Source: Actinomadura fibrosa (GTDB lineage Bacteria > Actinomycetota > Actinomycetes > Streptosporangiales > Streptosporangiaceae). Taken from it: a stretch of DNA of 64,000 nucleotides. The position numbers were made by a program, and so were the translations under genes. Below are positions 1 through 64,000 of this stretch, piece after piece. Each line of letters begins with the position of its first letter. Position 1 is the first letter of the stretch. Where the stretch lies: assembly GCF_900659615.1 (NCBI RefSeq), contig NZ_CAACUY010000001.1, positions 124,001-188,000 of the forward strand, given 5' to 3'. The notes below the pieces were generated by a model that was given only the letters and a program-made list of their open reading frames with translations, had not been told where the DNA came from and did no database searches.

Positions 1-67
1 GTCCGCGTTCCCCCCGCCTCCCACTAACCCGCCCCCGCGTCCACAGGTAGGGGCTGGACAAAGCAGA

Positions 68-93
68 CGGGCCCCTCCTTGCGGAGGGGCCCG
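68..93. terminator. rho-independent type hairpin after the DUF397 gene
   Basis: An 11-bp perfect stem (68-78 with 83-93) and 4-base loop lies 13 bases beyond the stop codon of the minus-strand DUF397 gene. There is no strong T-run. It probably ends that transcript and any plus-strand transcript entering from the left. Confidence 0.6.
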
Positions 94-105
94 CGTTGCG
101 AGTCG

Positions 106-285
106 TCAGCTCTTCAAGCGGTCCAGCAGGGCCCGGAAGCCCTCAGGGGCCAGAGTGAGGTGTCCACCCTCTGGGTGCTTGGAATCGCGCAGTCCGACTC
201 CTTCGTCGAGACGCGCCGCTTCCACGCAGTTGTTGCCAGCTCCCGAGTACTTGGATTTCCGCCACGCGGGCTTGATCAGCTCCAT
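106..285 (-). CDS. DUF397 domain protein, 59 aa
   Basis: The reverse strand reads MELIKPAWRKSKYSG, then a Cys in NNCVEAARL, then a GVGLRDSKHPEGG segment. These are the hallmarks of DUF397: an N-terminal WRKSSYS-like stretch, a conserved Cys-Val-Glu and a VRDSK motif. The ATG at 285 overlaps the 3' end of the upstream HTH gene by 10 bases, so the two are translationally coupled. DUF397 proteins in actinomycetes usually accompany a WhiJ-like DUF5753 regulator and are thought to bind or modulate it; that role is inferred from family context. A second DUF397 gene sits at 2013-2207. Family identification is secure, molecular function is not. Confidence 0.85.
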   Translation of the reverse strand: MELIKPAWRKSKYSGAGNNCVEAARLDEGVGLRDSKHPEGGHLTLAPEGFRALLDRLKS

Positions 286-1055
286 CTTTCCTTGATCACC
301 TTCCTCAGGAACGCCCGGCTCTCCTCGGCATTGAGCGCTTGCGCTTGAAGCCTAGTAAACGTTCGATGCAGGCGGGCGAGCAATTTGGGGGCGTGCACCG
401 TCTCGCCTCCCAGGAGGGTGTCCAGAAAAGCGATCATGGTCATGTCCGGCAAGGTCGCCATGACGAACGAGCTCTCCGCCCGCGTTTCCGCGCGGTACGT
501 CGCCACCTGGACCGTGACGACCGTCCCCTCGCTCACCATCAGCAGGTGTTCGAGCTGCTGCCGCATGATTCCGGGGTCACCGACCATGCGATGCAGGACG
601 CTCTCGTCGAGGACGATGCGCAGGTCCGGGACATTCTCCCTATCGAAGATCTCCTGCCGCGCCAGCCGGTCGCGCAATTCCTCTTCGGTGCTGAGTCGAG
701 CCGCATACTCCTTGGTCTGGACCAGCCCGGTCACGTAGGTGTTCTCGAACGACTGGATGAGGACGGCTTCCGCCTCGCGATCCGCGTAGTCCACGAACGG
801 ACGGGGCCGGTCGCTGTCCTTCACGTACCGCTCCCACGCCTCGACGATCCCGCCGTCGGCGCCGAGGATCACGTCGATGCGCTCGGCGCGGTCACGCGTG
901 CACCGGGTGGTGCCTCTGAGGATCTGCCCGATGTAGGTCGCGCTGATAGGGATCTTGGCCGCGAGCTGCGCGTTGGTCAGGCGCGTCACCTCCAGGGCGT
1001 CCGCCATGATGGCACCGAACCGCAGGGTGCCGGGGGTCGGCTCGATCTTGCTCAT
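276..1055 (-). CDS. XRE/HTH regulator with DUF5753 domain (WhiJ-like)
   Basis: The 259-aa product has an N-terminal helix-turn-helix (about residues 24-50, with the LTNAQLAAKIPISATYIGQI stretch) followed by a DUF5753 domain from about residue 75 to the end. This is the standard layout of WhiJ/AbaA-type actinomycete regulators linked to development and antibiotic production. The ATG at 1055 follows an AGGGAC sequence. The gene is divergent from the HATPase gene at 1222 across 166 bp, where it may act. Its 3' end overlaps the DUF397 gene. Which target it controls cannot be told from sequence. Confidence 0.9.
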   Translation of the reverse strand: MSKIEPTPGTLRFGAIMADALEVTRLTNAQLAAKIPISATYIGQILRGTTRCTRDRAERIDVILGADGGIVEAWERYVKDSDRPRPFVDYADREAEAVLIQSFENTYVTGLVQTKEYAARLSTEEELRDRLARQEIFDRENVPDLRIVLDESVLHRMVGDPGIMRQQLEHLLMVSEGTVVTVQVATYRAETRAESSFVMATLPDMTMIAFLDTLLGGETVHAPKLLARLHRTFTRLQAQALNAEESRAFLRKVIKERWS

Positions 1056-1221
1056 CCGGTGTCCCTTCGGCGGCGCCGCTCAACCTCCGCTCAACCCGAG
1101 CGAACCGGTCCGCTGCGCCGCACCTCAGGCTTATCTCACTCCATGTGCTCTTCGCGTCACAATACGTTGCGGCGGAGAACCCTTGGCACTAACCACGAAG
1201 CCACAACGAAGGTGTTCCGCC

Positions 1222-1668
1222 ATGCCGGATCTGCACAGGGGCGAACAGCGCACCCCTGACCCGTCCAACGCCGCCTCGCCGATGGCGCTCGCCGCCGGTG
1301 ACGTTCCCATGCTCGTGCTCGGCTGCACCGACCAGGCGCCCCGCCTCGCACGCCGATTCCTTGCCGCCCGGTTCCGCGAGTGGGGCATCGTGGACGACTA
1401 CATCGGCCGCTTGGTGGTGTGCGAGCTCGTCACCAACGCCTACAGGCACGGCGCCGGCCCGATCGTCGTACGGCTGTCCCTCGACGAAGGGCAGCCCTGC
1501 GTGGAGGTGTGGGACGCGGGGGAGAACCACCCGGTGGTCCGTCCCCAGAACTGCGCCGCGACGTCCGGGCGGGGCCTCCACATGCTCGCCGAGATCGTCA
1601 GCGGCCGCTGGGGCGTCCGGCCCCTCAACGGCGGCAAGGCCGTCTGGGCGAAGCTCCCCACCCCTTGA
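1222..1668 (+). CDS. ATP-binding protein of the HATPase/anti-sigma regulatory (RsbW-like) family
   Basis: The 148-aa protein is a stand-alone GHKL ATPase domain. The N-box is ELVTNAYRHG (68-77), followed by a DAG motif (98-100) and the glycine box SGRGLHML (115-122). There is no transmembrane or histidine phosphoacceptor region. Such short proteins in actinomycetes are annotated as anti-sigma regulatory kinases, and many neighbour WhiJ/DUF397 genes as here. ATG 1222 was chosen over upstream in-frame codons because GAAGG precedes it and the GHKL domain is complete from it. Its 3' end overlaps the next gene. The partner (sigma or anti-sigma antagonist) is unknown. Confidence 0.85.
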   Translation: MPDLHRGEQRTPDPSNAASPMALAAGDVPMLVLGCTDQAPRLARRFLAARFREWGIVDDYIGRLVVCELVTNAYRHGAGPIVVRLSLDEGQPCVEVWDAGENHPVVRPQNCAATSGRGLHMLAEIVSGRWGVRPLNGGKAVWAKLPTP

Positions 1669-1868
1669 ACGGCGACGCCATCACGCTGATGATCGTGCGC
1701 GCGCTCTTCCCCCACTGGTCGATCACGTTGGACGGCGCGGGCGTGTGGAGGGCCATCGGCCGCATGGTGCTCTCGGCGTCCGACGTCGACGGCCTGCTCG
1801 CGATGCTTCACGCCGCCGACCCCGAGGCCGCGCGACGCGCCGTGGAACTGCTGGAAGAAGCCTCCTGA
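1665..1868 (+). CDS. small hypothetical protein, 67 aa
   Basis: A TTG at 1665 overlaps the TGA of the HATPase gene, giving a 67-aa product with hydrophobic and helical character: one Trp-containing segment, then DVDGLLAMLHAADPEAA. An ATG at 1689 would give 59 aa. The tight overlap and high third-position GC support translation coupled to the kinase gene. I do not recognise the family. Its placement suggests an accessory to the HATPase. Confidence 0.55.
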   Translation: MNGDAITLMIVRALFPHWSITLDGAGVWRAIGRMVLSASDVDGLLAMLHAADPEAARRAVELLEEAS

Positions 1869-2012
1869 GCGAGGGTTGAGCCGCTTGGTGCGTCCACATG
1901 GCCCGCCGGGGGTAAGGGCCTGTCACGTCAGATCCCAGAGGTAGCGCGTCTGTCGGCGCGCTGCCGTGGCGTGATTGTGAAACCTCATTCGCCGGATACA
2001 GGAGTCGGTGGC

Positions 2013-2207
2013 ATGAGCGTTCGGTGGCGCAAGTCCAGTTACAGCGGAGGTACCTCGCAGAGCGACTGCGTGGAGGTGGCGCGGTTGGCTGGTGGTGTCG
2101 GGGTGCGTGACAGCAAGGCGCCTGGGGCGGGGCATGTGGTGATTGGGGCGGCGGGTCTCGCGGGGCTTTTCGGGCTGATCAAGGCGGGCTGCCTGGACGT
2201 GCAGTAG
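2013..2207 (+). CDS. DUF397 domain protein, 64 aa
   Basis: The product begins MSVRWRKSSYSGG, contains SDCVEVARL and GVGVRDSKAPGAG, and so is a textbook DUF397 protein. The ATG at 2013 follows AGGAG (2000-2004) with normal spacing, and was chosen over an upstream ATG at 1971 that lacks the motif start. The C-terminal third (IKAGCLDVQ) is a variable end. It has no HTH partner directly adjacent; the nearest DUF5753 gene is at 276-1055, so it may be a second client of that regulator. Confidence 0.88.
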   Translation: MSVRWRKSSYSGGTSQSDCVEVARLAGGVGVRDSKAPGAGHVVIGAAGLAGLFGLIKAGCLDVQ

Positions 2208-2300
2208 GGGTCTCCCGGCGGGAGGTGGCCGTCCGCGGCTGAGTGATGGGGTTGCCGCGTGGGGGTTTTGCTCGGGGGGCGAGGGTATTAGCGTGGCGGT

Positions 2301-3428
2301 ATGCGGGGCTTTGCCATCGGTGTTTCCGAGCGGGCGTTGGACGATCTGCGGGAGCGGTTGCGGCGGACGCGGTGGCCGGACGGGGTTCCGGACGCGGGCT
2401 GGGAACGCGGGGTGCCGGTCGGGTATCTGCGGGAGCTGGCGGAGTACTGGCTGCGGTCCTACGACTGGCGGGCAGCGGAGGCGCGGCTCAACCGGTTCCC
2501 GCAGTTCGTGACGGAGATCGACGGGCAGCGTGTGCACTTCGTGCACGTGCGGTCGCCGGAGCCGGACGCGGTCCCGCTGATCCTCACGCATGGCTGGCCG
2601 AGTTCGTTCGCGGAGTATGAGGACGTCATCGGGCCGCTGGCGGATCCTCGCGCGCACGGGGGCGATCCCGCCGACGCGTTCCATGTGGTGGTTCCGTCGG
2701 TGCCCGGGTTCGGGTACTCGATGCCGCTGGCCGGGACGGGCTGGAACCACGGGCGCATCGCGAGGGCGTGGGCGGTCCTCATGGAGCGGCTGGGGTACCG
2801 CCGTTACGGGGCGCAGGGCGGGGACACGGGTTCGATCGTTTCGCCTGAGCTGGGACGCATCGCGCCGGAGAACGTGATCGGCGTGCATGTGAACGGCGGG
2901 CTGGCGTTTCCGGAGGGCGTCGAGGGCGTGGAGCTCACGCCGGACGAGAAGGTGCGGCTCGCGGCGGCCGAGCGGTTGCGGGAGACGGGGACGGGCTACG
3001 CCGATCTGCAGAGCACCCGTCCGATGACCGTGGCCTACGGGCTGAACGACTCGCCGGCCGGGCAGTTGGCGTGGATCGCGGAGAAGTTCTGGGAGTGGAC
3101 CGATCCCGCCAAGGCCCTTCCCGAGGACGCGGTGGGGCGTGACCGGCTGCTGACCAACGTGACCTTGTACTGGCTGACGGGGACGGCCGCGTCCTCGGCG
3201 CAGCTGTACTACGAGGTGCGCGCCGCGCCGGTGCCGCCGCCGGGTCCCGGCGGGGTGCCCACCGGGATCGCGGTGTTCCCGAGCGATCCCGCGATCCGCG
3301 CTCTTGAGGAGCGGCGGCACAACCTCGTGCACTGGTCGGAGTTCTCGCGCGGCGGCCACTTCGCCGCCGCGGAGGCGCCCGACCTGCTCGTGGACGACAT
3401 CCGGGCCTTCTTCCGCCGCCTCCGCTAG
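2301..3428 (+). CDS. epoxide hydrolase, alpha/beta hydrolase fold with EHN domain
   Basis: The 375-aa protein has the N-terminal epoxide-hydrolase domain (about 1-105), rich in Trp and Arg, then the alpha/beta hydrolase core. The oxyanion-hole motif HGWP lies at 97-100, the nucleophile Asp175 sits in GGDTGS (173-178), and the likely catalytic His353 is in GGHFAAAEAP near the C-terminus. Length matches the juvenile-hormone/microsomal-type epoxide hydrolases common in actinomycetes. It should open epoxides to diols in the cytosol; the substrate is unknown. ATG 2301 lacks a clear Shine-Dalgarno sequence. It stands alone between the DUF397 gene and the Roadblock operon. Confidence 0.92.
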   Translation: MRGFAIGVSERALDDLRERLRRTRWPDGVPDAGWERGVPVGYLRELAEYWLRSYDWRAAEARLNRFPQFVTEIDGQRVHFVHVRSPEPDAVPLILTHGWPSSFAEYEDVIGPLADPRAHGGDPADAFHVVVPSVPGFGYSMPLAGTGWNHGRIARAWAVLMERLGYRRYGAQGGDTGSIVSPELGRIAPENVIGVHVNGGLAFPEGVEGVELTPDEKVRLAAAERLRETGTGYADLQSTRPMTVAYGLNDSPAGQLAWIAEKFWEWTDPAKALPEDAVGRDRLLTNVTLYWLTGTAASSAQLYYEVRAAPVPPPGPGGVPTGIAVFPSDPAIRALEERRHNLVHWSEFSRGGHFAAAEAPDLLVDDIRAFFRRLR

Positions 3429-3551
3429 ATCCGGCGCACGCGTCACCGGGTTACGGGCGTACCGGAATCGGGGGTGCCCCGAGTGCGGCCGATCGTGCGC
3501 GGATGTGGTCGATGGGGTTTGACCGGCCAAGGGGCAGAAAACAGCGACATC

Positions 3552-3569
3552 AAATACCCATGGGTATTT
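3552..3569. promoter_or_regulatory. 18-bp perfect palindrome upstream of the Roadblock operon
   Basis: AAATACCCATGGGTATTT is a perfect palindrome, unusually AT-rich for this DNA, 90 bp before the first operon gene. It looks like a dimeric repressor or activator site. The TACCC/GGGTA half-sites recall, without matching closely, metal-sensor operators. No regulator is adjacent. Confidence 0.5.
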
Positions 3570-3658
3570 ATGTCCTTTGCTGTGCTTGCGGCATTCGGCG
3601 GTGCGGACGTCTGAGTCGTGAGTAAGGTCGAGTTTCTGCAACTCTCATTCGTGGGGGA

Positions 3659-4048
3659 ATGAGTAATTTGGCGGGTATTGAGAGCTGCCTCGCGCGGATG
3701 ATGGCGATCCCCGGGGCGCAGCGCGTGACGCTGGTCGACTGCGCGAGCGGGCTCGCGGTCGCCGCGGCGGGCCGCGAGGACCTCGTCGACCAGCACGAGG
3801 ACGCCGCGGGCGCGACGGACGTGGTGCGGGCGGTCCTCGCCACGCCCGCGCTCAGCGCGACCCCGGCGGGCGACGACGTCGAGGAGATCATCGTGTGCGG
3901 GACGGGCGGCTACCACCTTTTGTCGATCACCGGAGCGGATCTCGACGGCCATCTCTTCGTCCATTTGCTGCTCGACCGGGAGAAGGGCAACCTGGCGCTC
4001 GCCCGGCTGCGGATGAGCAGGCTCGTCCAGGAAATGGTGGACGGCTGA
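3659..4048 (+). CDS. Roadblock/LC7-type protein, operon gene 1
   Basis: The 129-aa protein begins MSNLAGIESCLARMM and ends with a KGNLALARLRMSRLVQEM segment. The same start and end occur in the fourth gene of the operon (MSNLELALKEMM ... ANLALARHRLKDIEE), so the two are paralogs. The alternating strand and helix pattern fits the Roadblock/longin fold seen in bacterial MglB-like proteins and in actinomycete conservon proteins. Such proteins dimerise and often act as GTPase regulators or scaffolds. The ATG at 3659 follows GGGGGAATG context. It is followed after one base by the next gene, indicating one transcript. Confidence 0.6.
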   Translation: MSNLAGIESCLARMMAIPGAQRVTLVDCASGLAVAAAGREDLVDQHEDAAGATDVVRAVLATPALSATPAGDDVEEIIVCGTGGYHLLSITGADLDGHLFVHLLLDREKGNLALARLRMSRLVQEMVDG

Positions 4049-4049
4049 C

Positions 4050-4751
4050 ATGGTCGATTCACTATGTCCGGATATGACCGATGGCGGGGTCGTGGCGGTG
4101 CTCGGGACGCTGGAGCGCGAGCGCCGCACCGGCGTCCTGCGGGCCGGGGACGACGGCGCCCTGTACCTGGACGGCGGGGCGGTCGTCCGCGCGGAGAGCC
4201 GCCACGCGCCCGGGCCCGAGGATCTGCTCGGCGGGCCCGATCCGGAGCTGCTGGCGCTGTTCGACGCGGCGTACTTCGTGCTCGGCTCGGAGGTGGAGCC
4301 GCAGTTCATCGACGGGCCCGTCCCGGACGCCCCTTGTCGCGTCACCGCGGCGACGCTCGTGCACGAGTGCCGACGTCGCCGCGCCCTGCTCGCCTCAGCC
4401 TGGCCGTCCGCGGACGTGGACGTGGCGCCCGTGGTCCCGGTGCGGCGCGTCCGGCGGCAGCGCGTCATCCTCACCGGGCTCCAGGCCGAGATCCTGCTCA
4501 ACGCCGACGGCGACGCCGCGCCCGCGGAGCTGGCCCGGCGGCTCGGGCGGACGGCCTTCGCCTGCCTCCTCGCCGTCCGCGGACTCGCCGCCGCCGCTCT
4601 CGTGCAGGCGCCCCCGCTGGACGGTGCTCCCGCCGCACCGCACGACACCCCCGCCATGCCGGACGGCGCGTCCGCCCTCCCCGCCGGGTGGGCGCCCGCC
4701 GACCACGACCTGCTCGCACGGCTCCGCGCCGCTCTCGCCGAGCTGGCGTGA
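4050..4751 (+). CDS. DUF4388/PATAN-like protein with C-terminal winged-helix segment, operon gene 2
   Basis: The 233-aa product starts with a segment (about 10-60) of the form LGTLERERRTGVLRAG..GALYLDGGAVVRAES, which resembles DUF4388/PATAN domains found in bacterial signalling proteins with Roadblock partners. A later stretch (about 145-190, QAEILLNADGDAAPAELARR) looks like a winged helix-turn-helix. The tail is Ala/Pro-rich. It starts one base after gene 1 and its TGA overlaps the GTG of gene 3. I infer a regulatory adaptor linking the Roadblock proteins to an output, but that is untested. The domain call rests on pattern only. Confidence 0.5.
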   Translation: MVDSLCPDMTDGGVVAVLGTLERERRTGVLRAGDDGALYLDGGAVVRAESRHAPGPEDLLGGPDPELLALFDAAYFVLGSEVEPQFIDGPVPDAPCRVTAATLVHECRRRRALLASAWPSADVDVAPVVPVRRVRRQRVILTGLQAEILLNADGDAAPAELARRLGRTAFACLLAVRGLAAAALVQAPPLDGAPAAPHDTPAMPDGASALPAGWAPADHDLLARLRAALAELA

Positions 4752-5239
4752 CCGTGCGCAGACGACGGATCGGGACACTGATCGAAAGGCTGACGAAGGT
4801 GGCGGACACGCCCGGGCCGGGAACGGCACTGGTACCCGAGCCGGCGGTGACGGACCAGCTCAGGAGGCTGCGGGCGCGGATCCCGCAGCTCGCCGGGAGC
4901 CTGGTGGCCTCGGCGGACGGCCTGCTCGTCGCGCACGACCTGCCGCCGGCGGTCGAGCCGTCCGGGATGGCGGCCGTGACCGCGTCCGGGCTGTCGCTCG
5001 CGCACCGGATCGCGCAGACCGCGCACGGCGGCGCCTTCTACGAGGTGGTGATCCGCGGAGTCGACGGCTACGTGGTCACCTACTCGGCCGGACCCGCGGC
5101 CTCGCTGACCGTCATCGCGGGGGCCGGTGTCAACGTCGGGCGCCTGCACCTGGAGTCCCGGCCCGCCGCCCGCGCCATCGCCGCCCTGCTGGCGGCCTCG
5201 TCCCGCGCGGCCCCGCCGTCCGGCGGCGGCCGCATGTGA
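4748..5239 (+). CDS. Roadblock/LC7 domain protein, operon gene 3
   Basis: The 163-aa product, starting at a GTG that overlaps the previous stop (GTGA), has a basic N-terminal leader of about 45 residues. The core is LRARIPQLAGSLVASADGLLVAHDLP followed by MAAVTASGLSLAHRIAQT and a YVVTYSAGPAASLTVIAGAGVNVGRLHLESR end. The SLVASADGLLVA and strand-helix-strand order is the classic bacterial Roadblock/LC7 signature, and is clearer than in genes 1 and 4. Function is likely as a dimer with its operon partners. No small GTPase gene is seen nearby, unlike conservon operons. Confidence 0.75.
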   Translation: MTVRRRRIGTLIERLTKVADTPGPGTALVPEPAVTDQLRRLRARIPQLAGSLVASADGLLVAHDLPPAVEPSGMAAVTASGLSLAHRIAQTAHGGAFYEVVIRGVDGYVVTYSAGPAASLTVIAGAGVNVGRLHLESRPAARAIAALLAASSRAAPPSGGGRM

Positions 5240-5261
5240 TCACAACGGAAGGGGAGCACGC

Positions 5262-5633
5262 ATGTCCAACCTGGAACTCGCGCTGAAGGAGATGATGGGC
5301 ATCGACGGGTCCGTCGGCGCCGCCGTCGTCGACTACAACAGCGGCATGGCCCTCGGGCAGCTCGGCAGCTCGAAGACCCTCGACCTCCAGATCGCGGCCG
5401 CGGGCAACACCGAGGTGGTGCGCGCCAAGCTCCGCACGATGGAGCAGCTCGGCCTCAAGGAGGACATCGAGGACATCCTGATCAGCCTGTCCGCCCAGTA
5501 CCACATCATCCGGCCGGTGACCGGTCGCAAGGGCAAGGGCCTGTTCCTGTACATGGCGCTCGATCGCGGCCGCGCCAACCTGGCGCTGGCCCGGCACCGC
5601 CTGAAGGACATCGAGGAGACCCTCGAAGTCTGA
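5262..5633 (+). CDS. Roadblock/LC7-type protein, operon gene 4
   Basis: This 123-aa protein starts at ATG 5262 behind a GGGGAG site. It contains GAAVVDYNSGMALGQLG, a central NTEVVRAKLRTMEQLGL helix and a closing ANLALARHRLKDIEETLEV. The family is widespread in Streptomyces-like genomes and is usually annotated as a Roadblock/LC7 or hypothetical protein. The 22-bp gap after gene 3 and the bidirectional terminator just downstream make it the last gene of the operon. It is the least divergent of the three Roadblock members and probably the ancestral one (inference). Confidence 0.7.
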   Translation: MSNLELALKEMMGIDGSVGAAVVDYNSGMALGQLGSSKTLDLQIAAAGNTEVVRAKLRTMEQLGLKEDIEDILISLSAQYHIIRPVTGRKGKGLFLYMALDRGRANLALARHRLKDIEETLEV

Positions 5634-5640
5634 CGCCAGT

Positions 5641-5672
5641 GTGGCGCCGTCCCGGGAGCGGGACGGCGCCAC
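5641..5672. terminator. bidirectional terminator between the Roadblock operon and clpB
   Basis: A perfect 13-bp inverted repeat (5641-5653 with 5660-5672) with a 6-base loop sits between two convergent genes, 8 bases after the plus-strand stop and 6 bases before the clpB stop. Confidence 0.8.
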
Positions 5673-5678
5673 AGGTGT

Positions 5679-8276
<2,598 letters not shown>

Positions 8277-8345
8277 GTTGTTCCCGTCCCCATGCTCGAC
8301 CCGCCCGGGGGCAGGCCCCGCGCTCCGGGCGTGTGCGTTCGGCTT

Positions 8346-8372
8346 CCGCCCGGAGGACGGCCCTCCGGGCGG
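8346..8372 (-). terminator. hairpin between hspR and clpB
   Basis: An 11-bp perfect stem (8346-8356 with 8362-8372) lies 10 bases after the hspR stop and 70 bases before clpB. With no T-run it may be a partial terminator or an RNA-stability element that lowers clpB relative to dnaK. Confidence 0.5.
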
Positions 8373-8381
8373 GCGTGGTTC

Positions 8382-8834
8382 TCAGTCCCGGTCGCGCTCA
8401 TGCCAGACCACGACGCTGGTGCGCCTGATCGGCACCAGGTCGGAGCCGGGAGCGCCGGGCGGGTCGCCCTGCCGCCGCTGCTGCGCCAGCCGCGCCGCGA
8501 CGGCCCGGGTCGACTCCAGTTCGTTGGCGAGCTCCTCCAGCGCGCGGTGCGCCTTGGCGAGCTCCTCCCGGAGCCGCACGTTGTCGCGCTGGAGCTCCAG
8601 GATGTGCTTGATGCCCGAGAGGTTGATCCCCTCCTCCTGCGAGAGCCGCTGGATCTCGCGGAGCATCACGATGTCGCGCATCGAGTAGCGGCGGCCGCGC
8701 CCCGCCGTCCGGCCGGGCGAGACGAGGCCCATCCGGTCGTACGTCCGCAGCGTCTGCGGATGGAGCCCCGACAGCTGCGCCGCAACGGAGATCACATAGA
8801 CCGGAGTGTCATCCCCGAACGGGTCTGTGTTCAT
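8382..8834 (-). CDS. hspR: HspR, MerR-family heat-shock repressor
   Basis: The 150-aa product has a MerR-type HTH (LHPQTLRTYDRMGLVSPGRT, then RRYSMRDI) and a coiled-coil tail (about 75-120). HspR binds HAIR sites and uses DnaK as co-repressor, so the operon is shut off when free DnaK is plentiful. The C-terminal stretch ends VVVWHERDRD; a hydrophobic C-terminal tail is needed for DnaK interaction in the family. The ATG at 8834 overlaps the stop of a 41-codon ORF (ATGA), an arrangement not usual for this operon. Confidence 0.95.
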   Translation of the reverse strand: MNTDPFGDDTPVYVISVAAQLSGLHPQTLRTYDRMGLVSPGRTAGRGRRYSMRDIVMLREIQRLSQEEGINLSGIKHILELQRDNVRLREELAKAHRALEELANELESTRAVAARLAQQRRQGDPPGAPGSDLVPIRRTSVVVWHERDRD

Positions 8835-8847
8835 TGCCTCGCCTCCG
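8829..8847. repeat. 19-bp direct repeat, copy 1 (hspR start region)
   Basis: The 19 bases here recur exactly at 8951-8969. On the minus strand the unit carries a GGAGGCGAGG ribosome site and an ATGAAC start, so each copy begins an open frame: hspR in this one. Confidence 0.9.
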
Positions 8848-8956
8848 CTCGGCGGCGAGCGTTCGCCTTACGCGACGGCTTCCCTCGTCGCGTGCTCGCT
8901 CCTTCGTCGCTGCGCGCGCTCCTCAGTCCAGCCGCCGCGCGCCCGCTCGCGTTCAT
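8831..8956 (-). CDS. 41-codon ORF between dnaJ and hspR
   Basis: An ATG at 8956 with the same upstream GGAGG site as hspR opens a 41-aa Arg/Ala-rich frame (MNASGRAAAGL ... RRRAEARQ) whose TGA overlaps the hspR ATG. It starts 16 bases after the dnaJ stop, so ribosomes could pass from dnaJ through it to hspR. The composition is strongly basic and low in complexity. The sequence between the duplicated start sites looks like a dispersed actinomycete repeat rather than a conserved gene. Translation is plausible; a function for the peptide is not shown. Confidence 0.4.
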   Translation of the reverse strand: MNASGRAAAGLRSARSDEGASTRRGKPSRKANARRRAEARQ

Positions 8957-8969
8957 TGCCTCGCCTCCG
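8951..8969. repeat. 19-bp direct repeat, copy 2
   Basis: Exact copy of 8829-8847, 122 bp away, carrying the ribosome site and start of the 41-codon ORF. It may be a target-site or recombination duplication left by insertion of the intervening sequence. Confidence 0.9.
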
Positions 8970-8971
8970 GG

Positions 8972-10135
8972 TCACTCCGTCTTCGCCTGTTCGAGGAGCT
9001 CGCCGCGGAGGTCGTCGCCGGCGCCGGTCTCGCGGAGGCGCAGGAGGGCCTCGCGGGTCTGGTCGTCGAGCTTCTGCGGCACCTGGACGTCCACCGTCAC
9101 CAGCAGGTCGCCCTTGGTGCCGTCGCGGCGGGCGGCGCCGCGGCCCTTGACGCGGAACGTGCGGGCGTTCGGGGTGCCCTCCGGCAGGCGCAGCGTCACC
9201 GGCTGGCCCTGGAAGGTGGGCACCCTGATCTCGGCGCCGAGCGCCGCCTCCGGGAACGTCACCGGGACGGTCAGCGTCAGGTTGTCGCCGCTGCGGCCGA
9301 AGACCTTGTGCGGCAGCACCTTGATGTTCACGTACAGGTCGCCGTGCGGGCCGCCGTTCTCGCCGGGCGCGCCCTTGCCCTTGAGGCGGATCTTCTGGCC
9401 GTCGGCGACGCCTGCCGGGATGCGGGCCTGGATCGTCCGGGTGCCGGTGGCGCGGCCGCTGCCGTGGCAGGTCGGGCACGGGTCGTCGACGACGAGCCCG
9501 CGGCCGTGGCACTCCCGGCACGGCTCCTGGAACCCGAAGCTGCCGAGGTTGCGGGTCTCGTGCCCGGTGCCCTCGCAGTTCGGGCACACCCGCGGGACGG
9601 TGCCGGCCTTCGCGCCGGTGCCCCGGCAGCTCGGGCACGCCGCCTCGCTGGTCAGCTTGATCGGGACGGTCACGCCGTTCATGGCGCGGCCGAACGACAG
9701 CGTCACCTCGGTCTCGACGTCGGCGCCGCGGCGTGCCCGCCGCGTCCCGGCCGTCCGGGTGCCGCCGCCCCGGTTGAAGAGGCCGCCGAACAGGTCGCCG
9801 ATGCGCTCACCGGCGCCGCCCTGCTGGCCGCCCTGCGGCTGTCCGAAGAGGTCGCCCAGGTCGAAGGGGAAGCCGCCGCCCTGCTGGCCGCGGAAACCGC
9901 CCGGCATGGACCGCACCGCGTCGTACTCCTTGCGGCGCTTGTCGTCCGAGAGGACGTCGTACGCCTCGGAGACCTCCTTGAAGCGGTCCTCGGCCTCGGC
10001 GTCCCCCTTGTTGGCGTCCGGGTGGTACTTGCGCGCCAGCTTCCGGTAGGACTTCTTGATCTCGTCCTGCGTGGCCGTCTTCGAGACACCGAGGACCTTG
10101 TAGTAGTCCTTCTCCAGGTAGTCCTTGGTGCTCAC
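8972..10135 (-). CDS. dnaJ: co-chaperone DnaJ (Hsp40)
   Basis: The 387-aa protein has a J-domain (8-72) with the HPD motif at 38-40, a Gly/Phe-rich linker ([20 protein letters not shown] region), and four CxxCxGxG zinc repeats ([32 protein letters not shown]; about 158-235). C-terminal substrate domains follow. It is a type-I DnaJ that delivers clients to DnaK and stimulates its ATPase. It lies 97 bp after grpE in the HspR-controlled operon. The product matches DnaJ1 of actinomycetes, which is the one encoded with dnaK. Confidence 0.96.
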
Positions 10136-10232
10136 GGCGCCCCGCTCTCTGCTATCGCACTTGCGTCAGGTCGTTCGTTCCCCGCGGCGGCCCGTCCCGG
10201 CGGGATGCCGGGACGGACCGTCCGGGGGCCGG

Positions 10233-10861
10233 TCACTCGCCGCCGTCGCCGCTCTCGGCGCCGGCGTTCGGGTCGGGCTCGGCCACCGCGACGCGCGCGG
10301 GCCGCAGGACCCGCTCGCCGATGCGGTACCCGGGCTGGAGGACGTCGGCGACGCTCGTCTCCGCCACGTCGGACGAGTACGCGTGCATCAGCGCCTCGTG
10401 CACGGTCGGGTCGAAGGGCTCGCCCTTCTCGCCGAACCGCTCCAGTCCGAGCTTGCCGGTGACCGCCTCCAGCGCCTCCCCGACGGACTTGAAGCCGCCG
10501 GTCAGCTCGTCGTGGTCACGGGCCCTGCCGATGTCGTCGAGGACGGGGAGCAGCTCCATGAGCACCTGCCCGAGGGCCTGCTCGCGGACCGCGACCCGGT
10601 CCCGCTCGACGCGCTTGCGGTAGTTGTCGTACTCCGCCTTCAGCCGCTGGAGGTCGGCCAGGCGCTCGGCCAGCTGGGTCTTGAGCGAGGAGGTCTCCTC
10701 GTCCGCGCCCGCCGCGGCGCCCTCCTCCGGGGCCTCCGGGGCGGCGGCGGCCGGCGCCGCCGGCTCGCCGTTCTCCCGGACCTGCCCCGTCGCCGGATCG
10801 ATGCGCCGCCTGTCGCGGATCACCGGGCCCTCCTGCTCCTCGCCCCCACCGGGAGAGGTCG

Positions 10862-10865
<4 letters not shown>
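10233..10865 (-). CDS. grpE: nucleotide exchange factor GrpE
   Basis: The 210-aa product has an acidic, Ala-rich N-terminus, a long coiled coil (about 58-110, [21 protein letters not shown]) and the GrpE head with the [10 protein letters not shown] signature (about 150) and a [17 protein letters not shown] end. It exchanges ADP for ATP on DnaK. The GTG at 10865 overlaps the dnaK TGA (GTGA), so synthesis is coupled to DnaK. The acidic tail is longer than in E. coli but normal for actinomycetes. Confidence 0.96.
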
Positions 10866-12721
<1,856 letters not shown>

Positions 12722-12838
12722 GTCTCTCGTCCTCCGTCGTGTGCGTTTATCTCGTTCCCGGTCGCGCCCCCCAGGGTGTGCGTCCGGACGGGTCCTCTGT
12801 TCGCAAGGGTGCCCGGCACGGATCTCGTTGTCAAATGA

Positions 12839-12859
12839 CTTGAGCCGGCCGGACTCAAC
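12839..12859. promoter_or_regulatory. HAIR operator for HspR upstream of dnaK
   Basis: CTTGAGC-N7-ACTCAAC matches the HAIR consensus CTTGAGT-N7-ACTCAAG with one difference in each arm. It lies 118 bp before the dnaK start. A TTGACA hexamer on the minus strand (12829-12834) just downstream could be the -35 box, which would put the repressor over the promoter. I found no second HAIR in front of clpB. Confidence 0.85.
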
Positions 12860-13006
12860 TTTGCTGATGCTCTTGCTAACAGGACGTCTGAGCCGTCTAT
12901 TCCGGTTCCCGCCCGCCGCGGAAAATCCGTCCCGCCGGACTCCCGGGGGGAAGGCGATCACCCCCTTCGGACGATCACGAGTGATGCCCGCGACGAAGGG
13001 AACTCG

Positions 13007-16000
13007 ATGACGCACAGACCCTGGAGCCGCGCCCTGCTGGGCGCGCTGCTCGCCGGCGGCGCCCTGGCGGTGCCGCCGACCGGTGCCGCCCACGCCGCCC
13101 CGGCGGGCGGATCCGGCGGCCTCCCGCCCGGCCGTTCCTGGACGGTCACCCTGCTGACCGGCGACGTCGTCCGGGTGCGGACGGTCCAGGGCCGCGCGCC
13201 GATGGTCGCGACGACCCCGGCGCCGGGCCGGGACCATCACCTCTTCCGCACGGTCGTCCGCCCGGACGGGCACGTGCTCGTGACGCCGGTGGACGTCGCG
13301 AAGCTCGTCGGGAGGGTCATCGACCCGGAGCTGTTCGACGTGACCGCGCTGATCGGGGAGGGCTACGACGACGCGCGAAGCACGGACCTGCCGCTGATCG
13401 TCCAGCGGGAGGGCGGTGTCCGCGCGAAGGCGGCGCTCGGCGGGTCGCTCCGCGAGGGCAGGGTCCTGCCGAGCATCTCCGCCGTCGCCGCCCGCCAGCC
13501 CAAGAAGGACGCCGGGCGGCTCGGCTCGGCCCTAGCCGGCATGGGCGGACCGTCCCTGAAGGCGACCGGCGGCATCAAGCACGTCTGGCTGGACGGCAGG
13601 GTGAAGGCGTCCACCGGACGGACCGCTCCGGGCCTCGGCGCGGCCGCCGCCGGGGATCTCGACCGCAACCTCGCGCAGATCGGCGCGCCGGCGGCGTGGA
13701 AGGCCGGATTCACCGGACGCGGCGCGAAGGTCGCCGTCCTGGACACGGGCGTGGACACCGGGCATCCCGATCTGAAGGGCCGGATCGCCGGCACCGAGAA
13801 CTTCTCCGACTCCGCCGACACCGCCGACCGCGTCGGGCACGGCACGCACGTCGCCGCGACGATCGCGGGGACGGGCGCGGCGGCGGGCGGCGAGCGCAAG
13901 GGCGTGGCCCCGGACGCCGGCCTGCTGGTCGGCAAGGTGCTCGGGGACGACGGCTCGGGCAGCGAATCGCAGGTCATCGCGGGCATGGAGTGGGCCGCGC
14001 GGCAGGCCAAGGTCGTCAACATGAGCCTCGGCGGCGGGCCGACCGACGGCACCGACCCGATGTCGCAGGCCCTCGACCGGCTCAGCGACGGGTACGGCGC
14101 GCTGTTCGTCGTGGCCGCGGGCAACGACGGCTCCATCGGCTCCGTCGGCGCGCCGGGGACGGCGGACGCCGCGCTCACCGTCGGCGCGGTGGACGGCGCC
14201 GACCGGCTCGCCGGGTTCTCCAGCCGCGGCCCGCGCGCCGGGAGGTACGCGGCCAAGCCGGAGATCGTCGCGCCGGGCGTCGACATCGTGGCGGCCCGCG
14301 CCGAGGGCACCGCGATGGGCACCCCGCAGGACGCGCTCTACACGGCGGCGTCGGGCACCTCGATGGCAACCCCGCACGTCGCGGGCGCGGCGGCGCTGCT
14401 CGCCGCGAGGTACCCGGACCTCGCGCCCGCGCGGCTGAAGGCGGCGCTGACCTCGACGACCGGCCCCGCGTCCGGCGGCGACGCCTGGGAGCGCGGCACG
14501 GGACGGCTCGACGCGGCCACCGCCGTGACCGCGCCCGTGACCCCCGCGGAGGGCGTCATCGACCTCGGAACGGCCGCGTACCCGTCCTACGGCAGGCTGA
14601 CCGCCAAGCTCGCGTGGGACGCGCGCTCGACCGCAACGCACCTGGATCTGAGCGTGCGTGTCACAGACCGGGACGGACGGGAGGCGGCCGGAGTCGCGAC
14701 CCTGTCCGCGTCCCAGGTGGACGTCCCAGTGGGGGGTGGCGCGTCCGCGATCCTCGACATCGACGCCTCGAAGCTGTCTGGGAAGCCGGGGCTTTACACG
14801 GCGGAGGTCACGGCCAAGGGTGGCGGAGCGACCGTCCGGACCTTGGCGACGTTCTACGTTGAGCCGCGCACCCACACCCTCACGCTGGTCGCCAAGCCGC
14901 TGCCCGACACCGACCCCGCCGACTTCTCCGGATACGCGGAGATCGTCAACGTGTCCGACATCGCGCTGTACGCCGAATCCGTGGACGTCACCACGGACGG
15001 GACGTCCAAGTACCGCGTCCCCGAGGGCCGCTACAGCGTGCTGGGCACGCTCGACGACTTCGGAGGCGACGCGATCCGCTCGGTGGTCGCGGGCACGCCC
15101 GAGATTCTCGTCGACCGCGACCTGACGCTGACGATGGACGGCACGTCCGCCAAGCGGGTCAACGGAGGCGTCGAGGGGACGTCCACGACGGCGACCACGG
15201 CGAGCGTCTCCGCCGTCCGCGCGCTCAAGCAGGGCCTGTTCTCGGTCGGCATCTACTCCGACGACCCGGCGAGCGCTCCCGCCTACGCGCTGCCGATGGG
15301 GAAGGCGCAGACCGGGACGTTCCGCGCCTACGCCGCCCACCGGCTGACCGCGCCCGGGACCGTCTACGACATCATCCACTCCCTCGGCGACTCGATCCCC
15401 GCCGACCCGTCCTACGTCGTCGCCGGAGCCGAGAAGGCACGGCTGGCCCGCGTCGACCAGCGCTTTGCCGCCTTCGACGGCGACACCGGCAAGTCCGTCG
15501 GTGAGAAGCGCTACGGAACCTCGCCGGAGGGACTCCTCCTCGCGGGGCTGGACGCGTACAGCGAGGTACCGTCCGGCACCACGCGCACCGACTACCACTC
15601 GACCGGCAAGGGGATGCTCTGGTCGGACGAGGCGTTCCCGAGGGCCGTCGCGAACGGCCAGTGGGTCGACCAGGCCGGGTTCAGCGAGGTACCGGCCGGT
15701 AACCGCACCACGCAGACGTGGGGCCGCCAGCCGCTGCGTCCAGGACCGTACTCCGGCAGCGGAGTCGCCTTGAGCTTCTGCGCCCCGGCCCCGACCGCCC
15801 GCACGCGCGGCTCCCTGCGCGTCCAGCTCGTCGACCTCCAGACCCGGCCGGACGGCTTCGACTGCGGCGTGGACGGCATCACCGGACGGCTCGCGCTGTA
15901 CTCCGGCGGCAAGAAGCTCGGTGAGAAGGCGGCGCCCTACGGGGACTTCACCATCCCGGCCGGTCCGGCGGCGTACCGGCTGACGTACGACAACGACGCG

Positions 16001-16399
16001 TCCGCGGTGCTGCCGGTGTCGGTCCGCACGTCCACCGCGTGGACGTTCCGCTCCGCGGCGCCGGACGGGCACGCGAGCGCCAACGTCCCGCTGCTGACCG
16101 TGGACTACGACCTCGGCCTCGACCTCCGCAACCAGCCGGCGGGCGCGCCCGCGACCTTCACCGTCGCCCGCGTCGCGGGCAGCGGCACGGCGAAGGTCAC
16201 CGGCTTCCGCCTCTGGACGTCGGTGGACGACGGCGCGACGTGGCGAGCCGTCCGGGCGAAGGCGCTCGGCGGGGGCCGGTTCGGCGCTCCGCTTCCGGCG
16301 GCCGTCCAGGGGCAGGCCGTGTCGCTGCGCGTCGCCGCCACCGACGCCGGCGGCAGCGGCGTCGACCAGCGGATCATCCGCGCCTACCGCGTCAGGTGA
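13007..16399 (+). CDS. secreted S8 subtilisin-like serine protease
   Basis: The 1130-aa product has a signal peptide (charged start, hydrophobic 8-24, AHA-AP cleavage near 31), a pro-region, then a subtilase domain with Asp246 ([15 protein letters not shown]), His278 (VGHGTHVAA) and Ser452 ([13 protein letters not shown]). The oxyanion Asn is in VVAAGNDGS. About 600 residues of beta-rich domains follow, with no LPXTG anchor, so it is probably released. Large subtilases of this type are common in Streptosporangiales and degrade extracellular protein. ATG 13007 follows AAGGGAA. It is divergent from dnaK with 285 bp between them. Confidence 0.93.
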
Positions 16400-16432
16400 C
16401 CGTGCCGCCGGGCCGGGCGGACACGTCCGGAC

Positions 16433-16459
16433 GGACAGGTTCGGAAGGACAGGTTCGGA
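16433..16459. repeat. short tandem repeat after the protease gene
   Basis: GGACAGGTTCGGA occurs at 16433-16445 and again at 16447-16459, in a stretch of related CGGAC units. No function is evident. It lies between the protease stop and the sigma-factor promoter region. Confidence 0.6.
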
Positions 16460-16660
16460 CGGACACCGCCCGGACTCGGCGGGACGCCCGGTAGGAAGGT
16501 GCACGGCGGTCCGCGGGCCGCCGGTCGCGCGGCGGCCGGAACGAAGATCGGCTTTTTCGGGCGGGAGGGGAAGGCGGCGCGGGGAGCGGACAACAACGGA
16601 TAACCGCTGTCACGCCAACCATGTGTCGACCCACGACAGCCTCATCCGAAGGAGCCATCG

Positions 16661-17344
16661 ATGGCCGCTCTTTCTGGGGGACGACCCCCGGTCTCCCGTG
16701 CCGCGCCGAGGGAGGTCCTGGCCTCGCCGGGGCCTCGCCCGGCCTCGTCCCCGGCGCCGTTCGGCGCCCCGGGGCGGCGGGACGCGGAGGTCATCGAGCG
16801 GTCGTGGCGGGAGCCCGAGCGGTTCGGGGAGATCTTCGACTCCTACTTCGCGGAGATCCACCGGTACGTGGCGCGCCGCGTCGACGCCCAGGTCGCCGAC
16901 GACCTGGCCGCCGAGACGTTCGCGGTGGCCTTCCGGCGCCGCCGCCACTACGACCTGGCGCGCGGCAACGCGCGGCCGTGGCTGTACGGCATCGCCACGA
17001 ACCTCGTCGGCCGGCACCGCCGCGACGAGCGCCGCAAGCTGCGCGCGCTCCAGCGCGTCGGCGCCGACGACCGGGCGGGCGGCCACGAGGACGCCGTCGC
17101 CGCCCGGGTCGCCGCGGAGGGGATCCGGGGACCGCTGGCCAAGGCGATCGCCGCGCTGCCCGCCGGGCAGCGCGACGTGCTGCTGCTCGTCGTCCTGGCC
17201 GACCTCGGCTACGACGAGGTCGCGGCGGCCCTGAACATCCCGTTCGGGACCGTCTCTTCCCGGCTCAACAGGGCTCGCAGAAAACTGCGCAGGGCGCTGG
17301 GCGGGACCAATCCGCTGCTGGACCAGGAGGGAACCACCCGATGA
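16661..17344 (+). CDS. ECF-type sigma factor (module 1)
   Basis: The 227-aa protein has sigma region 2 (about 58-125, with YFAEIHRYVARRV, ADDLAAETFAVAFRRR and ARPWLYGIATNLVGRHRR) and region 4 (about 165-215, LPAGQRDVLLLVVLADLGYDEVAAALNIPFGTVSSRLNRARRKLR). A Pro/Ala-rich leader of about 40 residues precedes region 2. ATG 16661 has GAAGGAG upstream. Its TGA overlaps the ATG of the CU044_5270 gene (ATGA). The paralog at 21107-21700 has the same arrangement. Sigma factors of this kind are usually held inactive by the downstream membrane partner, an inference here. Confidence 0.92.
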   Translation: MAALSGGRPPVSRAAPREVLASPGPRPASSPAPFGAPGRRDAEVIERSWREPERFGEIFDSYFAEIHRYVARRVDAQVADDLAAETFAVAFRRRRHYDLARGNARPWLYGIATNLVGRHRRDERRKLRALQRVGADDRAGGHEDAVAARVAAEGIRGPLAKAIAALPAGQRDVLLLVVLADLGYDEVAAALNIPFGTVSSRLNRARRKLRRALGGTNPLLDQEGTTR

Positions 17345-18525
17345 ACGAGCTGACGTCCGTCCGCGAGCTGTACGGCGACCCGCCGCCGCCGACGGACCGG
17401 ACCGTGGCCGCCGCCCGCGTCCGCATGACCCAGCCCCCGCCCCGCCGCCGCCCGCAGGTCCGCTTCAGCCGGTGGTCCAGGGTCGGGCTCGGGCTGGTGG
17501 CCGCCGGCGCCGCCGCCGCGGTCGCCGTCGCCGCCGCCGGATCCGGGACGTCCGGCCCCGCCGGGCCCTCGACGTCGGTCGACCTGGACCGGAGGGCCGT
17601 GCTGGAGGCGGCGGCCAAGGCCGAGGCCCTGCCGACGGGACGGTACTGGTACTCCGACGAGATCTCGGGGCAGTCGTACATCGTCCGGTCGAGGACCGGC
17701 GAGTACGCGATCACCGGCGCGCACAGCGAGATGTACCACTGGATCGGCGCCGAGGTGGGGACGGGGGAGGGCTACGCCAGCCGCGACCTGCCCGCGAAAC
17801 CGCTGACGGCGGAGGACGAGGCCGCGTGGCGGCGCGCCGGGTCGCCGTCGTCCTTCCGCGTCTGGTCGAACGACCACTACTACACCTACCGGCGGACGGC
17901 CACGCCCTGGACGAAGGACAAGCCCGACGCCTCGGGCGGCGGCCGGTTCTTCCTGGTCGGGGGGCGGAAGATGACCACCGAGGAGGTCCGCCGCCTGCCG
18001 TCCGACCCGGCCACGCTCGCCCGGATGTTCTTCGGGCCGCCGCCCGAGAAGAAGGGGCTCACCGGCAAGGGCCGGAAGGCCGAGCAGCTCCGGGCCGCCG
18101 CGGTCTCGCCGCCGAGGTGGCCGTTCCGCGTCGTCGCCGCGCTCCTGCGGACGGCGCCGCTCGAACCGAAGGTGCGGGCCGGGCTGATGCGCGCCCTCGC
18201 GGCCCAGCCGGAGGTGCGGGCCCTCGGCAAGGCCACCGACCCGCTCGGCCGGACGGGTGTCGCGCTCGCCGTGGACGACATGTCGCCCACCGGGCGCGAC
18301 GGCGAGTTCGGTGCGCCGAAGGAGGAGCAGGGCACGTTCAGCACCCGCTCGGAGCTGATCTTCGATCAGGCGACCGGGAAGCTGCTCGCCGAGCAGACCG
18401 TGCTGACCGCGCCGGGCGGCCCGTACCGTAACCGCAAGCCGGGCTTCGTCGTCTACTACTCGCTCATCCGGGACCTCGGCTGGACGGACGCCAAGCCCAA
18501 GCCCCCGGTCGAGCTGCCCTTCTAG
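17341..18525 (+). CDS. CU044_5270 family membrane-anchored protein, probable anti-sigma partner (module 1)
   Basis: The 394-aa protein begins MNELTSVRELYGDPPPPTDR, has a cytoplasmic segment of about 50 residues, one transmembrane helix (about 49-66, VGLGLVAAGAAAAVAVAA) and a long extracytoplasmic domain that starts LDRRAVLEAAAKAEALPTGRYWY. This is the CU044_5270 family layout, always found after an ECF sigma gene. The short N-terminus inside the cell could bind the sigma factor and the outer domain could sense the envelope; this is inference from topology. Overlapping start (ATGA) links it to the sigma gene. Outer-domain similarity to the 21703 gene is low apart from the start and end (LGWTDAKP, AGWTDAGP). 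Confidence 0.85.
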   Translation: MNELTSVRELYGDPPPPTDRTVAAARVRMTQPPPRRRPQVRFSRWSRVGLGLVAAGAAAAVAVAAAGSGTSGPAGPSTSVDLDRRAVLEAAAKAEALPTGRYWYSDEISGQSYIVRSRTGEYAITGAHSEMYHWIGAEVGTGEGYASRDLPAKPLTAEDEAAWRRAGSPSSFRVWSNDHYYTYRRTATPWTKDKPDASGGGRFFLVGGRKMTTEEVRRLPSDPATLARMFFGPPPEKKGLTGKGRKAEQLRAAAVSPPRWPFRVVAALLRTAPLEPKVRAGLMRALAAQPEVRALGKATDPLGRTGVALAVDDMSPTGRDGEFGAPKEEQGTFSTRSELIFDQATGKLLAEQTVLTAPGGPYRNRKPGFVVYYSLIRDLGWTDAKPKPPVELPF

Positions 18526-18645
18526 AACCGCCCGGAACGTCCGGAACCGGTGGGAAACGGCTACCGCCGAGGTCGCTGTGGCTGGAGGTGTGGGATCGCT
18601 TTCCCGGGGCAGTAGTGACCCGCCTGTCCCTCCCGGACGGCCCCG

Positions 18646-19389
18646 TCAAGAGGCCCCTCGCCCCTCGCGGGCGGGGGGCCTCCGCGCTTCGAGACCGTCC
18701 AGGACGCAGCCGAGGCCGAACGCGAAGCGGCCCTCCAGCACGTCGCCCGTCTCCTTGGCCCAGACCTCCTCGATGTGGGCGGCGAGCTGCGGGCGGTCGG
18801 CGCGGATCCCGGCGAGGTAGGGGCCGAGCGCACCGATCCAGTCGGCCGCGCTCGCCCCGGTCTGGTTGACCTGCCAGCTCGCCTCGCTCCCGGCCGCGCC
18901 GATCACGTAGTCGACGACGAGGGACCAGGCGTACTCCAGGTCGAACCCGGTGAAGCCGCCGGCGCCGAACGCGACGAGCACCTCGTCCAGCACGCGGGTG
19001 GAGTTCGGGCCGAGCATCGGGCGGCTGCCGAACAGCGTGACCGTCCACGGATGCCGGTGGATCATCGCGCGGAGGCTGCGCGCGTACCCGGCCGCCGCCG
19101 CGCGCCAGCCGCCGTCCGCCGGGTCGGGGACGGCGACCTCGGCCATGACGCGGTCCATGGCGAGCTCCAGCAGCTCGTCCTTGTTCGCCACGTGCCAGTA
19201 GACGGAGGTGGCGCCGGAGTTGAGCCGGGTGCCGAGCCGCCGCATGCTCAGCCCGTCCAGGCCCTCGGCGTCGAGCAGCGCGAGCGCGGCGTCGACGATC
19301 TGGTCCCGGGTGAGCGTCGGCTGGTCGCGCCGCGCCCGGGCGGGCCTCGTCCACACCGAGGACGGCGCCGCCGCCTTCTTCGCGGTCAT
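18646..19389 (-). CDS. TetR/AcrR family repressor, probably of the adjacent MFS pump
   Basis: The 247-aa protein has an N-terminal HTH (about 25-70: TRDQIVDAALALLDAEGLDG, SMRRLGTRLNSGATSVYWHV) and a TetR C-terminal ligand domain of the tetracycline-repressor type (WRAAAAGYARSLRAMIHRHPW). A basic leader of about 24 residues, MTAKKAAAPSS, precedes the HTH. It is divergent from the MFS gene, and the 114-bp space between holds a long inverted repeat. The likely role is drug-responsive repression of the pump. ATG 19389 was chosen for its GAGG site; the frame stays open for 497 codons upstream without similarity. Confidence 0.9.
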   Translation of the reverse strand: MTAKKAAAPSSVWTRPARARRDQPTLTRDQIVDAALALLDAEGLDGLSMRRLGTRLNSGATSVYWHVANKDELLELAMDRVMAEVAVPDPADGGWRAAAAGYARSLRAMIHRHPWTVTLFGSRPMLGPNSTRVLDEVLVAFGAGGFTGFDLEYAWSLVVDYVIGAAGSEASWQVNQTGASAADWIGALGPYLAGIRADRPQLAAHIEEVWAKETGDVLEGRFAFGLGCVLDGLEARRPPAREGRGAS

Positions 19390-19434
19390 CCAAGCCTCCT
19401 GCCCCGCGGATTCTCGTACATGGTACCGGCACTT

Positions 19435-19487
19435 GAACGGTGTGCGAGTTGACTCGTACAGTGTGCGGGACAGCTCGTACACCGTTC
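19435..19487. promoter_or_regulatory. inverted repeat operator between tetR and the MFS gene
   Basis: GAACGGTGTGCGAG (19435-19448) and CTCGTACACCGTTC (19474-19487) are inverted with 13 of 14 matches. The octamer CTCGTACA also occurs at 19413, 19453 and 19474. This cluster, between divergent genes, is the likely TetR site. Confidence 0.65.
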
Positions 19488-19503
19488 GAGAAAGGTGCCC
19501 CCC

Positions 19504-21012
19504 ATGTCCGACGGCCCGCCGCTCGCACCGCATCCGCGCCGCTGGCAGATCCTCGGCGTCCTCTGCCTCAGCCTCTTCGTGGTCGTGGTCGACAACACGG
19601 TCCTCAACGTGGCGATCCCGTCGCTGCTCAGGGACCTGGACGCCACCACGTCCGACGTGCAGTGGATGATCGACGCCTACTCGCTCGTCTTCGCCGGCCT
19701 GCTCATCGCGGCGGGCGGCCTCGGCGACCGGCACGGCCGCCGCCGCGCCATGCTCGCCGGCTTCGCGCTGTTCGGCGCGGGCTCGCTGCTCGCCGCCCTC
19801 GCCGCGGGCCCCGGCCAGATCGTCGCCATGCGCGCGCTCATGGGCGCCGGCGGCGCGCTCCTCATGCCGGGCACCCTGGCGATCATGGCCGAGGTGTTCG
19901 CCCCGGACGAGCGCGCCAAGGCGTTCGGGATCTGGGGCGCCACGTCCATGGTCGGCATCGCCGCGGGACCGACGCTGGGCGGCCTCCTGCTGGAGCACTT
20001 CTGGTGGGGCTCGGTCTTCCTCGTCAACGTGCCGGTCACGGTGGTCGCCGTGATCGGGCTGCTGGTCCTCGTCCCGGAGACGCGCGGACCCCGCCGCCGG
20101 ACGGACGTGCCGGGCGCCGTCCTGTCCACGCTCGGCATGTCCGCGCTGGTCTGGGCGGTCATCTCCGGGCCCGAGCACGGCTGGACCGGGCTCCGCACCC
20201 TCGGCGGCCTCACCGTCGCCGTGGCGGCGCTCGCCGCGTTCGCCGCGTGGCAGCACCGCAGTCCCAGGCCGATGCTCGACCTCGCGCTGCTCCGCCGGCG
20301 CGGCTTCTCCGGCGCGGCGACCGTCATCGCGCTGTTCGGCTTCGCGCTCGCCGGGACGCTGTTCGCGCTCACCCAGATGTTCCAGCTCGTCCTCGGCTAC
20401 GGGCCGCTGAAGGCGGGGCTCGCGCTGCTGCCCGTGGCCGTCTCCGCGGGGATCGGCAACGGCCTCGGCGCCGCGCTGGAGGCGCGGATCGGCGGCGGCC
20501 GCGCCATCGCCGCCGGATTCGCCATCGCGGCGGCCGGGTTCGCCGCCCTCGGCCTCGTCGGCCCGGGGGACGGCTTCCCGGCCATCGTCATCGGGCTCGT
20601 CCCGCTCGGATTCGGCGCGGGCCTCGGCGCCCCCGCCGCCTACAGCACGCTGATGGCCGCCGTCCCCCGCGAGGAGGCGGGCGTCGGCTCGGCCGTGAAC
20701 GACGCGGGCCAGGAACTCGGCAGCGCCCTCGGCGTCGCCGTGCTCGGCAGCCTCATCTCCGCCGCGTACGCCCGAGCGCTCCCGGGCGGCGTCCCCGATC
20801 CGGCCCGCCACTCCCTCGGGGAGGCCCTGGCCGTGGGCGATCCCGGTCTCGCGCACGCCGCCCGCGACGCGTTCGTCCACGCGCTGTCGATCGGCTCGTT
20901 CACCGCCGGGGGCGTGATGCTGGCCGCCGCCGTCTTCGCGGCGCTGGTCCTCCGTGACCGCCGTCCCGCGCCCGGCACCCCCGTCCCGGACGGATCACGC
21001 CTTACCGCTTGA
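19504..21012 (+). CDS. MFS drug:proton antiporter, DHA2 (14-TM) family
   Basis: The 502-aa product has about 14 hydrophobic helices, the DHA motif DNTVLNVAIPSL in helix 1, motif A GDRHGRRRA between helices 2 and 3, and motif C-like GIAAGPTLGGLL in helix 5. Length and motifs fit QacA/EmrB-type exporters of the plasma membrane. ATG 19504 was preferred to a GTG three codons earlier because the AAAGG site (19490-19494) is better spaced. It is divergent from the TetR gene, which should control it. Substrate unknown. Confidence 0.93.
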   Translation: MSDGPPLAPHPRRWQILGVLCLSLFVVVVDNTVLNVAIPSLLRDLDATTSDVQWMIDAYSLVFAGLLIAAGGLGDRHGRRRAMLAGFALFGAGSLLAALAAGPGQIVAMRALMGAGGALLMPGTLAIMAEVFAPDERAKAFGIWGATSMVGIAAGPTLGGLLLEHFWWGSVFLVNVPVTVVAVIGLLVLVPETRGPRRRTDVPGAVLSTLGMSALVWAVISGPEHGWTGLRTLGGLTVAVAALAAFAAWQHRSPRPMLDLALLRRRGFSGAATVIALFGFALAGTLFALTQMFQLVLGYGPLKAGLALLPVAVSAGIGNGLGAALEARIGGGRAIAAGFAIAAAGFAALGLVGPGDGFPAIVIGLVPLGFGAGLGAPAAYSTLMAAVPREEAGVGSAVNDAGQELGSALGVAVLGSLISAAYARALPGGVPDPARHSLGEALAVGDPGLAHAARDAFVHALSIGSFTAGGVMLAAAVFAALVLRDRRPAPGTPVPDGSRLTA

Positions 21013-21077
21013 TCGTGAAAGCGTTCCGGGGCAGCGGCGGAGTAGGGATGTGACGACCATTTCCCCGGAGGTACTCC

Positions 21078-21110
21078 ATGCCGGACCCACAGCGAGGGGC
21101 CGCCGAGTGA
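21078..21110 (+). CDS. possible 10-codon leader ORF before the second ECF sigma gene
   Basis: An ATG at 21078 preceded by GGAGG (21067-21071) opens MPDPQRGAAE and stops at 21108-21110, where the TGA overlaps the GTG of the sigma gene. It may carry the ribosome for coupled translation. An alternative is that the sigma gene itself begins at GTG 21050, which would make this frame meaningless. Confidence 0.25.
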   Translation: MPDPQRGAAE

Positions 21111-21700
21111 CCGCCCCACCCGATGTGGACGCGGCGGACCGCGTGCGCGACGACGACCGAGACGACGCCGCGCTGGTCGCCGCGTCCGTGCGCGACGCCG
21201 ACCGCTTCACTGCCGTCTACGACCGGCACTTCGCCGGCGTCCACCGCTACGTCGCCGGACGGCTCGGACCGCAGGCGGCCGACGACGTCGTCGCGGAGAC
21301 CTTCCTCTCCGCGTTCCGGCGCCGGGCCTCGTTCGACCCCGCGAAGGGCCAGGTGCGGCCCTGGCTGTTCGGGATCGCGACGAACCTCGTCGCGCAGCAC
21401 CGCCGCGCCGAGACGCGCCGGTACCGGGCGCTGGCCCGCGTCGCGCCGGCCCCGGACGACGGCGGCCACGAGGACCGCGTCGCCGCCACGGTGACCGCCG
21501 AGCGGATGCAGCCGCGGCTCGCGAGCGCGCTCGCCGCGCTGTCCCGCAAGGACCGCGACGTCGTGCTGCTCGTGGCGCTCGCCCAGCTCACCCACGAGGA
21601 GGTCGCCGCCGTCCTCGGCATCCCGTACGGCACCGTCGGCTCCCGTCTCAGCCGGGCGCGCCGCAAGCTGCGCGCCGCCCTCTCCCAGGAAGGACACTGA
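21107..21700 (+). CDS. ECF-type sigma factor (module 2)
   Basis: The 197-aa protein has region 2 (FTAVYDRHFAGVHRYVAGRL, ADDVVAETFLSAFRRRASFDP, VRPWLFGIATNLVAQHRR) and region 4 (LASALAALSRKDRDVVLLVALAQLTHEEVAAVLGIPYGTVGSRLSRARRKLRAAL, about 145-195). It is clearly paralogous to the sigma at 16661, sharing the same segment order and many identical positions. GTG 21107 gives a compact protein; GTG 21050 would add 19 residues. The next gene starts 2 bp after its stop. Confidence 0.9.
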   Translation: MTAPPDVDAADRVRDDDRDDAALVAASVRDADRFTAVYDRHFAGVHRYVAGRLGPQAADDVVAETFLSAFRRRASFDPAKGQVRPWLFGIATNLVAQHRRAETRRYRALARVAPAPDDGGHEDRVAATVTAERMQPRLASALAALSRKDRDVVLLVALAQLTHEEVAAVLGIPYGTVGSRLSRARRKLRAALSQEGH

Positions 21701-21702
21701 CC

Positions 21703-22785
21703 ATGGACGAGCTCCAGATGATCGCCACGATGCTGGACGAGCCGCCGGCTCCCGAGTCGGAGGCGGCCGGCCGCCGCGCGCTGACCGAGGGGATCCGGAA
21801 CCCGCGCCGGCCGCGCCGCGCGCCGGCCCGGCTGCGCTGGCCGGTGCTCGGGGGACTGGGCCTGGGCGCGGTCGCGGCGAGCGTCGCGGGCGCGGTGCTG
21901 CTGTCGTCCGGCACCGCCCCCCGAGCCCCCGGCGCGCCCCAGGCGGAGCCGATGTCGGCCCGGACGGTCCTGCTGTCCGCCGCCGGGAAGGCCGAGTCGG
22001 CACCGGCCTCGGGCAAGTACTGGCACGTCAAGACGGTCTTCGCCATCCCCACCAAGGTCGGGCCGAAGAAGAACCCGTACTGGATGGACTCCCAGCGGGT
22101 GGACGAGACCTGGGCCACGCGCGACGGGCGGTCCTGGACCGGGTTCCGCGAGGTGGGCGCGCGTCCCCACACGCCCGCGGACGCGTCCGCCTGGAAGCGC
22201 GACGGCTCCCCCACCAAGTGGAACCTCGGCCGGGCCGACACCACGCGGGGCGAGACGCTCGTCCTCAGCGTCGCCCCGAAACAGGGCGGGCTCATCGCCG
22301 CGAAGGGCGGGGACACGTTCTCGGTGTGCGAGCGCGCCCTCACCTTCAAGCAGGTGCAGGCCCTGCCGGCCGAGCCGGGAGCCCTCAAGGACCGGCTGGC
22401 CCAGTACCTGCGCACTTCGCCCGACGGTGCCCCCCAGAATGTCAGTGACGGCCTCGGGCAGTGCCTCGTCGGACTCCTGGCGGACGTCCCGGCGCCGCCC
22501 AAGGTGCGCGGCGCCGCCTACCGGGCACTGGCGGCGCTCCCCGCCGTGAAGGCCGCCGGGCGGACCACCGACGACCGCGGCCGTAAGGGCGTCGCGCTCG
22601 TGGTCACCGGCACCGGCCGGGCCCCGGTCGTCCGCCTCGTCGTCGATCCCGCGACGTCGCTGGTGCTGTCCAGGTCGGTCGAGCAGACCGGGAAGCTGGC
22701 GGCGATCAAGCAGAAGTCCGTCAAGACCACCTTCCTGGAGGCCGGCTGGACGGACGCCGGACCGCACGTCCCGTCCGTCCCGTAA
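21703..22785 (+). CDS. CU044_5270-like membrane-anchored protein, probable anti-sigma partner (module 2)
   Basis: The 360-aa protein has a cytoplasmic N-terminus (MDELQMIATMLDEPPAPESE), one membrane helix (about 48-66, VLGGLGLGAVAASVAGAVLL) and an outer domain that starts ARTVLLSAAGKAESAPASGKYWHVKT. The position after an ECF sigma gene, the single helix and the conserved LLAAAxKAExxPxGxYW start match the CU044_5270 pattern. Two Cys residues (in FSVCERAL and GLGQCLVG) may form a disulfide outside. Anti-sigma function is inferred. A strong terminator follows at 22801. Confidence 0.8.
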   Translation: MDELQMIATMLDEPPAPESEAAGRRALTEGIRNPRRPRRAPARLRWPVLGGLGLGAVAASVAGAVLLSSGTAPRAPGAPQAEPMSARTVLLSAAGKAESAPASGKYWHVKTVFAIPTKVGPKKNPYWMDSQRVDETWATRDGRSWTGFREVGARPHTPADASAWKRDGSPTKWNLGRADTTRGETLVLSVAPKQGGLIAAKGGDTFSVCERALTFKQVQALPAEPGALKDRLAQYLRTSPDGAPQNVSDGLGQCLVGLLADVPAPPKVRGAAYRALAALPAVKAAGRTTDDRGRKGVALVVTGTGRAPVVRLVVDPATSLVLSRSVEQTGKLAAIKQKSVKTTFLEAGWTDAGPHVPSVP

Positions 22786-22800
22786 GGCGGTCGGTGCGGA

Positions 22801-22840
22801 CGCGACCGCCCCGGCCCGAAGCGGAGCCGGGGCGGTCGCG
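22801..22840. terminator. terminator between module 2 and the hydroxyacyl-CoA dehydrogenase gene
   Basis: A perfect 15-bp stem (22801-22815 with 22826-22840) and 10-base loop sits between convergent genes, 15 bases after the plus-strand stop. Confidence 0.8.
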
Positions 22841-22853
22841 CGAGCGCGCACCG

Positions 22854-24398
22854 TCAGAGCAGGTCGGACGGGCTCGTCCCGGGTTCCGTGAGGGGGAGGC
22901 CGAGGGCGGCGCGCTCGGTCAGCCAGCCGCTCGGACGGTACCGGGGGTCGCCGGTGGCCTCGTGGAGGCCGCGCAGCACGTCCAGGACGAGCCGCCCGCC
23001 GACCTGGTCGCCCCACTCCAGCGGCCCGCGCGGGTAGCCGAGGCCGAGCCGCACCCCCGTGTCGATGTCGGCGGGCCGTGCGAGCCGCTGCTCGGCGATC
23101 CCGCAGGCGACGTTGACGATCGAGGCGAGCAGCCGCTGCGCCACGGACGCGTGCGCGTCCCGGACCACGCTCACGGACCGTCCGGTCGCGGCCAGGGTCG
23201 CGAGGGCGGCGCGGCCCGCCTCCTTGTCCACGCCCGGGTGCACGGCGAGGACGAGCCGGGTGAAGAACCCGCCGAGCGGATCGATGCCGAAGGTGCGGTC
23301 GGCGGGCAGCCCTTCGGCCGCGGCGAGGTCGACGACACTCCGCCCGTAGGGGGCCACAAGACAGATCGCCTCGCCGGACGGTCCGTCCCCCGACTCGACC
23401 TCCACATCCGCCTCTGTGAGCAGTGCCCCCAGCTGTTCCCGGACCCCCGCCTCCTGGTCGTGAACCCACACCGGACGAGGCGCGACGTCCGGAGCGGTGA
23501 TCTCCGGGGGCTCCTGCTTGGCGCCGTCCACGTACGTGTAGAAGCCCTCACCCGTCTTACGGCCGAGCAGGCCCGCCTCCATCCGCGCCCGCGCGAGCCG
23601 GGACGGACGGAACCGCGGCTCGGTGTAGAAACCCGTCCAGATCGACTCCATCACCGGGTGCGACACGTCCAGCCCGGTCAGGTCGAGCAGCTCGCACGGC
23701 CCCATCTTCAACCCGAGGACGTCCCGCGCGATCCGGTCGACGTCCACGGGCTCGGCGACGCCTTCGGACAGGATCTGGAGCGCCTCCGTGACCAGCCCCC
23801 GTCCGGCGTGGTTGACGAGGAAGCCGGGGGCGTCCGGGGCGAGCACGGGCTCGTGGCCGAGGCGCCGCACGAGGTCCGCCAGCGCGTCCGGGATCCAGCC
23901 CGCCGTCCGCGCGCCCGGGATCACCTCGACCACCCGCATCAGCGGCACCGGGTTGAAGAAGTGCAGGCCCGCCAGCCGGGACGGGTCGGCCAGCCCCGCG
24001 CCGATCGCCGTCACCGGCAGCGAGCTCGTGTTGGTCGCGAGCACCGTGTGCTCCGGGACGACCTTCTCCAGCGCCGCGAACAGCTCGCGCTTCACCCCGA
24101 GGTCCTCCTGGACGGCCTCGATCACGAGGTCGCAGTCCTGGAACGGGGTCAGCGGCTCGCCGACCACCCGGAGCCGCTCCTTCGCCGCGGCGGCGTCCGC
24201 CAGCGACATCCGCCCCTTCCCGGTCAGCCTGTCGAACATCGCGCCGACGTGCTCGACCGCGCTCAGCACGGCCTCCAGCCGGATGTCGGCCAGCTCGACG
24301 GTCAGCCCGCCCGCCGCGGCGAGCTGCGCGATCCCGCGCCCCATCGCCCCGCTGCCGATCACCCGGACCGTCGCCACCCGCTCGGCCCACCGCTCCAT
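22854..24398 (-). CDS. 3-hydroxyacyl-CoA dehydrogenase, long PaaH/PaaC-like form
   Basis: The 514-aa product starts with a Rossmann motif (VIGSGAMGRGIAQ, about 12-24), continues with NTSSLPVT and HFFNPVPLMRVVEVI (about 145) of the NAD-binding domain, then DAPGFLVNHAGRGLVTEAL and a C-terminal hydroxyacyl-CoA dehydrogenase helical domain that is repeated. The length of about 500 residues is typical of PaaH/PaaC-type enzymes rather than the 280-residue short form. It oxidises 3-hydroxyacyl-CoA (beta-oxidation or phenylacetate pathway) in the cytosol. ATG 24398 gives the family start. It is divergent from the thiolase, 130 bp apart. Confidence 0.9.
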   Translation of the reverse strand: MERWAERVATVRVIGSGAMGRGIAQLAAAGGLTVELADIRLEAVLSAVEHVGAMFDRLTGKGRMSLADAAAAKERLRVVGEPLTPFQDCDLVIEAVQEDLGVKRELFAALEKVVPEHTVLATNTSSLPVTAIGAGLADPSRLAGLHFFNPVPLMRVVEVIPGARTAGWIPDALADLVRRLGHEPVLAPDAPGFLVNHAGRGLVTEALQILSEGVAEPVDVDRIARDVLGLKMGPCELLDLTGLDVSHPVMESIWTGFYTEPRFRPSRLARARMEAGLLGRKTGEGFYTYVDGAKQEPPEITAPDVAPRPVWVHDQEAGVREQLGALLTEADVEVESGDGPSGEAICLVAPYGRSVVDLAAAEGLPADRTFGIDPLGGFFTRLVLAVHPGVDKEAGRAALATLAATGRSVSVVRDAHASVAQRLLASIVNVACGIAEQRLARPADIDTGVRLGLGYPRGPLEWGDQVGGRLVLDVLRGLHEATGDPRYRPSGWLTERAALGLPLTEPGTSPSDLL

Positions 24399-24528
24399 CG
24401 CCGCCTCCTCGGTCGCCTGCCGTCCCGTGCATTCAATACTCCGCGGAGCGGAAGGGCGGCGGCGGCCCGCCCGCCCGCCGCGTCGTACGCTGCGAAGTGC
24501 CCCCTGCGTCCCCACCCGAGGAGCGACC

Positions 24529-25740
24529 ATGCGCGACGTGGTGATCTGCGAGCCGCTGCGGACCCCCATCGGCCGGTTCGGCGGCATGTTCAAGGACGTC
24601 TCGCCGGTCGAGCTCGCCGCGACCGTCATCAGGGCCCTCGTGGAGCGCACCGGCCTGCCCGGCGACGCGATCGACGAGGTGATCCTCGGGAACTGCAACC
24701 CGAACGCCGACGCCCCCGCCATCGGCCGCGTCGCCGCGCTGGACGCCGGACTCCCCGTCGAGGTCGGCGGCAGCCAGGTGGACCGGCGCTGCGGCTCGGG
24801 CCTCCAGGCCGTCCTGGACGCCGCCATGCAGATCCAGACCGGCGTCAGCGACCTGGTCATCGCGGGCGGCACGGAGAGCATGAGCCGCGCGCCGTTCTAC
24901 ACGACCGAGGCGCGCTGGGGGATCCGCGGCCCCGGCCTCGAACTGAAGGACGCGCTCGCCCAGGGCCGCGTCACCGCCGGCGGCGTCAACCACCCCGTCC
25001 CCGGCGGGATGCTGGAGACCGCCGAGAACCTGCGCCGCGAGTACGGCATCCCCCGCGAGGAGCAGGACGAGGTCGCCGTCCGCTCGCATCGGCGGGCCGT
25101 CGCCGCGCAGCGCTCCGGGGCGTTCGCGGAGGAGATCGTCCCCGTGACCGTCCGGGGCCGCAAGGGCGACACCGTCTTCGACACCGACGAGCACCCGCGC
25201 CCCGACACGTCCCTGGAGGGGCTCGCGAAGCTCCGTCCCGTCCTCGGCAAAAGCGACGACCAGGCCACCGTCACCGCGGGCAACGCCAGCGGCCAGAACG
25301 ACGCCGCCGCCGCGTGCGTCGTGACCACCCCCGAGCGCGCCGCCGAGCTGGGACTGCGCCCCCTCGTCCGCCTCGTGTCGTGGGGACGCGCCGGCGTGCC
25401 GCCGCGGACGATGGGCATCGGTCCCGTCCCGGCGACCGCGAAGGCCCTCGACGCCGCCGGGCTGACCCTCGCCGACATGGACCTGATCGAGCTGAACGAG
25501 GCGTTCGCCGCGCAGGTCCTCGCCGTCACCCGCGAGTGGGGCCTCAAGGACGCCGACTGGGACCGCGTCAACGTCAACGGCTCCGGCATCTCCCTCGGCC
25601 ACCCGGTCGGCGCGACCGGCGCGCGGATCCTCGCCACCCTCGCCCGCGAGATGGGACGCCGCGAGGCCCGCTACGGCCTGGAGACGATGTGCATCGGCGG
25701 CGGCCAAGGCCTCGCCGCCATCTTCGAACGCGTCGCCTGA
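24529..25740 (+). CDS. acetyl-CoA acyltransferase (thiolase)
   Basis: The 403-aa product has the nucleophile Cys in VDRRCGSGLQAV (about 89), the LIELNEAFAAQ signature (about 323), the catalytic His in SGISLGHPVGATGARI (about 355) and the second Cys in ETMCIGGGQG (about 386). The order and length fit degradative thiolases (FadA/PaaJ-like) that cleave 3-ketoacyl-CoA. ATG 24529 follows GAGGAG. It is paired divergently with the hydroxyacyl-CoA dehydrogenase, so both steps of a beta-oxidation turn are encoded side by side. Confidence 0.95.
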   Translation: MRDVVICEPLRTPIGRFGGMFKDVSPVELAATVIRALVERTGLPGDAIDEVILGNCNPNADAPAIGRVAALDAGLPVEVGGSQVDRRCGSGLQAVLDAAMQIQTGVSDLVIAGGTESMSRAPFYTTEARWGIRGPGLELKDALAQGRVTAGGVNHPVPGGMLETAENLRREYGIPREEQDEVAVRSHRRAVAAQRSGAFAEEIVPVTVRGRKGDTVFDTDEHPRPDTSLEGLAKLRPVLGKSDDQATVTAGNASGQNDAAAACVVTTPERAAELGLRPLVRLVSWGRAGVPPRTMGIGPVPATAKALDAAGLTLADMDLIELNEAFAAQVLAVTREWGLKDADWDRVNVNGSGISLGHPVGATGARILATLAREMGRREARYGLETMCIGGGQGLAAIFERVA

Positions 25741-25814
25741 CCCTCCCGCGGCGGCGCTCGACCGCGACTGCCCGGCGGTGCCCGGACGTCCGCGACGGGC
25801 GCCGCCGGGAGACG

Positions 25815-25937
25815 TCAGAACATCCCGCGATGCCGTCCCCGATAACGCGGCGGCCGCCGCCGCTCCACCGCGACCACGGTGACGACCGCCGTCAGCATCG
25901 CTCCGCCGAACGACACGACGGAGACGACCCCGATCAC
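25815..25937 (-). CDS. 40-aa single-span membrane peptide
   Basis: A GTG at 25937 overlaps the TGA of the upstream small gene (GTGA) and encodes VIGVVSVVSFGGAMLTAVVT, then an Arg-rich tail ending RGRHRGMF. The first 28 residues form one strongly hydrophobic helix, the rest is a positive cytosolic tail. Coupled start and clean hydrophobic-basic layout support a real small protein. No family recognised. Confidence 0.5.
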   Translation of the reverse strand: MIGVVSVVSFGGAMLTAVVTVVAVERRRPPRYRGRHRGMF

Positions 25938-26224
25938 CGCGCCACCTCCGGCCCGGTGGTGAGCAGCGCCCGGACCACCATCGCCGCGTCCGCGACCCGT
26001 TCCGCTTCGGCGACGGGCTGCCGCCACGACGTGAAGAACCACGCCCGCCCGCCGTCGTCCTCCCGCTCCCGGACGCTGACGACATCCGCCGGATGCGGCC
26101 CGCAGCACCCGGCGCCCTGCGGGTTCACGACGCGCAGCCCGTCCTCCGTCATGGACGCGTGCAACCCGTACACCCGCAGAACAACCCCCAGCGCCTCCAG
26201 CCGGGCCCTACAGTCGGGACTCAT
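25934..26224 (-). CDS. small hypothetical protein, 96 aa, beside the GntR gene
   Basis: The product starts MSPDCRARLEALGVVLRVYG, has a GAGCCGPHPADVVSV stretch with adjacent Cys and His, a WFFTSWRQP segment and a helical end. It is divergent from the small GntR regulator at 26385 and its stop overlaps the membrane peptide gene. Similar GntR-adjacent small proteins occur in actinomycetes, often near mobile or recently acquired DNA, but I know no function. ATG 26224 lacks a strong ribosome site. Confidence 0.6.
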   Translation of the reverse strand: MSPDCRARLEALGVVLRVYGLHASMTEDGLRVVNPQGAGCCGPHPADVVSVREREDDGGRAWFFTSWRQPVAEAERVADAAMVVRALLTTGPEVAR

Positions 26225-26255
26225 GGATCTGGCCTCTCTCGAAGGTCGGCTCCAA

Positions 26256-26291
26256 GGCCCCGGCACGGTGGTGACGCACCGTGCCGGGGCC
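26256..26291. terminator. 15-bp hairpin in the divergent region before the GntR gene
   Basis: A perfect stem (26256-26270 with 26277-26291) lies 32 bp upstream of the 96-aa gene start. It would be in that gene's leader, so it may be an attenuator rather than a terminator. Confidence 0.5.
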
Positions 26292-26317
26292 GTTCTGAAG
26301 GCTCCACGCTAGGGCAA

Positions 26318-26337
26318 GTGTCTTGGGGTGTCTTGGG
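26318..26337. promoter_or_regulatory. tandem 10-bp direct repeat, candidate GntR site
   Basis: GTGTCTTGGG occurs twice with no gap, and a degenerate third unit (ATTCTTGG) follows at 26348. The repeats sit 48-67 bp before the GntR start, in the shared divergent region, as expected for autoregulation. Confidence 0.4.
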
Positions 26338-26384
26338 ATTCTGCAAGATTCTTGGCAGTACCTGAGGGTGCTTAAAGTGTCACC

Positions 26385-26627
26385 ATGACCGAGTTGGACG
26401 GGATCGAGCCGCTGTACGAGCAGATCGCGGACATCCTCACGGCGCGGATCAGCGACGGGACGTATCCCCTGCGGTCGCGCATCCCGTCCGTCGTGTCCAT
26501 CGCCGAGGAGTTCGAGGTCGGCAAGTCCACGGCGGAGGCGGCGATGCGGCTGCTTCGCGAGCGCGGTCTCACGCGCGCCACGCACGGACGAGGCACGTTC
26601 GTGATCGCTAAGCCGTCCGACACCTGA
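26385..26627 (+). CDS. small GntR-family regulator, 80 aa
   Basis: The product is a lone GntR winged helix: PLYEQIADILTARISDGTYP (helix 1), RIPSVVSIAEEFEVGKSTAE (HTH) and LTRATHGRGTFVIA (wing). There is no effector domain after residue 78. Such truncated GntR proteins are frequent in actinomycetes and are usually local repressors. It is divergent from the 96-aa gene with 160 bp between, holding a hairpin and tandem repeats. ATG 26385 has no good ribosome site, so it may be leaderless. Confidence 0.85.
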   Translation: MTELDGIEPLYEQIADILTARISDGTYPLRSRIPSVVSIAEEFEVGKSTAEAAMRLLRERGLTRATHGRGTFVIAKPSDT

Positions 26628-26659
26628 CGTCCGATGGAAGTGGGCGGCTTTTCGGGCAC

Positions 26660-26688
26660 CTGACACGGTGGGCGGGCGCGTTCATAAT
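26660..26688 (+). promoter_or_regulatory. sigma-70 type promoter for a leaderless gene
   Basis: CTGACA (26660-26665), a 17-base spacer and CATAAT (26683-26688) match -35 and -10 consensus well. Transcription would begin about 7 bases later, at the GTG of 26695. Confidence 0.55.
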
Positions 26689-26694
26689 GATCGC

Positions 26695-27351
26695 GTGCTC
26701 GCCCTCCGGTACGGCTACGCCGTGACGCCCGTGCCCGCCGCGCAGGTGGCGCCCTGGGCCGCCGCCGACCTCCCGTCGTCCCGCTGGATGCCCATTCCGC
26801 CGGCGCTCCTGTTCGCCGCCGTCCCGCCGGCGCTCGCGCTCGTCGTGCTCGGCTGGGCCTGGGCCGTGGGCGGCGCTGGAGGCAGCGCCTTCCTCGCCAT
26901 CGTCGCGTACGTGGGACCGGTGGCCCTGCTCATCTGCGTCTTCATCCTCTTGGGGTCGGCGCTGGCGAACCAGCGGCTCGTCCGCCAGATGCGGGAGCTG
27001 ATCGAGCGGGAGCCGTGGCAGGCGTGGCCGTGCCGGGTCGAGCGCACGGGCGAGGAGGGCCAGGCGCGCCGCGTCGATGTCCGCGTGTCGCTGCTGGCCC
27101 CCGACCACAGCGTGGCCGCGCGGCACGACGCCCGGTTCCGGCCCGAGACGTGGCGGGCCATGACGGACGGCTACGGCGTCCTGCTGTTCGCCGGGGACGT
27201 GCGGTTCAACGGCGTCATCGCCGACCCGCGGACCCGGACCGCCCACCTGACCCACCCCGTCACCAAGGAGGAGGCGGGCGGGGATCGCGGCAACTCGGTC
27301 ATCGAGGACGAGCTGACCCGCCAGGCGATCGGCTGGATGTTCTCGCAGTGA
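26695..27351 (+). CDS. two-span membrane protein, hypothetical
   Basis: The 218-aa product begins with a short cytosolic or extracellular part, has two membrane helices (about 36-60, PALLFAAVPPALALVVLGWAW, and about 66-92), then a soluble domain of about 120 residues with WQAWPCRVERTG, FRPETWRAMTDGYGVLLFAGD and a predicted beta-rich pattern. GTG 26695 was chosen because a good promoter places the transcription start there. Another GTG at 26668 is in frame but has no ribosome site. I do not recognise the family. A DUF3592-like sensor or transporter accessory is possible. Confidence 0.7.
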   Translation: MLALRYGYAVTPVPAAQVAPWAAADLPSSRWMPIPPALLFAAVPPALALVVLGWAWAVGGAGGSAFLAIVAYVGPVALLICVFILLGSALANQRLVRQMRELIEREPWQAWPCRVERTGEEGQARRVDVRVSLLAPDHSVAARHDARFRPETWRAMTDGYGVLLFAGDVRFNGVIADPRTRTAHLTHPVTKEEAGGDRGNSVIEDELTRQAIGWMFSQ

Positions 27352-27378
27352 GCGGCCTCGGCTCGCGGTGGCCGAGGG

Positions 27379-27981
27379 TCAGGGGGCCGGCGGGGTCCAG
27401 GACGGGTCGCGGCCGGTGAGGGCGATCATGCGGTCGAGCGGCGTGGCGTCGTCCGGGACGGTGACGGTGGGGCCGAACAGGCCCGGGGTCCCGGCGCCGT
27501 CGTTCTCCCGCACCGCGGGTTCGACGAAGGCCAGGCAGGCCGCTATCTCGTCCGGGTCGCAGGCGTAGGGCTGCCCGATGGCCCGCGCGACGTCCCAGCC
27601 GTGGACGACGACCTCGTTCAGCGCGACCCTGCCCGCGACCTCGCCGGGCAGCTGGACGCCGCCGGCCTCGGTCATGCCCGTCCAGGCGTCCGGGGACCGC
27701 CAGGCGGCCCCGAGCGCGTCGAGCCGCTCCGGGACGCGGGCGCGCCAGTCGGGTTCCAGCCGGGAGGCGTCGCCGGACGGGCCGGTCGAGCCCATGCCGT
27801 CCGGCCATTTCTTGGACGCCGCCCACGTGAACGCCTGCGCCAGCCCGTTGACGTGGTCGATGAGGTCGCCGAGCGTGTAGTTCTCGCAGGGGGTGGGGGC
27901 GCCGAGGTCGGAGTCGCGCACGCGGGCGAGCAGCGCGCCGAGCCGGCGGGTGGCGGGGGCGAGGTCGGGATTCGTGGCCAT
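27379..27981 (-). CDS. TIGR03086 family (DinB/mycothiol maleylpyruvate isomerase-like) metal-binding protein
   Basis: The 200-aa product contains LGDLIDHVNGLAQAFTWAA with a conserved His, a central GRVALNEVVVHGWDVARAIG with His-Gly-Trp-Asp, and an ACLAFVEP end. These are the metal-binding His positions of the DinB-like mycothiol-dependent isomerase fold (TIGR03086). The ATG at 27981 has an AGGAG site. Members bind a divalent metal and use or transfer mycothiol in actinobacteria. The specific substrate is unknown. It is encoded alone and divergent from the Fe-S membrane protein. Confidence 0.85.
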   Translation of the reverse strand: MATNPDLAPATRRLGALLARVRDSDLGAPTPCENYTLGDLIDHVNGLAQAFTWAASKKWPDGMGSTGPSGDASRLEPDWRARVPERLDALGAAWRSPDAWTGMTEAGGVQLPGEVAGRVALNEVVVHGWDVARAIGQPYACDPDEIAACLAFVEPAVRENDGAGTPGLFGPTVTVPDDATPLDRMIALTGRDPSWTPPAP

Positions 27982-28105
27982 GGTGCTCCTTCGCCGTTCG
28001 GAAAGGGTCCTCGCCGTTGCAGACTCGTTGATCGCCCGATACTCATCGGTGCCATGAATCACCGAGGTTGGGGAATGACGCGACCTGCGCGTGTGACCGC
28101 ATAAG

Positions 28106-28119
28106 CTACTGCCGAGTAG
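28106..28119. promoter_or_regulatory. palindrome CTACTGCCGAGTAG before the Fe-S membrane protein gene
   Basis: Perfect 5-bp arms with a 4-base centre, 81 bp before the EtfD-like gene. It looks like a TetR-type operator. It may tie this gene to fatty-acid control, which is inference. Confidence 0.4.
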
Positions 28120-28199
28120 TATTCGGGACCCGGATGAAGTGCAGTCCGTCGCGAGCCCTACGCTGACTGCCATCGCCCGTACCCCAGGAGGACGGAACA

Positions 28200-30347
28200 G
28201 TGTTCTGGATCACGTTGGTCATCGGGCTCGCCGGAACGGCGGTCGCCTTGGCGCTCGCCGGACGGCGGGTGATGTTCCTCTACACGATCGCCAAGAGCGG
28301 CCAACCCGACCCCGAGCGGGTGCTCCAGGTCAAGCGCGACAAGAAGGGCGACGTCGAGGGCCAGGTGACCGAGGTCCTCGGCCAGCGCAAGCTGCTGAAG
28401 TGGTCGGTCGCCGGCGCGGCGCACGCGGCCGTCATGTGGGCGTTCTTCCTGCTGATCACCGTCTACCTTGAGGCGGCCGTCGCGCTGCTGTTCGGGCTGG
28501 ACAAGCACATCCCCGGGCTCCAGACCTGGGGTCCGATCGGCTTCGTCCAGGACACCATCGCGCTCGCCTGCGCCATCGGCCTCGCGACCTTCACCGCGAT
28601 CCGCGTGAAGAACTCGCCCAAGCGCATCGGCCGCAAGTCCCGGTTCAAGGGCTCGCACCTGTCCGGCGCCTGGATCACGCTCTTCATGATCTTCAACGTG
28701 ATCTGGACGATGTTCTTCTTCCGGGGCGTCGAGTGGGCCAACGGCAACCTCGCCTACGGCAAGGGCGCCTACTTCTCCTACGCGGTCGGCCACCTGTTCG
28801 ACGGGCTGAGCCACCACACGCTGGACGTGCTTGAGTCCATCGGCCTGCTGCTCCACATCGCGGTCGCGCTGATCTTCCTGGTCTTCGTCGTCCACTCCAA
28901 GCACCTGCACATCTTCCTGGCCCCGCTGAACGTCATGTTCAAGCGCCGCCCGGACGGCCTCGGCCCGGCCCAGCCGATGATGTCGGGCGGCAAGCCGCTC
29001 GACTTCGAGGAGGCCGACCCCGACGAGGACGTGTTCGGCCGCGGCAAGATCGAGGACTTCACCTGGAAGGGCTTCCTCGACATGGCGACCTGCACCGAGT
29101 GCGGTCGCTGCCAGTCGCAGTGCCCCGCCTGGAACACCGGCAAGCCGCTGTCGCCGAAGATGGTCATCCTGGAGCTGCGCGACCACGCCCTGGCGAAGGC
29201 GCCCTACTTCACCGCGTCCGAAGAGGCCCGCGAGAAGTTCACCGACGAGCAGAAGCTCGCCATGCAGGTGGACAAGGAGCTCGTCGCCGAGGACGGCGTC
29301 ATCCACCCGGACGTCCTGTGGTCCTGCACCAACTGCGGCGCCTGCGTCGAGCAGTGCCCGGTCGACATCGAGCACATCGACCACATCCTGGACATGCGCC
29401 GCTTCCAGGTCATGATCGAGTCCTCGTTCCCGTCCGAGGCCGGCGTCATGCTGAAGAACCTGGAGAACAAGGGCAACCCGTGGGGCATGTCCGAGATGAA
29501 GCGCCTCGAATGGATCGAGGAGCTGGACTTCGAGGTCGAGGTCGTCGACGACAAGCTGCCCGAGGACACCGAGTACCTGTTCTGGGTCGGCTGCGCCGGC
29601 GCCCTGGAGGACCGCGCCAAGAAGACCACCAAGGCCGTCGCCGAGCTGCTGCACATCGCGGGCGTCAAGTTCGCCGTGCTCGGCCCGATGGAGGCCTGCA
29701 CCGGTGACCCGGCCCGCCGCCTGGGCATGGAGTTCGTCTTCCAGATGCTCGGCCAGCAGAACGTCGAGACGCTGAACGACGCGGGCGCCAAGAAGATCGT
29801 CGCGACGTGCCCGCACTGCTTCAACACCCTGGCCAACGAGTACCCGCAGATCGGCGGGAACTACGAGGTCGTCCACCACACCCAGCTGCTCGCGCACCTG
29901 GTCGAGGAGGGCAGGCTCACCCCGGTCGCGCCGATCGAGGAGAACATCACCTACCACGACCCCTGCTTCCTCGGCCGCCACAACAAGGTCTACAAGCAGC
30001 CGCGCGACATCATGGCTACCGTCCCCGGCGTCAAGACGCAGGAGATGCACCGCCACAAGGACCGCGGCTTCTGCTGCGGCGCCGGCGGCGCGCGGATGTG
30101 GATGGAAGAGCGCATCGGCAAGCGCATCAACACCGAGCGCGTCGACGAGGCGCTGGAGACCAACCCCGACACCGTCTCCACCGCCTGCCCGTTCTGCCTG
30201 GTCATGCTGGGCGACGCCATCAACGAGAAGAAGAACTCGGGCGACGCCAAGGAGTCCCTGGAGGTCGTGGACGTCTCCCAGCTCCTGATCCGCTCGATCA
30301 AGGGCGAGGGCAGCGCACCGGCGAAGGAGCCGGTCGCCGCCGAGTAG
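28200..30347 (+). CDS. membrane iron-sulfur oxidoreductase, EtfD-like
   Basis: The 715-aa product has four or five N-terminal membrane helices (1-250), two ferredoxin-type 4Fe-4S sites (CTECGRCQSQCP at 298 and CTNCGACVEQCP at 376), and C-terminal CCG cysteine-rich domains ending in FCCGAGGARMW. This matches the heterodisulfide-reductase-related membrane proteins of actinobacteria such as mycobacterial Rv0338c/EtfD, which pass electrons from ETF to the quinone pool during fatty-acid oxidation. GTG 28200 follows AGGAGG. No etfAB genes lie next to it here. A general Fe-S reductase function is secure, the EtfD role is inferred. Confidence 0.88.
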   Translation: MFWITLVIGLAGTAVALALAGRRVMFLYTIAKSGQPDPERVLQVKRDKKGDVEGQVTEVLGQRKLLKWSVAGAAHAAVMWAFFLLITVYLEAAVALLFGLDKHIPGLQTWGPIGFVQDTIALACAIGLATFTAIRVKNSPKRIGRKSRFKGSHLSGAWITLFMIFNVIWTMFFFRGVEWANGNLAYGKGAYFSYAVGHLFDGLSHHTLDVLESIGLLLHIAVALIFLVFVVHSKHLHIFLAPLNVMFKRRPDGLGPAQPMMSGGKPLDFEEADPDEDVFGRGKIEDFTWKGFLDMATCTECGRCQSQCPAWNTGKPLSPKMVILELRDHALAKAPYFTASEEAREKFTDEQKLAMQVDKELVAEDGVIHPDVLWSCTNCGACVEQCPVDIEHIDHILDMRRFQVMIESSFPSEAGVMLKNLENKGNPWGMSEMKRLEWIEELDFEVEVVDDKLPEDTEYLFWVGCAGALEDRAKKTTKAVAELLHIAGVKFAVLGPMEACTGDPARRLGMEFVFQMLGQQNVETLNDAGAKKIVATCPHCFNTLANEYPQIGGNYEVVHHTQLLAHLVEEGRLTPVAPIEENITYHDPCFLGRHNKVYKQPRDIMATVPGVKTQEMHRHKDRGFCCGAGGARMWMEERIGKRINTERVDEALETNPDTVSTACPFCLVMLGDAINEKKNSGDAKESLEVVDVSQLLIRSIKGEGSAPAKEPVAAE

Positions 30348-30360
30348 TCCCGGCCTGCGC

Positions 30361-30393
30361 ACGGCCCCGGTCCCAGGAAGGGACCGGGGCCGT
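30361..30393. terminator. terminator after the Fe-S oxidoreductase gene
   Basis: A perfect 14-bp stem (30361-30374 with 30380-30393) and 5-base loop starts 13 bases after the stop codon. Confidence 0.8.
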
Positions 30394-30476
30394 TCGCGTC
30401 CGGCGGTCAAGCGATCCAGGCCCGATCATGGCGCGTGCGGGGGCTTGCCGTCCGACCGGCCTGGTAGGACCGGGGG

Positions 30477-31247
30477 ATGGCCGTGCTCGTGTCCGTCATC
30501 GCGTTCCTGACGACGCTGGCCGGCGGCCTCGCCGCGATGCGGGTGCGCGACCACCGGCACCTCGTCCTCGGCCTCGCCGGCGGCCTCATGCTCGGCGTCG
30601 TCGCGTTCGACCTGATCCCCGAGTCGCTGGAGATGTCCGGCCGCGGATCGTTCGGCGTCCCCCTCCCCATGATCGGGTTCGCGTGCGGCTTCGTCCTGCT
30701 GCACGTCGTCGAGCAGGCGGTCGCGATCCACCGCGCGCACGAGGGGGAGTACGCGCCGCACGTCCACGCCCACGGCCCCGGCGCCGGCGCGCCCATCGCC
30801 GCCCCCGCCGGACGCGTCGGCGTCCTCGCCGCCTGCGCCCTCATCGGGCACAGCCTGGTCGACGGCCTCAGCATCGGCCTCGGCTTCCAGTCCGGGACGG
30901 GCGTCGGCGCCTTCGTCGCGCTGGCCGTCATCACCCACGACTTCGCGGACGGCTTCAACACCTTCACCGCCGCGTCCCTGGACGGCGGCGACCGGCGCCG
31001 CTCCGCCCTGCTGCTCCTCCTCGCCGACGCCGCCGCCCCCATCGCCGGCGCCGCGCTGACGCTGCTCGTCACCGTCCCGGAGTCCGTCCTCGGGCCCTAC
31101 CTGGGCCTCTTCGCGGGCGTCCTGCTCTACCTCGCCGCCGCCGAGATCCTCCCCGAGGCCCACAGCGTCCATCCGCGCGTCATGACGCTCTGCGCCACTG
31201 GCCTCGGGCTGGTCGCGGTCGGCCTCAGCGTCGCCTACGCGGGATAG
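30477..31247 (+). CDS. ZIP family metal transporter
   Basis: The 256-aa product has about eight membrane helices, a His-rich loop after helix 3 (EYAPHVHAHGPG) and the ZIP signatures in helices 4 and 5: IGHSLVDGLSIG (metal-site His and Asp) and HDFADGFNTF. Members import or export Zn2+, Fe2+ or Mn2+. ATG 30477 lies 83 bp past the upstream terminator. No metal-regulator gene is adjacent, so the metal cannot be named. Confidence 0.9.
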   Translation: MAVLVSVIAFLTTLAGGLAAMRVRDHRHLVLGLAGGLMLGVVAFDLIPESLEMSGRGSFGVPLPMIGFACGFVLLHVVEQAVAIHRAHEGEYAPHVHAHGPGAGAPIAAPAGRVGVLAACALIGHSLVDGLSIGLGFQSGTGVGAFVALAVITHDFADGFNTFTAASLDGGDRRRSALLLLLADAAAPIAGAALTLLVTVPESVLGPYLGLFAGVLLYLAAAEILPEAHSVHPRVMTLCATGLGLVAVGLSVAYAG

Positions 31248-31249
31248 GC

Positions 31250-31284
31250 GAAGGGCCGCCCGGTGACATACCGGACGGCCCTTC
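31250..31284. terminator. bidirectional terminator between zip and the betaine operon
   Basis: A 9-bp outer stem (31250-31258 with 31276-31284) and 5-bp inner stem separated by one mismatch sit between two convergent genes. Confidence 0.7.
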
Positions 31285-31298
31285 GGAACGTTCCCAAA

Positions 31299-32177
31299 TC
31301 AGCCCGTCATCGACTGCGCGAACGTCGGGTTCGCCTTCAGCCACTCGGCGACCGCCTGGTCCGGCTGGCCCTTGTACTTGTTCTCGATCAGGTCCTCCAG
31401 CGACCCGAGCTGCTTGTCGTCCATCCGGAACTTCTTCAGCCAGCCCGCCACCTCGGGCTGGTCCTTGGAGAAGTCCTTGCGGGCGACGGTGTTGATGCCG
31501 TCCGGCTGCCCCATCGCGCCCTTCGGGTCCTGGAGGTCCCGGATGGGGAACTTGGTGTACGCCCAGTGCGGGCGCCACAGCGTCACCACGATGTCCTTCT
31601 TGGCGTCGGTCGCCTTCTTCAGCTCCGTCAGCATGGCCGCCGTGGACGACGTCGTCACCGCGTACTCGTCCTTGAGCCCGTACGCCGGGAGCATCTTCTC
31701 CTGCGACACCCGGTACAGGCCCGAGCTCTTCTCGATACCGACGATCTTGCCGCCGTACGCGCCGCCCTTGCCCTTGAGATCGGCGATCGACTGGAGCGGC
31801 GAGTAGGTCGGCACCGCGATCGTCAGCGGCGCCTTGTCGTACCAGACGCCGACCTTCTCCAGCTTCTTGCCGTACTGCTTCCAGTAGTCCTCGTGGGTCC
31901 CCGGCAGCCAGGAGTCGATGAAGAGGTCCACGTCCCCCTTGGCCATGCCCGTGTACAGCGGTCCGGTGTCGAGGTTCTTGACGTCGACCTGGTAGCCCTT
32001 GTCGGTGAGGAGCTTCTTCCAGAGCGCCGTCGCGGCCTCCCCTTCGGCCCACCCGGAGACCACGCCGATGGTGAGCTTCTTCCCGTCCTTCTTGGAATCG
32101 GAATTGCACCCCGCCGCGCTCAGCCCGAGCGCCAGCGTCACCGCCGCGACCGTCAGACCTTTGAACCTGAACCGCAT
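31299..32177 (-). CDS. proX: glycine betaine/proline ABC transporter substrate-binding lipoprotein
   Basis: The 292-aa protein has a lipobox LSAAGC with Cys24 as the anchor, and the OpuAC/ProX fold: KLTIGVVSGWAEGEAATALWKKLL, DLFIDSWLPGTHEDYWKQYG, WRPHWAYTKFPI. Trp residues in those segments are the usual betaine cage. It is the last gene of the proV-proW-proX operon and should capture glycine betaine or related osmolytes outside the cell. The 37-bp gap to proW fits one transcript. Confidence 0.92.
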   Translation of the reverse strand: MRFRFKGLTVAAVTLALGLSAAGCNSDSKKDGKKLTIGVVSGWAEGEAATALWKKLLTDKGYQVDVKNLDTGPLYTGMAKGDVDLFIDSWLPGTHEDYWKQYGKKLEKVGVWYDKAPLTIAVPTYSPLQSIADLKGKGGAYGGKIVGIEKSSGLYRVSQEKMLPAYGLKDEYAVTTSSTAAMLTELKKATDAKKDIVVTLWRPHWAYTKFPIRDLQDPKGAMGQPDGINTVARKDFSKDQPEVAGWLKKFRMDDKQLGSLEDLIENKYKGQPDQAVAEWLKANPTFAQSMTG

Positions 32178-32214
32178 ACCCGTCCTTTCGTCGACCTACA
32201 GGGAAATGAAGAGA

Positions 32215-33078
32215 TCAAGACTTGCCGGCCGTGGCGCGCGACATCTGCGTGCGGTCGCCCAGCGCCCCGGTGATCCGGTCGAGGAAGATGGCCAGGACGA
32301 CGACCGCGAGGCCGCCCTCGAAGCCCTTCGCGACGTCCACCCGGTTGATGCCCTCCAGCACCTCGCCGCCGAGCCCGCCCGCGCCGACCATGCCCGCGAT
32401 CACCACCATCGACAGCGACAGCATGATCAGCTGGTTGACGCCCGCCATGATCGACGGCATGGCGAGGGGGATCTGGATCCGCGTCAGGATCCGGTTCGGC
32501 GGCGTCCCGAACGCCTCGCCCGCCTCGACCATCTCCGGGTCCACGCCGCGGATGCCGAGCTCGGTCAGCCGCACCCCCGGCGGCAGCGAGAAGATCACCG
32601 TCGCGACCACGCCCGGCACCACGCCGATGCTGAAGAAGAAGATCGCCGGAATCAGGTAGACGAACGCCGGCATCGTCTGCATCAGGTCCAGCACCGGCCG
32701 CACGACCCGGCTGACCGCCTCGTTCCGCGCCGCCGCGATGCCCACCGGAATCGAGATGGCCACCGACACGACCGCCGACACGATCACCAGCGCCAGCGAG
32801 TCCATCGCCGGCTCCCACAGCTCCATGCTCTCGATCAATCCGAACCCGAGCAGCGTGAACAGCCCCAGCTTCCAGCCCCGCAGGAACAGCGCCAGCACCG
32901 CCAGCACCACCGTCAGCGCCAGCGGCGGGAGGAACGTCAGCACGTCCGTCAGCCCCTCGACGGTCGACTCGATCACCGAGCCGATCCCGTCGAACAGCCA
33001 CCCGAGATTGTCCGTGCACCAGGTCACGAGGCTGTCGAACCACTCGCCCACCGGCACCCGGGGCAGCACGTCACTCAC
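32215..33078 (-). CDS. proW: glycine betaine ABC transporter permease
   Basis: The 287-aa product has a soluble N-terminal part (1-45), then about six helices and the binding-protein-dependent transport motif EAGEAFGTPPNRILTRIQIPLAMPSI, whose EAA-G loop contacts the ATPase. It belongs to the OpuAB/ProW type. Its GTG at 33078 overlaps the proV stop by 8 bases. Confidence 0.93.
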   Translation of the reverse strand: MSDVLPRVPVGEWFDSLVTWCTDNLGWLFDGIGSVIESTVEGLTDVLTFLPPLALTVVLAVLALFLRGWKLGLFTLLGFGLIESMELWEPAMDSLALVIVSAVVSVAISIPVGIAAARNEAVSRVVRPVLDLMQTMPAFVYLIPAIFFFSIGVVPGVVATVIFSLPPGVRLTELGIRGVDPEMVEAGEAFGTPPNRILTRIQIPLAMPSIMAGVNQLIMLSLSMVVIAGMVGAGGLGGEVLEGINRVDVAKGFEGGLAVVVLAIFLDRITGALGDRTQMSRATAGKS

Positions 33079-34327
33079 CGGTGCCCTCCTTCACCAACGC
33101 CGGCTCCGGCGCGCCCGCGCCCTCGTCCAGCACCTCGTCCACATGCGTGTTGATCGCCCCGAGCGCCGCCAGCAGCGTCACCCGCGGGATGACGCCGAGC
33201 AGCGTCCCGTCCGCGTCCGCCACCGGCACCGGCAGATCGCTCTCCGCGCACCGCGCGAACAGCTCCGCCACCGGCGTGTCCGCCGCCACCGGGTCCAGGT
33301 CTCCGGGGTCGAGCAGCCCGTCCAGGGTCTGCACACCGTCCGCCACCGCGTCCGCGATCACCTCGGCCGTCACCTTGCCCACGAGCCTCCGGTCCCGCCC
33401 CACCACGAACGCCGCGGACGTCTGGTGCTCCCGCATCGTCCGCAGCGCCGTCCGCGGCCCCGTGTTCGCCGGCACCGTGACCAGCGGCTTCTCCATCACC
33501 GAACGAGCCGTCAGCACCCTGGTACGGTCCACGTCCGCGACGAACTGGGCGACGTAATCGTTCGCCGGATCGGTCAGGATCTCCTCCGCCGTCCCGATCT
33601 GGACGATCCGCCCCTCGCGCATCACCGCGATCCGGTCACCGATCCGCATGGCCTCATTGAGGTCATGAGTGATGAACACGATGGTCTTCCCGAATCGCCC
33701 CTGAAGGTCCAGCAGCAGATCCTGCACCTCCCGCCGGATCAGCGGGTCCAGGGCGCTGAACGCCTCGTCCATCAAAATGATGTCGGTGCCCGCCGCAAGC
33801 GCCCTCGCAAGCCCCACCCGCTGCTGCATGCCGCCCGACAACTGCCCGGGCAGCCTGTCCTCCCAGCCCTCCAGCCCGACCAGCCGCAAGAACTCCCGGG
33901 CCTTACCCTCACGTTCCTCTTTCGGGACCCCGCGGACCTCCAGCCCGTACGCCGCGTTCGCCAGCACTGACCGATGCGGGAACAGCGCGAAGTGCTGGAA
34001 CACCATGCTGACCTTGTTCTGCCGCAGCGCCCGCAGCGCCTTCGGCGACAGCTTCGCGACGTCCTGCCCGTCGATCAGAACAGTCCCCGAGGTGGCCTCC
34101 AGCAGGCCGTTCAGCATCCGGATCAGTGTCGACTTGCCCGACCCGGACAGCCCCATGACCACGAAGATCTCGCCCTGCTCGACCTCGAACGTGGCGTCTA
34201 CGACGGCGGGCATGACACCGAGCGCCCGGACCTCCTCCAGATCCGCACCCGCCCCCAGCCTCCGCTGGGCCTCCGCCGCCTTCCGGCCGAAGAGCTTCGT
34301 GACGCTTTCCGCGCGCAGTATGGACAC
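33071..34327 (-). CDS. proV: glycine betaine ABC transporter ATP-binding protein with CBS domains
   Basis: The product (418 aa from GTG 34327) has Walker A GLSGSGKST, the ABC signature LSGGMQQRVGLARAL, Walker B IILMDEAFSALDP and H-loop FITHDLN. Two CBS domains (about 275-400) follow, as in OpuAA/ProV, where they sense ionic strength. An insertion AEAQRRLGAGADLEEVRAL after the first strand is typical of the betaine subfamily. GTG 34327 has an AAAGGAG site only 3 bases upstream; GTG 34348 is an alternative without a site. It heads the operon. Confidence 0.92.
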   Translation of the reverse strand: MSILRAESVTKLFGRKAAEAQRRLGAGADLEEVRALGVMPAVVDATFEVEQGEIFVVMGLSGSGKSTLIRMLNGLLEATSGTVLIDGQDVAKLSPKALRALRQNKVSMVFQHFALFPHRSVLANAAYGLEVRGVPKEEREGKAREFLRLVGLEGWEDRLPGQLSGGMQQRVGLARALAAGTDIILMDEAFSALDPLIRREVQDLLLDLQGRFGKTIVFITHDLNEAMRIGDRIAVMREGRIVQIGTAEEILTDPANDYVAQFVADVDRTRVLTARSVMEKPLVTVPANTGPRTALRTMREHQTSAAFVVGRDRRLVGKVTAEVIADAVADGVQTLDGLLDPGDLDPVAADTPVAELFARCAESDLPVPVADADGTLLGVIPRVTLLAALGAINTHVDEVLDEGAGAPEPALVKEGTGE

Positions 34328-34457
34328 GATCTCCTTTCGCGTTCCCACGCCGAGCGCGGAAACCGTTCGTCTCCGGGACGGCGCCCGAGACGCGACTCAC
34401 GCGAAAAGAGATGTCAACCGGACGCCACAGTGATGCGTCGATCGAAACTACCCGTCC

Positions 34458-34490
34458 AGCGAGAAAGTTTCATCTTTCGGTGATCTCGCT
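34458..34490. terminator. possible hairpin at the end of dcd
   Basis: AGCGAGA (34458-34464) pairs with TCTCGCT (34484-34490), partly overlapping the dcd stop. It could end dcd transcription or be part of the betaine operon promoter. No T-run is seen. Confidence 0.3.
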
Positions 34491-35065
34491 CACACCTTCG
34501 TCCGGTGGAAGTTCAGGTACGACCGCGACGGCGTCGGCCCCCGCTGGTCCTGGTACCGCGACCCGTACTTCTCCGACCCGTACGGATACTCCGCCGGCGA
34601 ACTCGTCCTGAACAGGCACATCTGCCCGATCTTCATGCCCGGCCACAGCTTGATCGGCAGCGTCGCCACGTTCGACAGCTCCAGCGTCACGTGCCCGCCG
34701 AACCCCGGATCGATCCACCCCGCCGTCGAGTGCGTCAGCAGTCCCAGCCGCCCGAGCGAGCTCTTCCCCTCCAACCGCGCCGCCAGATCGTCCGGCAGCG
34801 CGAACACCTCGTACGTGGACGCCAGCACGAACTCCCCGGGATGCAGCACGAACGCCTCCTCGGCGTCCACCTCCACCAGCCGCGTCAGATCGCTCTGCTC
34901 CTCCGCGGGGTCGATGTGCGGGTACTTGTGGTTCTCGAACACCCGGAAGTACCGGTCCAGCCGCACGTCCACACTGGACGGCTGGACCATCGCCGGGTCG
35001 TACGGGTCGATCTTGACCCGCCCGGACTCGAGCTCGAACCTGATGTCGCGATCGGAGAGCAGCAC
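34490..35065 (-). CDS. dcd: dCTP deaminase
   Basis: The 191-aa product has all Dcd hallmarks: [27 protein letters not shown], the nucleotide-binding [21 protein letters not shown] and the catalytic Glu in GHVTLELSN. It deaminates dCTP to dUTP (or, in bifunctional forms, directly to dUMP) in pyrimidine synthesis. The start is GTG 35065. It is the last conserved chromosomal gene before the tRNA-Gly integration site. Confidence 0.96.
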
Positions 35066-35165
35066 GTCGCAAAGCTACCGGCCTGCCGCCCCCGCCCGCT
35101 CCCCGCCACACCCCCTCGCACTTTCCGGTACGATGTCCGAGCGGCGGTTCACCCCACCGCCTCAC

Positions 35166-35239
35166 GCGGGTGTAGTTCAATGGTAGAACTTCAGCTTCCC
35201 AAGCTGACAGCGCGGGTTCGATTCCCGTCACCCGCTCCA
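35166..35239 (+). tRNA. tRNA-Gly(CCC)
   Basis: The 74-base sequence folds into a full cloverleaf: acceptor GCGGGTG with CACCCGC, D-arm GTTC/GAAC, anticodon stem TCAGC/GCTGA with loop TTCCCAA (anticodon CCC), T-arm with GTTCGATTC, and an encoded CCA end. It is the intact member of four copies of this 3' half and is the attachment site of the downstream integrated DNA. Confidence 0.97.
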
Positions 35240-35244
35240 TAACG

Positions 35245-35284
35245 AAGGCCCAGGTCAGGAACATGCTTCCCGAGCCTGGGCCTT
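35245..35284 (+). terminator. tRNA-Gly terminator
   Basis: AAGGCCCAGG (35245-35254) pairs with CCTGGGCCTT (35275-35284), followed by a T-run at 35290-35294. Versions of this hairpin follow each of the three tRNA 3' copies, so the duplicated unit includes it. Confidence 0.75.
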
Positions 35285-35310
35285 GATCGTTTTTGGTCGT
35301 CTTCACCGCT

Positions 35311-35330
35311 GGGCCATTAGCGGGCCATTA
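35311..35330. repeat. paired arm-type repeat beside tRNA-Gly
   Basis: GGGCCATTAG followed directly by CGGGCCATTA, two near-identical units. Related pairs occur at 36593, 36791, 37711 and 38833, near the att copies. They probably bind the N-terminal domain of the integrase. Confidence 0.6.
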
Positions 35331-35474
35331 AGCCACCGGCACCAGCGCCCCGCCCGCTCCACCGTCCTCGTCGTCGTCCTGGCCCTGCTCTGCCTGAACC
35401 AGGGCATCGAGGCCATCGGCAATGGCGCGGTCGCCCTTGGCCGACTTGTGCTGGTAGCGCAGCGCGGCCCGCAT
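35328..35474 (-). pseudogene. 3' stub of a tyrosine integrase gene (copy 1)
   Basis: The reverse strand from 35474 reads MRAALRYQHKSAKGDRAIAD, then GLDALVQAEQ, an acidic DDDED stretch and GALVPVA before a TAA. This is the C-terminal end of actinomycete AICE-type tyrosine integrases (MRAALxYQHxTxxRDxxIA), including the catalytic Tyr. Upstream residues (GARLKPTRGGSRGD) no longer match the family, so the gene is cut just before the Tyr box. A closely related stub lies at 38851-38982. It is not functional on its own. Confidence 0.8.
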
Positions 35475-35773
35475 GTCACCTCGTGACCCGCCTCGTGTGG
35501 GCTTCAGTCGAGCGCCATCCGGGGTAGCACGGCGCGAATCTCGCGGCCCTTCTGATGCTTGACACCGCTCCCACAGAGATGATCTTGGATGGATGTGGAC
35601 GCGCGGGACGTCGCGGTGCTGGTCGGGGACCCGTGGGGACTTCTCTGGAAGGTCCTGATCTTGCTACGGACCAGAAGGTCAGCGTGCTACTGGGCCTCGC
35701 CGTCCTCCGGCCGATCTGGGCGCGAGGCGGGCCGAGGTCTGTAGGCTTTAGGTGCGGGAGAGGAGGGCTTGTG

Positions 35774-36106
35774 ATGACCGCGCAACCGCAGGACTACCCA
35801 GCAGACGGTATGCCCCTGCCGGGGAAGGGTCTTCGTGCTATCCGGTCTGCTCTCGTGGTGGCGCAGGACCGCGACGCGTTCGACGCCGGTCTCAAGGCCG
35901 TGCTCGACGAGGTGCGCGTCAGCCTGGATCTGGGTGTCCTGAACGACTTCGTGCACATGTGGTGGCTCGCGGCCTGTGACTCTGCCAAGGATCCCGAAGG
36001 CCGGCGGCGGATGCATGCGATGGCCGAGCGCATCCAGGCAGGAGAGCCGGTTCCCCGGGGGCGGTCTGTGCGCGAGATCCTCGCCGAGCGTGAGGCCCGA
36101 GGGTAG
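35774..36106 (+). CDS. DUF6247 family protein, probable antitoxin
   Basis: The 110-aa product has a short leader (MTAQPQDYPADG), then LPGKGLRAIRSALVVAQDRDAFDAGLKAVLDEVRVSLDL, a helical middle with HMWWLAACDSAKDPEGRRRM and a C-terminal RGRSVREILAER. This resembles DUF6247 proteins, which pair with RelE-like toxins in actinomycetes. ATG 35774 has AGGAGG (35761-35766) ahead of it. The next gene starts at the base right after its TAG. Antitoxin function is inferred from pairing. Confidence 0.7.
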   Translation: MTAQPQDYPADGMPLPGKGLRAIRSALVVAQDRDAFDAGLKAVLDEVRVSLDLGVLNDFVHMWWLAACDSAKDPEGRRRMHAMAERIQAGEPVPRGRSVREILAEREARG

Positions 36107-36352
36107 TTGTATCGGCTCATCCTGACGCCGGAGGTCGAGGAGCAGGTCTCTGCCCTTCCGGATGAGGCTCTCGGTCCCTTCGCCGAGCTGATCACTCTAT
36201 TGGAGGTCTCTCCGTGGAGTGGTCGGCCGTTCGGCAGGTCCAACCCCCGAGGCAACATGCTCACGCTCGCCTTCGGAGACGGCGGCCTTGCCGTCTACTT
36301 CGTCCTGGAGGAGCAGCGGGAGACGTGCCTGATCCGCGTTACGTGGCTCTGA
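36107..36352 (+). CDS. RelE/ParE-like toxin
   Basis: The 81-aa product, begun by TTG 36107 with no gap after the DUF6247 gene, reads MYRLILTPEVEEQVSALPDE, then FAELITLLEVSPWSGRPFGRSNPRGNMLTLAFGDGGLAVYFVLEEQRETCLIRVTWL. The LTPEVEEQVSALP start, the small helix and the beta-rich end with YFVLEEQRETCLIRVTW match the RelE/ParE ribonuclease or gyrase-toxin fold. It lies in the DNA between the tRNA and the first att copy, where it could stabilise the inserted DNA. Confidence 0.75.
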   Translation: MYRLILTPEVEEQVSALPDEALGPFAELITLLEVSPWSGRPFGRSNPRGNMLTLAFGDGGLAVYFVLEEQRETCLIRVTWL

Positions 36353-36698
36353 TTCATCGCCCCGACGCCGCTGGACGTCGGTGATGAGGCAGGTCGGTGG
36401 TTCTGCTGTACAGCACGGAAGTACAGCAACAGCCCCACATAACGGCTTACGCGACCTGCCAGCGGCACACGTCACTACGTGGGTGAGACTGCGATGGGCT
36501 GAGTGTACCGGTGGTCCGCATCGAGGTGGCATCGATTGGCCGCGCTCGCAGAGCGAGAGCGGCTGACGCGCCGCAGGTCAGTGGACCCGCTGCGTGCCAT
36601 TAGCGTGCCATTAAGAGCGGCGATCGGGGGTCGATCACGGTTACTTGCGGAACGTCCGAACGCCAGGTCAGGCGCTGTGACAGGCAAGATCGCGATGG
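36353..36698. other. non-coding end of module 1
   Basis: No convincing gene. It holds a CTGTACAGC/GTACAG inverted element near 36405 and the paired arm repeat at 36593. The base composition is a little more AT-rich than the chromosome on the left. Confidence 0.5.
36593..36613. repeat. paired arm-type repeat left of att copy 1
   Basis: CGTGCCATTA followed by GCGTGCCATTA. It lies 86 bp before att copy 1, on the opposite side from the other arm pairs, as expected when an element carries arms on both sides of its core. Confidence 0.6.
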
Positions 36699-36742
36699 TT
36701 CCCAAGCTGACAGCGCGGGTTCGATTCCCGTCACCCGCTCCA
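36699..36742 (+). repeat. att copy 1: exact 44-bp copy of the tRNA-Gly 3' end
   Basis: Positions 36699-36742 are identical to 35196-35239 (anticodon loop to CCA). The left flank is unrelated to the tRNA. The right flank carries a weak version of the tRNA terminator (36747-36782). This is the far junction of the first inserted element. Confidence 0.93.
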
Positions 36743-36790
36743 CACAGAAGGCCCGGGGCAGAGACATGATCTCCGGGCTTCTACGGTCGC

Positions 36791-36812
36791 CGTGCAATGA
36801 GCGTGCGATTAG
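36791..36812. repeat. paired arm-type repeat right of att copy 1
   Basis: CGTGCAATGA then GCGTGCGATTAG, at about the same distance from the att core as the other right-hand pairs. Confidence 0.55.
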
Positions 36813-36976
36813 CCTCACCGCCACCGGGGCCCGCCCACGCTGGCCTGACCCTCGGTGAGCGCAGACCAGCGGGATCGCACCGGTCAGCGGTCGTGGCGAA
36901 GCCCCAAGTAGGTGCGCCGAAGGTACCCTGGCTAAGGCACCAGCACCCGACGATCTGACCGGAGGCACCAGGAGCC

Positions 36977-37561
36977 ATGCCTGCGATGACCCTCCCCTTG
37001 CCGTCCGGTGACACCTGGACTCGGGCAGACTACGAGGCGCTTCCCGAAGACCTCCCTGTACGTGTGAGCCTCATCCACGGAGAACTCGTCGTCGGCCCAC
37101 GGCCCCGCCCGATCCACCAGCGCATCGCGCGGCGCTTGGCGACCTCTCTCGAAGAGGCGGCCACCGACGCTTGGCAGGTGGACACGGACGTGGACGTGCT
37201 GCTGGACGAGGACGAGACAGAGCCGGTCGAGATCGCTCCCGACATCGTCGTCTACTCGGCCGAGCACGACCCCTACGAACGTCCGATCCATGCCGAGTCG
37301 GTCACCCTCGTCGCCGAGGTGGTGTCACCATCCACCAAGCGCAAGGACCGACGCATGCAACCGGCCCTGTACGCAGCGGCCGGTATCCGGCACTACTGGC
37401 GAGTCGAGACCGACCAGACCGCGCCGGCGTTCGCGATCTATACCTACGAACTCGACGACGCCACAGGCTTGTATATCGCGACCGGCGTCCACCACGACCG
37501 CATCTCCGCGACTCTGCCTTTCTCTCTCGACATCGACCTCAAGGCCGTCCGCGGACGCTGA
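36977..37561 (+). CDS. Uma2 family (DUF820) PD-(D/E)XK nuclease-fold protein
   Basis: The 194-aa product has the Uma2 pattern: WTRADYEALPEDLPVRVSLIHGELVV, a helix with HQRIARRLATSLEEA, the metal site region VEIAPDIVVYS (Asp), then LVAEVVSPSTKRKDRRMQPALYAAAGIRHYWRV (Glu and Lys). These residues form the PD-(D/E)XK active site. The family is abundant in actinomycetes and cyanobacteria with unknown biology. ATG 36977 follows AGGAG. It is the only gene between att copies 1 and 2. Confidence 0.88.
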   Translation: MPAMTLPLPSGDTWTRADYEALPEDLPVRVSLIHGELVVGPRPRPIHQRIARRLATSLEEAATDAWQVDTDVDVLLDEDETEPVEIAPDIVVYSAEHDPYERPIHAESVTLVAEVVSPSTKRKDRRMQPALYAAAGIRHYWRVETDQTAPAFAIYTYELDDATGLYIATGVHHDRISATLPFSLDIDLKAVRGR

Positions 37562-37603
37562 CGTCGCAGAACGAGAGGCAGACCGCCTACTGGTGGCCCA
37601 GGG

Positions 37604-37646
37604 TTCCCAAGCTGACAGCGCGGGTTCGATTCCCGTCACCCGCTCC
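37604..37646 (+). repeat. att copy 2: 43-bp tRNA-Gly 3' copy
   Basis: Identical to 35196-35238, lacking only the final A of CCA, where a G follows. The terminator hairpin (37654-37663 with 37683-37692) is retained. Confidence 0.93.
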
Positions 37647-37653
37647 GAGCATG

Positions 37654-37692
37654 AAGGCCCAGGTCAGCGAGTCACGCTCCAGCCTGGGCCTT
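37654..37692 (+). terminator. duplicated tRNA terminator after att copy 2
   Basis: AAGGCCCAGG and CCTGGGCCTT, the same 10-bp stem as the original tRNA terminator, with a different loop. Confidence 0.65.
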
Positions 37693-37710
37693 TCGCTATC
37701 ACCGGCCGCC

Positions 37711-37730
37711 GTGCCCGTTACGTGCCCGAT
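37711..37730. repeat. paired arm-type repeat right of att copy 2
   Basis: GTGCCCGTTA then CGTGCCCGAT, same placement as the other right-hand pairs. Confidence 0.5.
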
Positions 37731-38156
37731 CCCGAGGCGCCCGGCTTCTTCTTGCCCTTCCCCTTCTTCCCCTTCGCCTTCTTGAGCTCGCGCTTGGCCA
37801 TCTTGCCGAGCGTCAAGGGGCGGCGGCGCTCAGGCCGCTGCGCGGCCCCGCGCCGGGCCGTCCGGAGCGTGCGGCGTGGACGCCGGTCACCGGACGGCCG
37901 CGCCGGACCGCGCATCGTGCCGCCGCTGCCCCGTCCGCCAGTCGCCGGCGGTCACGGGGTCCGCGCCGCCGCCCAGTCGCGGGCCACCACGTGGCCGAGG
38001 TCTTCTTTGCCTCCGGCGGGGGCACGCCGACTCCGGGAAGCAGAGGCCGCGCCCGCTGCGGTCGTCGTGGAGTGAGGGAGGAAGCTCAGGCAGGTGGGTG
38101 GTGCTGCTATAGCGTCAATGTCAACATGGCGCCATGGCGTCTCTACGAACACACCC
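37731..38156. other. region without a convincing gene in module 3
   Basis: A minus-strand frame (37718-37915) with a Lys-rich end (KKAKGKKGKGKKKPGA) stops inside the arm repeat, the same place as the integrase stubs. It could be the tail of a third integrase, but it has no Tyr box and I do not call it. Confidence 0.4.
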
Positions 38157-38576
38157 ATGAGCCGAAGGCCGCCAAGTCGTGTACGGGCAATCCGGTACAC
38201 CAAGCATGCAAAGCCACCGTCACGCGTCCCCGAAGGCGTGCCTGCGAAGGTGCTACGGCAGATTGAGCACGCCTCACGGACGGGCGCTTGTCCATCGGTC
38301 CAGGAGATGGGCACTGCGCTCTCTGCGTTGGCATGGTTCCTTGGCCAGCAAGGCCGAACGTTGACATTGGACCCGGATACAACTTGCCCATGTCATGATC
38401 CCCGAGACGCGTTGGACACTCTTCACATGATCACGCGGGCGCTCCCCAGTCCAGCCAGACGGCAGGTTGAGGCGGTCATGTCTCCGCTCGTTGAGCAGTT
38501 CCGCGAACGGACCTTGCCGGATCCGCTCGCTACAGAAGATCAGCCTTGGTGGTGGCGGCGCATTACCGACCGCTAG
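38157..38576 (+). CDS. hypothetical actinomycete protein, 139 aa
   Basis: The product has a basic N-terminus (MSRRPPSRVRAIRYTKHAK), a helical middle (SVQEMGTALSALAWFLGQQ) with two Cys and a His (TCPCHDPRDALDTLHMI), and a C-terminus ALPSPARRQVEAVMSPL followed by RTLPDPLATEDQPWWWRR. The last segment resembles small uncharacterised actinomycete proteins that end LPDP-x-PWWxRR. ATG 38157 was chosen as the first with a basic family-like start; a TATAGC about 50 bp upstream could be a -10 box. It is the only clear gene between att copies 2 and 3. Confidence 0.6.
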   Translation: MSRRPPSRVRAIRYTKHAKPPSRVPEGVPAKVLRQIEHASRTGACPSVQEMGTALSALAWFLGQQGRTLTLDPDTTCPCHDPRDALDTLHMITRALPSPARRQVEAVMSPLVEQFRERTLPDPLATEDQPWWWRRITDR

Positions 38577-38716
38577 ACCACTGTGCGCGCACGCTGTGCG
38601 GCGGAAGCCGTGCCCGTTGGAGCGGACAACCACGGGCACGTGCGGTCGCTCACGGGGTTGGGCACGCAAGGGCAGCTCAGCGGCCTTGCTGGTGATCGTT
38701 GATCCAGGAAAGTGAC

Positions 38717-38759
38717 TTCCCGAGCTGACAGCACGGGTTCGATTCCCGTCACCCGCTCC
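38717..38759 (+). repeat. att copy 3: diverged tRNA-Gly 3' copy
   Basis: Matches 35196-35238 at 41 of 43 positions (two A/G changes). The downstream terminator and the arm repeat with an integrase stub are both kept. It is probably the oldest junction. Confidence 0.9.
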
Positions 38760-38766
38760 GAGCATG

Positions 38767-38806
38767 AAGGCCCAGGCCAGGGACATGATCCCCAGACCTG
38801 GGCCTT
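38767..38806 (+). terminator. duplicated tRNA terminator after att copy 3
   Basis: AAGGCCCAGG (38767-38776) pairs with CCTGGGCCTT (38797-38806), same stem as the original. Confidence 0.65.
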
Positions 38807-38832
38807 AGTTGTTCCGGTCACACTCACGCTAC

Positions 38833-38853
38833 CGGGCAATTAGCGGGCACTTA
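38833..38853. repeat. paired arm-type repeat right of att copy 3
   Basis: CGGGCAATTA then GCGGGCACTTA. As at 35311, the integrase TAA lies in the last unit, so gene end and arm site are fused in the same way. Confidence 0.6.
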
Positions 38854-38982
38854 AGCCACCGGCACGAGTGCCCCCGCTCCTCTGTCGTCGTCCTCGTCGT
38901 CCGGTGCCTGTCGCTCTGCCTGGACGAGCGCGTCTAGGCCGTCTGCGATCACCCGGTCCGCCCGGGTGGCGCCGCGTTCGTG
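38851..38982 (-). pseudogene. 3' stub of a tyrosine integrase gene (copy 2)
   Basis: The reverse strand reads HERGATRADRVIADGLDALV, then QAERQAPDDEDDDR and GAGALVPVA before TAA. It aligns with the stub at 35328 over its whole length (DR-IADGLDALVQAE, acidic run, GALVPVA). It breaks off just after the expected YQ of the active-site box, losing the catalytic Tyr. The break falls in sequence that on the plus strand encodes the start of the DHFR-family fragment. Confidence 0.78.
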
Positions 38983-39186
38983 CACTCGCTGATCAGGCTC
39001 GGTGTGGTCGACGAGTACCGGCTGTGGGTGCAGCCCGCCGCCACCGGCAAAGGCGCGCCGCTGTTCCCCGAGATGGACCAGCCCCTGAATCTGCGCCTGG
39101 CGTACCTGTCCGGGACGCTCGGACTGGTGTATGGGCCAGTCGGGGAATTAGCCTTCTGCGCTTCGCGTGTGGTCTCTTGTCTATGA
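38965..39186 (+). pseudogene. C-terminal fragment of a dihydrofolate reductase family (RibD C-domain) protein
   Basis: The plus frame reads GGAAFVHSLIRLGVVDEYRL, then WVQPAATGKGAPLFPEMDQPLNLRLAYLSGTL and a stop. GGAAF, LVDEYRLWV and GKGxPLFP are characteristic of DHFR/RibD-family proteins from actinomycetes, but the N-terminal two thirds are missing. The 5' break coincides with the integrase stub, so a deletion or recombination joined them. The end (YGPVGELAFCASRVVSCL) no longer follows the family and may be a frame drift. Confidence 0.7.
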
Positions 39187-39193
39187 TCGGTGA

Positions 39194-39586
39194 ATGCCCC
39201 TTGGTCATATTGGAGTGAACGTCCGGGACCTCGCGCAAGCCAAGGCGTACTACGACGAGTTCATGCCCCTGGTCGGCTTCGAGAGCTTCTTCGCCACTGA
39301 TGAGGAGTTCTCCTACCGTCCTGTGGACGGCAAGCCCGGCACGTACCTGTTCTTCTATCCCGCGCTGGAGGACGCCGACTACTCACGGCATCGTCCTGGC
39401 CTTCAACACCTGGCTTTCATGGTGAAGACCCGTCCGGAGGTGGATCGTCTGCATGAGTGGGCGGTCGAGCGAGGCGCGAACGTGCTGTACGAGCCGCAGG
39501 AGTTCCCTCAGTACCATCCCACCTACTACGCCACGTTCTGGGAAGGGTTTGACGGCGTCACTCTGGAGGTCGTCTGCCACCGGTAA
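39194..39586 (+). CDS. VOC (glyoxalase/bleomycin-resistance) family protein
   Basis: The 130-aa product begins LGHIGVNVRDLAQAKAYYDE with a metal-site His, has GLQHLAFMVKTRPEVDRLHEW in the middle (second His) and ends with EGFDGVTLEVVCHR (Glu). These are the metal ligands of a single VOC module that would dimerise. Function could be lactoylglutathione-like lyase, dioxygenase or resistance. ATG 39194 is 8 bp after the stop of the DHFR fragment. A second VOC gene lies convergently at 39593-39928. Confidence 0.85.
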   Translation: MPLGHIGVNVRDLAQAKAYYDEFMPLVGFESFFATDEEFSYRPVDGKPGTYLFFYPALEDADYSRHRPGLQHLAFMVKTRPEVDRLHEWAVERGANVLYEPQEFPQYHPTYYATFWEGFDGVTLEVVCHR

Positions 39587-39592
39587 GCCGCT

Positions 39593-39928
39593 TCACGCCT
39601 CGGCGAGTGACAGGCTGTTGCCGTCTGGGTCCAGCACGACCACGTGGCGAACGCCGTTGCTGTAGGTCTCCACTGGTTCGTGGGCGATGCCGTGCGCGGC
39701 GAGGCGGGCGAGGATGTCGTCGAGGTCGGTCACACCGAACGTGACCATGGCGCCGCCTATCCGTGTGGTTCGCATCTCCCGGTCGTCGATGACGATCCAC
39801 GCGTTCTCGCCGACCTGCCATAGGTGCTCTTCGCCGATGACCTCGTCGGCGGGACGTCCGAAGAACGCCTCGTACCACTCCGATGCGCTGGTCCGGTCGC
39901 TTACGCACATGACGCTGTACAAGTCCAC
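39593..39928 (-). CDS. VOC family protein, 111 aa
   Basis: The product reads MDLYSVMCVSDRTSASEWYE, then WQVGENAWIVIDD, VTFGVTDLDDILARLAAHGI and a VVLDPDGNSLSLAE end. The DPDGN-Glu end is typical of VOC proteins, but the usual first metal-site His is replaced (YSVMCVSD), so it may be a binding protein without metal. GTG 39928 has a GAGGAGC site. It is 7 bp from the end of the convergent VOC gene. Confidence 0.8.
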   Translation of the reverse strand: MDLYSVMCVSDRTSASEWYEAFFGRPADEVIGEEHLWQVGENAWIVIDDREMRTTRIGGAMVTFGVTDLDDILARLAAHGIAHEPVETYSNGVRHVVVLDPDGNSLSLAEA

Positions 39929-39946
39929 TTGGCTGCTCCTCGCGGG

Positions 39947-40510
39947 TTAGAGGACGGCTTGGAGTTTGTGCGTGAAGCGGTGCATGTTCGGGTCCAGTGA
40001 AGTGATCGGGGTGGTGAGGATTTCGGAGGGGCTCATCCATTCGATGCCTGCGAACTCGCGGTCGTCGAATGTGGTCACGCTCGTCGAGGGGTGCGCCAGG
40101 TACCAGAGCGAGACGTCGGTGTGCCGGCCTGCTCCACGTGTTTGCGTCCAGGTGACGAAGAAGGGGCACTCGGCGGAGTTCGGAACGACCTCCACGCCTA
40201 GTTCCTCGTGGGTCTCGCGCGTCACTGTGCGCCAGGGTTCTTCGCTCGGCTCGACGTGTCCGCCCGGTGGGAGACGCAGGCCGGCGAGCCGGTGATCGAC
40301 CATCAGGATGCGCCCGTGCTCGATCAGGATGGCGTAGCTCACCAGGTGGATCGGAGGGACGTCGGGTTTGCGCGTGCGATACAAGGGAGCCCCGCTGGTG
40401 ATCCACTCCGTGGCCTGCCGACGATGCTGCTCCTCTGTCGCGTCCCACGGTTCCAGGTCGTTCAGGAGGTGGAGGAGGTGACTTCGCTCGCGCGCGTCCT
40501 GGTCTGGCAT
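39947..40510 (-). CDS. NUDIX hydrolase
   Basis: The 187-aa product has a complete Nudix box GGHVEPSEEPWRTVTRETHEELGVEV (about 97-122, GX5EX7REUXEEXGU), preceded by VSYAILIEHGRILMVDHRLAG. It should hydrolyse a nucleoside diphosphate-linked substrate with Mg2+. The start ATG 40510 is the first in frame. It is 18 bp upstream of the VOC gene on the same strand, so they may share a transcript. Confidence 0.88.
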   Translation of the reverse strand: MPDQDARERSHLLHLLNDLEPWDATEEQHRRQATEWITSGAPLYRTRKPDVPPIHLVSYAILIEHGRILMVDHRLAGLRLPPGGHVEPSEEPWRTVTRETHEELGVEVVPNSAECPFFVTWTQTRGAGRHTDVSLWYLAHPSTSVTTFDDREFAGIEWMSPSEILTTPITSLDPNMHRFTHKLQAVL

Positions 40511-40610
40511 CTCCGCATCATGCCGGATCCCGGGCGGCGCACTCCATCGGCTGATCGTCCGAGTGATCCCCGGGGCGGTGGGGCGCGTCCAATCAGGTGG
40601 GGGTTTCGAC

Positions 40611-40760
40611 ATGCTGGGACGAGCGTGGAGGCGCCGCCGACCGCGGAAGAGCGCCCCGGTGGCGGTGGGGGCGAGTACGCGGATTCCGCTTCTCCCGCCC
40701 TCCGCGGTCGGTTTGAGTCCGCCCATGGCCCGTGCCCAGCACCGGCGGCGGCGATCCTGA
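40611..40760 (+). CDS. basic 49-aa ORF ahead of a membrane protein
   Basis: ATG 40611 follows a GGTGGGGG site and encodes MLGRAWRRRRPRKSAPVAVG through a Pro-rich part to AQHRRRRS. The TGA overlaps the next ATG by one base (TGATG). It could be a leader, the true cytosolic start of the membrane protein after a frame change, or chance. The composition gives no family. Confidence 0.35.
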   Translation: MLGRAWRRRRPRKSAPVAVGASTRIPLLPPSAVGLSPPMARAQHRRRRS

Positions 40761-41494
40761 TGGTCGGTCTGTTCCTGCTGAGCTGGGTGCTGTATCTGCG
40801 TCTGAACCTTGACGCCATGGTCGACACGGTACGGCTGGCCACCGCGCCGGAGTACACCGCGACCGTGGAGCCGCCTCGCCCGGGCGGCGACCTGCCGGTC
40901 CTCCACTGGACCGGTGCAGAGGGGGTCGAGCGTTATGGGCGCCCGGACGCGTCAGACGGTTACCGGCCCGGCGAGAAGGTACGCGTGGTGGAGTACTCAG
41001 CGGCCACCTGCTGGACGTGGGAGAGCGATGAGGACCAGCTGGACGATGTGTCCGGGATGATCCTGTTCCTGTTCGTCCTGCCCGCCGCCGCGATCACCCG
41101 GTACCTCGTTCACCGGCGTCGGCACTGGCTTGCCGTCCTCCGGGCGGCGCGGGCGGGCCTAACCGCGGGCCAGGTCGTCGCGCTCTACGAGTTCGGTCGC
41201 CGCAAGGTCGTGACGGTCGATCTAGGGACTCGTCGGGTGTACGTACCGCTCTTGAACGGCCAGTTCGTCAACGCCCTGACATCGTTGGACGGGCTCCAGG
41301 TCCAGCGACTTCCGGACAAGCGCTTCATCGCGTTCCGCGTCGCCGGCACGGATCGCGTGGTGTGGCCCAGCGGGCGCTATCGGAGGCGCATGGTGCCCGT
41401 GGCCGACGTCGTGGCCCGCCTTGCGTGGGTCGGCGGTCCGCCGCTGCTCACCCTCGCCGTGCATCTGTTCACGGCGCCGCTCTCGCCGTGCTGA
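40760..41494 (+). CDS. two-span membrane protein, hypothetical (DUF3592-like layout)
   Basis: From ATG 40760 the 244-aa product has a first membrane helix at once (MVGLFLLSWVLYL), an outer domain of about 75 residues (ATVEPPRPGGD ... YRPGEKVRVVEYS), a second helix (MILFLFVLPAAAITRYLV) and a cytosolic domain (LAVLRAARAGLTAGQVVALYE ...) with a further weak hydrophobic end. The helix-outer loop-helix pattern with P-G-E-x-V-x-V resembles DUF3592. The frame is open back to GTG 40625, which would add 45 residues. Which start is used is uncertain. Confidence 0.65.
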   Translation: MVGLFLLSWVLYLRLNLDAMVDTVRLATAPEYTATVEPPRPGGDLPVLHWTGAEGVERYGRPDASDGYRPGEKVRVVEYSAATCWTWESDEDQLDDVSGMILFLFVLPAAAITRYLVHRRRHWLAVLRAARAGLTAGQVVALYEFGRRKVVTVDLGTRRVYVPLLNGQFVNALTSLDGLQVQRLPDKRFIAFRVAGTDRVVWPSGRYRRRMVPVADVVARLAWVGGPPLLTLAVHLFTAPLSPC

Positions 41495-41525
41495 GGCCGC
41501 TCTCTTCGCTCACCGGACGGCGCGA

Positions 41526-41556
41526 AAGGCGGCGCCCCGGGTGGGGGCGCCGCCTT
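41526..41556. terminator. bidirectional terminator after the membrane protein
   Basis: A 13-bp perfect stem (41526-41538 with 41544-41556) ends in TTTT on the plus strand, between convergent genes. Confidence 0.85.
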
Positions 41557-41562
41557 TTCGGG

Positions 41563-42090
41563 TTAGTGCACCTTGAGCCAGCGGCCTACGGCGGAAGTGT
41601 AGAAGAGGTTGTTCTTGATGACTCCGACGCCGGCCTGGACGCGGAACGTCGTCTTGTTCCAGTTGTCGATTTCCCCGGCGATGCGAAGGGTCTTGTTGTA
41701 GCCCTTGGTGTTCACATAGCAGTAGTCGCGGACGTCGACGTCCGGGCCCTTGAGGTAGTAGCAGAAGCCGGCGGCCTTGCCGTCCTTCCTGGTGTCCTTG
41801 ACCTTGGTGACCAGGTAGACGAAGCCCGGTCCGTCGCCGTAGCGGGCCCAGTACCAGTGGCCCCAGACCGTCGCGCCCTTGACCGCCGGCGCCTTGAAGG
41901 AGTGGATGTAGCCGATCCGGTGGAACTTCCCGGTGTCCTTCGCGGAGACGGCCGGCCCGCCGAACCCGTCGGTGGAACGGGTGATCGGGTGCGGGGCCGG
42001 GGTGGTGGCGGCGCCGGCGGCCGGTGCGGCGACGCCGACCGTCGCAGCCAGCGCGGCGATACCGAGGCCGGCCGTGACGAATTTGCGCAT
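41563..42090 (-). CDS. small secreted protein, hypothetical
   Basis: The 175-aa product has a signal peptide (MRKFVTAGLGIAALAATVGV, AGA-AT cleavage near 27), then about 145 residues rich in Tyr, Trp, Gly and Lys (WGHWYWARYGDGPGFVYLV). A CYYLKGPDVDVRDYCYVN stretch has two Cys that could form a disulfide. It resembles secreted 20-kDa actinomycete proteins without assigned function. ATG 42090 was chosen because it gives a proper signal peptide. Likely exported by the Sec route. Confidence 0.75.
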   Translation of the reverse strand: MRKFVTAGLGIAALAATVGVAAPAAGAATTPAPHPITRSTDGFGGPAVSAKDTGKFHRIGYIHSFKAPAVKGATVWGHWYWARYGDGPGFVYLVTKVKDTRKDGKAAGFCYYLKGPDVDVRDYCYVNTKGYNKTLRIAGEIDNWNKTTFRVQAGVGVIKNNLFYTSAVGRWLKVH

Positions 42091-42264
42091 GGGTGTCCCT
42101 TGGGGGTGATGGAGCGGGGGGAAAGAGAGGTGAACTCTATCAGATGTCGATCTTCGTGCAAGCGGATAAAGGGCGTCCGGATCTGGTCGTCGCATTGTGA
42201 GTCCGGGCCTTATCGGAAAGTAACCGAGTGACGCCGGAATTGTGTTGGCGTTCGCGTTTCCGTG

Positions 42265-42897
42265 TCAGGTGAGGACCACGGGGCCGGACGGGCAGGACAG
42301 GGTGGCGGTCAGGCCCGGACGGGCCGCGGCCGTCACGTCCAGGTGGGCGCCGACGGCGTCCAGGCCGCTCCGGATGACGTCGGGTTCCGGGTGGGTGCCG
42401 GTGAGGGCGGTCAGCGGGACGGTCGGGAGGCCCTGCGCGGTCGGGTGCGCGGTGGTGCCCCAGTCGATGAGGAAGGGGACGAGGCCGGATCGGGCGTAGG
42501 CGAGGCGCCAGCTCAGGAGGTCGCCGGCGGGGGTGCGGCGCGACATGTCCTCGACGTCGCCGGGGTCGTAGCCGTGGCGGCGGGCCCGTGCCACGCGGTC
42601 GCGGATGTCGGCGGCCCGGATCGCCCAGGTGACGAGTTCGGCCGCGGTGAGGGTGTCGATCCGGAACGGGCGCGGGGCGGCCGGTTCGGGCTGGTCGCCG
42701 TCGGGTCCGACGATCTCCAGGTAGCGGCGTCCGCCGAGGCCGAGCAGGTAGTTGCGGGTGCCGAGGCCGGGGTGGCGGCCGCCTTCGACCGGTCGCGCGC
42801 CGGTGAGCCGGTGGACCCGGTCGAGCGTCGCCGGCAGGTCGGGGGTGGCGTAGACGAGGTGGTCCAGGGCTTCGTCGATGACGGGCATGAAGATCAT
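42265..42897 (-). CDS. VOC/glyoxalase-like domain protein
   Basis: The 210-aa product starts MIFMPVIDEALDHLVYATPD with a VOC-type first His, then GTRNYLLGLGGRRYLEIVGP (first half metal Glu) and a long second half with FLIDWGTT. This pattern matches the glyoxalase-like domain (PF13468) family. A second ATG at 42888 is possible. The enzyme reaction is unknown. The gene is 53 bp downstream of the next gene on the same strand. Confidence 0.8.
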   Translation of the reverse strand: MIFMPVIDEALDHLVYATPDLPATLDRVHRLTGARPVEGGRHPGLGTRNYLLGLGGRRYLEIVGPDGDQPEPAAPRPFRIDTLTAAELVTWAIRAADIRDRVARARRHGYDPGDVEDMSRRTPAGDLLSWRLAYARSGLVPFLIDWGTTAHPTAQGLPTVPLTALTGTHPEPDVIRSGLDAVGAHLDVTAAARPGLTATLSCPSGPVVLT

Positions 42898-42950
42898 TGT
42901 CGCTCAGGGACGGGCGGCGGGGGCCGTGGGCGGGCGTCCGGAAGCGGCGG

Positions 42951-43631
42951 TCAGGGCGTGAGGCGCTCCTCGGTCCGGATGAGCAGGTCGAGGATCTCCT
43001 CGTCGTCCGTCCGCTCGAAGGCGTCGCGGACGGCCTCCGCGGCGTCTCCTCCGGTGAGCCAGGCGACCACCTGTTCATACGCTACGCCTGTGTCGTCCCA
43101 GAACGCGTTGAGCAGCCTGGGGCGGCCGCGTCGCCAGGTCAGCTCGTCGGTGGTGAACGCGTGCAGGTGGCGGATCGCGGTCGTGGAGTCGAGGCGTCCC
43201 CATGCGGAGAGGCGGGGTGCCAGGTCGGCGGCGGCGCCGCCGAGCGCGCAGAGCGCCGTCCCGGCGGACGGGCGGGACGGGAAGCGCGCCAGCGTCCGCG
43301 ACCAGAACGCGTCGAGGAACGCGGTGACCGCGTCGCGCTGCGGCCAGTCCCGCCAGCCGGCCTGGGCGAGCTTCAGGCAGATCGGCTCGGCGTCGAGGTC
43401 GTCGGCGGCGGCGAGTTCGAGGAGCCGGGGCGCGAAGTAGCGCAGGTCGTCGGGGCCGCCCCAGGTGTTCAGTGCCTTGGCCGCGTACCTGCCGAGGTCG
43501 TCGGGCGTGAGGTCGCGCAGGGGGCGGTCGAGCAGCGGGCGGTCCTCGCCGGGCGCGACGCAGCAGGGGCACCCGTCGAGTGAGGAGGGGCGGGTCACGT
43601 CCGCGAACGCCGCGTACAGGTCGTCGAGCAC
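42951..43631 (-). CDS. hypothetical helical protein, 226 aa
   Basis: The product starts MLDDLYAAFADVTRPSSLDG, then a CPCC motif (22-25) and a series of amphipathic helices (DDLGRYAAKALNTWGGPDD, LDAFWSRTLARFP). It ends LDLLIRTEERLTP. The Cys pair near the start and the alpha-rich repeats are like many uncharacterised actinomycete proteins. GTG 43631 follows the kinase stop by one base, so it is in the same transcript as the kinase-cyclophilin gene. I cannot assign a function. Confidence 0.7.
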   Translation of the reverse strand: MLDDLYAAFADVTRPSSLDGCPCCVAPGEDRPLLDRPLRDLTPDDLGRYAAKALNTWGGPDDLRYFAPRLLELAAADDLDAEPICLKLAQAGWRDWPQRDAVTAFLDAFWSRTLARFPSRPSAGTALCALGGAAADLAPRLSAWGRLDSTTAIRHLHAFTTDELTWRRGRPRLLNAFWDDTGVAYEQVVAWLTGGDAAEAVRDAFERTDDEEILDLLIRTEERLTP

Positions 43632-43632
43632 G

Positions 43633-45342
43633 TCAGGCGCTCCGGGTGCGGAGGGTGCTGATGGTGATCTTCCGCTTCGGCTTGCCGTCGTCCTGGCCGT
43701 CCACTCCGGCGCGGGCGACCTGGTCGACGATGTCCATGCCGCCTGTCACCCGTCCGAAGACCGTGTAGGACGGCGAGAGGGTGGGCGCGTCGTCGTAGAG
43801 GATGAAGAACTGGCTCCCGTTGCTGTCCGCTGTGCCCGCGTTCGCCATGGCGACGACGCCTCGGGCGTACCGGGGGCCGAGATTCTCGCTGCCGAACCGG
43901 TAGGACGGGCCTCCCGTCCCTGTTCCGGACGGGTCGCCGCACTGGAGGACCTTCAGTTCGGTGGTGGTCGTGAGGCGATGGCAGGACGTGCCGTCGTAGT
44001 ACTTCCGGTTCGCGAGGTAGACCATCGAGTTCACCGTGCAGGGCGCCTTGGACGCGTCGAGTTCCAGCACCATCCTTCCCAGGTTCGTCTGGACCGTCGC
44101 CGTCACCAGGCCCCGTGCCTGCGGGTTCGGGGAGGGTGTCCCCACGTCCTTGACGACGGCCTTGTCGGCCGTCGCCGGGAGGTAGGTGCACCGGCTGGCC
44201 GCCTGGGAGGCGGAGGTCGTCGTCGAGGACTGCGGCCTGCCGCCCTTGTCGTCGTCTCCGTTGAGGAGGACGGCGGCGGTCGTCCCGGCCACGGCGAGCA
44301 GCGCGACGGCGGCCACGGCTCCGATCACGAGCAGGCGGCTGTTCTTCTTCGGCGCGCCGGGGCCGGGCACCGTCGTTCCTGGCGCCGGAGGGAAGGTCGC
44401 GTAGGGGTAGGGAGGGCCCGGTCGCGCGAACGGCGGTGGGGCGAACCCCGCCGGAACCGGCGGCGGGAAGGCTCCGCCGCGGCCGGTCAGGGTCGCCGCC
44501 GCCGAGGTGCCCTCCGCGAGCAGGTTCTCCCGGCGGTCGGTGCCGAGCAGCCGCTTCAGGACGTCCAGGGCCGTGGGACGTCGCGCGGGGTCCTTCGCTA
44601 GGCAGGACGCGACCAGGTCGCGGAGCGGGCCGTCGAGGCGCCCGAGCTCGGGAGGGGCGTGCAGGATGCGGTGCATGATCGCCGGGATCGAGTCCTGGCC
44701 GAACGGCGGCGTGCCGTTGGCGGCGTAGGCCATGGTGCAGGCCCAGGCGAACAGGTCCAGCGGCGGGCCGCCGGTCGTCCCCGCGATCTGTTCCGGAGCC
44801 ATGTAGGCGGGCGTCCCGACCGCGCCGGTGAGGCTCGCGGAGGTGGCCTCCAGCGAGCGGGCGATGCCGAAGTCGATGACCTTCGGGCCGTCCGGGCCCA
44901 GCAGGACGTTCGCCGGCTTGAGGTCGCGGTGCACGACGCCCGCCTCGTGGATCGCGGCCAGCGCCGTCGCGGTGCCGATGGCGAGCCGGGTCAGCTCCGC
45001 GGCGGGGAAGGGGCCGCACTCGGCGACCGACTGGCGCAGCGACGGCCCGTCGATGTACTCGCTGACGATGTAGGGGGAGTCGCCGTCCGCCTTCGCGGTG
45101 ATGATGCGCGCCGTGCAGAAGGGGGCGACCTGCCCGGCCGTCGCCAGTTCCCGCTCGAACAGGGTGCGGGCCCGCTCGTCGCCGTCGATCTCGGCGTGCA
45201 GCACCTTGACCGCGACGCGCTCCCCCGTTCCGGACGTGCCGAGGTACACGACGCCTTGGGAGCCCTCGCCGAGCCGGGCGGTGAGCCGGAACCCGCCGAT
45301 CTCGCGGGGATCGTTCGGGCGCAGCGGACGGGGCTCGGGCAT
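43633..45342 (-). CDS. Ser/Thr protein kinase fused to a cyclophilin peptidyl-prolyl isomerase
   Basis: The 569-aa protein has an N-terminal Hanks-type kinase (about 15-270) with GEGSQGVVYLG, Lys46 in VAVKVLHAE, HRDLKPANVLL, DFGIARS and YMAPEQI. A Pro-rich linker follows, then one membrane helix (about 336-359) and an outer cyclophilin domain (about 415-565) with NLGRMVLELDASKAPCTVNS, YYDGTSCHRL, GVVAMAN, SNGSQFFILYDD and YTVFGRVTGGMDIVD. So a cytosolic kinase is tied to a secreted isomerase domain, which may sense or fold extracytoplasmic proteins. ATG 45342 has a GGAGG site. Confidence 0.9.
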   Translation of the reverse strand: MPEPRPLRPNDPREIGGFRLTARLGEGSQGVVYLGTSGTGERVAVKVLHAEIDGDERARTLFERELATAGQVAPFCTARIITAKADGDSPYIVSEYIDGPSLRQSVAECGPFPAAELTRLAIGTATALAAIHEAGVVHRDLKPANVLLGPDGPKVIDFGIARSLEATSASLTGAVGTPAYMAPEQIAGTTGGPPLDLFAWACTMAYAANGTPPFGQDSIPAIMHRILHAPPELGRLDGPLRDLVASCLAKDPARRPTALDVLKRLLGTDRRENLLAEGTSAAATLTGRGGAFPPPVPAGFAPPPFARPGPPYPYATFPPAPGTTVPGPGAPKKNSRLLVIGAVAAVALLAVAGTTAAVLLNGDDDKGGRPQSSTTTSASQAASRCTYLPATADKAVVKDVGTPSPNPQARGLVTATVQTNLGRMVLELDASKAPCTVNSMVYLANRKYYDGTSCHRLTTTTELKVLQCGDPSGTGTGGPSYRFGSENLGPRYARGVVAMANAGTADSNGSQFFILYDDAPTLSPSYTVFGRVTGGMDIVDQVARAGVDGQDDGKPKRKITISTLRTRSA

Positions 45343-45413
45343 AGGGGGACCTCCACCGGGACGGGGCGACAGCAGGCTATCCGCGTCGCCCGGTCCGGTG
45401 GCGGGTGGTGTGA

Positions 45414-46157
45414 TCAGGGGCCGGACAGGACGCGGAAGCCCGCCTCCACGGGGACGCGGGCGCCGGTCACCGCGTGGAAGGCGCCGGCGGCGAAGGCGGC
45501 GATGACCGCGGCGACGTCCTCGGGCTCGACCATGCGGCCGAGGATGGAGCGGTCGGCCAGGACGGCTTCGAGCTCGGGTGTCCTGGTGGCGGGCGAGGTC
45601 TCCGTGCGGACGGGGCCCGGGGAGACGACGTTGACCGCGATGCCGCGCGGGCCCGCCTCCAGGGCGACGTGGCGGGCGAAGGCGTCCAGGGCGGCCTTGG
45701 CGGACGCGTGGGCGATGGCGCCGGAACGGGTCAGCTCGGCGCTGAGGCTGGACACGTAGACGATCCGGCCGCGGTCGGGCATCGTCGCGAGGACGGCCCG
45801 GGTGATGTGGAAGACGGCGGCGAGCTCGCCGTCCACCTTGCCGATGAACGTCTCCCAGGACATCTCGGCCAGCGGGGCGAACGGCGGTGCGATGTTGGCG
45901 TTGCAGACAAGGGCCTGGATCGGGCCGAAGGCGGCGGTGACGTCCGTGACCAGGTCCGTGACCTCGGACGGGTCGCGGACGTCGGCGCGGAACGCGCGGG
46001 CCGTTCCGCCGGCCGTCTCGATCTCCTTGACGACGGCCTCCGCCGAGTCCCGGTCGCGGTGGTAGTTGACGGCCACATGGAGGCCGAGGCGGGCCAGCTC
46101 TCGCGCGGTGGCGGCACCGATCCCGCGTCCGGCGCCCGTGATGAGTGCGGTGTCCAT
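45414..46157 (-). CDS. SDR family oxidoreductase with Tyr to His at the active site
   Basis: The 247-aa product has the Rossmann motif TGAGRGIG (7-14), CNANIAPPF in place of NNAG, the catalytic Ser in IVYVSSLSAE, and SPGP at the end of the core. The usual YxxxK is HASAK here, so the catalytic Tyr is His. The enzyme may be inactive as a classical dehydrogenase or use altered chemistry. It is divergent from the HxlR regulator, which probably controls it. Confidence 0.85.
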   Translation of the reverse strand: MDTALITGAGRGIGAATARELARLGLHVAVNYHRDRDSAEAVVKEIETAGGTARAFRADVRDPSEVTDLVTDVTAAFGPIQALVCNANIAPPFAPLAEMSWETFIGKVDGELAAVFHITRAVLATMPDRGRIVYVSSLSAELTRSGAIAHASAKAALDAFARHVALEAGPRGIAVNVVSPGPVRTETSPATRTPELEAVLADRSILGRMVEPEDVAAVIAAFAAGAFHAVTGARVPVEAGFRVLSGP

Positions 46158-46180
46158 GCGCTGGACGGTAGGCCGCCGGG

Positions 46181-46213
46181 CTTACGAAACGGAAGTACGT
46201 ACCTTTCGGTAAG
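46181..46213. promoter_or_regulatory. inverted repeat in the SDR-HxlR divergent region
   Basis: CTTACGAAAC at the left and CTTTCGGTAAG at the right flank the palindrome GTACGTAC (46195-46202). It lies 35 bp before the HxlR start and 23 bp before the SDR start and is the likely operator for both. Confidence 0.5.
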
Positions 46214-46248
46214 CTGCTAACCCCACGGTAGTTGGCGAGGTGAGGCGC

Positions 46249-46626
46249 GTGAGCGACGACGTCTTCCGGCGGGACTGCCCCGCGCGGGTGGTGCTCGACC
46301 ACGTGAGCGGGCGGTGGGGCGTGCTCGTCCTGACCGCGCTCGGCGGCGGCGATCTCCGCTTCTTCGAGCTCCGGGAGCGGATCGAGGGCATCAGCGAGAA
46401 GATGCTCTCCCAGACGCTGCGCACGCTCGTCCGGGACGGGCTGGTCGTGCGGACGGTGGAGCCGTCCGTCCCGCCGAAGGTGTCGTACGGGCTGACCGGG
46501 CTCGGCCGCGGCATCGGGGAGCCGCTGCGGGCCCTGACCGGCTGGATCAAGGAGCACGCGCCAGAGATCGTCGGCGCGCAGCTGGCCTACGACGAGGCGG
46601 CGATGAGGTCGCGGAACCAGGCGTAG
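46249..46626 (+). CDS. HxlR family transcriptional regulator
   Basis: The 125-aa product has the HxlR winged helix: CPARVVLDHVSGRWGVLVLTAL, LRFFELRERIEGISEKMLSQTLRTLVRDGLV and VSYGLTGLGRGIGEPL. It senses redox or electrophile signals in many bacteria; a Cys in the DCPARVV start is at the expected site. GTG 46249 was preferred to GTG 46240 because of a well-spaced GAGG. Its 3' end overlaps the convergent glucosidase gene by 40 bp. Confidence 0.88.
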   Translation: MSDDVFRRDCPARVVLDHVSGRWGVLVLTALGGGDLRFFELRERIEGISEKMLSQTLRTLVRDGLVVRTVEPSVPPKVSYGLTGLGRGIGEPLRALTGWIKEHAPEIVGAQLAYDEAAMRSRNQA

Positions 46627-47930
46627 GACCGCTTCGGCGTGCGCCGCTGCGTCGCGTAGTCGACGTGGACGAGGCCGAACCGCGGGTGGTAGCCCTCGGC
46701 CCACTCGAAGTTGTCGAGCAGCGACCAGGCGAAGTAGCCGCGGACGTCGGCGCCCTCGTCGACGGCGGTGCGGGTCGCGGCGATGTGCGCGTCCAGGAAG
46801 GCGATGCGGGCCGCGTCGTCGATCGTCCCGCCGGGGCCGGGCTCGTCGGGGAACGAGCAGCCGTTCTCGGTGATGTAGATCGGCGGGAGCGCGGACCGGT
46901 AGCGCTCGCCGAGCGTGCGGAGCAGGGACAGCAGGCCGTCCGGGACGATGGGCCAGCCCATGCCCGTCCGCGGGAACTCCATGATGTCGACCATGTCGAA
47001 GGGGAGCGGACCTCCCGCGGGCGGTGCGGTGACCCGCGTCGGCTGGTAGTAGTTCACGCCGAGGAAGTCGATGGGCGCCGAGATGACCGCGAGGTCCTCC
47101 GGGCGGACGAACGAGGCGAAGTCCGGTCCGCCGTGCCCGGAGACGTGCTCGGCGATGTCCGGGTAGCGGCCGAGCAGGACGGGATCGGTGAAGAGCCGGT
47201 TCATGAGGGTGTCGAACGCGTCCGCGGCACGCAGGTCGCCGGGGCTGGACGCGTCCGCGGCCCAGGCGGGCGAGTAGTGGTTGGTCAGCCCGATCTCGCG
47301 GGCGCCGCGCCCGCGCAGCGCGGTGACGGCGAGGCCGTGGCCGAGGAGCTGGTGGTGCGCGGTCGGCAGGGCGCCGAGCATGAGCGTCCGGCCGGGCGCG
47401 TAGACGCCGAACGCGTAGCCGTACGCCATCACGACGACGGGCTCGTTCAGCGTGATCCACATGCCGACGCGGTCGGCGAGGCGCTCGGCGGCGAGGTAGG
47501 CGAACTCGGCGAACCGGTAGGCGGTGTCGCGGTCCATCCAGCCGCCCCGGTCCTCCAGCGGCTGGGGGAGGTCCCAGTGGTAGAGGGTGGCGGCGGGCAT
47601 GATGCCGTTCGCGAGGAGGGCGTCCACGAGGCGGTCGTAGAAGTCGAGGCCCTTCGCGTTGGCGGGCCCGCCGCCGGACGGCTGGACGCGGGGCCACGCG
47701 ATCGAGAACCGGTAGGCGTCGACGCCGAGACCGGCCAGCAGCGCGACGTCCTCGGGCCACCGGTGGTAGTGGTCGCAGGCGACGTCGCCGGTGTGGCCGT
47801 CGCGGACGCGGCCGGGCGTGTGGGCGAAGGTGTCCCAGGTCGAGGGGCCGCGGCCGTCCTCGGCGACGGCGCCCTCGATCTGGTACGCGGCGGTGGCGAC
47901 GCCCCACCGGAAGCCGTCCGGGAACCCCAT
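46587..47930 (-). CDS. GH1 beta-glucosidase
   Basis: The 447-aa protein starts GFPDGFRWGVATAAYQIEGA, has the acid/base Glu in WITLNEPVVV (about 165) and the nucleophile Glu in IYITENGCSFPD (about 350), and ends YFAWSLLDNFEWAEGYHPRFGLVHVDY. These are all GH1 hallmarks. No signal peptide, so it acts on imported beta-glucosides. The frame is open upstream for many codons; ATG 47930 gives the family start. Its last 40 bp overlap the hxlR 3' end on the other strand. Confidence 0.93.
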   Translation of the reverse strand: MGFPDGFRWGVATAAYQIEGAVAEDGRGPSTWDTFAHTPGRVRDGHTGDVACDHYHRWPEDVALLAGLGVDAYRFSIAWPRVQPSGGGPANAKGLDFYDRLVDALLANGIMPAATLYHWDLPQPLEDRGGWMDRDTAYRFAEFAYLAAERLADRVGMWITLNEPVVVMAYGYAFGVYAPGRTLMLGALPTAHHQLLGHGLAVTALRGRGAREIGLTNHYSPAWAADASSPGDLRAADAFDTLMNRLFTDPVLLGRYPDIAEHVSGHGGPDFASFVRPEDLAVISAPIDFLGVNYYQPTRVTAPPAGGPLPFDMVDIMEFPRTGMGWPIVPDGLLSLLRTLGERYRSALPPIYITENGCSFPDEPGPGGTIDDAARIAFLDAHIAATRTAVDEGADVRGYFAWSLLDNFEWAEGYHPRFGLVHVDYATQRRTPKRSYAWFRDLIAASS

Positions 47931-48070
47931 CGGCGCCCCTCCCCAGGATGCGAATGTTTTTCGGATTTTAGGGGCGCGGCGGGTCGCGGCGGAAGAGTGG
48001 GGTGTCCCCGCGGCGCGGATCGTCCCGGCGGGCATGCCGGCGGGCGCGCCGCTCGGGTGACAATGGTGCG

Positions 48071-48694
48071 GTGACCGACATCCGGACCCCGCTCCGCCGC
48101 CGTCCCGCCCAGCGCCGCAGCGCCGAACGCGTCCAGCGGATGCTCGACGCGTGCGCGGAGATCCTCGACGAGGACGGCTACGAGGGCCTCACCACCACGC
48201 GGATCGCCCAGCGCGCCGAGGTCGCGATCGGCTCGGTCTACCAGTTCTTCCCCGACAAGCGCGCGGTCGCGCAGGCGCTCGCGCTGCGCAACCTGGAGGT
48301 CTTCGGCGCGCGCATCTCCCGGACGCTCGCCGACGGCACCTTCGCCGACTGGTCCGACACGGTCGGCGCGATCATCGGCATCTTCGTGGAGATGCACCGG
48401 ACCGTCCCCGGCTTCCGCGTGCTGCGCTTCGGCGACGTCGCCGACGTCAACCTGCTCGACTCCGACGCCGACAACAACGCGGTCGTCGCCGACCGGCTCC
48501 GCCGGATGATCGTCGAGACGTTCGCGATCCAGGACACCCCCGCGCTCGCCACCGCGCTCGCCATCGCGGTGGAGGCCGGCGACGCCGTGCTGAAGCTGGC
48601 CTTCCGCCGCGACCCGGACGGCGATCCCGAGATCCTCGCCGAGGCCGAGCGGCTCATCCACGGCTATCTCGCGGGGCACATCGAGAAGTCCTGA
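48071..48694 (+). CDS. TetR/AcrR family regulator
   Basis: The 207-aa product has an HTH (about 15-65: RVQRMLDACAEILDEDGYEG, TTTRIAQRAEVAIGSVYQFFPDKRAVAQAL) and a TetR ligand domain with a conserved RVLRFGDVAD segment. GTG 48071 lies 7 bases after a GACAAT element, so the mRNA may be leaderless. It is divergent from the glucosidase gene across 140 bp, so it could control the sugar gene, but also the downstream lipid-related gene. Confidence 0.87.
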   Translation: MTDIRTPLRRRPAQRRSAERVQRMLDACAEILDEDGYEGLTTTRIAQRAEVAIGSVYQFFPDKRAVAQALALRNLEVFGARISRTLADGTFADWSDTVGAIIGIFVEMHRTVPGFRVLRFGDVADVNLLDSDADNNAVVADRLRRMIVETFAIQDTPALATALAIAVEAGDAVLKLAFRRDPDGDPEILAEAERLIHGYLAGHIEKS

Positions 48695-48799
48695 GATACC
48701 GCTGGACCGGGCGCCGAGTCCGGACTGTGCCGTTCGCCGCCCTACGTCCGATACGTATGGCAGACTCCGCCCTTGTTTCACGATTTCACGACGGAACGG

Positions 48800-49408
48800 G
48801 TGAGTCCGCTGGACGAAGAGCGGTTCCAGGCGCAGACCAGGTTGCTGATACGGCAGCGCCTCCGCCTGATGGTGAACCAGTACGAGGTCCACGCCGAGGC
48901 GCCCGACGGGTCCGAGGGCGAGCTGCTCGCCTTCGCGCAGCAGAAGCGCATGGCGTTCAAGGAGCAGGTGACCCTGTACGCCGACGACTCCAAGACCCGT
49001 CCGATCCTCGGCTTCAAGGCCCGCAAGCGGATCGACCTGGCCTCGGCGTACGACATCACGGACGCGTCGGGCCAGCCGATCGGCGTGTTCCGCAAGGACT
49101 TCAAGAAGTCGCTGATCGCCTCGACCTGGCACCTGGAGCAGCCCGGCCTCGGCGTGACGACCGGCAGCGAGCGCAACAAGTTCGTCGCGGTGCTGCGGCG
49201 GGTCTGGAACGTCATCCCGTACGTGGAGAACCTGCCGTTCGCCTGGCCGTACCACTTCGACTTCCACGCCGGCGACCAGGTCGTCTTCTCGGTGGACAAG
49301 AAGTTCGGGTTCCGCGACCGGTACGTCGTCGAGATCAAGGACCCGCGCCTCGACCGGCGCCTGGTCATCGCCCAGGCCATCGGCCTGGACGCCCTCCAGT
49401 CGCGCTGA
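48800..49408 (+). CDS. LURP-one-related/scramblase-like (LOR) domain protein
   Basis: The 202-aa product reads EERFQAQTRLLIRQRLRLMV, then NQYEVHAEAPDGSEGELLAFAQQKRMAFKEQVTLYAD and a long beta-barrel region with FKARKRIDLASAYDITDASGQPIGVFRKDFKKSLIASTWHL. The LOR/tubby-like C-terminal pattern is clear. Members bind membranes or phospholipids, but function is unknown in bacteria. GTG 48800 was chosen because homology starts there; TTG 48773 would add 9 residues. Confidence 0.7.
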   Translation: MSPLDEERFQAQTRLLIRQRLRLMVNQYEVHAEAPDGSEGELLAFAQQKRMAFKEQVTLYADDSKTRPILGFKARKRIDLASAYDITDASGQPIGVFRKDFKKSLIASTWHLEQPGLGVTTGSERNKFVAVLRRVWNVIPYVENLPFAWPYHFDFHAGDQVVFSVDKKFGFRDRYVVEIKDPRLDRRLVIAQAIGLDALQSR

Positions 49409-49470
49409 TCGCCGCCGGCCCGCCGGTGACCGGTCACCGGCGGGCGGCCCGGTCCGAGGGGCGGCGCGCG

Positions 49471-50643
49471 TCAGAGGGCGGTGGCGGACGGCGCGGGCAT
49501 GATCCCCTCCGGTGCCAGCGGCACCCGGACCGCCAGCCGGAAGCCGCCCTCCGGGCGGGGGCCCGCGTCGACGGTGCCGCCCGCCGCCGCGACCCGCTCG
49601 GCCAGCCCGGTCAGGCCGTTGCCCGGGGCGTCCGCCGCCTCGGGCCGCGCCCGCCCGTCGTCCACGACCTCCAGCACGGCGCACTCGCGCTCGCGGGCGA
49701 CCGTGATGGTCACCGTGCGGGCGCGGGCATGCCGGACGACGTTGGTCACCCCCTCCCGCACCGCCCAGCCGAACAGGCCGTCCACCGCGTCCGGGAGCGG
49801 TTCGCCCGGGACGCGGACGACGGCCTCGACCTCGGCGGCCGCCAGGACCGCGCGGGCACCGTCCAGCTCCTCGGTGAGGTCGCGGCGGCGGTAGCCGGAG
49901 ATCGCCGCCCGCACGTCCGCGAGCGACTGGCGCGCCACCGACTCGATGTCGGCGACCTCGGCCAGCGCCCGGTCGACGTCCCGGCCGGCGATCCGCCGCG
50001 CCAGCTCCGCCTTGATGACGATCAGCGACAGCCCCTGCCCGAGCAGGTCGTGCAGGTCGCGGGCGATGCGGAGCCGCTCGTCCGCCGCGGCCAGCCGGGC
50101 CACCTCGCCGCGCGCCTCGCGGAGCTCCTGGACGAGCGTCCGCGCGTGCCGGAAGCCGAACATGAACACGCCGAGCGACGCCGTGGTGACGGTGATGACC
50201 GGCAGCGAGTCCCGCGCGCCGTCGATCAGCGCGCCCTGGAGCGCGGCGAGCGCCGCCGCCGCGCCGACGCCCCACAGGACGCGGCACATCGGCAGCGTCA
50301 TCGCGCAGATCAGCGACAGGTAGATCGGCATGCCCGTCCAGGCGTTCCCGAAGCCGAAAGGGAGGGCGGCGCACAGCGCGGCGAACAGCGCGAGCATCAC
50401 GTAGGTGCGCGTGCGCACGGGGTGGATCCAGCTGGTCATGCTCAGCGGTGTCGCCAGGTAGAGGCCGACGAAGGCCAGCGTGCCGAGGACCCCGAGCCAC
50501 AGCCTGGCCCCCGTGTACCCGGAGAGGACATGGACGAGCGGGACCATGTAGACGAGCCCGGTGGCGGCCCAGAACGTCCGCCGCTTCCGGGACTGGGCGG
50601 GGTCGGGGGGATTCCGGGCGTCGCCGTCGAAAAGCATGGTCAT
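49471..50643 (-). CDS. orphan sensor histidine kinase, NarL/DesK type
   Basis: The 390-aa protein has five or six membrane helices (about 27-165), a short coiled coil, the HisKA_3 site RLRIARDLHDLLGQGLSLI with His198, and a HATPase with REGVTNVVRHARA (about 299) and APGNGLTGLAERV (about 345). It should autophosphorylate and pass the phosphate to a LuxR-type response regulator. None is encoded within the flanking genes, so it is an orphan here. It is divergent from the ferritin-like gene, where a long palindrome lies. Confidence 0.9.
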   Translation of the reverse strand: MTMLFDGDARNPPDPAQSRKRRTFWAATGLVYMVPLVHVLSGYTGARLWLGVLGTLAFVGLYLATPLSMTSWIHPVRTRTYVMLALFAALCAALPFGFGNAWTGMPIYLSLICAMTLPMCRVLWGVGAAAALAALQGALIDGARDSLPVITVTTASLGVFMFGFRHARTLVQELREARGEVARLAAADERLRIARDLHDLLGQGLSLIVIKAELARRIAGRDVDRALAEVADIESVARQSLADVRAAISGYRRRDLTEELDGARAVLAAAEVEAVVRVPGEPLPDAVDGLFGWAVREGVTNVVRHARARTVTITVARERECAVLEVVDDGRARPEAADAPGNGLTGLAERVAAAGGTVDAGPRPEGGFRLAVRVPLAPEGIMPAPSATAL

Positions 50644-50732
50644 CAGGCCTGAATCGTACGCCGACGGCGGTCGCGGAGCGGTCCGCGCGCGGAATGCGGG
50701 GAAGTGGGTCCGTCCGGGCTATGGTCTCCGCG

Positions 50733-50763
50733 CGCTTTACATGTTACGAAGAGATGTAAAGCG
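50733..50763. promoter_or_regulatory. 10-bp arm inverted repeat between the histidine kinase and ferritin-like genes
   Basis: CGCTTTACAT (50733-50742) and ATGTAAAGCG (50754-50763) are perfect inverted arms with an 11-base spacer. The AT-rich TTTACAT half-site is unusual for this DNA. It may control one or both divergent genes. The protein that binds is unknown. Confidence 0.6.
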
Positions 50764-50838
50764 ATGGGCGGACCACTTTTCCCCGCGCCCCCCCGCGCCC
50801 GCGAACGCGGCCGCGCATCCCCGGAGGAGGCTTCCCCC

Positions 50839-51948
50839 GTGAGTTCGTACGACCTGTACACCACGCCGGTCAGCACCGACACCTGGAACGTCCCGATGGC
50901 CGGAGACTCCCGCTTCACCTGGGAGTACGACGACGGCCGGGACCGGTTGCTCAACCTGTACCAGAAGGGCAAGGACAAGCAGTGGGACGCCCAGAAGCGC
51001 ATCGACTGGGACCAGGAGGTCGATCCGTTCAACGTCGCGGGCCTCCCGGAGCACTTCAACCCGCTGTTCGGCTCCGACATCTGGGACAAGATGACCCAGA
51101 AGGAGCGGGACGAGTACGGCCGGCACCAGGGCGCCTGGCTGTTCAGCCAGTTCCTGCACGGTGAGCAGGGCGCGCTGAACGTCTCGGCCCGCATCGTGCA
51201 GTCCGTCCCGGACCTCGACTCCAAGTTCTACGCCGCCACGCAGACCATGGACGAGGCGCGGCACGTCGAGCTGTACACCAAGTTCGTGCACGAGAAGATC
51301 GGCATGTACTACCCGATCAACCAGGACCTCGCGAAGCTGCTCGCCGAGTCGCTGGAGGACAGCCGCTGGGACCTCCCCTACCTCGGCATGCAGGTGCTCA
51401 TCGAGGGCCTCGCGCTCGCGGCCTTCGGCCTCTACCGCGACCTGTCGACCACCCCGCTGGTCAAGCAGCTGCTCGCGTACGTCATGCAGGACGAGGCGCG
51501 GCACGTCGCGTTCGGCCGGCTCGCGCTCCGGGACTACTACGCCGAGCTGACCGACAAGGAGCGCGCGGAGCGCGAGGAGTTCGTCGTCGAGGGCTGCTAC
51601 CTGATGCGGGACCGCTTCAAGGGCCGCGAGGTGTTCGAGCAGCTCGGCATGCCCGTCGACGAGTGCATGAAGTACGTCGACAACTCGGACATGTACACGC
51701 TCTACCAGTCGCTGCTGTTCAGCCGGATCGTGCCGTGCGTCCGCGACGTCGGCCTCTGGGGCGACAAGGTGCAGGCGGCCTACGCCGACATGGGCGTGCT
51801 CGACAACGCCAAGGCGGACCTCGAAGCGCTGATGCGCCAGGACGAGGAGATCGCCGAGAAGGTGGACGAGGAGCGGTACGCGGCCGAAGTGGCCGCGCGC
51901 AAGGAGGAGGTCGACGAGGCCATCTCCCTCGGCGGCGCCGCGGAGTAG
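50839..51948 (+). CDS. ferritin-like diiron carboxylate protein
   Basis: The 369-aa protein has two repeats of the diiron ligand set: Glu109 (HGEQGAL), Glu139-x-x-His142 (MDEARHVELY), Glu189 (LIEGLAL) and Glu219-x-x-His222 (QDEARHVAF). This is the ligand order of ribonucleotide-reductase R2 and ferritin-like oxygenases, but the rest does not match R2. The C-terminus is acidic and helical. It may be an oxygenase, desaturase or oxygen-scavenging protein. GTG 50839 has GGAGGAGG at the right distance. No reductase partner is seen. Confidence 0.82.
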   Translation: MSSYDLYTTPVSTDTWNVPMAGDSRFTWEYDDGRDRLLNLYQKGKDKQWDAQKRIDWDQEVDPFNVAGLPEHFNPLFGSDIWDKMTQKERDEYGRHQGAWLFSQFLHGEQGALNVSARIVQSVPDLDSKFYAATQTMDEARHVELYTKFVHEKIGMYYPINQDLAKLLAESLEDSRWDLPYLGMQVLIEGLALAAFGLYRDLSTTPLVKQLLAYVMQDEARHVAFGRLALRDYYAELTDKERAEREEFVVEGCYLMRDRFKGREVFEQLGMPVDECMKYVDNSDMYTLYQSLLFSRIVPCVRDVGLWGDKVQAAYADMGVLDNAKADLEALMRQDEEIAEKVDEERYAAEVAARKEEVDEAISLGGAAE

Positions 51949-51963
51949 ACGACAGGTAAAAAG

Positions 51964-51998
51964 CGGGGGTGCTCCGGGACGGGCCCGGGGCGCCCCCG
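51964..51998 (+). terminator. terminator after the ferritin-like gene
   Basis: A 15-bp stem with two G-U pairs (51964-51978 with 51984-51998) begins 16 bp after the stop codon. Confidence 0.7.
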
Positions 51999-52286
51999 TC
52001 GCGCTGCCCGCGCCATGGTCCCCCCACGCGGGGCCAAAGCGTTTATCAAAGGGCCGGGCGAATCGTTCGATGATGTCGCGTTATGGCGCCCGTTCCTTCC
52101 TCCTCGGCCATTCTTCGTAGATCTTCATTGTGTTGGCCAACTGATTTCCGTAACGGCTGTGCGTCCTCCCGCCCTGTACTAATGTCCCCGCTCGACGGTG
52201 CGGCGGTTTCCCAAGCCACTCGGCATCACTCGGGGACGCAGCGCGCACACGTGCAGGGTCAGATCTCGAAAACCCCGGGGGGAAGA
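51999..52286. other. intergenic region before the first secreted low-complexity protein
   Basis: No gene. The DNA becomes locally less GC-rich (52040-52160), as expected for a promoter. I see no clear repeat, riboswitch or consensus -10/-35 pair. Confidence 0.5.
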
Positions 52287-53822
52287 ATGAACAGATCCGC
52301 CAGAAGCCTGCTCCGCGTCTCCGTGCTCGTCCCCGTCGCGGCGGCGGTGGCCGTCTCCGCGGCGGCCGCGCACGCCGAGGGGCCCGCCTCGGACCTGCTC
52401 GGCCGCACGGTGGGGCCCGCGGTCCCGGCGCAGGCCGTCCCGGCACCCGTCGCGGGCGTGACCGGCAAGGCGGCCGAGCTGTCCGCCTCCGCCCTGGACA
52501 CCGCCCTGTCCACCGCCGAGGACGCCGCGGCGCCCGGCCTGCTCCCCGCGCCGTCCAAGCCGTCCGCCCACGGCCGGCCCGGCAGGGGGAGCAAGGCGGG
52601 CAAGGCGGGCAAGGGCGGAGTCCGCAAGCCCGGGAAGGGCCGCCGGTACGGCGTGCTGTCCGGCCGGAGCCGTGCCGCGGGCCGCGGCGCCCAGCGCCTC
52701 GCGCGGACCGGAACCGCCGCCGCGCCGTCCGCCGCCCGGTCCACCGCGCTGCCCGCCGCCCGGTCCGCGGCGCTGCCCGCCGCTCCGTGCGCCCTGAACC
52801 CCGGCGGCCTGCTGGACAAGGCGAACGGCATCGTCCCCGAGAACACGCTGCCCGGGCTGCGCCGCGTGCCCGAGTCGCTGCGCGCCACGTCCACCGCCGG
52901 TCTCGGGCTGCCGTTCGGCAAGACCAAGATGGTGATCAAGCCGAAGAAGAAGACCTCGCTCGGCGGCAGCCTCCCGCTGTCCAACGTGTCGCTGGAGAAC
53001 GCCCGCAGCGCCGCCGCCCCGTCCACCGGGACCTGCGGGAACGCCCCGCACCGCGCCGGCGGCGCGCTGCGGGCCCGGCAGCGGCCCGCCGAGCGCCGGC
53101 TGCCCGTGCCCGTCGGCCCCGCGCTCATGATCGTCGGCGATCTCACCTCGCCCGCCAACACGGGCCGTCCGCCGCAGCTCCTGAACCCCGAGCAGCTCGG
53201 CTCGCTCGGCCCGCTGAGCGGTTCGAGCGGCCCCAAGACGATCAGCGCCCGCCGCGCCGCGCCCGCCGCGCCCGCCGCTCCGGCCGCGCCCGATGCGCCT
53301 GCCGCTCCGGCCGATGGGCCGCTCGACGCCGTCGCCAACCTCGGTCTCCCGCTGCTCCAGAACCCGACCGGCCCGCTACAGCAGCAGCCCGCCGACCCGG
53401 GGCCCGTGCCGGGCGTCCGTCCGGGAACGCACCACGGCCGTCCCGCCGGCGGGCACGCGGGTCACGGCGGCCACGGCCGCCCGTCCGCCGCCCACCGCGT
53501 CATGGGCTCCAACCCGGCGCCGGTGGACGACGCCCTGAAGTCGACCGACCGGACCATCAGCCTGGTGAACGAGGTCCTCAAGGCCGGCAACGTGTCCAAC
53601 CCGGTGGGGACGAAGGTCGGCGGCGCGCCCGTTCTGCCCGGCAAGCCCTCGACCGGCGCCGGCAAGCGCTACGCCGGTGCGCGGTACGCGGTCGCGCCGA
53701 CGTCGGCCGACCCGCTGAGCGGCGTGCTCAGCATGGTGCCCGGCATGCCCTTCAAGCAGCTTCCGGTGAACCCGCTCCAGGGCGTCCCGGGGGCCGGTCT
53801 CTCTGCCACGCCCAAGGGCTGA
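52287..53822 (+). CDS. secreted Ala/Pro-rich protein, hypothetical
   Basis: The 511-aa product has a signal peptide (MNRSARSLLRVSVLVPVAAA, cleavage at AHA-EG near 31), then low-complexity regions: GSKAGKAGKGGVRKPGKGRR, repeated SAARSTALPAARSAALPAAP, and AAPAAPAAPAAPDAPAAPAD. Structured islands with Asn, Leu and Pro (LLDKANGIVPENTLPGL, LSNVSLENA) lie between. A His/Gly-rich part (HHGRPAGGHAGHGGHGR) could bind metal. No anchor is present. Such proteins occur in the envelope of actinomycetes. A strong terminator follows at 53890. Confidence 0.75.
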   Translation: MNRSARSLLRVSVLVPVAAAVAVSAAAAHAEGPASDLLGRTVGPAVPAQAVPAPVAGVTGKAAELSASALDTALSTAEDAAAPGLLPAPSKPSAHGRPGRGSKAGKAGKGGVRKPGKGRRYGVLSGRSRAAGRGAQRLARTGTAAAPSAARSTALPAARSAALPAAPCALNPGGLLDKANGIVPENTLPGLRRVPESLRATSTAGLGLPFGKTKMVIKPKKKTSLGGSLPLSNVSLENARSAAAPSTGTCGNAPHRAGGALRARQRPAERRLPVPVGPALMIVGDLTSPANTGRPPQLLNPEQLGSLGPLSGSSGPKTISARRAAPAAPAAPAAPDAPAAPADGPLDAVANLGLPLLQNPTGPLQQQPADPGPVPGVRPGTHHGRPAGGHAGHGGHGRPSAAHRVMGSNPAPVDDALKSTDRTISLVNEVLKAGNVSNPVGTKVGGAPVLPGKPSTGAGKRYAGARYAVAPTSADPLSGVLSMVPGMPFKQLPVNPLQGVPGAGLSATPKG

Positions 53823-53889
53823 CCGAGGTCCGACCCGAGGTTCGCCCAAGGTCACCGCGCGCCGCCGGCGCGGCGCGCGACCAGCCCTG

Positions 53890-53933
53890 ACGGGGCGTTC
53901 CGCGAATGCCGTCGCATCCGCGGAACGCCCCGT
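53890..53933 (+). terminator. strong terminator after the secreted protein gene
   Basis: A perfect 15-bp stem (53890-53904 with 53919-53933) with a T-rich tail. Confidence 0.85.
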
Positions 53934-54359
53934 TCGCTTTTCCTGCAAATTCCGATTTCGCAGTTGTTATCCGGCTGAGATCAGGCGGTCAAGGATCTGT
54001 CAAATCGATCTACGAAGGCGGTGGCGCTGCGGAGTCGATCGACTTCGCACGGCAAAAAGAGAGGTGACTTATCCCACAAACAGGGGCGTTGTGGTCGTAC
54101 CATGCGGAGCACAACGTACGGTCATGAACTTGTGTGCGGCGGGAAGATTGTCAATCGCGTATCGCCTTGCGCCGCACCGGCCGGACGCCAGTTCCGCGAT
54201 GACGCGGAAGCGCCTGCGAGAAGGGCGCGAGAGCGGGTGATGCGCACCCGCGGGCGGCGGGAACTCGGGGACGTGAGCGTCGCCTGAGCGCGCCGCCGGA
54301 ACGGCGGTTCACGAAACGCCGGGCGTCCGGGGCCCTGTCCCCGATCGAAGGACTCCTCT
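53934..54359. other. 426-bp non-coding region before the RlpA-like gene
   Basis: No convincing gene; a frame from 54021 to 54287 has unlikely composition. The palindrome AGTCGATCGACT lies at 54033-54044. The region is moderately AT-rich at its left end, so promoter elements are likely. I looked for a c-di-AMP (ydaO) riboswitch, common before cell-wall genes of this type, and did not find its conserved blocks. Confidence 0.5.
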
Positions 54360-54959
54360 GTGGGTAGCCCCAAGGTCAGCTTTCGCATGCTCCTGATCGT
54401 CTCCGGCGTCGCCATGGCCGTCCTCGCGGCCGGCGCGTTCGCCCTCCTCAGCGGCGGCGGTTCCGCCGAGTCGGCGCAGGCCGCGCAGACCGCCCCCCAG
54501 CTCACCGCCCCCCAGGCCACGGCACCGGCGGCCGACCCGCCCCGGGCCGCGCCCACCCGGGCCAGCAGGGGAAAGACCCGCTCCCCCGGACCCGCGCCGA
54601 AGAAGAGCGCGAAGCCCGCGAAGACGGCCAAGCCCAAGCCGAAGAAGAAGGCACCCGCCTACAAGGTGCTGAAGTCGGGCTCCTGCCAGGCCTCCTACTA
54701 CTGGGAGGGGCAGATGACCGCCAGCGGCGAGCCGTTCGACCCGAGCGAGCTGACGGCCGCGCACAAGACGCTGCCGATGGGGTCGAAGGTCCGCGTGACC
54801 AACAAGAACAACGGCCGCTCGGTGATCGTCCGCATCAACGACCGCGGCCCGTACGCGGGCGGCCGCTGCCTGGACCTGTCCAAGGCCGCGATGGCCGAGG
54901 TCGGTGGCACCGGCGCGGGCGTGATCCCCGTCCGCTACGAGGTGCTCGCCCGCCGCTGA
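54360..54959 (+). CDS. RlpA-like double-psi beta-barrel protein
   Basis: The 199-aa product has one N-terminal hydrophobic helix (11-30, LLIVSGVAMAVLAAGAFALL), a Pro/Lys-rich linker with AKPAKTAKPKPKKKAPAYK, then a DPBB domain (about 104-198) with GSCQASYYWEGQMTASGEPF, TAAHKTLPMGSKVRVTN and RINDRGPYAGGRCLDLSKAA. The His of AAHKTLP and Asp of INDRGP are the catalytic positions of RlpA lytic transglycosylases. It is probably anchored outside the membrane and acts on peptidoglycan. The start is GTG 54360. Confidence 0.88.
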   Translation: MGSPKVSFRMLLIVSGVAMAVLAAGAFALLSGGGSAESAQAAQTAPQLTAPQATAPAADPPRAAPTRASRGKTRSPGPAPKKSAKPAKTAKPKPKKKAPAYKVLKSGSCQASYYWEGQMTASGEPFDPSELTAAHKTLPMGSKVRVTNKNNGRSVIVRINDRGPYAGGRCLDLSKAAMAEVGGTGAGVIPVRYEVLARR

Positions 54960-54965
54960 CCGCGC

Positions 54966-56204
54966 TCAGCGGTCGGAGCCCGCACCGCTCGCCGCCGCGG
55001 CCTTCACCCGCTCGGCGAGCGAGACCCGCACGGCCGGGGCCTCCGCGACGGGAAGGTGCCGGACCTCGGCGAGCCGCTCCCGGAACCACTCGGTGAGGAC
55101 GCCGTCCGCCCGCACCGCCTCGGTGATCGGCGGGCGCGGCTCGGTCCCGGGCTCCGGGACCAGCGCGTGCCCCATCCGGAGCGTGACGGACTCCACCGCG
55201 CACCCGGTTCCGGACGCCTCCCCGGACGCCTCCCCGGACGCGTTCGGGGAGGCGTCCGCCGGTGGCCCGTCCGCCGGGGCGGCGGCCGTCAAGGAGGCGG
55301 CGGAGCGGCGCAGCGCGTCGCAGAGGGCGGTGATCTCGCTGGGCGGGACGACCCGGTCCTTGGCGCCCGCGACGAACAGCAGCGCCACGTCGCGGGCCGC
55401 GATGTCGCCGGCGAGGGAGCCGAGGTCGAGCCGGTCGGCGAGCGCGCGGGCCGGCTCGGTCCACGTCCGGTCGCGTCCGGCGCGCTTCTCCACCGCCCGC
55501 GCGGCCCGCGACGGCGCGACGACCGGCGCCACGAGCGCGGCGGTGCTCACCGGAACGGTCCCGCGCGCGACCGCCAGCAGCGCGGCGGCGGCGCCCGCGC
55601 TGAACCCGGCGAGCCCGATCGGGCCGTCCGGGATCGCGAGGTCGCGGCGCAGCTCCGCGACCGTGGCGGGCAGGCTCTCGACGGCGCGGATCACAGCGGC
55701 GCCGTAGGCCTCGACGGCCTCGCTCTCCAGGATCGCGCCGGAGCCGAGCCCGCCCGGCGACCGGCCCGGCAGGTCCAGGAAGACGCGCCACGCCGGGACG
55801 CCGGTCATCGGGATCGCGGCGGCCAGCGCGCCCGCCGTGCGCGGCGGGTCGAAGCCCGGCCAGGCGATGATCAGCCGGGTCGCGCCGGTGGCGACGGCGT
55901 CCACCGCCGTCGGCGGCAGCGCGACGTAGCCGGCGCCCGCGGCGGTGCCGTACACGGGCAGCGCATGGACGACCGGCACCTGAGCGGCCGGCATCTGCGC
56001 GGCCGGCATCTGCGCGGTCGGCGCTTGCGCGACTGGTGCCTGCCCGGGCGGCACCTGTGCGACCGGTGCCTGTGCGACCGGTGCCTGTGCGGGCGGTGGC
56101 TGCATGGTCGGTGGGTCTTCTTGGGTTCGGTCGGCCGGTGCGTGGGCGGCCGTCGCCTGGGCGGACGGCGCGGAGCGCGGATCGTGCGGGTGGTCGCCGC
56201 TCAT
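54966..56204 (-). CDS. alpha/beta hydrolase with a low-complexity N-terminal repeat
   Basis: The 412-aa product has a Pro/Ala/Gln-rich start (30-75, repeats of QAPVAQAP and QMPAAQMP), then an alpha/beta hydrolase core with IGLAGFSAGAAAALLAVARG (nucleophile Ser in GFSAG) and FVAGAKDRVVPPSE (Asp), with a likely His in LRMGHALVPEP. A DASPNASGEASGEASG insertion sits near 310. No signal peptide. It is convergent with the RlpA-like gene, 6 bp apart. The repeat may be a flexible tether. Substrate unknown. Confidence 0.8.
   Translation of the reverse strand: MSGDHPHDPRSAPSAQATAAHAPADRTQEDPPTMQPPPAQAPVAQAPVAQVPPGQAPVAQAPTAQMPAAQMPAAQVPVVHALPVYGTAAGAGYVALPPTAVDAVATGATRLIIAWPGFDPPRTAGALAAAIPMTGVPAWRVFLDLPGRSPGGLGSGAILESEAVEAYGAAVIRAVESLPATVAELRRDLAIPDGPIGLAGFSAGAAAALLAVARGTVPVSTAALVAPVVAPSRAARAVEKRAGRDRTWTEPARALADRLDLGSLAGDIAARDVALLFVAGAKDRVVPPSEITALCDALRRSAASLTAAAPADGPPADASPNASGEASGEASGTGCAVESVTLRMGHALVPEPGTEPRPPITEAVRADGVLTEWFRERLAEVRHLPVAEAPAVRVSLAERVKAAAASGAGSDR
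55976..56102. repeat. in-gene repeat encoding AQAPVAQ/QMPAA units
   Basis: About eight degenerate 15-base units of the type GGCACCTGTGCGACC run through the 5' part of the hydrolase gene. Copy number may vary between strains. Confidence 0.6.
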
Positions 56205-56534
56205 GTCGTACGTCAGCTCCCGGGGTGCTCGACGGGCGATGCCGATCGCGCCTGGAGATCGGTCAAGGGAGGCGGCGCTCCTCCTGCGAACCCAGGGGTT
56301 CCCGGGTCCCATGCTCGCAGCGGGCGCCGGAGAACGCGGGCTTTACCCCACAGTCCGCCCACGGGAGTGAGATAGAGCTCACCTGCGGTAACCGGGCCTT
56401 CGGCGTGTCCGGCAGGCCCGCTGTGACGCGGGCCTCACCGCCAGCGCGAGGGGAACAATCCGGTGCCGGGCCGCGTCGTAGTAGGTCGTGGGCGTTGCGG
56501 GGGCGCGCCCAAAACGTCCCACAAAGGAGTGCCT
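56205..56534. other. divergent intergenic region, hydrolase to YkvA
   Basis: 330 bp without a gene. It must hold promoters for both genes. I see no clear palindrome or RNA element. Confidence 0.5.
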
Positions 56535-56897
56535 GTGGACAGGAAGCGCAACGCGGCCGCCGCCGGGCAGGCCTGGCAGATCTACAGCGAGACCCTGAGC
56601 CCCGACGCACCCGGGTTCTTCGAGCGCCTTCGCGCCGTCCCGCGGATGATGAAGTCAGTCCTGCGGGGCCAGTACAAGGGGATGTCGTACGGGACGCTCG
56701 GGCTGCTCGCCCTGGGCCTCGTCTACATCATCTCCCCGATCGACGCCATCCCCGACGTGTTCCCCGTCATCGGCATCGTCGACGACACGGGCTTGGCGCT
56801 GTGGCTGGCGGCGGTCCTCGTCAAGTCGGCGGGCGACTTCGTCACTTGGGAGCGCGGAGGCCGTCCCACCGTCATCGTGGGCGAGCCGGTCGACTGA
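56535..56897 (+). CDS. YkvA family (DUF1232) membrane protein
   Basis: The 120-aa product has an N-terminal helix pair (QAWQIYSETL, FFERLRAVPRMMKSVL) and the DUF1232 core GLVYIISPIDAIPDVFPVIG-IVDD (about 66-89), the family signature, followed by a second membrane segment (GLALWLAAVLVK). Function is unknown. GTG 56535 has AAAGGAG at normal spacing. A strong terminator follows. Confidence 0.87.
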   Translation: MDRKRNAAAAGQAWQIYSETLSPDAPGFFERLRAVPRMMKSVLRGQYKGMSYGTLGLLALGLVYIISPIDAIPDVFPVIGIVDDTGLALWLAAVLVKSAGDFVTWERGGRPTVIVGEPVD

Positions 56898-56913
56898 CCC
56901 GGCCCGCCGCAGG

Positions 56914-56948
56914 AAAGGCGAGACCACCTACATGGTGGTCTCGCCTTT
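56914..56948. terminator. bidirectional terminator, YkvA and IclR
   Basis: A perfect 15-bp stem (56914-56928 with 56934-56948) with a 5-base loop between convergent genes; the plus strand ends in TTTCT. Confidence 0.85.
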
Positions 56949-56992
56949 CTCATGTTCAGGGGCGCGCCGTGCGGTGAGCCTCACGTCGAGCC

Positions 56993-57736
56993 CTATGACG
57001 GGTTCAGTTCCTTCGCGAACCCTTCGGCGGCGTTCCGCATGATGGGGACGACGTCGGCGACCGTCTCGCGCGTCATCCGCGCGGACGGCCCCGAGACCGA
57101 CAGGGCCGTCAGCGCGGGTGCGCCGCGCAGCGCGACCGCCACGCAGCGGACACCGACCTCCTGCTCCTCGTCGTCCAGCGCGTACCCCTGGACGCGGATC
57201 CGCTCCAGCTCAGCCAGCAGCGCGTCCGGGTCGGTGAACGTGTTGGGTGTGTGCGCGTCCATGCCCGTCCGGGCGAGGATGTCGCGGACCCTCGGCTCGG
57301 GCAGCTGCGACAGCAGCGCCTTGCCCACGCCCGTGCAGTGCGGCTGCACGCGCCGGCCCACCTCGGTGAACATCCGCATCGAGTGCTTGGACGGCACCTG
57401 CGCGACGTACACGGCCTCGTCGCCCTCCAGCACCGCCATGTTGGCCGTCTCGCCGACCTCGTGCACGAGCCGCGTCAGCACCGGCCGGGCCCAGGACCCG
57501 AGGAGGCGGCTCGCGCCCTCGCCGAGCCTGATCAGCCGCGGGCCGAGGGCGTAGCGCTTGGACGGCTCCTGCCGCACGTACCCGTGGTTCACGAGCGTCC
57601 GCATCAACCGGTAGATCGTCGGCATCGGCAGCCCGGAGACCTCCGTCAGCTCCGACAGCGCCATCTCGCCGCCCGCGTCCGCCAGATGCTCCAGGAGCTC
57701 GAACGCGCGCTCCAGCGACCGTACGGCCTCCGCCAC
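56993..57736 (-). CDS. IclR family transcriptional regulator
   Basis: The 247-aa product has an N-terminal winged helix (about 5-60: SLERAFELLEHLADAGGEMA, LSELTEVSGLPMPTIYRLMRTLVNHGYV) and the IclR effector domain (about 75-240: PVLTRLVHEVGETANMAVLEGDEAVYVAQVPS, CTGVGKALLSQL, SGPSARMTRE). It binds a small carboxylic ligand in most members. The start GTG 57736 has GGGAGGG ahead. It is divergent from the secreted repeat protein, with two palindromes in between. Confidence 0.9.
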   Translation of the reverse strand: MAEAVRSLERAFELLEHLADAGGEMALSELTEVSGLPMPTIYRLMRTLVNHGYVRQEPSKRYALGPRLIRLGEGASRLLGSWARPVLTRLVHEVGETANMAVLEGDEAVYVAQVPSKHSMRMFTEVGRRVQPHCTGVGKALLSQLPEPRVRDILARTGMDAHTPNTFTDPDALLAELERIRVQGYALDDEEQEVGVRCVAVALRGAPALTALSVSGPSARMTRETVADVVPIMRNAAEGFAKELNPS

Positions 57737-57769
57737 CGGCCCTCCCTTCCAGGACGTGTCTCGGGATCC

Positions 57770-57785
57770 GGTGCACCACTGCACC
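57770..57785. promoter_or_regulatory. inverted repeat GGTGCA-CCAC-TGCACC before the IclR gene
   Basis: Perfect 6-bp arms, 34 bp from the IclR start. It may be one of two operator sites with 57849. Confidence 0.4.
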
Positions 57786-57848
57786 GCTCGCCTCGGGCGC
57801 CCGCTCTCGGGCACGCTTTCGCGACCGTCCGATTCTACGGAGATCCTA

Positions 57849-57863
57849 TTTCGCTCTGCGAAA
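57849..57863. promoter_or_regulatory. palindrome TTTCGC-TCT-GCGAAA
   Basis: Perfect 6-bp arms with a 3-base centre, 112 bp before IclR and 115 bp before the secreted protein. The TTTCGC/GCGAAA type fits IclR-family sites. Confidence 0.5.
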
Positions 57864-57978
57864 GAGGGGTGGTGGGTTACGCGCGGCCACGGGGTGGCAA
57901 TAACTGTCTGTGCCCGGCGTCACACGCGCCGCCCCCCAGGCAGCCATAGGGACACAGGTAACGGCGAGAGGGGCACGG

Positions 57979-59985
57979 GTGCGAACGGGGCGCGGAGCGA
58001 CACGGAGGACGGCACGTCCAGGCGGGAGGACGCGCGGGCGGTACGCCGGCGCGATCGCGGCGGGGGGCGCGCTCGCCGTCGCACCGGTCATGCTGGTCGG
58101 CCCGTCCGCGCTGGCCGTGCCCTGGCTCGATCCAGGGCAGCGCGCGCCGGCCGTCCGGCTCATCGCCGACCTGACGGCCACCCGCACCACCTCCACCGGC
58201 GCCGACTACGAGACGACGTACGCGGCGCGCGTCCGGGCGGCCGGCGGGACGGCGCGCAACACCGTCCTGCGGCTGACCGTCCCGAGACCGCTGTCGTGGA
58301 CGCGGAAGTCTCCGGACTGCGTGGTCGCCGCCCAGGAACTCCGCTGCCTCCTCGGTGACGTCAGCGACGCCGTCTCCGAGCGCACGGCCACCGTGCGGGT
58401 GCCGGGCCCGGTGGCGTCCAGCCCGTCCAGGGGCAATCTCAGCGTCGACATGGCGGCGGAGGCGGCCAACGCGCCCGCGCAGTCGGCGCAGGCCGCGGTC
58501 GAGCCGTCGAACGGCACCGCACAGCCCGCGCAGCCCGCGCAGCCCGCACATCCTGTGACGGGCGCGGCACCGTGCTCTGGCAGCGCCCCGACTCCGGGCG
58601 CCGCGCCGGCTCCGACCCTTCCCGCCGGGAATGCTCCGGCGGCGGGCGGCCAGCCATGCGACGAGGACGGTCCGATAGCGAGCACGGCCCCGGCTCCGTC
58701 ACCGAGTGCGAGTCCCTGCCCGAGCGGGACGGCGGCTGGGAGCGCGCAGGGCACCGGAACCGCGCCCGCCGGGAGCACGCCCGCGGGCACCGCGTCCGGG
58801 ACGGACGGCGCGCCCTGCACCGGGACCGGACCGTCCGCGCAACCGGCTCCGGCTCCGAGCCCCACCCCATGTGTCAGTCCCACGCCTGCCGCGGGGGCTA
58901 CGCCGAGCGCTGGCAGCACGCCCACCGCGCAGGGCGGGAACGGCGCACCCTGCGTCTCGGGGAACGGTGCACCGACGGCGGGCGGCAAGCCCGCGGGAGG
59001 CGGCAAGCCGGGCTGCCACGGCGGCAAGCACGGCAAGAAGGGCGCGACGCCGCGGAAGGGCAAGCCCTGCCACGGGAAGAAGCCCGTACCCGGGGGGAAG
59101 CCCACGACGGGCGGTAAGCCCCATGCCGGCGGCAAGCCGCACGCCGGTAAGCCGCGCCCCGGCAAGCCCCATACCGCCGCACCTCACAGCGGCAAGCCGC
59201 ACGGTGGCCGGCCGCATGCCGCCGGATGCCACCGCGCGGACGGCAAGCCCTGCCATGTGAAGTTCAAGCTCAAGGCCAAGAAGGGGAGCGGCAAGCCGCG
59301 CGGGCACGGCGGCGCGAAGCCGGCCTCCGCGCACGAGCCCGGGCGTCCGAGCTCGACGCCGGGCACGCCGGGAGTTCCGGTGGGACGTCCGCGCGGGCAG
59401 GGCTCGGGTGGGGTGAAGCACACGGCCGGGCACGCGCACGCGCCCAAGAACGCGCACGCGTCGAAGGGCGGGCACAAGCCCAAGCACAAGCCGAGGAGCG
59501 CGCACGCTCCGGCCCTTCCGGGAGCTCCGGGATCGCCCCTTCAACCGGCGAAGCCGCCGTCGCGGGGCCCGGACGCGGTGCTGGTGCCGCCGCTGACGGT
59601 GCCTCAGCCGAATCCGCAGGCGCCCTACGGGCAGCCCCCGAACGCGCAGGCGCCCTACGCCCAGGCCCCGAGCGGGCAGGCGCCTTACGACCAGGCGCCT
59701 CAGCCGCCGCAGTCCGCCCCGTTCCCGCAGCTGCCGCAGGCCCTGCCCGCGGTTCCGGGACGGGCGCGGCCCCAGGCCGCGGCCGGGAGGAGCCAGATGA
59801 CGCTGGTCTCGCCCACCGGTGTGGAGGAGGGGGACGGGACGGACTGGGCCGTCGTCCTCGGCATCGCGCTCATCGCGGAGATCGCGCTGCTGTGGGCCGC
59901 CGCGTGCTTCGGCCTCTGGAGGCGCAGGGTCGCCTTCGCCCGCGCGCTGGAAGCCGGCGCCGACCGGGGCCGCGAGCTGGGCTGA
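57979..59985 (+). CDS. large secreted Pro/Gly/Lys-rich wall protein with DUF11-like domain and C-terminal anchor
   Basis: From GTG 57979 (GAGAGGGG site) the 668-aa product has a charged start, a signal helix (about 22-45), a DUF11-like beta domain (about 55-150, with TYAARVRAAGGTARNTVLRL), then about 430 residues of low complexity: AQPAQPAQP, TPxAGxTP, KHGKKGATPRKGKP and GGKPHAGGKPHAGKPRPGKP. It ends in a membrane helix (about 626-650, WAVVLGIALIAEIALLWAAA) and a cytosolic Arg tail. The extended Lys/Pro region is suited to crossing the wall. GTG 57910 would add 23 residues. Function unknown. Confidence 0.78.
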   Translation: MRTGRGATRRTARPGGRTRGRYAGAIAAGGALAVAPVMLVGPSALAVPWLDPGQRAPAVRLIADLTATRTTSTGADYETTYAARVRAAGGTARNTVLRLTVPRPLSWTRKSPDCVVAAQELRCLLGDVSDAVSERTATVRVPGPVASSPSRGNLSVDMAAEAANAPAQSAQAAVEPSNGTAQPAQPAQPAHPVTGAAPCSGSAPTPGAAPAPTLPAGNAPAAGGQPCDEDGPIASTAPAPSPSASPCPSGTAAGSAQGTGTAPAGSTPAGTASGTDGAPCTGTGPSAQPAPAPSPTPCVSPTPAAGATPSAGSTPTAQGGNGAPCVSGNGAPTAGGKPAGGGKPGCHGGKHGKKGATPRKGKPCHGKKPVPGGKPTTGGKPHAGGKPHAGKPRPGKPHTAAPHSGKPHGGRPHAAGCHRADGKPCHVKFKLKAKKGSGKPRGHGGAKPASAHEPGRPSSTPGTPGVPVGRPRGQGSGGVKHTAGHAHAPKNAHASKGGHKPKHKPRSAHAPALPGAPGSPLQPAKPPSRGPDAVLVPPLTVPQPNPQAPYGQPPNAQAPYAQAPSGQAPYDQAPQPPQSAPFPQLPQALPAVPGRARPQAAAGRSQMTLVSPTGVEEGDGTDWAVVLGIALIAEIALLWAAACFGLWRRRVAFARALEAGADRGRELG

Positions 59986-60342
59986 GCCGGAGCGTTCCAC
60001 TCGTCCACGGCCACGAGACGAAAGGGGGCCGGCGAGTCCCTTTCCGGGTGCCGGCACCGAGGTGACGTGCACGAACGGAAGATCGCCGCACTGTCTGTGA
60101 CGGTGCGAGCGCTCCAGGCGCATGGGTGTCCCAGCCCTTGTCACTGGGGTGACAAAGGGCCGGTCGGCTAATGTGACCGAGAGCTAATATCGCGCGCTGC
60201 CTACCATCCGGTAGCTTCACGATCATTGCCGGTAATCGGGGGCCGCGCCAGACACCGTCGTCCGGTCCCCATCGTCGAAACCGCCGACGGCGCTCACCCT
60301 CCTACGGCCCCGCCAGGCCCCTTCCCTCCGGGAGACTGATCA
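59986..60342. other. 357-bp intergenic region before the FAAL gene
   Basis: No gene. It contains the inverted repeat at 60138, a possible -10 element TAATAT at 60185-60190 and CTACC-ATCC-GGTAG at 60203-60216. Confidence 0.5.
60138..60155. promoter_or_regulatory. inverted repeat TTGTCAC-TGGG-GTGACAA
   Basis: Perfect 7-bp arms, 188 bp before the FAAL start. A TetR/GntR-type operator is possible. Confidence 0.45.
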
Positions 60343-62139
60343 ATGGCATTGGGCTCGCTGCTCCCCGAACTCCTGCCGGGCGGCTCCGGCCGCACCCCGC
60401 TGATCGAGCGGTTGGCGAGGTGGGCGGAAGAGAAGCCGGACGCCCCGGCCTTCACCTTCGTCGACTACTCGCTCGACCCGGCCGGCGCCAGGATCACGCT
60501 GGACTGGGCCGGGACGCACCGGCGGGCGCGCGCGATGGCGGCGCGGCTCCGCCAGGCGACCGTCCCCGGCGAGCGGGCCGCGCTGCTGCTCCCGCAGACC
60601 CTCGACTACATGATGACCATGCTCGGCGCGCTGTACGCGCACGTGGTCGCGGTGCCGCTGTTCTCCCCGGACCTGCCCGGGCACGCCGACCGGCTGATCG
60701 GCGCCTACGCCGACAGCGAGCCCGCGGTGATCGTGACGTCGCGGAACGCGCTGCCGCACGTGGAGAAGTTCCTCGCCGACCACGACGTCCCGCAGCCCAA
60801 GGAGATCGTCTTCGCCGAGGAGGTCGACCCGGCCCTCGCCGACACCTGGCAGGACGAGCCGATCGGTTTCGACGACCTGGCCTACCTCCAGTACACGTCG
60901 GGGTCGACGCGCCGCCCGGCCGGCGTGGAGATCACCCACGGGAACGTGACGGCGAACGCGGCGCAGCTCTGGGCCGGATGGGCGCCCGAGAAGCCCGAGC
61001 CCGAGCTGGTGAGCTGGCTGCCGCTGTTCCACGACATGGGGCTGATCGCGACGATGGCGCTGCCGCTGGTCCGCGGCGACCACGCGATCTACACCGACCC
61101 GGTGTCGTTCATCATGAACCCGATGCGCTGGATGGAGCTCATCGCCGAGCGCCCGGGCAAGAACGTCTACACCGCCGGCCCGAACTTCGCCTACGAGTAC
61201 GTGGCGTCCATGGCCACCCCCGAGAAGCTCGCCGGGCTCGACCTGTCCGGCCTCACGACCTGCCTGAACGGCGCCGAGCCGATCCGCACGTCCACGCTGT
61301 CCACGTTCGCCGAGGCGTTCGCGGACGCGGGGCTGCGGCCCGGCGCGCAGGCCCCCGGCTACGGGCTCGCCGAGGCGACCGTGTTCGTCACCGCCGCCGC
61401 GGAGGACGTCCCGCCGAAGATCATCTCGGTGGACCGGGAGGCGCTCACCCAGGGCGAGCTGCGCCCGTGCGACGCCGGCTCCGAGCGGGCCAGCACGCTG
61501 GTGTCGTGCGGCGGCCCGTCCGGGCAGATCGTCGCGATCGTCGACCCGGACGCGCGCGCCGAGCAGCCGGACGGCCGCGTCGGCGAGATCTGGGTGCACG
61601 GGCCGAACACCGCGGCCGGGTACTGGCGCAACTCCGAGCGCAGCCAGGACGTCTTCGGCGGCGAGCTCGCCGAACCGGGCGACCTGCCCGCCGGGCCGTG
61701 GATGAGGACCGGCGACTACGGCGTGATCCACGAGGGCGAGCTGTACGTCACCGGCCGCATCAAGGACCTCATCATCGTGGACGGCCGCAACCACTACCCG
61801 CAGGACATCGAGGTCACCACGCAGGAGGCGCACCCGGCGATCCGTCCCGACCACGTCGCCGCTTTCGCGCTGCCGGGCGAGGAGACCGAGCGGCTCGTCG
61901 TCGTCGCCGAGCGCAACCGGCGCGTCCCGCTCGGGCGGCTCGACGTCGAGGAGGTGGAGGCGGCGGTGCGCGGCGCGGTGAACGTCGAGCACGAGATGAG
62001 CGTCCACGAGTTCGTGCTCATCGAGCCGGGCGGCGTGTCCCGCACCTCCAGCGGGAAGATCGCCCGGTCGGCCACCCGGCAGCGGTACCTCGACGGGGCG
62101 CTGCCGACGACCGCGGCCCGTCTCGCGTCCCGTAAGTAA
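60343..62139 (+). CDS. fatty-acyl-AMP ligase (FadD32-like FAAL)
   Basis: The 598-aa product has the adenylation core: YLQYTSGSTRRPAGVEITHGN (about 184-205), LPLFHDMGLIATMALPL, PGYGLAEATVFVT and the C-terminal TGRIKDLIIVDGRNHYPQDIE with SGKIARSATR. Position and spelling of these motifs match FAALs, which activate fatty acids as acyl-AMP and pass them to carrier proteins, rather than the CoA ligases. No polyketide synthase is seen in the window. ATG 60343 begins the family-like start. Gene order FAAL-MMPL is the same as in many mycolate or lipopeptide loci, though this genus has no mycolic acids. Confidence 0.9.
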   Translation: MALGSLLPELLPGGSGRTPLIERLARWAEEKPDAPAFTFVDYSLDPAGARITLDWAGTHRRARAMAARLRQATVPGERAALLLPQTLDYMMTMLGALYAHVVAVPLFSPDLPGHADRLIGAYADSEPAVIVTSRNALPHVEKFLADHDVPQPKEIVFAEEVDPALADTWQDEPIGFDDLAYLQYTSGSTRRPAGVEITHGNVTANAAQLWAGWAPEKPEPELVSWLPLFHDMGLIATMALPLVRGDHAIYTDPVSFIMNPMRWMELIAERPGKNVYTAGPNFAYEYVASMATPEKLAGLDLSGLTTCLNGAEPIRTSTLSTFAEAFADAGLRPGAQAPGYGLAEATVFVTAAAEDVPPKIISVDREALTQGELRPCDAGSERASTLVSCGGPSGQIVAIVDPDARAEQPDGRVGEIWVHGPNTAAGYWRNSERSQDVFGGELAEPGDLPAGPWMRTGDYGVIHEGELYVTGRIKDLIIVDGRNHYPQDIEVTTQEAHPAIRPDHVAAFALPGEETERLVVVAERNRRVPLGRLDVEEVEAAVRGAVNVEHEMSVHEFVLIEPGGVSRTSSGKIARSATRQRYLDGALPTTAARLASRK

Positions 62140-62194
62140 TGCCCTGGGCGGCGTCCTCGCGTAGGGTTCTCGCCGCGACCACATCAGGAGGATC

Positions 62195-64000
62195 ATGCTT
62201 TCGGGGGCCGGGCGTCTCATCCACCGGCAGCGGTGGGCCAGCCTCGTCCTGATCCTGGTGCTGACCGGGATCGCGGGCGCGTGGGGCGTCGGCGTGTTCG
62301 CCAAGTTCAAGGCGGGCGGCTTCGAGGACCCGAACGCGTCGTCGACGCTGGTCGCCAAGCTCGGCGCCACCTACTTCGGCAGCACGAACCCCGACGTCCT
62401 CGTGGTCTACAAGAGCGACTCGATGACCGTGGCCGACCCGCGCTACGAGTCCGCCGTCATCACGACGGTCGCGCGGCTGCCCAAGGACCGGGTCGCCGAG
62501 ATCATCTCGTACTGGGCGATCGACGGTAAGGACGCGGAGTCGTTCGCGTCCCGCGACGGGCACCAGACGTTCGTCGCGGTGAAGCTCCAGGGCAAGGACG
62601 ACCCGACCAAGCTGGAGAACTACGACTACATCAAGCAGCGGCTCCAGGCCCCCGGCCTGGACGTGCGCTTCGGCGGCGCGATCCCGCTGGGGCAGGAGTT
62701 CGGCGAGCAGGTCACCGCCGACATCGTCCGCGCCGAGATGATCACGGCGCTGCCGCTGCTCGTCCTGCTGACGATCCTGTTCGGCGCGCTGGTCGCCTCC
62801 GTGCTGCCGATGGTCGTGGCGCTGTTCTCGATGATCGGCGGCCTCGCCGTCCTGCACATCGTGACCTACGCGGCGGACGTGACGTCCTTCGCCCTGGAGG
62901 TCGTCACGATGATGGGCGTCGGCCTGGCCATCGACTACTCGCTGTTCATCATCAGCAGGTTCCGAGAGGAACTCGACCGCGGCATGGCCCGGGAGGGTCT
63001 GCCGCCGGGCAAACCATGGAAGCGGGAGCGCGACAAACGGTCCCGCAAGGCGGCGAAGAAGGCCCACCGCCAGGCGATGAAACCGCTGCGCGAGGCCGCC
63101 CTCGGCGCCACCATGGCCACCGCGGGCCGCACCATCATGGTCTCCGGCGTCACCGTCTCGGCGGCACTCGCCGGCCTCCTGCTCTTCCCGCAGATGTTCC
63201 TCCGGACGATCGGCCTCGCCGGGATCGCCACCGTCATGGTCGCGGTGTTCGGCGCCACCGTCCTCCTGCCCACGCTCCTCGCCATCCTCGGCCACCGCGT
63301 CGAGGGCGGACGGATGCCGTGGCGGCGCCCCAACTCCAAGCGCGCCCGGCGCGACCCGGACAGCGGCTTCTGGTACCGCCTCGGCCACAGCGTCATGAAG
63401 CACCCGCTGCCCTACTTCGCCGTCGTCATCGTCATCCTCGGCGTCATGTTCGGGCCGTTCCTCAACGTCCAGTTCGGCAGCATCGACGCCCGCGTCCTCC
63501 CCAAGGACAGCCCCACCCGCGCCGTCGTCGAGACCGTCAAGCGGGACTTCCCCAACGGATCCGCCGAACCCATCGACGTGGTCGTCTCCGGCGACCTCAT
63601 CCCGCGCAACTGGAAGCCCGTCCGCCAGGGCGACAACATCCCGCCCTACCTGGAGAACTTCCGCAAGCAACTGGACGCGCTGCCCGGGGTGACGCAGGCG
63701 AAGTTCACCGGATACTCCGGCGAGTACGGGGGCGTGCGGATCTCCGTCACCCACAAGTACGAGCCGATGGACAAGGGCGCGCAGAACCTCGTCAAGACGA
63801 TCCGCGGGATGAGCCTGTCCAAGAACGGCTACCCGATGCACATCGACGTCGGCGGCAGCACCGCCGCGCAGATGGACCTCATGTCCAGCCTCATGCGCAG
63901 TCTGCCGAAGATGGCGATCGCGGTCGGCCTCGCCACGTTCCTCCTGCTGTTCATGTTCTTCGGCTCCGTCGTGCTGCCGCTGAAGGCGATCGTCATGAAC
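62195..64000 (+). CDS. MMPL family (RND-type) lipid exporter, 3' truncated by the window
   Basis: 602 codons are present and the frame is open to the last base. It starts MLSGAGRLIHRQRWASLVLI with AGGAGG upstream (62186-62191), has helix 1 (16-36), an outer domain (about 45-180), then helices 2-6 with the MMPL proton-relay motif GVGLAIDYSLFIISRFREEL (about 244-263). A charged cytosolic loop follows, then the second repeat starts (about 400). It begins 55 bp after the FAAL gene, so they probably share a transcript and the pump should export the FAAL-dependent lipid. Confidence 0.93.
   Translation, partial: MLSGAGRLIHRQRWASLVLILVLTGIAGAWGVGVFAKFKAGGFEDPNASSTLVAKLGATYFGSTNPDVLVVYKSDSMTVADPRYESAVITTVARLPKDRVAEIISYWAIDGKDAESFASRDGHQTFVAVKLQGKDDPTKLENYDYIKQRLQAPGLDVRFGGAIPLGQEFGEQVTADIVRAEMITALPLLVLLTILFGALVASVLPMVVALFSMIGGLAVLHIVTYAADVTSFALEVVTMMGVGLAIDYSLFIISRFREELDRGMAREGLPPGKPWKRERDKRSRKAAKKAHRQAMKPLREAALGATMATAGRTIMVSGVTVSAALAGLLLFPQMFLRTIGLAGIATVMVAVFGATVLLPTLLAILGHRVEGGRMPWRRPNSKRARRDPDSGFWYRLGHSVMKHPLPYFAVVIVILGVMFGPFLNVQFGSIDARVLPKDSPTRAVVETVKRDFPNGSAEPIDVVVSGDLIPRNWKPVRQGDNIPPYLENFRKQLDALPGVTQAKFTGYSGEYGGVRISVTHKYEPMDKGAQNLVKTIRGMSLSKNGYPMHIDVGGSTAAQMDLMSSLMRSLPKMAIAVGLATFLLLFMFFGSVVLPLKAIVMN

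Follow-up and report, generated by a model that had tools for sequence, protein, structure and literature searches.

What kind of locus repeats the 3' end of one tRNA gene several times and leaves only short modules between the copies? We analyzed such an array, adjoining a tRNA-Gly(CCC) gene, in a window of 64,000 nt from a soil actinomycete of the genus Actinomadura (A. fibrosa).

Copies of the tRNA 3' end

ARAGORN found tRNA-Gly(ccc) at 35166-35239 as the sole tRNA in the window. A repeat search recovered the three further copies of its 3' end that the initial annotation had placed at intervals of ~1.5, 0.9 and 1.1 kb; the core starts (35196, 36699, 37604 and 38717) give spacings of 1503, 905 and 1113 bp.

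35166..35239, +, tRNA-Gly(CCC) (ARAGORN; Rfam tRNA, 72.4 bits)
35196-35238, +, core 1, the 3' 43 nt of the tRNA, presumed attB (repeat search)
35245..35284, +, terminator-like hairpin after the tRNA (z -4.7)
36699..36741, +, core copy 2 (0/43 mismatches to the tRNA 3' end)
36746..36782, +, weak hairpin after copy 2 (z -1.7)
37604..37646, +, core copy 3 (0/43 mismatches to the tRNA 3' end)
37653..37693, +, hairpin behind core 3 (z -4.4)
38717..38759, +, core copy 4 (2/43 mismatches to the tRNA 3' end)
38767..38806, +, hairpin behind core 4 (z -5.0)

A genome-wide search (10.9 Mb in 568 contigs) with a 29-nt core at ≤3 mismatches returned the four array sites and one other (C22, 3 mismatches). 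The reversed core gave 0 matches in the same search, which excludes chance repeats and with them the possibility of short fortuitous homology. Rfam, applied to 34400-39600, reported the tRNA alone and one further match far under its cut-off, and a known RNA family in the core copies was discarded as a candidate. Most of the downstream terminator had also been thought to be copied. A potential hairpin does lie behind each core, but the sequences differ, so the hairpins cannot simply be duplicates of a single terminator.

Putative integrase arms, integrase remnants and cargo

Pairs of 11-bp-period repeats flank the cores, and we read them as putative integrase arm sites of two families, A and B. 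Integrase gene remnants adjoin some of them.

35311..35331, unstranded, left arm repeat pair, family A, after core 1 (20/21 in the stricter test; 0.97 in the other scan)
35331..35480, -, AICE integrase gene 3' end, family A, remnant (70% to residues 400-449, E 1.8e-14)
35774..36106, +, module 1, DUF6247 protein, antitoxin-like by position only (Pfam PF19760, E 1.8e-19)
36107..36352, +, module 1, 81-aa ORF, RelE-like by eye only (without Pfam or NCBIfam match)
36594..36614, unstranded, right arm repeat pair, family A, before core 2 (21/21, the consensus being this very sequence)
36792..36812, unstranded, left arm repeat pair, family A, after core 2 (19/21; 0.71)
36977..37561, +, module 2, Uma2 protein (Pfam PF05685, E 7.8e-23)
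37711..37731, unstranded, left arm repeat pair, family B, after core 3 (21/21; 0.96)
38091..38576, +, module 3, 161-aa ORF (without family match in Pfam or NCBIfam)
38609..38716, unstranded, eroded right arm, family B, before core 4 (0.71; uncalled in the stricter test)
38834..38854, unstranded, left arm repeat pair, family A, after core 4 (17/21; 0.86)
38854..39090, -, another AICE integrase gene 3' end, family A, remnant (42% to residues 372-449, E 9.4e-6)

By the stricter test, left arms were called at 4/4 cores and right arms at 1/3. The right arm before core 2 also matched a different consensus at 0.77 across 57 nt, and the eroded family B right arm is 79% identical to positions 15100-15273 of the related genome G019. 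All three modules are bounded by cores at both ends; module 1 has both arms, module 2 has lost its right arm, and in module 3 the right arm is eroded. The absence of a full integrase, noted in the initial annotation, was correct, yet 3'-end remnants lie at 35331-35480 and 38854-39090. A further integrase 3'-end remnant adjoining copy 3 was read by eye. No transfer genes were found among the window module ORFs scanned.

As to cargo, the Uma2 gene and a hypothetical gene (the 161-aa ORF) were as first described. As for the toxin of the proposed toxin-antitoxin pair, the 81-aa ORF, directly behind the DUF6247 gene, has homologues in 5 other genomes (65 searched) and matches no Pfam or NCBIfam model, so that "toxin" is a matter of resemblance only. 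In the NCBIfam scan, none of the four window cargo proteins came close to a cut-off.

Could segmental duplication or gene conversion have multiplied the tRNA 3' end without site-specific recombination? Near-identical cores amid differing surroundings would fit. However, integrase-family repeats on both sides, integrase remnants and intact AICEs with this core at their ends speak against this origin, which is already refuted for modules with an integrase and both arms. We consider it extremely improbable.

Intact elements and modules in relatives

The core is present in 65/65 Actinomadura genomes compared. In the two relatives examined for intact elements at the same tRNA, one att-bounded element combines the integrase, RepSA-type replication and FtsK-like TraB of an AICE: G010 carries Int, RepSA (E 2e-163), FtsK (1.3e-20) and GntR, and G019 carries Int, RepSA and FtsK. 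No such combination was found in the window. The arms and integrase stubs of the window match these intact AICEs, as would those of an ICE/IME deletion derivative, and as in CIMEs, which lack integrase and transfer genes, integrase 3'-end stubs are all that is left. Judged from its sequence, the array is a set of tandemly accreted AICE remnants, near CIMEs, from two putative integrase families, since its arm pairs and integrase 3' ends match pSAM2-type AICEs.

Across relatives, modules are present, absent or at other array positions, at the repeats, and module order is not fixed. Together with the frequent compact modules in related genera, this upholds the earlier view of serial integration at one tRNA followed by shrinkage to att-bounded modules. 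The closest pair, G071 (with the Uma2 module) and G061 (without it), is 97.5% identical upstream. We rejected a precise empty site in G061 as clean proof of excision, because its post-tRNA sequence matches that after the second core of G071 at only 80-91%, over short stretches.

Nor did Uma2 behave as one mobile lineage. The gene tree places the window copy alongside the G006 and G082 copies, which are located inside or next to tRNA-Gly(TCC) elements. The remaining four copies at tRNA-Gly(CCC) form a clade of their own, so two acquisitions are likely. Direct repeats around Uma2 were absent in G006, and G082 has two unrelated pairs.

The array in its own genome

The initial annotation had suggested that the modules might be moved in trans by integrases elsewhere. 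We searched the genome with one integrase from each of the two arm families. The family A query returned the two array stubs and four matches at 29-32% identity, and the family B query only matches at 27-32%. A cognate integrase of either family was not found elsewhere in this 97.5%-complete draft, and RepSA gave one match, under the Pfam cut-off. Movement in trans is not supported for this genome, though an integrase may have been missed in the draft. With no cognate integrase or RepSA over cut-off found and two of three right ends lost or eroded, the array looks stranded.

The same two features fit a plain graveyard, in which AICEs decayed independently, compact modules are immobile and shared cassettes are vertical relics. 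So does the Uma2 module of G005, G071 and G063, which is inherited, being collinear with the chromosome, and so does a PIN-type cassette of Microbispora and Planomonospora, 81% alike vs 83.8% for the chromosomal side. The wider family, however, holds evidence against it.

Arrays across the family

We compared modules in Actinomadura and in other genera, the latter arrays being chosen for high copy number; the largest, in Acrocarpospora pleiomorpha NBRC 16267, has 14 cores, and that of Nonomuraea terrae has 7. Integrases, sought with three queries (three families) only, were as follows (none/partial/full):

Compact modules, <2 kb (n=53): 49/4/0
Modules 2-5 kb (n=30): 20/8/2
Modules >5 kb (n=31): 6/11/14

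Full integrases adjoin the tRNA in 15/16 modules. Note that the arm consensus strings were chosen after inspection of the sequences, one being taken from the window. Among the 114 modules, 40 had both arms called, and left and right belonged to the same family in 30 of these (shuffle mean 21.6, p 6e-4). Where neighboring modules were compared over the core that separates them, families agreed in 4/18 cases. The 10/40 modules with unlike arms (e.g. B/A and A/B in G074) may, at a guess, reflect core loss.

Compact modules of other genera retained a right arm in 34/40 cases and a left arm in 7/40 (p 1.5e-8), and right arms outnumbered left ones in 15/15 genomes. Compact Actinomadura modules are not one-sided (left 8/13, right 8/13). 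In five arrays the compact modules hold one or two genes, in mixed orientation. Two integrase-less cassettes found in more than one genus have a dS of 0.21-0.27 vs 0.73-1.55 for dcd, suggesting that some tiny one- or two-gene units have spread between genera; some cross-genus cassettes are no closer than the chromosome. One cassette occurs twice within a single array (93% alike). In A. pleiomorpha, similarity is 99.5% among 11 cores, falls to 82.7% in the 130 nt preceding them and is 37.9% in the stretch 100-230 nt past them. The several-fold lower dS, the repeated cassette and the much better preservation of cores than arms all argue against independent decay, which we regard as a doubtful account overall.

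A model of accretion and passenger mobilization

Probably, the locus is a tandem-accretion AICE array, decayed here; for such arrays in the family we propose AICE-driven cis-mobilization of passenger cassettes. AICEs of the pSAM2 kind, with at least two tyrosine-integrase families, would have integrated serially at the tRNA 3' end, and every arrival would have left one more core. Module 1 would be a family A element cut to both arms, an integrase stub and the DUF6247/81-aa gene pair, module 2 a family A element down to Uma2, its right arm lost, and module 3 a family B element with an eroded right arm. An intact tRNA-proximal AICE would supply integrase and left arm to an array. On excision, the left site could recombine either with the right arm and core of the same AICE or with any right arm and core further downstream, so that integrase-less one- or two-gene cassettes travel as passengers. 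Left-arm loss would block excision of a lone cassette, and right-arm retention would keep it mobilizable. The sequences themselves show the sites and repeats, the kinship with AICEs, compact modules without a recognizable full integrase, cassettes common to different genera and, outside Actinomadura, one-sided ends; the role of the repeats as integrase arms, excision, transfer and mobility are inferred. The window and the compact Actinomadura modules, without a one-sided arm pattern, are points against this account, as are the 10/40 modules with unlike arms, the cross-genus cassettes no closer than the chromosome and the inherited Uma2 of G005, G071 and G063.

Alternatively, right arm plus core cassettes might be excised and inserted singly by AICE integrases in trans, as in integrons. 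This scheme is consistent with the one or two genes per compact module in the five arrays, with a conserved end on one side only, with as many as 14 near-perfect cores in an array and with cassettes common to different genera. Lambda-type integrases, however, normally require attP arms on both sides, passenger travel explains shared cassettes equally well, and gene orientation is mixed; we think the scheme improbable. A broader conjecture, offered tentatively, is that Nonomuraea/Microbispora/Herbidospora/Acrocarpospora-type genera possess an integron-like AICE cassette system, with the tRNA-Gly(CCC) 3' end as entry and single-site (right arm + core) one- or two-gene cassettes that resident AICEs capture, shuffle and export between genera. 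The window might then be a stranded, eroding end.

If accretion with passenger mobilization is correct, AICEs would be train heads collecting single host genes, not merely self-mobile plasmid-like elements, and would carry toxin-antitoxin, PIN, SMI1, Uma2 and enzyme genes between genera. Actinomycetes would gain a counterpart of integron arrays. The model would also explain why compact modules retain one arm and lose the other, and would make CIME persistence directly testable in culturable strains.

Comparison with known systems

Chromosomal integrons line up one-gene cassettes, some of them toxin-antitoxin cassettes, that share a conserved recombination end. The arrays here likewise combine cassettes with a conserved recombination end; in place of attC and IntI, they have a tRNA 3' end with 11-bp repeats and AICE integrases. 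A literature search by title and abstract opening, with most subscription papers outside its scope, found no comparable arrays.

Streptococcus CIMEs, as far as the cited accounts go, are decayed elements that keep their att sites, lack integrase and transfer genes and lie in tandem with ICEs/IMEs; classical ones span 1.2-13 kb, the most decayed lying farthest from the target gene (PMC7563491, PMC5704250). The modules here resemble them as decayed tandem elements at one gene's 3' end; those of the window keep the core at both ends but the arms only in part. Unlike CIMEs, they descend from AICEs, an array can hold as many as 14 cores where CIME tandems comprise two to three elements, many units have one or two genes, and those in other genera mostly keep the right arm only. 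Tandem AICEs at a tRNA gene, with remnants, are likewise noted in Frankia and Streptomyces, and for the pair in Frankia, excision of single elements as well as of both together was demonstrated (PMC3218068). That account concerns pairs of large elements and, in the part drawn on here, does not describe arrays of small modules such as these. At Dehalococcoides ssrA, several tandem islands, 15 without an integration module, similarly place multiple units at one RNA gene, and cis-mobilization was suggested (PMC3146451). In that case, a serine recombinase and a 20-bp repeat within 100 kb of ssrA are involved, and one-gene cassettes are not described in the portion of the study used. Tandem AICE/CIME accretion is already known from these accounts, and the arrays described here are an extreme variant of it.

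Tandem array at tRNA-Gly(CCC)

The sole tRNA in the window is tRNA-Gly(CCC), and the 43 nt of its 3' end (the core) recur at 36699, 37604 and 38717 with 0, 0 and 2 mismatches, respectively. A hairpin follows every core copy, the one after copy 2 being weak. Repeat pairs with an 11-bp period, which we read as putative integrase arm sites of families A, B and C, lie after (left arms) or before (right arms) the cores:

35166-35239, tRNA-Gly(CCC) with core 1; family-A pair after it
36699, core 2; family-A pairs before and after it
37604, core 3; no arm repeat pair found before it, family-B pair after it
38717, core 4; eroded family-B arm before it (missed by a stricter test), family-A pair after it

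At the threshold used, arm calls arise by chance at 0.2-0.4% per side in shuffles; the consensus strings were picked post hoc from inspected sequences, one being the window's own.

Four relatives (G071, G061, G062 and G005) preserve collinearity to the left of the tRNA, at 94.5-97.5% identity. On its right, alignment is scant and synteny returns after 15 (G061), 22 (G062) and 18 kb (G005). Window positions 39000-64000 share no alignment with the G061 right flank and a single match of 334 bp with that of G005, indicating that synteny is broken in the A. fibrosa genome.

Origin of the modules from AICEs

The core (≤3 mismatches) was present in 65/65 Actinomadura genomes examined. In these genomes, an integrase-like ORF ending in the left arm, in many cases full length, adjoins 24 cores. 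Two intact elements were read in detail: one of 13.8 kb (G010) encodes Int, RepSA, an FtsK-family protein and a GntR regulator, and one of 11.4 kb and family B (G019) encodes Int, RepSA and FtsK. Both are pSAM2-type integrative elements (AICEs). The window retains integrase 3' ends only; the family-B stub, identified by eye, lies in a region (37604-37813) with 80% DNA identity to the G019 element. Searching the rest of the A. fibrosa genome with both integrases gave no match above 32% identity, and RepSA gave a single match, under the cut-off. The window array is therefore made up of stacked, decayed AICEs. Note that in one Actinomadura (G015 C1:267794 and 330158; loci L051/L052) the third arm family, C (TGTCAATCAGATGTCAATGAG), flanks a 62-kb stretch at tRNA-Gly(CCC).

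Cargo in Actinomadura relatives

Within the stretches fetched, the Uma2 module (module: the stretch between successive cores) occupied the tRNA-Gly(CCC) site in 5/65 genomes. Purifying selection acts on the Uma2 gene (dN/dS 0.07-0.19), whose tree groups four copies together and places the window copy in a separate clade. A DNA match to the module was found in 31/65 genomes, mostly at other places and in part fragmentary. The Uma2 genes closest to the window copy (L149 in G006, 1647-17747; L150 in G082, 9228-13305) lie within (G006) or beside (G082) tRNA-Gly(TCC) elements whose distal end is marked by a copy of the tRNA 3' end. The cargo found at tRNA-Gly(CCC) recurs here at another tRNA.

Module 1's DUF6247/81-aa pair is also found in G075, a close relative (L310, C132 3615-4420), with 98% amino acid identity for the small protein and 90.7% at the DNA level. 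The G075 contig (15.6 kb) has no core copy; thus, the pair also exists outside the array.

Arrays across the order

Scanning the GTDB collection for the exact core gave at least 119 stretches; among the matches listed, 33 carry more than one copy. Allowing ≤2 mismatches, the core was found in 249/345 genomes of the order, with ≥2 copies in 172, ≥3 in 122, ≥5 in 50 and a maximum of 14. We read 16 arrays from 15 genomes of other genera, selected for high copy number; these genera belong to the same family as Actinomadura. Acrocarpospora pleiomorpha carries 14 cores across 64 kb, 12 of them perfect over 36 nt. Compact modules (<2 kb) mostly hold one or two genes (five arrays, ORFs listed by a crude composition rule). 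A Pfam scan of 20 proteins, including one integrase and two proteins from Actinomadura modules, matched 19, to families including Gp49-like, MazE-like, PIN, SMI1/KNR4, DUF6461, DUF4240, DUF433, SnoaL, glyoxalase, NAD-binding and methyltransferase.

Modules as units of integration

We compared 114 modules, 46 from 29 Actinomadura genomes and 68 from the 16 arrays in other genera. Both arms were callable in 40/114, and their families agreed in 30 of the 40 (shuffle mean 21.6, p 6e-4). The arms flanking one core, which belong to neighbouring modules, agreed in 4/18. The 10 discordant modules might, as a guess, be neighbours merged through core loss. Cores separating cassettes can indeed be lost: a 4.4-kb module of N. 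guangzhouensis (G109 14045-18444, L325) has a cassette at each end, and in N. jiangxiensis and N. terrae the two cassettes each form a module of their own.

Integrase was absent, partial or full in 49/4/0 modules of <2 kb (n=53), 20/8/2 of 2-5 kb (n=30) and 6/11/14 of >5 kb (n=31), as counted with three integrase queries that integrases of other families would escape. Of the modules with a full integrase, 15/16 adjoin the tRNA.

Compact modules of the other genera have one-sided ends. A left arm was called in 7/40 and a right arm in 34/40, with 27 right-only and 0 left-only modules (p 1.5e-8); scoring the 11-bp period irrespective of family gave 6 left and 31 right arms (left-only 1, right-only 26; p 4e-7), same-array modules not being independent and some cassettes being related. 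Right arms outnumber left in 15/15 genomes. No significant asymmetry was detected in longer modules or in Actinomadura modules. Across 11 A. pleiomorpha cores, similarity is 99.5% in the core itself, 82.7% in the preceding 130 nt, 60.2% in the 45 nt downstream and 37.9% farther on.

Cassettes shared between genera

Cassettes were found again in other genera and at other array positions. The DUF6461 cassettes of Acrocarpospora and Microbispora are 88.6% identical over 876 nt (chromosomal side 79.6%), and homology stops at the core in both. The SMI1 cassette of Herbidospora matches Nonomuraea at 87.5% over 878 nt, again stopping at the core in both, where in Nonomuraea it occupies the right-hand end of a module of 10.5 kb; it matches Microbispora at 87.8% over 901 nt, ending within a longer module. 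Synonymous divergence (dS) was 0.23 for DUF6461 (dcd 1.08), 0.21-0.27 for SMI1 (dcd 0.73-1.55) and 0.55 for a Gp49-like toxin of only 60 codons (dcd 1.25); dcd, the chromosomal reference, is one gene near saturation, but the cassette-dcd gap is nonetheless several-fold. Two cassettes ran counter to this: one shared by Microbispora and Planomonospora (81%) did not exceed the chromosomal similarity (83.8%), and one shared by Herbidospora and Nonomuraea (77%) fell below it (80.5%). One A. pleiomorpha (G088) cassette is present twice in its array (39969-41140 and 54547-55721, L314-L317; 93% over 1176 nt).

A passenger model and its relation to known systems

We propose that an AICE beside the tRNA would provide the integrase and the left arm, and that any downstream right arm and core could pair with its left side. 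A cassette lacking a left arm could then not exit alone but might exit together with the AICE, predicting multi-cassette circles with the AICE at their head. Judged from sequence, this model would explain jointly the facts on size, integrase, sharing and one-sided ends.

According to excerpts of PMC3218068, tandem AICEs of Frankia excise both singly and jointly. Cis-mobilizable decayed elements that keep their att sites (CIMEs) and tandem accretion are already established (excerpts of PMC5704250, PMC7563491 and PMC3146451). Alone, the window array would be an ordinary, decayed member of this known kind. Compared with the systems in these excerpts, the arrays described here differ in scale, small module size and one-sided ends, features that our literature search, by title and abstract, did not turn up; we therefore regard the wider arrays as a variant of established CIME formation and tandem accretion.
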